This document shows, piece after piece, positions 1 through 25,082 of a stretch of DNA of 25,082 bases. The DNA is from a virus. The translations under genes and the position numbers were made by a program. Position 1 is the stretch's first letter. The number at the start of each line of letters is the position of its first letter. The notes below the pieces were generated by a model, which saw nothing but the letters and a program-made list of their open reading frames with translations, was not told the DNA's origin and ran no database searches. The stretch spans positions 1-25,082 of IMG/VR virus record IMGVR_UViG_3300044858_004576. One strand, given 5' to 3'.

Positions 1-445
1 CTTCGCTTTCAATTTTGTTCACAAAATTCAAAACACGATTCATTTGATCTTCTGTAGGTTTTTCCTGACACTCAGGAGAACGAGTAGCCCACATAGGGGG
101 AACCGTGCTGCTGCCAATGTCTCCTGTAATCTCACAGACATTGCGGCTCATACACTCTGCCATCTTGATCATACCATACACTTCTTCATCGCCGCCTTCA
201 ATGTAAAAACGAAGAGTTCCAAATTTTTCTTTGACTTGAACAGCCTTCACATAAAAGTCTGGATTGGTCTTACGCTTCCATTCCACATGGGATTGAATGC
301 AACGGCACAGATTGTCGATGATGAAATACCAACCATCACCGTGGCTGCATCCAAACCCCATGAGCGAGTCCGTGACTGGTGCATCCCTATCTGCGAAGAT
401 CTCGGGATAACGGTCGTGTAGGAGCTTTTCTAGATCTGGGTGCAT
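1..445 (-). CDS. Conserved phage hypothetical protein, 3' end beyond window
   Basis: The frame is open from ATG at 445 to the left edge (148 codons), so the C-terminus is missing. The N-terminus reads MHPDLEKLLHDRYPEIF, followed by a GFGCSHGDGWYFIIDNLC segment (about residues 31-48) and VKEKFGTLRFY (about residues 71-81). From memory these two blocks are hallmarks of a widespread phage protein family of unknown function; the Cys/His/Trp-rich block could bind a metal, but this is a guess. There is no signal peptide or membrane segment. A host-type promoter ends 6 nt before the ATG and there is no Shine-Dalgarno, so the mRNA is probably leaderless. The frame on the opposite strand here is a shadow. 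Function is unknown. Confidence 0.85.
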   Translation of the reverse strand, partial: MHPDLEKLLHDRYPEIFADRDAPVTDSLMGFGCSHGDGWYFIIDNLCRCIQSHVEWKRKTNPDFYVKAVQVKEKFGTLRFYIEGGDEEVYGMIKMAECMSRNVCEITGDIGSSTVPPMWATRSPECQEKPTEDQMNRVLNFVNKIESE

Positions 446-451
446 TGTACT

Positions 452-479
452 AGTATAGCAAAAGACTATAACTAGTCAA
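452..479 (-). promoter_or_regulatory. Sigma-70-type promoter of the 445 gene
   Basis: On the minus strand TTGACT (479-474), a 16-nt spacer ending in TGC, then TATACT (457-452). Six bases (AGTACA) separate the -10 hexamer from the ATG at 445, so the expected +1 is the A of the start codon. The -35 box overlaps the TAG stop of the upstream HNH gene. The same TTGACT, 16-nt spacer and TGC before the -10 recur in front of the tRNA. Confidence 0.75.
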
Positions 480-831
480 GGAGTTTTTCATCAAGTAAAC
501 CAAAGGTTCTCAGAAGTTCATTGTTACAATGTTCTTTTGAATGGCAGTTAGCGCATAACAAAATGCACTTCTTTAATTCTTTAACTCTATCCTTTGCCAA
601 CAATTTGTTTGAATTTATTTCAAACTTTTTCATCTTTGGATTTTCGTGGTGAAAATGAAATGCCGCTGGGTGACCTTCAAATCCACATTTTTCGCATTTA
701 TTTCCAAGTTTTTCTACTAATTCAATTTTTGATTTCCATCGTCTTTTAGAAACGCGACAAGACCCGCATATTGTTGCATTGGGTCTTGCCGGATCTTTTA
801 TCTTTTTCAAACAGTGCTTACACTTACACAC
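472..831 (-). CDS. HNH endonuclease-like protein with zinc-ribbon N-terminus
   Basis: 119 aa from a GTG start. Cys pairs C4/C7 and C22/C25 form a likely N-terminal zinc ribbon. C46/C49, an FHFHHEN block (H61/H62, N64), and C93-x2-C96 with H97 and H101 form a compact HNH/beta-beta-alpha-metal nuclease core. Proteins of this size and build are typically free-standing phage homing endonucleases. The start lies 3 nt past the tRNA-Lys. The only ribosome binding site is AGGAGG, which is the 3' arm of the tRNA acceptor stem (842-837), 5 nt before GTG. No other in-frame start occurs until residue 67. It should be co-transcribed with the tRNA from the promoter at 918-945. Nuclease family is fairly secure; target site unknown. 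Confidence 0.82.
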   Translation of the reverse strand: MCKCKHCLKKIKDPARPNATICGSCRVSKRRWKSKIELVEKLGNKCEKCGFEGHPAAFHFHHENPKMKKFEINSNKLLAKDRVKELKKCILLCANCHSKEHCNNELLRTFGLLDEKLLD

Positions 832-834
832 GAA

Positions 835-907
835 TGCCTCCTGTAGGGATCGAACCTACGACCGATAAATTAAAAGTTTACTGCTCTTCCAACTGAGCTA
901 AGGAGGC
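835..907 (-). tRNA. tRNA-Lys (anticodon TTT)
   Basis: Read on the minus strand from 907: acceptor GCCTCCT pairs perfectly with AGGAGGC (842-836); D-arm GCTC/GAGC; anticodon stem GTAAA/TTTAT with loop CTTTTAA, giving anticodon TTT at the standard position; T-arm GTAGG-TTCGATC-CCTAC. The discriminator base is A (835). CCA is not encoded (ATTC follows). Length 73 nt. The 3' acceptor arm also provides the Shine-Dalgarno for the adjacent HNH gene. Confidence 0.95.
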
Positions 908-917
908 TCATGTGGGT

Positions 918-945
918 ATTATAGCAAGATGACAGTCTTAGTCAA
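918..945 (-). promoter_or_regulatory. Sigma-70-type promoter for tRNA-Lys and HNH gene
   Basis: Minus strand TTGACT (945-940), 16-nt spacer ending in TGC, then TATAAT (923-918). The predicted start near 911 leaves only about 4 nt of 5' leader on the tRNA. The -35 box contains the TGA stop (944-942) of the upstream lipoprotein gene. Confidence 0.8.
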
Positions 946-1187
946 GTACAAGACTTCTTTTTGGTAAAAAATTCTTTGTAGCCCCAAGCAACAACTAAGA
1001 AAAGAACTGGTAAATACCAAAATATCCAAGTATAATCATCCTTAACCATCTTGTTGTTTTCGATCTGGCTCTTGATGTCCATCATAATAACATTATCACC
1101 AGTAATATCTGGAATGATTTCTGGAGTGGTATCACATCCGGCAAAGATAAGTACTAAAATTAAAATTGATACCCAAATATTTTTCAT
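942..1187 (-). CDS. Small lipoprotein with C-terminal membrane segment, candidate u-spanin
   Basis: 81 aa. The N-terminus (MKNIWVSILILVLIFAGC) is a lipoprotein signal with lipobox FAG-C at residue 18. A short polar stretch (residues 19-53) follows, then a hydrophobic segment (about 54-69, WIFWYLPVLFLVVAWG) and a basic tail with KKK. An outer-membrane lipid anchor plus a C-terminal inner-membrane helix is the architecture of unimolecular spanins such as T1 gp11, which fuse the two membranes in the last lysis step. This one is much shorter than T1 gp11, and its roughly 35-residue linker is barely long enough to span a periplasm. The ATG overlaps the holin stop by 4 nt (ATGA) and has SD GGAGG 5 nt upstream. 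The pairing with a holin under one late promoter supports a lysis role; an unrelated small lipoprotein remains possible. Confidence 0.6.
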   Translation of the reverse strand: MKNIWVSILILVLIFAGCDTTPEIIPDITGDNVIMMDIKSQIENNKMVKDDYTWIFWYLPVLFLVVAWGYKEFFTKKKSCT

Positions 1188-1618
1188 GACTTCCTCCCTG
1201 CGGCAGCAGTGCCAAAGTAGAAACCAACAATCGCTACAAGTATTTGACGATTCTCGGATGTATAAAGATATCCGTTAATCTCAACAAAATACTTCTTTGC
1301 AGTCTCAGGGAATAATCCGAATAGGGCTTCAGGATTTGTCGAATCTACTTCAACAAAGGTTGGAACGCCAAAGAATGGTAGAATGAATGGTGCAGCAATG
1401 GTTCCAAATAGAACGGTTAGAACGATTAGCTGACGAACACCCTTGCCGACATCAAGGGGAACTCTTTGAGCCGCCTTATCCTGATTTTCGGTAGTCTGCT
1501 TGTTGGCAGCAATTAGGCGTTCAAATATCTCTTTTTGATCCTGACTCTTCTGAGCCATGAATCGAAACAAAAATCCAGTAAGGCTTCCGCCTATCAATGA
1601 AATCAACTCAGTCGGCAT
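1184..1618 (-). CDS. Holin-like protein, three membrane segments
   Basis: 144 aa from ATG at 1618. This start is preferred over the in-frame ATG at 1630 because GGAGG (1628-1624) sits 5 nt upstream of 1618. Hydrophobic segments lie near residues 4-18 (amphipathic, Gly-rich), 64-88 (LIVLTVLFGTIAAPFILPFF) and 124-140 (ILVAIVGFYFGTAAAG). A charged stretch rich in K, E and Q (about residues 23-55) separates the first two. This layout resembles the three-TM holins of gene-transfer agents and marine phages (GTA holin 3TM family), recalled and not searched. The role would be a late-timed pore in the inner membrane. The stop overlaps the candidate spanin start, and the gene has a T4-type late promoter. 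No endolysin is visible in this window. Confidence 0.7.
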   Translation of the reverse strand: MPTELISLIGGSLTGFLFRFMAQKSQDQKEIFERLIAANKQTTENQDKAAQRVPLDVGKGVRQLIVLTVLFGTIAAPFILPFFGVPTFVEVDSTNPEALFGLFPETAKKYFVEINGYLYTSENRQILVAIVGFYFGTAAAGRKS

Positions 1619-1633
1619 AATAACCTCCATTAG

Positions 1634-1641
1634 TATTTATA
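1634..1641 (-). promoter_or_regulatory. T4-type late promoter for the holin/spanin pair
   Basis: TATAAATACTAAT on the minus strand (octamer 1641-1634) matches the extended T4 late consensus TATAAATACTATT closely. The expected +1, 5 nt after the octamer, is 1628, the first G of the holin Shine-Dalgarno. The transcript would begin GGAGGTTATTATG. Confidence 0.8.
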
Positions 1642-1644
1642 TTA

Positions 1645-1672
1645 TTGATTTTTCTAGTAGATATGGTATTAC
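1645..1672 (+). promoter_or_regulatory. Sigma-70-type promoter for the metallopeptidase gene
   Basis: TTGATT (1645-1650), 16-nt spacer ending in TGG, then TATTAC (1667-1672). The expected start near 1679 gives a leader of about 12 nt with AAGAGG. It lies back to back with the late holin promoter, only 3 nt between the elements. The -10 match is modest. Confidence 0.5.
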
Positions 1673-1690
1673 CTAAATATTAAGAGGTGT

Positions 1691-2311
1691 ATGATGATGA
1701 AAGAAAAAGAGTTCATCAAGCATATTCGCAGCCACTTGAAAGAATACGGGTTTAAACTTGTATTCGGTAGAGGGAAAAGAGTAAATGTAGGTAATGCAAG
1801 ATGTGGTGGTTACTTCATTTATCACAGACAAAAGAAAGACAGAAAAATCTGTGTCGCCAAAAAAGGCGAATCATGGCTCTATGTTCTTGCACATGAGTAT
1901 TGCCATTTTCTCCAATGGCTAGATCAACCAGAGCATCATTCAAAGAGATTAGATGACGCACAAAACATTGTAAATAATGTTTGTGTAGGATTTGTAGATG
2001 CCAATTGGACAGCAAAACAAATCAGAAACTCATTCAGACTTGTTGCACAAAATGAAAGAGACTGCGAAAGAAGAACAGTAAAACTTCTTGAGTATTGGGG
2101 AATCTCTTTCAATAAAGATATGTACATCAAGAAGGCAAACCTATATGTTTACCTTCATCACATGTGGATGGAACATCACGCATTCAATTTGAAGTTTGAT
2201 GTTTATAAATCACACAAAATTTTGAATGCAGTACAGGGGAACTTCAAGGTGAAGAGTCACCTCGTAGTTCCCAAGTACATTCGGGAAGAACTAAACAGAG
2301 CGTTTAGTTGA
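1691..2311 (+). CDS. Putative HExxH zinc metallopeptidase
   Basis: 206 aa counted from the first of three consecutive ATGs (1691, 1694, 1697). GAGG at 1684-1687 is best spaced for 1694, so the exact start is uncertain. The motif HEYCH (residues 68-72) follows a hydrophobic helix (WLYVLA), which is the usual metal-binding and catalytic helix of zincin peptidases. NERDCERR (about residues 120-127) could supply the third ligand in a downstream helix. There is no signal peptide, so it would act in the cytoplasm. Similar stand-alone HExxH proteins occur in phages, but I cannot assign a known family or substrate. It is alone on its strand, has its own host-type promoter, and its stop overlaps the convergent 53-aa gene by 8 nt. 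Confidence 0.75.
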   Translation: MMMKEKEFIKHIRSHLKEYGFKLVFGRGKRVNVGNARCGGYFIYHRQKKDRKICVAKKGESWLYVLAHEYCHFLQWLDQPEHHSKRLDDAQNIVNNVCVGFVDANWTAKQIRNSFRLVAQNERDCERRTVKLLEYWGISFNKDMYIKKANLYVYLHHMWMEHHAFNLKFDVYKSHKILNAVQGNFKVKSHLVVPKYIREELNRAFS

Positions 2312-2465
2312 ATCCTTCGTTTTGATTGTTCTGGTTGTTCCAGTCGAAGCGTTGATTGCTACCCTTGTCATCCTTGGGACGCTTGAAAGGCTTGTGGTCC
2401 CACTTCTTACGCTTCTTGTTACGCTGTTCCCCTCGGGAACCACGGAAATCGCTCTTCTTAAACAT
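2304..2465 (-). CDS. Small basic hypothetical protein (53 aa)
   Basis: Starts MFKKSDFRGSRGEQRNKKRK and ends with an Asn/Gln-rich tail (NNQNNQNEGFN). About a third of the first 40 residues are Lys or Arg, suggesting nucleic-acid binding or a disordered ribosome- or RNA-associated peptide. The Shine-Dalgarno GAGGAG lies 4 nt before the ATG. The start overlaps the stop of the 31-aa gene by 8 nt, so translation is probably coupled. The 3' end overlaps the convergent metallopeptidase gene by 8 nt. It is shorter than usual gene-calling limits. No family recognised. Confidence 0.75.
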   Translation of the reverse strand: MFKKSDFRGSRGEQRNKKRKKWDHKPFKRPKDDKGSNQRFDWNNQNNQNEGFN

Positions 2466-2553
2466 TGTTCTCCTCTGTAGGTTCGTTAGATCCTGTATCC
2501 TGATTCATATCCCAAGCCATCTCTTGCCAAATCAAAAAATCAATATGGTCCAT
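2458..2553 (-). CDS. Acidic microprotein (31 aa)
   Basis: Begins MDHIDFLIWQEMAWDMNQDT and ends in an acidic polar tail (EPTEENNV). ATG at 2553 shares one base with the upstream TAA (TAATG) and has GAGG 7 nt upstream. The stop overlaps the next ATG by 8 nt. Tight coupling on both sides and a proper ribosome binding site argue that it is translated, either as a functional peptide or as a coupling ORF for the basic 53-aa protein. No family recognised. Confidence 0.6.
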   Translation of the reverse strand: MDHIDFLIWQEMAWDMNQDTGSNEPTEENNV

Positions 2554-2774
2554 TACCATGCCTCGTAATCGTCTGTATCATCTGTAGCAGCAACAAAATC
2601 TGGTTCAGTTGCTTGCGGTTCTTCTTGAGTATTAGTTTCATCAAGAACTCTTTCAAGGCTCTTGATCAAGGGGGTCCAATCATTGAACTCTTCAGTTCCC
2701 TTTGTCATTTCCATCTCATTCTTCAAGCTTTCAATAGTTCCACGGACACGAATAGAAAAGGGGAGGTTGTGCAT
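2553..2774 (-). CDS. Small acidic hypothetical protein (73 aa)
   Basis: Begins MHNLPFSIRVRGTIESLKN, continues with a helical region (LIKSLERVLDE) and ends in a disordered acidic tail (DDTDDYEAW). The ATG has no Shine-Dalgarno, but a host-type promoter ends exactly 6 nt upstream, so the message should be leaderless. It is the first gene of a three-gene overlapping unit (73, 31, 53 aa). The start codon lies in the loop and 3' arm of a strong inverted repeat (2760-2800). Internal Met22 or Met24 are alternative starts but lack clear ribosome binding sites. Function unknown. Confidence 0.7.
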   Translation of the reverse strand: MHNLPFSIRVRGTIESLKNEMEMTKGTEEFNDWTPLIKSLERVLDETNTQEEPQATEPDFVAATDDTDDYEAW

Positions 2775-2800
2775 GTAACTACTTTAGCACAAACCTCCCC
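2756..2800 (-). terminator. GC-rich hairpin with T-run overlapping the 73-aa gene start
   Basis: On the minus strand GGGGAGGTTTGTGC (2800-2787) pairs with GCACAACCTCCCC (2772-2760), with one bulged T and a 14-nt loop, followed by TTTTCTATT. It lies just downstream of the 328-aa gene (stop at 2818) and could end its late transcript. The same bases overlap a promoter spacer and the first codons of the next gene, so an operator role is also possible. Confidence 0.55.
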
Positions 2801-2808
2801 CATGTCAA
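2781..2808 (-). promoter_or_regulatory. Sigma-70-type promoter of the 73-31-53 aa operon
   Basis: TTGACA (2808-2803), 16-nt spacer ending in TGC, then TAAAGT (2786-2781), 6 nt before ATG at 2774. The -35 is perfect and the -10 matches 4 of 6. Spacing and TGC agree with the promoters at 452-479 and 918-945. Confidence 0.6.
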
Positions 2809-2817
2809 TACTCATCT

Positions 2818-3804
2818 TCAAGATTTTCTTAAACCGCCATCTTTTCTTCCAAAGATGCGATTTAGTTCGTCTGATGTTGCGGCTAACTTCTTGTTGAATT
2901 CTTCGTTTACTTTCTCTTTCTTATCTGCTTTCTTATCTGCTTTCGCAGGAGGTGGGTTTGTAGAAGTTGTTGTTTTTGCTTTACCTTGACCTGTAGCAGC
3001 ACTACCAGTATTGGTTTGTCCGACAGCTACACCGCCGCTTGTTGCCATAGTACCGAAATTCATTGTTTGATTTCCAGAACCACTGCCTACTTGCTGATTT
3101 CCACCAATATTAACTGGACCCTGTGAGTTTTGACCAGCAAACATGTTTGCCATGTTTATATTTACCGAGCCACCAGAAGCATTTCCGCCTGCACCGGGAA
3201 CTCCAGCCTGTGCTAATTGAGTACCCATTGCAGCGGCTCCAGAGCCTGCTTGTCTTGATAATCCATCTTGAGCATTTTCTGGAGCTGAAGCTGTTTCTGG
3301 TTCACCCTCTGATTCCTTTTCCGATTGCTTCTCAGGTTCTTTAGGGGATTCTGGAGCCTTAGTAGTAGGAACTGGAGGTTTTGTTGAAACTTCTCCTTTA
3401 GCTACTCTTTGTGCATTTGGTTGACCAACCCACTTTCCTGTATTTGGATCTATTCCCATTTTAGCTAAAGCATCAGCTTTTGCTTTTTCTGGATCAAATT
3501 GTGGTTGTTGTGGTTGTTTTGGTTGTTCTGGTTGTTCTGGTTGTTCTGGTTGTTGTGGTTCTGATAAATCTGTATCTGGAGCTATAGAAGCACCAGGAAT
3601 TTGTTGACCGTTTACAATTAGTGTACCATCACGAGAGGATTCAACTGAACTTTCTGGTACTCTCTGTTGCGTACCATTTGGCATATTTATGATTACCATT
3701 TTTTCTTCCATCAAACTAATCAATCTCTGATTGATTGCCTTTTGACGATTGATTTGCTCTTGAAGGTCCGCGATTTTATTTCTTAAGTATGTGTGATTTA
3801 TCAT
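2818..3804 (-). CDS. Low-complexity hypothetical protein with coiled-coil N-terminus
   Basis: 328 aa. Residues 5-37 form a probable coiled coil (LRNKIADLQEQINRQKAINQ and onward). A short globular stretch (VIINMPNGTQQRVPESSVESS) follows, then a Q-P-E tandem repeat (about residues 82-101), a Lys/Pro/Glu-rich linker, and a Gly/Ala/Asn/Ser-rich region with NINMAN and NIGGNQQ motifs (about residues 190-270). The end is a charged Lys-rich helix (NEEFNKKLAATSDELNRIFG). Most of the chain looks disordered. There is no signal peptide or membrane segment. It is divergent from the 762-aa gene; an AT-rich TATATATA element lies 7 nt upstream of its ATG. It could be a structural or internal virion protein, but nothing in it identifies a family. 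Confidence 0.8.
   Translation of the reverse strand: MINHTYLRNKIADLQEQINRQKAINQRLISLMEEKMVIINMPNGTQQRVPESSVESSRDGTLIVNGQQIPGASIAPDTDLSEPQQPEQPEQPEQPKQPQQPQFDPEKAKADALAKMGIDPNTGKWVGQPNAQRVAKGEVSTKPPVPTTKAPESPKEPEKQSEKESEGEPETASAPENAQDGLSRQAGSGAAAMGTQLAQAGVPGAGGNASGGSVNINMANMFAGQNSQGPVNIGGNQQVGSGSGNQTMNFGTMATSGGVAVGQTNTGSAATGQGKAKTTTSTNPPPAKADKKADKKEKVNEEFNKKLAATSDELNRIFGRKDGGLRKS
3503..3561. repeat. 9-nt coding minisatellite (Q-P-E/Q-P-Q)
   Basis: About six to seven units of GGTTGTTCT and close variants (GGTTGTTGT, GGTTGTTTT) in tandem on the plus strand. On the coding strand they give the QPEQPEQPEQPKQPQQPQ run of the 328-aa protein. Such an array can gain or lose whole codons by slippage. 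Confidence 0.85.
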
Positions 3805-3833
3805 ATCTTACTATATATAAACCTTTGTTTGTA

Positions 3834-3841
3834 TATACATA
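3834..3841 (+). promoter_or_regulatory. T4-type late promoter, leaderless start of the 762-aa gene
   Basis: TATACATA differs from TATAAATA at one base, and GACAT separates it from ATG at 3847. The 5-nt distance is the same as for the exact TATAAATA copies before 7020, 9138 and 14960. A TATATATA on the opposite strand (3819-3812) may serve the divergent gene. Confidence 0.6.
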
Positions 3842-3846
3842 GACAT

Positions 3847-6135
3847 ATGGAAAATAAAAAACTATTGACTGAAAAAGCTTCTCCTAATCCACCTGTGAAA
3901 ATAGGGAAATTACCACCAGAACTTTACAATCAAATGTCTCCCCAGCAGCAGAAGGATTATGATTTCCTCTATAGTGTATATGGGGATGAGCTTTATACCA
4001 ATAAAAATCAATATATTCCAAATTCGATCAAGCCAATAACTGATAAATTATTGAGAGATCGATCTTTTTTAAATGATCTTTTCTCGACACAAAATGAAAG
4101 AAACAGAAGCCGCGACGGACTTTCGTACAAAGAATTAGATAAGTCAATAATTGATAAGTGGCTACAGGACAAATTGAGCCAAGATGAAATGGTTCAACAA
4201 GGAGTTGTGGTCACGTCCCCAGAATCGGAAACCGAGTTTCAAACTGTGCCATATGAAATATTGAACCAAATGGAAAGAGATAGAAGATCAGCAATTGATA
4301 AAAGAAAAACTGATCTTTCTTCTGCCATTTCTGATCAGCAAAAAGAAATTGAAGCTGCATTACAAAGACAAACAGAATTTGAAGCAAAAATAAAAAGAAC
4401 TCAGGATATACTTTCTGGAAAATCTGAAAGCCAAGAACTACTTACTCGTACAACTAAAAAAGTTGTCGATGCCATGCAAGGTGTTTTAGATAAAGCACCT
4501 GTTGGTTTATTTGATCGTCCAGAATTTGATCGCCGTCAACCAGCAAAGCCGGACTATAATACTACAGACCCAGATTACACAGGAGAAACGGCTAGAAGAA
4601 ATATTCCTAGAACAGCGGCTATAGACTATGATGTCACTAGAAGTATCCCCGTCACTGCTGCTACAGATAATGCTACTAAAGGTAGGCAAGAAGATGAAGA
4701 TTGGGATGAACTTGGATTACCAGATTACGAAGGATTAGATCAAATTCAAGCAGAACTTCAAGCAAAATCAAACAGAAGAATTTTATACCCCACACAACCA
4801 TATGATATTCCAGCAGAATCTGATGATCCTGATTACACAGGAGAAACAGCTAGAAGAAATATTCCTAGAACAGCTGCTACAGATAATGATGCTACACAAG
4901 GCAGAAAAACCAGCACCAATAAATCAGGCAAACCAAGAGAACCAATTTATCCTGGTAGTCTTGGAGACATAATCGATGTTCTACAGGGAACTAAAGGATC
5001 TAGAGGAACACCAAGAGATAAAGATTGGTCAGAACAACTTTCCGACATATTAAGAGGTTCAAAAGGAACCCCAAATATCCCTATTACTTATGCCACAGAT
5101 GATGATGCTACTAAAGGTGGGCAAAGAGAAACTTTAGGTACATTACCTGATGATATGAAAGGCGGCTTTTTGGGACAAGTCAGAAAACAAAAAGCAATTC
5201 AAGCATTAACATACGAACCTTCTGAAGCAGAAATAGAAGCAGCATTGCCTGAATGGGCAAAGAAGAAAAAGACCCCAACAGCAAGAGAAAGAGTTTTTGG
5301 TGTTGGTGGAGATGTAACAACAACTGAATGGTATAAACAAAAACAAACATCTGATGCTCAAAGACAAAATGCACTTGATGATCTTCTAAGCGCACAAAAT
5401 AGATTAAAGGCATACCGCTTGGGGGATATAAAAAGCTTCGGCGCAGGAACAGAGCAAGAAAAATATCTTCAGCGCGCAGCACAAAGCTATGATATCAGCA
5501 ATCTAGCTGATGTTCCAGAAGATAAAAGAGTTCAAGCATATGGAAATATTTTCGCCAAAGCTGCAAGAGAATACTCTGAATCAGGAATTAACAAAGAACA
5601 GATATTCAATGATGTATTAGCAGGTAAATATTCCGATAGATTTACTGAAGGAATGTCAAAAGGATTTGAAAGAAATCCAGAAGCTTTTGCTAGAAATTAT
5701 GCAAATAGAATAGCAAGAGAGCAAATGAAAGAAAGAAAAGATGAATTCAAAAAATCTTTCAGGGGAACTCAATACGATCCATATGTTGGAGCAGATAAAA
5801 TAGCTAAACAATATGAGTATCAAGTTCCGAGTCAACCAGAAGTAGGTCCACCAGATCCCGGTTTTGATTTGGCTAAAAACTTACGCCGAGCTGAAAAAGC
5901 CAGATCAAATACTTTGGGTAGAGGACCTTCACAAGAAGAACAAATGTTTAATTTCTGGAACGATTCCTCAAACGCAAATTATCAAGCCGATATGTTACGA
6001 AGAAGATTAACAGCAGATGCTGAATTTGCGGGACAATTCCAAATGCAAACAGGTATCGCTGGAATCGATGCAGTAAAAATGTCAAATAGAGAATTAAACG
6101 ATATTCAAATGAAGTCTATGGGATTAGGTAGATAA
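3847..6135 (+). CDS. Large repeat-containing hypothetical protein, probable virion or internal head protein
   Basis: 762 aa from ATG at 3847. This start is chosen because a late promoter ends 5 nt upstream; the frame is open further 5', but that part holds the promoter. The N-terminus MENKKLLTEKASPNPP has an L-x-E motif at residues 7-9, like T4 capsid-targeting peptides. Residues about 145-200 are a charged coiled coil. Residues 241-426 hold degenerate repeats: DPDYTGETARRNIPRTAA at 241-258 and 327-344, plus related IPxTxATDxxATKG segments at 266-281 and 410-426. The C-terminal half is helical and rich in charge and Gln. No catalytic motif or membrane segment is seen. Its late promoter and place at the head of the plus-strand block suggest packaging in or on the particle. 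Function unknown. Confidence 0.85.
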   Translation: MENKKLLTEKASPNPPVKIGKLPPELYNQMSPQQQKDYDFLYSVYGDELYTNKNQYIPNSIKPITDKLLRDRSFLNDLFSTQNERNRSRDGLSYKELDKSIIDKWLQDKLSQDEMVQQGVVVTSPESETEFQTVPYEILNQMERDRRSAIDKRKTDLSSAISDQQKEIEAALQRQTEFEAKIKRTQDILSGKSESQELLTRTTKKVVDAMQGVLDKAPVGLFDRPEFDRRQPAKPDYNTTDPDYTGETARRNIPRTAAIDYDVTRSIPVTAATDNATKGRQEDEDWDELGLPDYEGLDQIQAELQAKSNRRILYPTQPYDIPAESDDPDYTGETARRNIPRTAATDNDATQGRKTSTNKSGKPREPIYPGSLGDIIDVLQGTKGSRGTPRDKDWSEQLSDILRGSKGTPNIPITYATDDDATKGGQRETLGTLPDDMKGGFLGQVRKQKAIQALTYEPSEAEIEAALPEWAKKKKTPTARERVFGVGGDVTTTEWYKQKQTSDAQRQNALDDLLSAQNRLKAYRLGDIKSFGAGTEQEKYLQRAAQSYDISNLADVPEDKRVQAYGNIFAKAAREYSESGINKEQIFNDVLAGKYSDRFTEGMSKGFERNPEAFARNYANRIAREQMKERKDEFKKSFRGTQYDPYVGADKIAKQYEYQVPSQPEVGPPDPGFDLAKNLRRAEKARSNTLGRGPSQEEQMFNFWNDSSNANYQADMLRRRLTADAEFAGQFQMQTGIAGIDAVKMSNRELNDIQMKSMGLGR
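4567..4620 (+). repeat. 54-nt coding repeat, copy 1
   Basis: Encodes DPDYTGETARRNIPRTAA. It matches copy 2 (4825-4878) at 50 of 54 positions, and all four differences are synonymous third-position changes. Confidence 0.9.
4825..4878 (+). repeat. 54-nt coding repeat, copy 2
   Basis: Same 18-residue peptide as copy 1, 258 nt downstream in the same frame. The flanks (AIDYDVT and ATDNDAT) are also related, so the original unit was longer. Confidence 0.9.
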
Positions 6136-6137
6136 TC

Positions 6138-6165
6138 TTGATTTATTTGTGATATTCTTTATAAT
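6138..6165 (+). promoter_or_regulatory. Sigma-70-type promoter for HNH and FmdB genes
   Basis: TTGATT (6138-6143), 16-nt spacer, TATAAT (6160-6165). Six bases (GAAAAG) separate the -10 from ATG at 6172, placing the predicted +1 on the start codon. Confidence 0.65.
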
Positions 6166-6171
6166 GAAAAG

Positions 6172-6699
6172 ATGAATAAACCTAAATATTCACGAATGAT
6201 TCGTAAAGTTCTTCTGCTAAATGCATCAGAGGAAATACTCAACATTGTTGATTGGATCAAGGCAGTTAAGTTATTGAATAACGGAAAAGCCTTGAATTAC
6301 AGCAATGAATTTTATGAAATAAAAACCTCTGATAATGTTGTCAAATTACCAAAGACAATTATTCTGAAAACATTTGTTAGGGTTCCATTCAGACGAATAC
6401 CTCCAACAAGAAAAAACATATTTCTGAGGGATCAATATACTTGCCAATATTGCAAAGTAGATCTTGATGATAAGAATGCCACATTGGATCATGTTGTACC
6501 TAAGTCAAAGGGCGGTGGGTCAACGTGGGAAAATCTAGTGACATCATGTCATGATTGCAATCTGAAGAAGGGCAATAAGCCTCTCAAAGATTGTGGTCTG
6601 CATCTGGAAAAGAAGCCAAAGCCACCCTTCGTAAATATTCTTGGTTTGAGGGAATACATATATCATAACCAAGAGTGGAAGAAATTTTTAAGGAATTAA
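6172..6699 (+). CDS. HNH endonuclease
   Basis: 175 aa. The C-terminal half has the canonical HNH core: C91-x2-C94 (CQYC), D106-H107 (LDHVVPKSKGGG), N121 (TWENLVTSC), C126-x2-C129 and NLKKGN. Two Cys pairs bind structural zinc, while the DH...N set forms the catalytic metal site. The N-terminal domain (about residues 10-70, VLLLNASEEILNIVDWIKAV) matches the arrangement of the common phage and bacterial HNH family of this length. It probably acts as a free-standing homing or DNA-processing nuclease. The ATG has no good Shine-Dalgarno but lies at the predicted +1 of its own promoter; Met9 is an alternative start. It sits between late genes, consistent with a mobile insertion, and fmdB follows 1 nt after its stop. 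Confidence 0.9.
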   Translation: MNKPKYSRMIRKVLLLNASEEILNIVDWIKAVKLLNNGKALNYSNEFYEIKTSDNVVKLPKTIILKTFVRVPFRRIPPTRKNIFLRDQYTCQYCKVDLDDKNATLDHVVPKSKGGGSTWENLVTSCHDCNLKKGNKPLKDCGLHLEKKPKPPFVNILGLREYIYHNQEWKKFLRN

Positions 6700-6700
6700 A

Positions 6701-7000
6701 ATGCCAAATTACGGATACGAATGCACAAAATGTGAACATTATTTTGAACAAGTTCATCCAATAGCCGAAAGAGATAAGCCAACAACTGAAAAGTGTCCTT
6801 CCTGTGGAAAGGCAAAGTCGGTCATTAAGAGTTGGAAGGGTGTAACTCCTGGATTGAGTGCAGACAACACCTTAACCCCAGACAAGGCTTCTGGTGGTAG
6901 ATGGACAGAACTCATGAATAGAATGAAGTCTAATCTACCAGAATATGCAAAAAAGAGACTTGACCGAGCTTCTGACATGAAGGGTACTAGATGGAAATAA
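6701..7000 (+). CDS. FmdB-type zinc-ribbon protein
   Basis: 99 aa, beginning MPNYGYECTKCEHYFEQ. Cys pairs C8-x2-C11 and C32-x2-C35 (KCPSCGK) form a rubredoxin-like zinc ribbon, as in the FmdB/CxxC regulatory family, whose members are small and start MPxYxYxC. The rest (residues 45-99) is a basic helical tail containing RWTELMNRMKSNLPEYAKKR, which may bind nucleic acid or a partner. AAGGA sits 6 to 7 nt upstream of the ATG. It follows the HNH gene by 1 nt and ends just before a late promoter. FmdB-like proteins are common in T4-like marine phages, but their role in infection is not known to me. Confidence 0.85.
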   Translation: MPNYGYECTKCEHYFEQVHPIAERDKPTTEKCPSCGKAKSVIKSWKGVTPGLSADNTLTPDKASGGRWTELMNRMKSNLPEYAKKRLDRASDMKGTRWK

Positions 7001-7006
7001 TCCATT

Positions 7007-7014
7007 TATAAATA
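7007..7014 (+). promoter_or_regulatory. T4-type late promoter, leaderless start at 7020
   Basis: Exact TATAAATA followed by C, as in the extended T4 late consensus. CAAGT (5 nt) then leads to ATG at 7020, which is the predicted +1. There is no Shine-Dalgarno. Confidence 0.85.
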
Positions 7015-7019
7015 CAAGT

Positions 7020-8054
7020 ATGAAGAAGCTAAATAAACTTTTCGAAAACGCAATTAAAAATAACGAACAGGAACTTCAAGAGATATTGGAGGAAATCGAA
7101 CAGGTTTCCGGTAAAATGTCTCTTGAAGAGAAATTTCACTTTATTGAGCTATATGAAGAAGACTTCAGAAACAAAAATCCAAAAGACAAAGACAAAAAAG
7201 AAGTCATCAAAAGAGGAAAATATCGTGTCGAAATCAGAACAGCGACCGGGACAAAGATAAGAACTGCTTCTTCACAAAAAGGTCTTCTTGATGTCATTCA
7301 TGGTGCAAAGAATTTTAGAGTCATTGATGATGGCAGCAATAAAGATATTACCAATCAAATCAAAAAGTTTATTGAAGCTAGAAATAAGCAAGGCAAATCT
7401 TTCAACAAAAAGAAGCCACTTCCAGAAAGCTATGATGTTAGAGAATTTACTCTTCGCATAGAGAAGTCAAAAATTTTAAATGAATCCCGTGTGCTCAAAG
7501 CATTATCTGGTGCAAAAGACGAAATCGGTGATCTAATTAGTGGTGCAGGCAGTTATCTTGGTAAAGGTGGGGTCGATCCTCAAATGGCAACTTTGACCAA
7601 GACTTTACCAAGCGATGTTGGTACAATGGCTCTAACTACCCCTGCAACACAGAGAGTTGTAACCAAAGCTATACCAACATCACCACAGCAAGATTATATC
7701 TACAAAGAAGTTCCAACATCAAAGGCATCTACTGCGGCTGCAACCTCACAAGCGGCTGATTATTCTGATGAAGGTTCCATGCTAAAGAATCCACTATTTC
7801 AGACTATAGCAGCGGCTCTTGGTTTAGGTGTTGGTGCAGCAACTTTGCCATACACATCATCAACAGGCGAAAAGACCACGACACAGACAGAACCTGCACC
7901 ACCAAGCGAAGATATTGATTCTTATGAAGAAGATCTAGTCAACGGTGCAAATATAATCAGAAAAATAATGATTTCAAAGGATAGCCAAAACTTTGGCCTA
8001 AATACTATAGAAACAAGCCCAATTCGTGATACGATTACTATAAATCAAATGTGA
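7020..8054 (+). CDS. Hypothetical late protein with L-x-E N-terminus
   Basis: 344 aa. The N-terminus MKKLNKLFENAIKNNEQELQ has an L-x-E motif at residues 7-9 and continues as an acidic helix. Residues about 60-110 (KYRVEIRTATGTKIRTASSQ and onward) look like a small folded beta domain. FTLRIEKSKILNESRVLKAL (about residues 141-160) is another basic helix with I-x-E and L-x-E sites. The remainder is Ala/Thr/Ser/Pro-rich with one Gly/Ala hydrophobic stretch (FQTIAAALGLGVGAATLP, residues 260-277). This suggests a prohead- or virion-associated protein that is targeted and trimmed by a T4 gp21-like protease, but the protease is not in this window. The stop TGA overlaps the next ATG by 1 nt. No family recognised. 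Confidence 0.85.
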   Translation: MKKLNKLFENAIKNNEQELQEILEEIEQVSGKMSLEEKFHFIELYEEDFRNKNPKDKDKKEVIKRGKYRVEIRTATGTKIRTASSQKGLLDVIHGAKNFRVIDDGSNKDITNQIKKFIEARNKQGKSFNKKKPLPESYDVREFTLRIEKSKILNESRVLKALSGAKDEIGDLISGAGSYLGKGGVDPQMATLTKTLPSDVGTMALTTPATQRVVTKAIPTSPQQDYIYKEVPTSKASTAAATSQAADYSDEGSMLKNPLFQTIAAALGLGVGAATLPYTSSTGEKTTTQTEPAPPSEDIDSYEEDLVNGANIIRKIMISKDSQNFGLNTIETSPIRDTITINQM

Positions 8055-8731
8055 TGCTTTCTGAATATATTAATACAAAAAAATTCATTCATCTTCCAAA
8101 ATTAAAAGAAGATCAAGTAGAACAAATAACAGAAAATGGCAAGCGTGTTTATGTTTGCCCCGGTGGTAAATTTCCTAGTGTTACTACTGTTGTTGGTTGG
8201 GAAAAGAATGAATTCTTTAAGAAATGGAGAAGGGATAACCCAAAGGAATCCCAAAGAGTTTGCCAAAGAGGAACTAATCTCCATAAACTTATTGAAACAT
8301 ATCTGCTAAATGAGCAAATAGAAAAAAATTCGTTGATGCCTGATCAATACGAATTGTTTCGTCAGGTTCAAGAAAAAATAGATGCAATCGACAATGTGCA
8401 TGCACTTGAATATCCTTTATGGGGTTCCAAGATTGGCCTTGCTGGTCGTGTTGACTGCGTGGCTGAGTATAAAGGAGTCAAAAGCATAATTGACTTTAAG
8501 GGAAGCACCAACAGAAAACGCGAAGAAGATATTGAGAACTATAAGCTTCAAGCCACCGCATATGCTCTTCTCTGGCAGGAAAGATTTGAAGAAAAAATTG
8601 AAAGTATAGTAATTCTCATTACTTGCGAAGATGGCTCTGTACAAGAGTTTATAGATAAACCGATCAATTATGTCGGAAAATTATTTGATGTGATCCAAAA
8701 ATACAAGGAAAAATTCAATGAGTCTAAGTGA
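8054..8731 (+). CDS. PD-(D/E)XK exonuclease, MGME1-like
   Basis: 225 aa from ATG at 8054 (TGATG junction with the previous gene; GTG at 8051 is an alternative). The motifs appear in the expected order: RGTNLHKLIE (about residues 72-81), E119 in HALEYPLW, LAGRVDCVAEY with D134, IIDFKGS with D147-x-K149, and the trailing QATAYALLW (Q166). This is the RecB/Cas4-type nuclease fold as in the mitochondrial genome maintenance exonuclease group often carried by T4-like marine phages. It would degrade or process single-stranded or double-stranded DNA ends using a two-metal site. A DNA nuclease placed within a late-type operon may serve packaging or host DNA turnover. A TATAAATC at 8039-8046 could be a weak late promoter, but its spacing to the start does not fit the rule seen elsewhere. 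Confidence 0.88.
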   Translation: MLSEYINTKKFIHLPKLKEDQVEQITENGKRVYVCPGGKFPSVTTVVGWEKNEFFKKWRRDNPKESQRVCQRGTNLHKLIETYLLNEQIEKNSLMPDQYELFRQVQEKIDAIDNVHALEYPLWGSKIGLAGRVDCVAEYKGVKSIIDFKGSTNRKREEDIENYKLQATAYALLWQERFEEKIESIVILITCEDGSVQEFIDKPINYVGKLFDVIQKYKEKFNESK

Positions 8732-9116
8732 AACTGATCAGGTAAACATAAGAAATACTAGATTATGGGTTAGAATGAATGAAGACACCAGAGCAGAATA
8801 CCATAGAAAAACATTTACTAAAAAGCATGGTGGATGTTTTGTCAAGGTGGATAAGCAATGGAAATGGATCAAAGAATCAAATACGGTTCCATATGAGCAC
8901 TCAGAAGAGTTCAAGAACTTTAAATTACCTGAACCTGTCATAAAAATAGACAAAAAAAGGTGCTTTATTTACACAAAAAATGATAAAGAGGTAGAGATCG
9001 AAAATCTTTACCAGTATTGCCAAGAAAACGATCTAAACAGGTCTGCCATGTATGATTTGGTCATAGGTAAGAGGAAGTCATACAAAGGGTTCAGATTTGT
9101 AAGAAAAGAGGAATAA
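8718..9116 (+). CDS. Homing-endonuclease-type DNA-binding protein without nuclease domain
   Basis: 132 aa. The C-terminus (about residues 90-130: EIENLYQYCQENDLNRSAM, then GKRKSYKGFRFV) matches the short helix-turn-helix repeat found at the ends of phage homing endonucleases (NUMOD/IENR type: F/Y-C-xx-N-xL, then G-K-xx-xxKGF). The N-terminus (TRLWVRMNEDTRAEYHRKTF) is basic and Trp-rich, with no GIY-YIG, HNH or LAGLIDADG signature visible. It may be a remnant of a homing nuclease or a stand-alone DNA-binding protein. AAGGA is about 8 nt before the ATG, and the gene overlaps the exonuclease by 14 nt. Confidence in the repeat is good; function is open. Confidence 0.75.
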   Translation: MSLSETDQVNIRNTRLWVRMNEDTRAEYHRKTFTKKHGGCFVKVDKQWKWIKESNTVPYEHSEEFKNFKLPEPVIKIDKKRCFIYTKNDKEVEIENLYQYCQENDLNRSAMYDLVIGKRKSYKGFRFVRKEE

Positions 9117-9124
9117 ACTGTCGT

Positions 9125-9132
9125 TATAAATA
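9125..9132 (+). promoter_or_regulatory. T4-type late promoter, leaderless start at 9138
   Basis: Exact TATAAATA followed by CTTTG (5 nt) and ATG at 9138. The first bases after the octamer (CT) also match the T4 extension. Confidence 0.85.
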
Positions 9133-9137
9133 CTTTG

Positions 9138-9368
9138 ATGAATGACAGTTGGTTCGATCTACCTACTTTTATAAAATTTGCCCGTAGCCAAGGAATGAGC
9201 CTTGATGAGGGTACATATCTCCGTAATGAAATTCTTCAATCAAGAGTGGAAAGAAAGTTCATTTCGGCAAGAAGAAAAAGAGAAGCTTTAGAATACAAGA
9301 GAAGAAGACGTATTTTAAAGGCTAAAAAGGGATCTAGGGCAGAAAGAAAAAATCTCTCAGCCAGATAA
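9138..9368 (+). CDS. Small basic protein, probable 5' part of a split larger gene
   Basis: 76 aa: MNDSWFDLPTFIKFARSQGM, then a helical, extremely basic second half (KREALEYKRRRRILKAKKGS). The late promoter fixes the ATG at 9138; a TTG three bases upstream is not needed. After the TAA at 9366-9368 the same frame stays open for 37 sense codons of similar basic, charged composition (KRDKIELRNDRKELLARQ) and runs directly into the 701-aa gene. This looks like one ancestral reading frame broken by a stop codon, or a readthrough arrangement. If it is a separate gene, it could be a DNA-binding or scaffold-type peptide. Confidence 0.65.
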   Translation: MNDSWFDLPTFIKFARSQGMSLDEGTYLRNEILQSRVERKFISARRKREALEYKRRRRILKAKKGSRAERKNLSAR

Positions 9369-9479
9369 AAAAGAGATAAAATAGAATTAAGAAACGACCG
9401 CAAAGAGTTGTTAGCTCGTCAGGCTCGGGAAAAAGGACAAGCTAAGGCTTTAGATATAGCTTCAAATCAGAGGACTTAT

Positions 9480-11585
9480 ATGGATGAAAGCATAGATGAT
9501 CAAATTCTAAATCTACTAAACGAAATCTCAAATCAAGCAGGCAAAACAAGAAAGAGAAGAGATAAGTTTCGTGGATTTGATGACTTTAGAAAAGACTTCC
9601 GCTTATCCATGGAAATCAAAAAAGACGAAAAGGACTCTGAAAAGAAAAGAAAGAGAGCAGAGCGCGATCTTCTTGAAGCTGAAGAGGAACAAGTAGAAGA
9701 AGGCGATCAGCAAGATCAGCCACAAGATCAAGAGCAACCAGCCAATCCAAACGATCCAATGTTCATTGCTCAACAGCACATGATGGCTATGAGCGTTTTT
9801 GTTCCGCTGAGATCGAAGCTAAATTACAAAGACACATTGTCAAAGCTATCTCTCGACAATCTAAAGAACTTTGGAATTTTGATTACTGATGAGGATGAGA
9901 CTGGTAGAAAAATATCTTTGAATGAACAGGTTGTAAGAGCAATGATTGTTCTGTCTAGAATAGCCGCAGGTGCTTCTGGGCAAGAATTGAATTACACATT
10001 GACATTCATGGGCGGTAAATTCTCGCGCTTTACCAAAGAAGCATTCTTAATTGCAAAGAAATTGCTTGAAAAGATAAATTCTGTTGATGGTATTTCATTG
10101 AACCATTTCTATGAAACTGGTGTGTTCAATATGGATGGTTCTCAGCCAACTGCAAGACTATTCACAAGTGACAAGAGAATAAATCCAATCACGAATCAGA
10201 ATAAAGTTTTCATAACTCCAAAAGATGAATCATACGATTCTCAGAAGATGGGAGTATTTAATCTGTTCAATACAATGGACTTGAGTGAAATGAACATTGT
10301 TCCTGAACTTGCTCAAGCCTTTGAGCAAATTGCATCGCAGTTTGGAAAAAACTTGTTCAATGCTACTCAGTATCAAGCAATAATGAACGATCCAAATATA
10401 AGCAATTCAGTAAAGAAAAATCTTGCTGAATTGGTTATGAAGAAGAAAGTTCTTGATGAGAATGGTATGGTAATACCACAAGCATCGCTTGATATATTCA
10501 AGCAACAAATGGAACAGTTGATTCCTCTTTTTATTCGTGATATCAATAAGAAGGGAAATCCAATAAACCTTCAAACAAAGAAGGCTTTACTTGGATCATA
10601 TCTTTCTGGACAAGATCAGAATCCAATTGCAAACGCAACACACATTGTTCGTGACAATGGTCTTTTTGCAATTGATGAAGATTTACTCAATGAACTAGCT
10701 GGTCTTTCAAAACTAAAGTTCAAGAGATTTAAGAAAAAGCTCTTTGAAGAAGAGATGCCAGAAGTCAATGAAAAGACTTTACTCAAAACTCTTATCTACA
10801 AAACATCAAATGTGATGAAAGACCCAATCAGGTTCTTATTGTCCTTGATGCTTGAGTCATATGATTTTGAAGCAATGCTTTGCCTAAATCCAATGTTGAA
10901 GGTAAAAGATCTTAAGAAGTTTGTTTCGAAGAACAATGTAATTAGAGTCAATGGAAAAGAAGTGGTTGTTCCTGTAGTCCGTAGCAGCGAAGAACAAATA
11001 GAATTCGATTCTCTTGGACACTACATGGACATGGCTGAAAGCATTCTAATAAATGAAGAAAGACCATTGGTAAAACTTCTTGAAAAGAAACTCATAAACA
11101 ACAAACAATTCATAAAGTTAAAGAAGATTAAGAAAAAGCTCAGTCCAGAATCAATAGTTGCAATGGCTCTTGCTTATACTTTTGATAATGCCCCCGAAAC
11201 AATTTCGGAAGAAAAAAGAGACCGTGATTATAAAAAAGAATACCGCGATTATCATGGAAAGCCTGAACAAATAAAGAGAAGAGCAAAAAGAGTAACCGCC
11301 AGAAGAAAACTTGCAAGACAAGGAAGAGTCAGAAAAGGCGATGGAAAAGATGTTGATCATAAGGATGGAAATCCAATGAACAACTCTGAAAAGAACCTAA
11401 GAGTTCAAGAAAAGACAACCAACAGAAGCAATAACAAAAAATACAAGGGTATGGCATATGAAGAGCATGGTGCTGGAGATGAAGGCACTAAACAATTGCT
11501 TATTAATTATCTACTAAATACTCCGGGGCAGGATATAAAAAGGATATTAGATGCAATTGGATATAAACACGCTGATGCCGAATAA
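9480..11585 (+). CDS. Large late protein with C-terminal HNH-like domain
   Basis: 701 aa from ATG at 9480. That start is favoured by AGAGGA ending 5 nt upstream. The frame is open back to 9369, with only TTG (9408) as another candidate there. Residues 30-90 are strongly charged (KRKRAERDLLEAEEEQVEE, then Gln/Asp repeats). The middle (about residues 100-570) is a helical globular region with no motif I recognise. The C-terminus (about residues 585-660) has YRDYHGKPEQIKRRAKRV, then KGDGKDVDHKDGNPMNN with D626-H627 and two Asn, and NLRVQEKTTNRS: an HNH-like module seen at the ends of many phage proteins. Whether it still cuts DNA is uncertain, since no Cys pairs are present. The late promoter at 9125 should drive it. 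Likely a virion, scaffold or packaging-related protein. Confidence 0.8.
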   Translation: MDESIDDQILNLLNEISNQAGKTRKRRDKFRGFDDFRKDFRLSMEIKKDEKDSEKKRKRAERDLLEAEEEQVEEGDQQDQPQDQEQPANPNDPMFIAQQHMMAMSVFVPLRSKLNYKDTLSKLSLDNLKNFGILITDEDETGRKISLNEQVVRAMIVLSRIAAGASGQELNYTLTFMGGKFSRFTKEAFLIAKKLLEKINSVDGISLNHFYETGVFNMDGSQPTARLFTSDKRINPITNQNKVFITPKDESYDSQKMGVFNLFNTMDLSEMNIVPELAQAFEQIASQFGKNLFNATQYQAIMNDPNISNSVKKNLAELVMKKKVLDENGMVIPQASLDIFKQQMEQLIPLFIRDINKKGNPINLQTKKALLGSYLSGQDQNPIANATHIVRDNGLFAIDEDLLNELAGLSKLKFKRFKKKLFEEEMPEVNEKTLLKTLIYKTSNVMKDPIRFLLSLMLESYDFEAMLCLNPMLKVKDLKKFVSKNNVIRVNGKEVVVPVVRSSEEQIEFDSLGHYMDMAESILINEERPLVKLLEKKLINNKQFIKLKKIKKKLSPESIVAMALAYTFDNAPETISEEKRDRDYKKEYRDYHGKPEQIKRRAKRVTARRKLARQGRVRKGDGKDVDHKDGNPMNNSEKNLRVQEKTTNRSNNKKYKGMAYEEHGAGDEGTKQLLINYLLNTPGQDIKRILDAIGYKHADAE
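11562..11569 (+). promoter_or_regulatory. T4-type late promoter inside the 3' end of the 701-aa gene
   Basis: TATAAACA (one mismatch to TATAAATA), then CGCTG (5 nt), then ATG at 11575. The spacing equals that of the exact copies and decides the start of the next gene. Confidence 0.6.
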
Positions 11586-12180
11586 CTATCTGGAATTAGG
11601 AACTGCCCTCGGCGCAACTGTAGTTGGAGTTGTAGTTTATTTTCTTAGATGGAAAAAGAATAAAAGAGAACGATATAACATTGAATATTGGAAAACTCAT
11701 AGTGATATTCATGAATCGTTAACAGAACTTCGACTAGAATGTGATGCAGCTAGAACACAATTAATTCAGTTTCATAATGGAGAATATTTCATTGATGGTA
11801 TTTCAATGAAAAAACTTTCAATGACTCATGAATCTCTTCATGGGGGCGTTAGCGCACAATATCCAAAATTAAGAGAAATCTTAATTTCAATGTTCATAGA
11901 ATATATACAAGCATTGTTATCTGAACCAATAACAATAAGAAAAATAGGACAGTTAAGACCTAGTATCTTTAAACAAATATTAGAGGCTGATAATGTTGAA
12001 GCTTATATGGCAACAACAATCAAAAATAAAGGTAAAATAACAGGATACATAATGGTTCAATGGTGTAATAAGGTTACATTCGAAACCATAAATATAGAAT
12101 CATGCAAAAAAGCCATGCAAAAAGCAAAAGATTCAATCGAAGTAAGCTTATTACAACAGAAAGCAACAGATGAAAAATAA
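11575..12180 (+). CDS. Membrane-anchored hypothetical protein, possibly GAF-like
   Basis: 201 aa from ATG at 11575. An upstream in-frame ATG (11551) has AAGGA 6 nt before it, but 11575 sits at the +1 of the late promoter and puts a clean N-terminal membrane helix (residues 6-22, LELGTALGATVVGVVVYFL) right at the start, followed by basic RWKKNKRER. Both starts could be used. The soluble part has ECDAARTQLIQFHNGEYF (about residues 53-70) and KLSMTHESLHGGVS, which recall GAF-like domains with a conserved FHNG seen in phage and bacterial proteins; this is from memory. It would face the cytoplasm on the inner membrane. It overlaps its neighbours by 11 nt on both sides. Function unknown. Confidence 0.7.
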   Translation: MPNNYLELGTALGATVVGVVVYFLRWKKNKRERYNIEYWKTHSDIHESLTELRLECDAARTQLIQFHNGEYFIDGISMKKLSMTHESLHGGVSAQYPKLREILISMFIEYIQALLSEPITIRKIGQLRPSIFKQILEADNVEAYMATTIKNKGKITGYIMVQWCNKVTFETINIESCKKAMQKAKDSIEVSLLQQKATDEK

Positions 12181-13573
12181 ACTTGATGAAGTCTATAAAG
12201 ATTCGGGTCTTGGCAAATGGTTTCATGATGAATCGGCCAATTCAGAACCCGGCTGGGACAGATACAACTCATCAGGTAAAAGAGTTGGCAAATGCGGAGA
12301 TGCAAAAGAAGGCTCTCCATATTCTGCATGTTTATCAAAGCAAAAGGCTGATAAACTAGGAAAAGAAGGAATCGCTTCCTTTGTCCAAAGAAAAAGAAAA
12401 GCACAAAAAAAATCTGGTTATGACGAAAAAGGCGAAGGCGGAAAAGGTAGAAAACCTGTTTATGTCGAGACCGGGGCAGCTAAAAAGAAGAACATGAGTG
12501 AAGCAACTATAATACCCGATGAATTAATGGATATAAATAAAAAGACGAAAGCCAATACCCCCGGTCAAAATATGGATATATCGAAAAGAAATAAAAAGTA
12601 CAAAACTCCCCCATGTGAAATGGATAAGAAGATCGTTGAAATGAAAACACCTGTTGGTGTTGTAATCAACTCGGTTGGGAAATTGGCAAGACAATTAAAT
12701 GTGGGTGATATTTACTACAAGAATGCAACCACTCCTGTAGAAGTACAAGAAGTCGCATACCAAAGAGATGGTAGCTTGAAGATCATTGTAGAATCAATGG
12801 GCCTTGACCGTGGCCTTGAAACCATAGAAGAATGCTCTGGCGATGAAATCGTAGGTGTGTTCTTTGAATCAGAAAACAAATATTTCGGAAAGAATTCTTG
12901 GGGCTTCCTTGAAGAAGCCGCTGTGCATAAGGGTAAGAAAGTAAAGTTAAATAAGCCAATGCGCGGCGATGTCAAGAAGTACAAAGTCTATGTCAAAAAC
13001 GACAAGGGAAATGTCGTAAAAGTCGAGTTTGGTGATCCAAACATGGAAATCAAGCGAGACAATCCAGCAAGAAGAAAAAACTTCCGTGCCAGACACAATT
13101 GCGATAATCCAGGTCCAGTATGGAAGGCCAGATACTGGGCATGCCGATTCTGGAGTAAAGAAAGTGTATCTTCTCTTCTCTCTGAAGAGGCTTTGGCTTA
13201 TGGCACTATCCTAGAAAAGAACGCTCCGAAGAATAAAAAGGCTTGGAGTAATTGTATTGCACAAGCAAAGAAAAAATTTGATGTTTATCCATCTGCATAT
13301 GCCAATGCTTGGGCTGCAAAATGCTACAAGAAAAAGGGCGGTCAATGGAGAAAGCTCTCGGAATATGTGGAAAATTGTGGCTGTGACTCCACCCCAGAAG
13401 ACACAGAAAATGTAAATGAATACCAATTTAAGATCAATAATGGTAAAAAAGTAGAAGAAACGCCAGTTGGTATGCTTGATCAAATGATAAATACTAAGAA
13501 GGTAAAAGATATGGAGCCTCAAAAAACGAGGATTAATTATCTAAAAGGAATATTTGAGGAATTCAAGAAATGA
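12170..13573 (+). CDS. Multidomain Cys- and Lys-rich late protein (DUF5872/DUF6321-like segments)
   Basis: 467 aa, beginning MKNKLDEVYKDSGLGKWFHD. Residues 28-81 (GWDRYNSSGKRVGKCGDAKE ... FVQRKRKAQKK) resemble the basic DUF5872-type module. Residues about 253-329 (VKKYKVYVKNDKGNVVKVEF, then FRARHNCDNPGP and WKARYWACRFWS) resemble a domain I recall as DUF6321 from phage structural proteins. Residues about 359-395 (SNCIAQAKKKFDVYPSAYAN ... KKKGGQW) form a third conserved basic motif. A middle domain (about residues 165-235) looks like a small beta barrel (VGDIYYKNATTPVEVQEVAY). The domain names are recalled, not searched. High Lys/Arg content fits a packaged DNA-associated protein. It overlaps the upstream gene by 11 nt and the next by 4 nt (ATGA). 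Confidence 0.75.
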   Translation: MKNKLDEVYKDSGLGKWFHDESANSEPGWDRYNSSGKRVGKCGDAKEGSPYSACLSKQKADKLGKEGIASFVQRKRKAQKKSGYDEKGEGGKGRKPVYVETGAAKKKNMSEATIIPDELMDINKKTKANTPGQNMDISKRNKKYKTPPCEMDKKIVEMKTPVGVVINSVGKLARQLNVGDIYYKNATTPVEVQEVAYQRDGSLKIIVESMGLDRGLETIEECSGDEIVGVFFESENKYFGKNSWGFLEEAAVHKGKKVKLNKPMRGDVKKYKVYVKNDKGNVVKVEFGDPNMEIKRDNPARRKNFRARHNCDNPGPVWKARYWACRFWSKESVSSLLSEEALAYGTILEKNAPKNKKAWSNCIAQAKKKFDVYPSAYANAWAAKCYKKKGGQWRKLSEYVENCGCDSTPEDTENVNEYQFKINNGKKVEETPVGMLDQMINTKKVKDMEPQKTRINYLKGIFEEFKK

Positions 13574-14055
13574 AATTTAAAGCTCTAACACAAAAACTAT
13601 TCGAAAACGAAGAAAACTTCTCTGGTGGTCTAGGTCAACCCGGAGAGCCAACCAGAACCTCAAGATCAGCCGTTTCTGATTTTGGTGCATTTCGAATTGA
13701 AAATGGAGAACAATTTGAAAGAATCAATTCTTTCCTAAGTGCCTTTGGTTCTAGGGATTATATCGATCCAAAGGGAGCAATCGCTCTTCTCAGAGCTAAA
13801 CTCAATCTAGTTGGACTTGACTTTAAATTCACAATGCAAACTCCACTAAATGTTGGAGAAAACGTTTTTCAAGTCACTAGATATGGTGGAACATTTGGTA
13901 CTACTCCAGACCACGATCTTCTAAAAGACGGATTCTTGGTCACCGATGGTATCAAGGAATTCAATGGTGGAATCGGTATGGAACTTCATGTAAATGTCTC
14001 TAAGAATAAGAGAAAACTTTATGTCCTTGATATCTTCCTTGCACCCGATGCATGA
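13570..14055 (+). CDS. Hypothetical protein with L-x-E N-terminus (161 aa)
   Basis: Begins MKFKALTQKLFENEENFSGG, with L-x-E at residues 10-12, very similar to the start of the 7020 gene (KLFEN). A Gly/Ser/Thr-rich linker (to about residue 35) is followed by a globular domain (residues 40-160) ending in strands FQVTRYGGTFGTT, MELHVNVSKNKRKLYVLDIF. The last strand pair suggests a small beta-rich virion protein. AGGA lies 9 nt before the ATG, which overlaps the previous stop by 4 nt. No family recognised. Confidence 0.8.
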   Translation: MKFKALTQKLFENEENFSGGLGQPGEPTRTSRSAVSDFGAFRIENGEQFERINSFLSAFGSRDYIDPKGAIALLRAKLNLVGLDFKFTMQTPLNVGENVFQVTRYGGTFGTTPDHDLLKDGFLVTDGIKEFNGGIGMELHVNVSKNKRKLYVLDIFLAPDA

Positions 14056-14431
14056 TAACGAAGTGCTCAATCAAATTAATTTTGAGCAATACGCAAAACT
14101 AAAATACAACAATCCATCTTGTGTTTCAAAGGATGAATTTTTTGACGATTTGAGAAGAATCAAATATATCAAACGATTGTTTGGAAAGTTTGAGTTTGAA
14201 AAAGAACTGAAGATAACTTTAATAAGAAACCATCTTATTATTTTAGGAAATGTCTTTGGAAAAGAGCCATCAGCAAAGATGCTCTTTTTTAAATTGGATA
14301 AAAAGTATCATTCATTCCTTAAAAGCTTTTTAGTTGATCTTGAGCTATTACCAAAATCGATTTCTGAAGTAAACATTTCGGCAATACCAACAGATCCTAG
14401 AATAGACAGGTTGCTAAAAACAAATGAGTAA
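14048..14431 (+). CDS. Conserved phage hypothetical protein (DUF7207-like)
   Basis: 127 aa from ATG at 14048 (MHDNEVLNQINFEQYAKLKY). The features NPSCVSKDEFFDDLRRIKYI (about residues 22-41) and IRNHLIILGNVFGKE followed by AKMLFFKLD match a small all-helical protein I recall as widely shared among T4-like and other large phages. Its function is unknown to me. The frame stays open further upstream, but that part is antisense to nothing and merely overlaps the previous gene; 14048 gives an 8-nt overlap like the next junction. No clear Shine-Dalgarno, so translation is probably coupled to the 161-aa gene. Confidence 0.8.
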   Translation: MHDNEVLNQINFEQYAKLKYNNPSCVSKDEFFDDLRRIKYIKRLFGKFEFEKELKITLIRNHLIILGNVFGKEPSAKMLFFKLDKKYHSFLKSFLVDLELLPKSISEVNISAIPTDPRIDRLLKTNE

Positions 14432-14951
14432 TTACATATCTGCAAGTTCTTATGTTCGTCCATTTACAATGTACAAATTCGTACAAATGATCAATTCTGA
14501 TTATACTTCACTTGATCTTTACCGAAGAGGCATAATCGATAATAATGGAAATTTTCTCATTCCCCCAGAAACAGCAATTGACGAAAAGAACGCAGATCCG
14601 CTTGAAGTTATAATAGCAAAAGTTAAATTTTACTTTGACATGGTTCCTGATCCCAGATTTCAGGCACAATATGGCAATTTTTTATCTCTTTTGAATTTAT
14701 TTCTTGCAGAATCAAAAAATTATAATCTAACGACTGAAGATGCTGTAAATCTTCTTGAAGAAACATTCATGAAGAAAAACATATCCATCAAAAAAATCTT
14801 GCAGGAAGAAGGCGAAGGTGGAGTTCCTGCAAATTCGGTTAGTGGAGGAGGCATTCAGGGTCTTGGATATCCTCCAGAAACAGATGAAATAGCTGTTCCT
14901 GCTAGAAACAAACTAACCATGCTTCGGAGAAAAAAGCGTAAAAAAATATAA
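14424..14951 (+). CDS. Conserved phage hypothetical protein (175 aa)
   Basis: Begins MSNYISASSYVRPFTMYKFV; from memory, related starts (ISASxxxRPFTMYxFV) occur in proteins of other large phages beside the preceding gene. Residues 1-110 look folded and helical (FVQMINSDYTSLDLYRRGII, then VIIAKVKFYFDMVPDPRFQ). Residues 130-155 are a Gly-rich linker and the end is basic (LTMLRRKKRKKI). The ATG overlaps the previous stop by 8 nt. The last codons contain the late promoter of the 881-aa gene. Function unknown. Confidence 0.78.
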   Translation: MSNYISASSYVRPFTMYKFVQMINSDYTSLDLYRRGIIDNNGNFLIPPETAIDEKNADPLEVIIAKVKFYFDMVPDPRFQAQYGNFLSLLNLFLAESKNYNLTTEDAVNLLEETFMKKNISIKKILQEEGEGGVPANSVSGGGIQGLGYPPETDEIAVPARNKLTMLRRKKRKKI

Positions 14952-14954
14952 ATA
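14947..14954 (+). promoter_or_regulatory. T4-type late promoter, leaderless start at 14960
   Basis: Exact TATAAATA, then AGAGT (5 nt), then ATG at 14960. The octamer overlaps the stop codon of the upstream gene (TAA at 14949-14951). Confidence 0.85.
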
Positions 14955-14959
14955 AGAGT

Positions 14960-17605
14960 ATGGACTATAAATCACATCGCTCTTTAATCGAATCGGCTAT
15001 AAAAGCAAAAAGAAATTCTTTACTCAATGAACAGGATGCTACTCCTGCGGCCAATACAGTAAAACCAAATCCCCTACTAGATCCAAGAGCTGCCAGAGAA
15101 ACACGCGAAACAGTTGCAAGAACACAGCAATTAGCTCAAGATCTACTCAGGGCGCAAGAACAAGTTGATTTTGAGAGAGATCTTGACAAATTGGGGCAAA
15201 ATCCAGCTAGACTAAATGTGGTTTATAAAACTGGATTAGGTCAACCGATAACTCCCGAAGACTTTTCAAGATTGTCGGATGAAGATAAAAAATCATTATC
15301 AGGTTCAATCAATATTGAAGGTGTTAAAACACCTTTACCAATGGATTATAAATCTCCATTCCAAATTCCTTCTTGGACAAGAGCAGAAAGTGCAATTATT
15401 GACAACTTAAAAGCTGAAGCTGCCGCAGCAGAAGAAATAGACCCCGATTATAAAGGAGAATGGACTGCAGCACAAATGGCTACTATAGCCCCGTTCATAA
15501 TGGCAGATCAAGTAAAGGGAAAAGGCGACATTCCAAAAGAACTAGAAATAGGAAAAGCTATGACCGGTCGTATGTCAAGTACAAATCCAAATAAAGATCC
15601 TGCACTAAAAGCATTACAAACAAATCCTGAATTTTTAGATACGGATACATATAAAGCGGTATTAAGAAAACTTACTGTGGTTAATCCAGATGCCATGGAT
15701 CCTGATTTTTTTAGACGAGCTTATGCCGCGATTGATGCTTCGGGTGTAGCTCAATCATCTAAAGATAGAGCAAAAGCTGTCGCTGAAAGAATGGAAAAAC
15801 GTCATTCAGCGGCAAGAGAAATGATTGTAGATGAGTTGTATGATCAATTCAAACCTACTGGTGCTGATTCGCTTGAAGCCGCTAGAAAAAAAGATCTTGG
15901 TGATCTGTTTGATAAAGTATTTGGTGATATAACATCAACTGCCAGAAATTATAGAGATATTTCGTTAGGCTCACCCATGGGCGGATCTCGTCCATATAGT
16001 CCATCTCCACAAGGGAGAGCGGCATTAACAACGGATCCATATGATCTAGTAAAAGAATATATTTCTAGTAAGAATTATGAATTAGACACACTCGGTGGGA
16101 TAGCTGGTTATAGGAGATATGATACCACTGATAAACTAATGTTAGACTTAACATCATGGAAAGCCGATCAAGCAGATTTGGATAAATTTATTGAATCTGG
16201 TGAACATTCCAATTTCTTTATGCAAGATGTACCAGATGCACAAGGCAAAATAAAAAGAGTTCCGGTTGTAAGAGAAGATCTAACGACAAGACAAGGAATA
16301 AGACAATTACAACAATTAATGTCTGGGTTTGATCCAGTAACAGATAAGCCAATGAGAGGATTTATAGAGCGTCCGGATGGAACAAAAATACAATTAACAG
16401 ATCTTCTAGATCCAACAAGAACACCAGATTCAAGACTTAGTACACCAATATCAGCTTTGGGAGTGGATGACAAAGAATTTTTAAAGGAATTTGGTAGTGT
16501 ACAAGATTTTCAAAATAGACTTAGCTTTGCTCCAAGTGTAGATCAAAAAACGAAGAATTTAGTTACTGACCAAATATTAAGAAGATTAAGTTCTAGTCAA
16601 ATGACTCCAGAACAAGCAGCAGAAAGATTAGCAGCAGAAAAAAGCGATGCGGCTCGGAAGGGAGTCAAAAAAGGGGTACAGGCTTTGAAACAATTTAGTT
16701 ATCCTATTGCCGTTGGTTACGGTGCTAAACTTGCAACCGATATTGCTTCTAGTTGGTTATCACAAGAATGGCAAAAGAGAATAAAGGATCAAGGAATACC
16801 TCAAGCTGTAGGATATGGTGCTGCTGGAGTTGCATCAGAATGGATGGATCGTTCTAGAGATCTACCTAAAGATTGGAAATCGTTAACATTGCGTGGATTT
16901 ATACCGTCCGCAGCTGGTGGTTATTTAATGGATAAATTTGCAAAATGGACTGAAACTGAAGATGCTTGGGAGCCTAGTCTTGTTGGATTAGCTGCAACTG
17001 GTGGTTCTCCGTATATTGCAAAGGGAGTAAAAGGAGCTGCATCTTGGTTACCAAACGCAATAAAAGCTACACGATTTGTACAAGGAGCTGGTGCTTTTGC
17101 TAGCAGAATTCCAATACTAAAAGTACCGGGTGTAGTAGCAGCAGCAACAGGATTTGGAGCAGAAGCTGCCGTGCGCGCAGGAATGGCTGCTTTTGGTGAA
17201 ACAACTGTGGATAAAAGTGTTAGAGAATTAATGTTATCTCCTGAATTCAAAGGATTTGAAAATTCTGCAGATGAAACGTTGATGAATACTCCAAGACAAT
17301 ATGGAAACAGAACATTAACTCCCAGACAAAAACTTACAACAACTGTTGATTTGTTTAGAGAAAAATTAAGAGAGGGATCAATAGATTTCAAACCATTCAA
17401 AGAGCGAGATCCAACTCGTTATAGTGATTTGCCTGATGTTTTAGAATCACAACAGGATAAAGCGAAAGCCTATAAAATATTCATAGAAAGTGAATTACAA
17501 AAGATGCGCGAAGAAATACAAAAGATGCGCGAAGAAAGAGATTCTACTAAACCGCGCCCTCGCTCTAGTGGAGGTGGAGCGGGTGGGCCATCAGCAGCGC
17601 AATAG
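14960..17605 (+). CDS. Very large late hypothetical protein, candidate internal or ejected virion protein
   Basis: 881 aa. The N-terminus MDYKSHRSLIESAIKAKRNS carries I/L-x-E sites (LIE at 9-11, LNE at 22-24), like a T4 capsid-targeting peptide. Residues 30-570 are helical and charged with Ala-rich stretches. Residues about 577-747 hold a series of Gly/Ala-rich hydrophobic segments (YPIAVGYGAKLATDIASSW, AVGYGAAGVASEW, LVGLAATGGSPYI, VPGVVAAATGFGAEAAVRAG) that could insert in or cross a membrane. The C-terminus has a duplicated heptad (KMREEIQKMREER) and a Gly/Ser/Pro tail. Size, late promoter and amphipathic segments suggest a packaged protein injected with DNA or lining a channel, but no named family fits. 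The stop abuts the convergent RuvC-like gene with no gap. Confidence 0.82.
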   Translation: MDYKSHRSLIESAIKAKRNSLLNEQDATPAANTVKPNPLLDPRAARETRETVARTQQLAQDLLRAQEQVDFERDLDKLGQNPARLNVVYKTGLGQPITPEDFSRLSDEDKKSLSGSINIEGVKTPLPMDYKSPFQIPSWTRAESAIIDNLKAEAAAAEEIDPDYKGEWTAAQMATIAPFIMADQVKGKGDIPKELEIGKAMTGRMSSTNPNKDPALKALQTNPEFLDTDTYKAVLRKLTVVNPDAMDPDFFRRAYAAIDASGVAQSSKDRAKAVAERMEKRHSAAREMIVDELYDQFKPTGADSLEAARKKDLGDLFDKVFGDITSTARNYRDISLGSPMGGSRPYSPSPQGRAALTTDPYDLVKEYISSKNYELDTLGGIAGYRRYDTTDKLMLDLTSWKADQADLDKFIESGEHSNFFMQDVPDAQGKIKRVPVVREDLTTRQGIRQLQQLMSGFDPVTDKPMRGFIERPDGTKIQLTDLLDPTRTPDSRLSTPISALGVDDKEFLKEFGSVQDFQNRLSFAPSVDQKTKNLVTDQILRRLSSSQMTPEQAAERLAAEKSDAARKGVKKGVQALKQFSYPIAVGYGAKLATDIASSWLSQEWQKRIKDQGIPQAVGYGAAGVASEWMDRSRDLPKDWKSLTLRGFIPSAAGGYLMDKFAKWTETEDAWEPSLVGLAATGGSPYIAKGVKGAASWLPNAIKATRFVQGAGAFASRIPILKVPGVVAAATGFGAEAAVRAGMAAFGETTVDKSVRELMLSPEFKGFENSADETLMNTPRQYGNRTLTPRQKLTTTVDLFREKLREGSIDFKPFKERDPTRYSDLPDVLESQQDKAKAYKIFIESELQKMREEIQKMREERDSTKPRPRSSGGGAGGPSAAQ
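17497..17537 (+). repeat. 21-nt tandem duplication in coding sequence
   Basis: ACAAAAGATGCGCGAAGAAA occurs at 17497-17516 and again at 17518-17537 with a period of 21 nt. It encodes two turns of the heptad QKMREEI/QKMREER in the C-terminal coiled coil. Confidence 0.85.
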
Positions 17606-18166
17606 TTATTCGTTCATGCTTTTATAAAGATGTTTGCAGATATAATACGAATCGACCACATCACTCACAGGATTGGTCGATTCGTCTTTTCCGGGTGTAA
17701 TTATTGATTTGATATCAACTGCAGTTTCCATTAAAAAAAACTTGTACATATTGTTCTTGTCCGAGTTGCCTTTTCCAGTAGCGTACTTTTTCACTACAGT
17801 AGGCTGAACAACATCAATAGGAATCGCTTTTTGATATAACTTATATTTCAGTATTCCCGTGTTTTCTGCAATATGAAATACTCTTCCTTTTGCATTGTAA
17901 GCATAATCTTCTATGGCAACCATATCGCAGCCTATGAGCAAGTCCACAGCCCAATCTGAAATGCTATCGTATCTTTGACAGCTGCTGTCATATTTTGGAA
18001 ATAGTTCTCCCCGAATATTATTATAAAAAACATCAGCATATTTCTTTATATCAGTAAGAAAAAAGAACATGCAATCTTCAAATTTAAATATCTTCTTCTT
18101 TTGAAAATCGTTATAGATGCAGATGCAAGGAGATGTTAAAGAATAATCGATTCCTGCTACAATCAT
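17606..18166 (-). CDS. RuvC-like Holliday junction resolvase
   Basis: 186 aa. RNase H-fold signatures appear in order: GIDYSLTSP with catalytic D7, VAIEDYAY with E86, KKYATGKGNSDK (about residues 126-137) typical of RuvC-like proteins, and SDVVDSYYI with D169 and D172. The size is close to RuvC (about 170-180 aa). It would resolve branched DNA made by UvsX-driven recombination before packaging, in place of the endonuclease VII of T4. The ATG has no Shine-Dalgarno. TCTAAATA (18178-18171), one mismatch from the late octamer, lies 4 nt upstream, so it may have its own late-type promoter after the nrdJ terminator. It meets the 881-aa gene tail to tail. Confidence 0.85.
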   Translation of the reverse strand: MIVAGIDYSLTSPCICIYNDFQKKKIFKFEDCMFFFLTDIKKYADVFYNNIRGELFPKYDSSCQRYDSISDWAVDLLIGCDMVAIEDYAYNAKGRVFHIAENTGILKYKLYQKAIPIDVVQPTVVKKYATGKGNSDKNNMYKFFLMETAVDIKSIITPGKDESTNPVSDVVDSYYICKHLYKSMNE

Positions 18167-18179
18167 ATAATATTTAGAT

Positions 18180-18212
18180 AAAAAAACAGCCCTATTGTTG
18201 TCAATAGGGCTG
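18180..18212 (-). terminator. Intrinsic terminator after nrdJ
   Basis: On the minus strand an 11-bp perfect stem (CAGCCCTATTG / CAATAGGGCTG) with a 4-nt loop is followed by seven T. It lies about 20 nt past the nrdJ stop and before the RuvC-like gene. Confidence 0.93.
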
Positions 18213-18231
18213 CTAAAATACTAAAATATAT

Positions 18232-20166
18232 TTACTTAGTCAGATCAACAATCTCACAGGCTCCTGCGGTGCAACTAAAAGTCTGGGTTCCAGTAGTGTT
18301 ATCTTCCTTCTCGTAGTTGGATAGTTCTGACCAATCAACATCAGTAGGAAGTTTAGCCAGTAGTGCTTCATACTGATCCTTGGTGCAGTCTTCGTATGGA
18401 GCCTGACGGTAGGTGTGATCTGAGTGTGGAAGGAATGAAATACCGCTGATCTCATCAAAGTGAGCATAGACCCATGCTCCCACTTCCATCCATTCTTCAT
18501 CCCGAACAGTTACAGTGATGCTTGGCTTATGTTCGCACCAGTATTGCTGGTAGGTCAACCAAAGCTCCAGTTGTTCGATTGCGGTCATGTCGTTACGAGT
18601 TACGCAATGGTCTGGGGACTTCATGGGGAATGAGAAAACCATTGTGTGGTTGGGCTTCATTACGCATGGCTCGGCAACGAATCCCTTGTCGATCATGAAC
18701 TGACAGATTGGGTCCTTACGGTCTGCACGAACACGACGAATGTAATAGTTGGCATGACGAGCATGAATACCCGAAGCAGCATCAACCAACTGACTGACCG
18801 TTCCGCTTGGCTTTACGCAAGTGATGGCAGCAGATTCATTGATCTTTAACTTATGTGCATATTCCTTATTGGTTTCAATTGCAACATGACGAAGATGATC
18901 AAGAACATCCGCAAGATCTACACCACCAGCACGACCGTTGGTGATTTCATTATCCATGATACCAGTCAAAGATACACCAAGTAGACGCTCTTCTTCACAA
19001 TTCTTCTTCCAGTCGCTTGAGAGATAACGGAAGTTGGTAAGAGTAGACTGGAATGTACCCAGGATGGTCGCAAGACGAACCTTACGAGCAAGTGTATCTG
19101 GAGTATCGTCTGCACGAATAACGACTTCAGATAGGTTGCAGAACTCACGGTCGCGTAGAATGATCTCTGAGCAAGGATTGGTTCCGAAGTCGTGGTTTGG
19201 ATCACGACGATCTCCAAGACGCTTGATCTGATTCTTTGCAGCCTTACGGTTGAAGATACCACGCTCTCCGCTCTTGCTCTTGTAGAGTGAAACCCATTCG
19301 TCCATGAAGGTAGCCATGTCTGGCTTTTCCTTGTAGCAGGCTGAGTTGTTTGCTAGTGCGCGTTGAGCGTTGTTCTCCCACCATGCACCACTCTTTGCCA
19401 AACGCATACGATCATCGTCAAGGGACGAGAGTGAGATAAGAGCAGAGCGACGAACTCCACCAACAACTACGATCTCAGCAATTTTGCATACGATATCGTG
19501 GCATTCGACCGTAGTGAGCTTTCTACCAGCCGCCTTGCGGAAGGTTTCAATGGTAAATCTGAAAAGGTCTTCCAAAGGTTCAGGTCCCGATGCTCGTCCA
19601 CCAAAGGTTTTAAGTCTCGCTCCAGCAGGACGAATTTTTGAAACGTCCCATTGCGGAATCTGACCACCAATGAGTAGTGAGAATAGCTCTCGGTAGGCTT
19701 TAGCCCAACCAATCTTAGAATCTTCGACCACGATAATAGTATCGCTATTTGTAAATTCTTCAGCAATAGTAGGAAGCTTTTCAACGAATTCCCTTTCGAC
19801 AGAAAAACCGACACCTGTTCCGCACATTAAGATATATACAATTTCGTCAAATGAGCGAACCTTGCTCGTTGAAACATAGGAGCAGTTATACCCTGCTACA
19901 TGGTCGCGTTCTAGTGCCTCGCCTGCGGTCATGAGGCAACGCATGGATGGCATGACTTCCAAATCCAATACCGCTGTTTCAAGTTCCTTGCGAAGATCCT
20001 TTGAAAGCTTGTAGTTGCAATTGTTCTTCAGATGTTCCTCAAAGAAATCAAAATAGCGTTTTACAGTCTCTTCCCACGATTCACGACGCTTTTCGTCTTC
20101 GATCCAACGAGCGTAGCGAGAGGAATGAATAAAACTTTGGTACGGGGTGGGTAGTGACATTAACAT
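18232..20166 (-). CDS. nrdJ: Class II (adenosylcobalamin-dependent) ribonucleotide reductase
   Basis: 644 aa. It reduces ribonucleotides to deoxyribonucleotides using a cobalamin-generated thiyl radical, in the cytoplasm. Key residues match the monomeric Lactobacillus-type enzyme: C95 (GYNCSYV), NPCSE at 330-334 with C332 and E334, radical Cys C343 (FCNLSEV) exactly 11 residues after C332, and a C-terminal redox pair C632/C637 spaced by 5. MCGTGVGFS and GGVRRSALIS are also typical. No small subunit is needed. The host must supply B12. ATG at 20166 and ATG at 20160 are both possible; AAGGA lies about 4 or 10 nt upstream. It has its own host-type promoter and a strong terminator, so it can be expressed apart from the thyX-primase unit. 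Confidence 0.95.
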   Translation of the reverse strand: MLMSLPTPYQSFIHSSRYARWIEDEKRRESWEETVKRYFDFFEEHLKNNCNYKLSKDLRKELETAVLDLEVMPSMRCLMTAGEALERDHVAGYNCSYVSTSKVRSFDEIVYILMCGTGVGFSVEREFVEKLPTIAEEFTNSDTIIVVEDSKIGWAKAYRELFSLLIGGQIPQWDVSKIRPAGARLKTFGGRASGPEPLEDLFRFTIETFRKAAGRKLTTVECHDIVCKIAEIVVVGGVRRSALISLSSLDDDRMRLAKSGAWWENNAQRALANNSACYKEKPDMATFMDEWVSLYKSKSGERGIFNRKAAKNQIKRLGDRRDPNHDFGTNPCSEIILRDREFCNLSEVVIRADDTPDTLARKVRLATILGTFQSTLTNFRYLSSDWKKNCEEERLLGVSLTGIMDNEITNGRAGGVDLADVLDHLRHVAIETNKEYAHKLKINESAAITCVKPSGTVSQLVDAASGIHARHANYYIRRVRADRKDPICQFMIDKGFVAEPCVMKPNHTMVFSFPMKSPDHCVTRNDMTAIEQLELWLTYQQYWCEHKPSITVTVRDEEWMEVGAWVYAHFDEISGISFLPHSDHTYRQAPYEDCTKDQYEALLAKLPTDVDWSELSNYEKEDNTTGTQTFSCTAGACEIVDLTK

Positions 20167-20187
20167 ATTTCCTTTTTTTGTTGGGGC

Positions 20188-20215
20188 ATTCTAGCCGTGT
20201 TGGATATTTAGTCAA
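20188..20215 (-). promoter_or_regulatory. Sigma-70-type promoter of nrdJ
   Basis: TTGACT (20215-20210), 16-nt spacer, TAGAAT (20193-20188). The predicted start near 20181 gives a leader of about 15 nt with AAGGAAAT. The promoter occupies the short gap after the thyX stop. Confidence 0.75.
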
Positions 20216-20218
20216 GGA

Positions 20219-20914
20219 TTACTTCGTCAGTTCCTGCCAAGAGGCAGGAAAACAGGGCTGAATTAGATGCCCAATAGCCGAAGCGTATTCCCGGACTTCC
20301 CATTGTGCGTGGGGATCGATTCGTTGCTTGTAAACCCGCGCGTAAGCGGCCAGAGAACCCGTCCAGTACCATTCGGTATATGTACCCTGGGGTAGGGCGA
20401 AACGGGCCTGTTCCGGGGCTACGCCAGCCTCTAGGAGCCAGTTGTAGGTCTTTAGGGCATCGCTAGCCACCCCAAAGTACATGGCCTCAGCAGCCGCTAC
20501 AGTGTCTTCGCTGGTAATGAAGTCTTCTGACCCCTGCTTTGCCCCATTTGCGGGCTTAGAACGCCACTTTGGAATGTAAATTTCGGGTTCTTCGGTTACA
20601 TAGCGACGAGAAATTTCATTCTCGACAAACCCTACCTTGTGCTTAAAAAGCTGGGTTCGAATCGAAATTGGGGCCTTGATATGAAGCATGATCTGGGGAT
20701 GGGCAAAGGGGGTCCAGTGCTTATGCTGGGCAAGGTACTTAATTAGTTTCTTATCCTTTTCCGAAAGAATATTGGCAGGAACATGGCTATCTGGATGTTC
20801 CCATTCGCTTTCCTTGTGAAAGGAAACTCTGGCCGAATTAACAACCGTTAGATCGCTTCCCATACACTCAATCATGCGAACAAAACCCTTGTCTAGAACA
20901 TTTACTTTTTCCAT
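20219..20914 (-). CDS. thyX: Flavin-dependent thymidylate synthase
   Basis: 231 aa, normal ThyX length. It converts dUMP to dTMP with FAD, NADPH and methylenetetrahydrofolate as a homotetramer. Visible signatures: HWTPFAHPQIML (about residues 66-77), the ThyX motif region from R86 with FKH (90-92), NE (99-100) and SRRY (102-105), and a C-terminal R-x4-AQWEVR block. The phage form has FKH in place of the bacterial RHR, a variation I associate with phage ThyX proteins. The ATG overlaps the primase stop by 13 nt, so it is part of the helicase-primase unit. Coupling dTMP synthesis to replication genes is common in lytic phages. Confidence 0.95.
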   Translation of the reverse strand: MEKVNVLDKGFVRMIECMGSDLTVVNSARVSFHKESEWEHPDSHVPANILSEKDKKLIKYLAQHKHWTPFAHPQIMLHIKAPISIRTQLFKHKVGFVENEISRRYVTEEPEIYIPKWRSKPANGAKQGSEDFITSEDTVAAAEAMYFGVASDALKTYNWLLEAGVAPEQARFALPQGTYTEWYWTGSLAAYARVYKQRIDPHAQWEVREYASAIGHLIQPCFPASWQELTK

Positions 20915-21909
20915 TGCATATACCTCAACTTTGCCTCTAATCCTGAATAGGTGTTCTTGCTGATCATATCCATCGGATCACCAAACGCAAGAACATAGTC
21001 GTTAATATCCTTGACCTTAACATCAGGCCAAATAAGAATCTTATGACCCTTCTCCATAACCGTTTCCATGAAGTTGCAAATCTGCTTGTTGCGCTTTTCA
21101 TTATCGAAAACATAAACCACCTCGCTGTTTGCAATCTTCTCTGGAAGTTTCATATCCCCAGCAGCACCAACCATCGCAACTGCGTTGGGTAGGAAGATGC
21201 TATCGATTGGGCCTTCTGTAATATAGATTGTTTCTTGTGGATTTACTCTCCATAATCCATACCATAGTTTCTCCACCGAATCTTTCTTGAGAGTAATATA
21301 GCGGACTTTGGAATTTGCTTCCAACGAACGACCTTGGACTCCAATGAGTTCTTTTGATTCATTGTAGAAAGGAATGACCAATCTTGGCTCTGGCTTAAGA
21401 TTGTGCTCGGGATCAAAGTATCTTGCAAGTTCTGAAAAATCCTCGGTGTAATGAAAATAGCAGAGCGATTCATCGGGAACTTTACGACTTTCCAGATATT
21501 TAACGACCGTATGGTCAGAAGACAGATCACAAACATTCGTGCAACCAAGTGGTTTCTCGAAAACAGTAACTTTTTTAGTTTGAGTAAAAACATCTTCTAT
21601 CTTTGGTTTCTTATAATTTGATCTTCCATTTTCCCCATTAGCAAAGCGTTTAAACGCATACTCCTTGGCGACAGTTGGATTTAGGCTTTCTAGGAAATTG
21701 TATAGATTAGTCCCATAACCGCAATTATGGCAACGATAGAAAAAATCATTTCCCTTTTGATAAAAGTATCCTCTGGCAATGTTCTTTCTTTTCTTTGAGT
21801 CGCCACAAAATGGACAACGACAATTTGCCAGATTATCTTTCTTCCACTTGAATCGTTTTAGGTGGTTGGAAATCAGGTTGATGAACATCTTATCGATATA
21901 TGAACTCAT
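20902..21909 (-). CDS. T4 gp61-type DNA primase
   Basis: 335 aa from ATG at 21909 (T4 gp61 is about 342 aa). A TTG 12 nt upstream is open but unlikely; the chosen ATG forms an ATGA overlap with the helicase stop. The N-terminal zinc-binding domain has C32-x2-C35 and C60-x2-C63 (RCPFCGDSKKRK, RCHNCGYG), which reads the priming site. A Toprim catalytic domain follows, with E232 (YITEGPIDS), VAMVGAAGD, and the acidic motif YVFDNEKR (D269). It makes RNA primers for lagging-strand synthesis, working with the adjacent helicase as the primosome. thyX overlaps its end by 13 nt. Confidence 0.93.
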   Translation of the reverse strand: MSSYIDKMFINLISNHLKRFKWKKDNLANCRCPFCGDSKKRKNIARGYFYQKGNDFFYRCHNCGYGTNLYNFLESLNPTVAKEYAFKRFANGENGRSNYKKPKIEDVFTQTKKVTVFEKPLGCTNVCDLSSDHTVVKYLESRKVPDESLCYFHYTEDFSELARYFDPEHNLKPEPRLVIPFYNESKELIGVQGRSLEANSKVRYITLKKDSVEKLWYGLWRVNPQETIYITEGPIDSIFLPNAVAMVGAAGDMKLPEKIANSEVVYVFDNEKRNKQICNFMETVMEKGHKILIWPDVKVKDINDYVLAFGDPMDMISKNTYSGLEAKLRYMQWKK

Positions 21910-23300
21910 TCGATCTTCCAATCACTGAAGTCACGGGCAATCTTCTTCCCATCAAATCCAGCCCCATATCCATGAGGATTATTCTGGTTTGAGTCTGAAA
22001 GATTCTGTTGTTCTTCTCGCTTTACATCAAATAGTTTCATCTTTGCCCGATCAATGCCCAATACAAACTTCTTGTTTACAGTGGCACTATTATAGCGATT
22101 CTTGAGTTGCTTTACCATAATCTGGTCAAGAGAATCCAGTTCTTCTGTTGCAATAAGAGCGACAAAGAAATCTGCTGTAGCAGGAAGACCAAACGACTCG
22201 GATGTGTCCTCAAGACCAAAATCGCTATTAGCAAAACCAGATCGATTGACCTGTGTTGCTGAGAAGATCGGTACATTGTACTCTACCGCAAGACCGCGAA
22301 TCTCTTCTGCAATGGCTTTGATGTAATAATAACTTCCTACATTGGCAGATGCTTTCAGTCTTGCAGATGCACAAATGTTGAGATAATCGATAAAGATTAC
22401 ATCGGGAATAAATCGCTTTTTGATCTTCAGTTCATCCAATAGATGCTTAAAGTTGGTAACAGAAGCAGATGCAGTTGGATATTCTTTCACAATAAGTTTT
22501 GACTTGATCGTTGATCGCAGATCGTTGATCTTCTTATCGTAAATTGGCTTTGAAAGCGTCTTAAGATTATCGATTGTGATGTCCAGTAAATTAGCATCAA
22601 TTCGTTCAGCGATTCTTTCTTCTGCCATTTCGCAAGTGATGTATAGAACATTCAGGTTCTGGCTCAGGCAGTTTGCAGCGTGATGGCAAAGGAATAGAGA
22701 CTTACCTACACCAGTACCAGCCATAACGATATTCAATGTCTTTGAAGGAACTCCACCGCCAGTAATGGCATTGAAGAACTCTAGATCAAACGGAATACGC
22801 TTCTCTTCCTGATGATAAAAAGCAAACCGTCTTTCAGCATCATCAATATAATCGTGACCGATGTGATTATCGAAAGATACTGACAATGCATTCGAAAGGA
22901 TGGTCGGAATTGCGTTCTTGGTATATGTCTTGGATTTTCCTTCAATGATATGAATCGAATCCATGATCGCGTTATAAACAGCCTTATCTTTTACATGGTT
23001 TTCTGTTTGCTCAATCAGCCATACAAGTTCACTTGATTCTGAGTTTGAAAAAACTTCATCAAGACAATCATTAGCCTCTTTGTACTGATCCTCAGATACA
23101 ATGTCCATGCTATTCAGAGAAATAATCATAGCCTCCTTTGAAGGGAGGCTATTGTACTTTGAAATAAAGTTACTGATTAGTTCAAATACAGTCTTGGTAG
23201 TATTGTTACTAAAGTATTCTTGCTTTAGAAATGGATGTACCTTTCTGGCGTAGGCTTCATTCGTCGCCAGATTCTTCAGTATGATCTTCTCCATCGACAT
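21906..23300 (-). CDS. T4 gp41-type replicative helicase (DnaB family)
   Basis: 464 aa from ATG at 23300, chosen because AAGGAG ends 7 nt upstream; ATG at 23294 is an alternative. T4 gp41 is 475 aa. The N-terminal domain (1-140) is helical, followed by a RecA-like motor with Walker A AGTGVGKS (194-201), an ITCEMAEERIAERI motif, Walker B DVIFIDYLNIC (300-310) and a TQVNRSGF sensor region. It forms a hexamer that unwinds the fork 5' to 3' on the lagging strand. The first 44 nt lie inside the upstream 102-aa gene, and it overlaps the primase by 4 nt, as expected for a coupled primosome. Confidence 0.95.
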   Translation of the reverse strand: MSMEKIILKNLATNEAYARKVHPFLKQEYFSNNTTKTVFELISNFISKYNSLPSKEAMIISLNSMDIVSEDQYKEANDCLDEVFSNSESSELVWLIEQTENHVKDKAVYNAIMDSIHIIEGKSKTYTKNAIPTILSNALSVSFDNHIGHDYIDDAERRFAFYHQEEKRIPFDLEFFNAITGGGVPSKTLNIVMAGTGVGKSLFLCHHAANCLSQNLNVLYITCEMAEERIAERIDANLLDITIDNLKTLSKPIYDKKINDLRSTIKSKLIVKEYPTASASVTNFKHLLDELKIKKRFIPDVIFIDYLNICASARLKASANVGSYYYIKAIAEEIRGLAVEYNVPIFSATQVNRSGFANSDFGLEDTSESFGLPATADFFVALIATEELDSLDQIMVKQLKNRYNSATVNKKFVLGIDRAKMKLFDVKREEQQNLSDSNQNNPHGYGAGFDGKKIARDFSDWKIE

Positions 23301-23565
23301 CAAGATTCTCCTTGCCTATTCTAGCTTCTTCGTCAGTTAGTAATTCCACTATGACATCACCTACAATGACATCAAATTCACTCTTTGGTATGTCGGAAAT
23401 ATCGCCCTCGACTATATCATAGGTAAAGTCTAAAAGCAAGTTGTCATTTTCTTCTTTGATATGAATCTTACCAATGGTGAAAACATATCCCTGGTATTTT
23501 CCTTCAGTAATTTCCAAAGGAATCGATTCTGCATTCAAATCTTCTCTAAGTTTATACTTCTTCAT
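23257..23565 (-). CDS. Conserved small hypothetical protein (102 aa)
   Basis: Begins MKKYKLREDLNAESIPLEIT. Residues 15-75 look like a compact beta domain (YQGYVFTIGKIHIKEENDNL, LLDFTYDIVEGD). The C-terminus is strongly acidic (DVDGEDHTEESGDE), a tail that often mimics DNA or binds replication proteins. It overlaps the upstream gene by 14 nt and the helicase by 44 nt; such a long overlap argues for tight coupling with helicase translation. I recall similar short proteins next to gp41 in T4-like marine phages, without a known role. Confidence 0.8.
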   Translation of the reverse strand: MKKYKLREDLNAESIPLEITEGKYQGYVFTIGKIHIKEENDNLLLDFTYDIVEGDISDIPKSEFDVIVGDVIVELLTDEEARIGKENLDVDGEDHTEESGDE

Positions 23566-23824
23566 CTGTATGATCTTTTATAATTTCTTTTGCTTGATTA
23601 ATGTCCATTGGATCTATGAAACAAGGAGTTCCTTCTCCATGCCACCCACCAATAATATTAAAATTAAAATATTCGTGAGCTTCATCATAACTCATACCCT
23701 CAGACATTAAATTTTTTGTTATGATGGAGATATCATAAGTTGCTATTGGAGCTGTATGACCAAATCTCCACATCAAACCAATAAAAGCATTGTCGTGACC
23801 ATCGCAAAATAAAACATCAGCCAT
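23552..23824 (-). CDS. Conserved small phage protein (90 aa)
   Basis: ATG at 23824 is chosen because GAGG ends 5 nt upstream; open frame continues further 5' into gmd. The sequence starts MADVLFCDGHDNAFIGLMWR, continues ATYDISIITKNLMSEGMSYD and AHEYFNFNIIGGW, and ends with GEGTPCFIDPMD. This block pattern (CDGHD, GM-x-EEA, FNI-G, GEGTPCF) recurs in phage hypotheticals I remember, with no assigned function. It is 7 nt after gmd and 14 nt overlaps the next gene, so it belongs to the replication operon. Confidence 0.82.
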   Translation of the reverse strand: MADVLFCDGHDNAFIGLMWRFGHTAPIATYDISIITKNLMSEGMSYDEAHEYFNFNIIGGWHGEGTPCFIDPMDINQAKEIIKDHTDEEV

Positions 23825-23831
23825 ATTTACC

Positions 23832-24836
23832 TCAAATAGTGTTAAATTCAAGCTTTGGATTTTGGAGCTTGTGTATCCAATAGTCGGCCATTTCTTCCAT
23901 CATCTCTTCGAATGAAATAGTAGGTTCCCACCCCATTTCTTCTGTAGCCTTACTAGCATCGCCACGAAGATAATGCAATTCTTCTGGTCGCTCATACTTC
24001 TTATCAGTCTTGACATACTTGCGATAATCCATGCCAAGATGTTCGAATACAAATTCAACCATGTCTTCTACTGAATATGCATATCCAGTAGCAAGAACAT
24101 AATCGTCTGCCTTTGGCATCTGAAGCATGTTCCACATTCCGCGTACATAATCCCTAGCATGGCCCCAGTCTCTCTTTGCTCGTAGATTTCCTAGAACAAG
24201 TTCATTTGCCATACCCAACTTAATCTTTGCTGCCTGGAGAGCAACCTTGTTAGTTACGAAGTTGATGCCTCTACGAGGAGATTCGTGGTTGAACAGAATC
24301 CCTGAACAAATAAACATACCATATGCATTTCTATAGTTGTGGCAAAGATTATGTGCATAAAGCTTTGCACAGCCATACGGACTCACAGGACTCATGTGAG
24401 TAGTTTCTCTCTGGTATCCATCAGAGTCACAAGAGTTTCCGAACATTTCAGAAGTGGCTGCATGGTAAACCTTAGTCTTTGGCGAGAATCTACGAACTGC
24501 TTCAAGTACCGCCAGAGTACCACCACCATTCACATCAAGGGTATACTTTGGAAGATCGAATGAAATCTGAACATGAGATTGTGCTGCTATATGATATAGT
24601 TCATCTGGCTGAAGCTTCTGTACATTTGTTTCAATGCTGATTGGATCGGTAAGATCTGCGTAGTGAAGCTGAATCTTTCCTTGCTCCCAAATATCATTGA
24701 TACGAGTTGTCTGAGATTCTGGAACAGAATTTCTACGAACTGTTCCATGAACTTCATATCCCTTCTCAACAAGCATCTCTGCAAGATAGGAAGCGTCCTG
24801 GCCATTGGCCCCGATAATAAGTGCTTTCTTAACCAT
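23832..24836 (-). CDS. gmd: GDP-mannose 4,6-dehydratase
   Basis: 334 aa from ATG at 24836, with GGAGG about 9 nt upstream; the longer frame to 24866 overlaps uvsX too far. Extended short-chain dehydrogenase: NAD(P)-binding GANGQDASY (9-17), AAQSHVQISFDLP (84-96), catalytic TSE (128-130) and Y154-x3-K158 (YGCAK), plus NHESPRRG and NLRAKRDWGHARDYV, all characteristic of Gmd. It converts GDP-mannose to GDP-4-keto-6-deoxymannose, the precursor of GDP-fucose, rhamnose or perosamine. No partner enzyme for the next step is in the window. The ATG overlaps the uvsX stop by 8 nt, so it is fully inside the replication operon. It may alter host surface sugars or glycosylate phage parts. Confidence 0.96.
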   Translation of the reverse strand: MVKKALIIGANGQDASYLAEMLVEKGYEVHGTVRRNSVPESQTTRINDIWEQGKIQLHYADLTDPISIETNVQKLQPDELYHIAAQSHVQISFDLPKYTLDVNGGGTLAVLEAVRRFSPKTKVYHAATSEMFGNSCDSDGYQRETTHMSPVSPYGCAKLYAHNLCHNYRNAYGMFICSGILFNHESPRRGINFVTNKVALQAAKIKLGMANELVLGNLRAKRDWGHARDYVRGMWNMLQMPKADDYVLATGYAYSVEDMVEFVFEHLGMDYRKYVKTDKKYERPEELHYLRGDASKATEEMGWEPTISFEEMMEEMADYWIHKLQNPKLEFNTI

Positions 24837-25082
24837 ACTTGAATTCCTCCTGTACCTTTTCATCAATTTGCTTTAGAATATCAGCGGTGAAGTACTTCTC
24901 AGGTTCTTCGTTGATATGCTTTTCGAACACTTTAGTACCATCAGGAAGTTCAATCTTAGTAGAGTTCTTCTTGAAGATACCACAATCCAAGGCAAGGTCA
25001 ACAAGACCGTAGTAACGATTCAAACCGCTATCGAAGTTCAGTTGAACCTGAACGATCTTGTTTTCCTTGGTTAGTCGGCTCT
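24829..25082 (-). CDS. uvsX: UvsX-type RecA recombinase, C-terminal fragment
   Basis: Only the last 83 codons are inside the window; the gene runs off the right edge. The segment KIVQVQLNFDSGLNRYYGLV continues with DLALDCGIFKK, a LPDGTKVF motif, NEEPEKYFTADILKQIDEKV and ends EFKYG. This agrees with the C-terminal region of UvsX in T4-like marine phages as I remember it. UvsX coats single-stranded DNA and drives strand exchange, fork restart and recombination-dependent replication. The Met at 25023 is internal and not the start. Context supports the call: helicase and primase genes follow on the same strand, as in T4, although gmd and two small genes intervene. Confidence 0.85.
   Translation of the reverse strand, partial: SRLTKENKIVQVQLNFDSGLNRYYGLVDLALDCGIFKKNSTKIELPDGTKVFEKHINEEPEKYFTADILKQIDEKVQEEFKYG

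Follow-up and report, generated by a model that had tools for sequence, protein, structure and literature searches.

The window, i.e. the whole stretch of 25,082 nt analysed here, is a 25-kb IMG/VR virus fragment, the minus strand of which carries T4-like replication genes, including those for a gp41-like helicase and a gp61-like primase. These replication genes are adjoined on the plus strand by a block of genes most of which are unnamed. Comparisons were made with the relative G001 (IMGVR_UViG_3300011113_000396, 113,452 b), which was scanned over its whole sequence and the helicase of which is 92% identical to that of the window. Homologues of gp55 (57730-58386), by which T4 recognises its late promoters, and of the T4 coactivator gp33 (20052-20279) are encoded in G001, being found in this relative and not in the window, which as a fragment would not be expected to contain them. 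Names of virion genes also come from G001, window genes A, B, C and E being without an assigned product; moreover, the related-locus search with gene B as query returned no IMG/VR relatives, and protein E had no match among cultured phages. It should be added that the window encodes at 18232-20166 (minus strand) a B12-dependent ribonucleotide reductase in a T4-like setting, closest (~65%) to those of marine podoviruses, e.g. HMO-2011, and roseophages. The features considered are as follows:

1634..1641, minus strand: octamer TATAAATA of a contrasting, leadered gene, with CTAATGGAGGTTATT before ATG 1618 and the Shine-Dalgarno sequence GGAGG
3834..3841, plus strand: site A, octamer TATACATA, 5 nt before ATG 3847
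3847..6135, plus strand: gene A, 762 aa, predicted to be leaderless
7007..7014, plus strand: site B, octamer TATAAATA, 5 nt before ATG 7020; kept in G001, L006 and L007
7020..8054, plus strand: gene B, 344 aa, predicted to be leaderless; N-terminus conserved from residue 1
9125..9132, plus strand: site C, octamer TATAAATA, 5 nt before ATG 9138; conserved
9138..11585, plus strand: gene C, predicted to be leaderless; interrupted by an in-frame TAA at 9366-9368
11551..12180, plus strand: gene starting at ATG 11551, with an ordinary Shine-Dalgarno sequence, AAGGA, 11 nt upstream
11562..11569, plus strand: site D, TATAAACA, within ORF 11551-12180; rejected
14947..14954, plus strand: site E, octamer TATAAATA, 5 nt before ATG 14960; kept in L004 and G001
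14960..17605, plus strand: gene E, 881 aa, predicted to be leaderless

The first-pass annotation had listed sites A to E as five late promoters ending 5 nt before an ATG, with no Shine-Dalgarno (SD) sequence at the corresponding starts. All five octamer-N5-ATG strings were indeed present with the 5-nt gap, and no SD-like word was seen at positions -20..-4 of starts A, B, C, D and E. The exact string TATAAATA-N5-ATG occurs three times in the window and nowhere else in it, always on the coding (plus) strand, while the reversed-pattern control of this string gave zero matches in the window. Spacing is given below as d, the number of nucleotides between octamer and ATG, with starts defined by rule as ATGs opening at least 60 codons. 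Under this rule, NATAAATA was seen in the window three times at d=5 vs ~0.03 expected (P ~4e-6, an estimate which assumes that ATGs are independent).

At sites 7007, 9125 and 14947 the octamer and the 5-nt distance are unchanged in relatives that are 80-87% identical there (L004, L006, L007 and G001), and the spacer itself differs in G001 in one of the five bases at 7007 and in two of the five at 14947. Proteins B, C and E match a relative from residue 1; furthermore, the first 30 codons from 9138 show six synonymous differences and no replacements. As for site A, the G001 orthologue of gene A has TATACATA with a 4-nt gap to ATG, and the same variant stands before the tail-tube gene in the G001 clade and recurs before G001 late genes. 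These comparisons support sites 3834, 7007, 9125 and 14947 as candidate promoters of leaderless late genes. The fifth one, TATAAACA at 11562, was discarded as a promoter, being a chance match inside ORF 11551-12180, the ATG of which (11551) is served by a conserved AAGGA. Its counterpart in G001 reads CATAAACA, and ATAAACA has no general d=5 excess in G001.

Two further observations concern individual genes of the window. The TAA at 9366-9368 divides gene C into ORFs 9138-9368 and 9408-11585 with the frame unchanged; the G001 orthologue is one ORF of 816 aa, and the interruption may reflect a genuine nonsense mutation or faulty assembly. The minus-strand gene 1184-1641 has a minimal leader, TATAAATA-CTAATGGAGGTTATT-ATG, with its GGAGG at the very 5' end of the predicted message; its homologue in G001 has d=15 and the SD-like AGGAG.

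The excess of the 5-nt spacing that the first-pass annotation expected of a genome-wide scan was found in G001 and several other phages and was absent in T4 and marine cyanophages. In G001, NATAAATA stands at d=4, 5 or 6 before ten ORFs vs 0.42 expected, and at d=5 alone before six vs 0.14; the variant NATACATA precedes four additional ORFs at d=4-5. Counts at d=5 were likewise elevated in the pelagiphages HTVC008M (9 vs 0.16 expected) and Mosig (6 vs 0.18) and in uncultivated G015 (6 vs 0.13), with weak peaks in Melnitz (3 vs 0.16) and Rhizobium phage RHph_I1_18 (3 vs 0.11). The probability of such counts arising by chance in the larger genomes ranged from 1e-8 to 1e-13, with related contigs being non-independent samples. 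The same scan gave a d=5 count of zero in T4, Syn9, AG345L05, phiM12, DLP6, Cr30 and P10VF, and a single d=5 match, located inside an ORF, in S-PM2; the octamer in T4 and cyanophages is mostly found 10-39 nt upstream of ATG. Host class was considered as an explanation and rejected, the alphaproteobacterial phages phiM12, Cr30 and P10VF being without the peak.

In G001, short spacing is seen, among others, at the genes for the tail sheath, tail tube and baseplate tube cap, each with d=4, and at that for the head-tail adaptor Ad2, with d=5. The tail-tube proteins of HTVC008M and Mosig are only 44% identical, and the G001 protein is even less similar to them. In the window's clade, short spacing is the commonest arrangement among recognisable late promoters. 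A clade-restricted histogram of spacings is sparse, duplicates having been collapsed in it. The distance is mostly 5 nt, as had been proposed, but ranges from 4 to 6 and is often 4 in G001. Nor is the arrangement a universal late rule: leadered late genes with a distant octamer and an SD coexist in the same genomes, e.g. in G001 at d=14-15, where the SD lies near the predicted 5' end. The first-pass interpretation is therefore partly supported: its core stands, but one site was misjudged and the distance was taken too rigidly.

Octamers were also found back to back between divergent genes in G001 (6325-6356) and G015 (13930-13959), each ATG being 5 nt downstream; these are predicted to be compact bidirectional leaderless promoters. 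Apart from these, in Rhizobium phage vB_RleM_P10VF (L317-L324) ATAAACA occurs nine times 18-19 nt before ORF ATGs and ATAAATA is absent, which suggests that this phage uses a different late-promoter octamer.

The T4 late octamer spans positions -13 to -6 (PMC2988020), and therefore an ATG five bases past the octamer begins at +1. Leadered promoters of HTVC008M, Mosig and Melnitz (n=46) have A in 74% and a purine in 87% of cases at the sixth base after the octamer, the respective values for T4 leadered promoters (n=30) being 53% and 77%. The leaderless class of the marine phages has the same preferences for G at -5, T at -4 and T at -1 as the leadered one, with the A of ATG at the sixth base. 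On these sequence data, the sites are very probably T4-type late promoters with transcription beginning at the A of ATG, and would give rise to leaderless late messages. In the proposed mechanism, the gp55-type promoter would consist of the -10 octamer alone, lacking a -35 element, and from it the host RNA polymerase with phage gp55/gp33 would initiate mRNA on the A of the start codon late in infection; the ribosome would then recognise the 5'-terminal AUG directly, without an SD. Several G001 sites at d=4 count against this, as transcription would there have to begin one base nearer to the octamer than is normal in T4, and so do the coexisting leadered late genes and the fact that the window itself contributes four supported sites only. 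Phage-encoded ribosomal protein S21 was considered as a shared helper; it is present in Melnitz and HTVC008M and, because it is missing from G001 and the other genomes compared, it was dismissed as a common factor.

Two further lines of evidence concern translation and the upstream boundary of the messages. In the pooled genomes, SD-like tetramers precede 3 of the 43 starts with leaderless spacing vs 60 of the 85 leadered starts (P ~1e-12). Moreover, in six lineages (the G001 clade; the L229 group; the L247/L252/L262 group; L249; HTVC008M, at 75559; and Mosig) the octamer, 4-5 nt and ATG come immediately after a strong hairpin that bears a T-run, the gene being that for the tail tube in most cases; the HTVC008M gene concerned is the one after the capsid gene. 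With a terminator before the promoter, upstream transcripts should stop, and the message would have to start at or next to ATG, there being no room for a leader. The tail-tube string TATAAATA-N5-ATG of Melnitz was left out of these lineages because the annotated start is a later one, at d=22 and with the SD-like AAGGG. As regards the sheath gene, the G001 orthologue has d=4 without an SD, and in the other genomes, where an octamer was found, d is 28-61, most with an SD. The sheath match in G001 is to the middle one of three tandem, mutually related ORFs (L090, 40356-47291; 1460, 377 and ~470 aa), a single sheath gene being present in other T4-like phages.

The same evidence bears on the possibility that the octamers are real late promoters, but that longer transcripts reading through from upstream are the main source of the proteins, the short spacing reflecting compact packing. 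Sites B, C and E do lie close behind same-strand upstream genes, and read-through into them is possible; however, such messages would have no SD to use before these starts, a terminator directly precedes the promoter in the six lineages, and compact packing by itself would give no sharp 5-nt peak. We therefore regard this explanation as unlikely.

Because start-codon regions are AT-rich, the core ATAAATA was compared with its 20 anagrams as a control for composition. At d=5 ATAAATA was ahead by 9 to 1 in HTVC008M, by 6 to 1 in G001 and by 3 to 1 in the window, with no enrichment in T4 or cyanophages. In HTVC008M, G001, Mosig, G015 and the window, ATAAATA at d=5 ranked first or equal first among all 7-mers scanned at d=4/5, and SD words led in T4, Melnitz, DLP6, Cr30 and P10VF. 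Some bacteria use AT-rich upstream regions without an SD, and the octamer near ATG might accordingly be read as an AT-rich, SD-independent ribosome-binding element with no promoter function. This is highly improbable, given that the anagrams, identical in composition, show no enrichment, that these genomes also carry the same octamer 12-45 nt before genes with an SD, and that its variants and flanking preferences match those of leadered promoters. Chance or a misassigned start codon, which does account for site D with its SD-bearing start at 11551, is hardly credible elsewhere, proteins B, C and E aligning from residue 1 with no convincing SD-preceded start downstream, and the chance probabilities given above being what they are.

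Placement of T4-type late promoters on the start codon is thus the favoured reading, and it points to a real variant of T4-type late expression, apparently an unreported one: the literature searched yielded no account of leaderless late genes for the T4 superfamily, which is weak evidence of novelty, most subscription papers lying outside its scope. Leaderless translation is usually seen as a minor route outside some bacterial groups and archaea. Here, T4 late transcription appears to have been re-spaced, so that in cultured pelagiphages and uncultivated phages promoter position would set the start codon of virion genes. A bolder version, which we hold only tentatively and consider rather doubtful, is that an aquatic T4-like branch has rebuilt late expression, with most late promoters, including those of sheath and tube, defining the start codon and late infection relying on leaderless initiation; host translation would then possibly be modified in such a way that 5'-terminal AUGs gain an advantage over host messages that depend on an SD. 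The proposal makes predictions testable in existing phage-host pairs and offers a comparative handle in the sheath gene, leadered in T4 and cyanophages and predicted to be leaderless in G001. It also allows gene calls and promoter annotations of these phages to be corrected.

Among known systems, the T4 late promoters, dependent on gp55/gp33/gp45, share with the present sites the TATAAATA octamer with a variable first base, the gp55/gp33 homologues (as found in G001) and the virion genes downstream; in contrast, the T4 octamer stands 12-36 nt before ATG with zero cases at d=4-6, whereas here ATG occupies the predicted +1. Late promoters of T4-like cyanophages (NATAAATA; Syn9, S-PM2; PMC2984593) have the same octamer with a free first base and are associated with related replication and virion genes, but their spacing is mostly 10-39 nt and they lack a d=4-6 class, the one S-PM2 match lying inside an ORF. 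In TA-led leaderless bacterial genes, a -10-like signal ~10 bp upstream of the start codon serves as their mark (PMC3160421), and in Sinorhizobium meliloti 171 leaderless transcription start sites were mapped, all starting with AUG (PMC3616915). Both differ from the present case in concerning host genes with sigma70-like promoters, as opposed to a phage late octamer and virion genes. Leaderless late mRNAs are said to be made by phiKZ-type phages as well. A leaderless mRNA of lambda is cited in PMC3160421, and the paper on AR9 calls phage transcripts "often leaderless", AR9's own leaders being 26-491 nt (PMC5312081). The cases mentioned in these two papers have in common with the present one a phage mRNA without a 5' leader, and differ from it in not belonging to T4-type late transcription.
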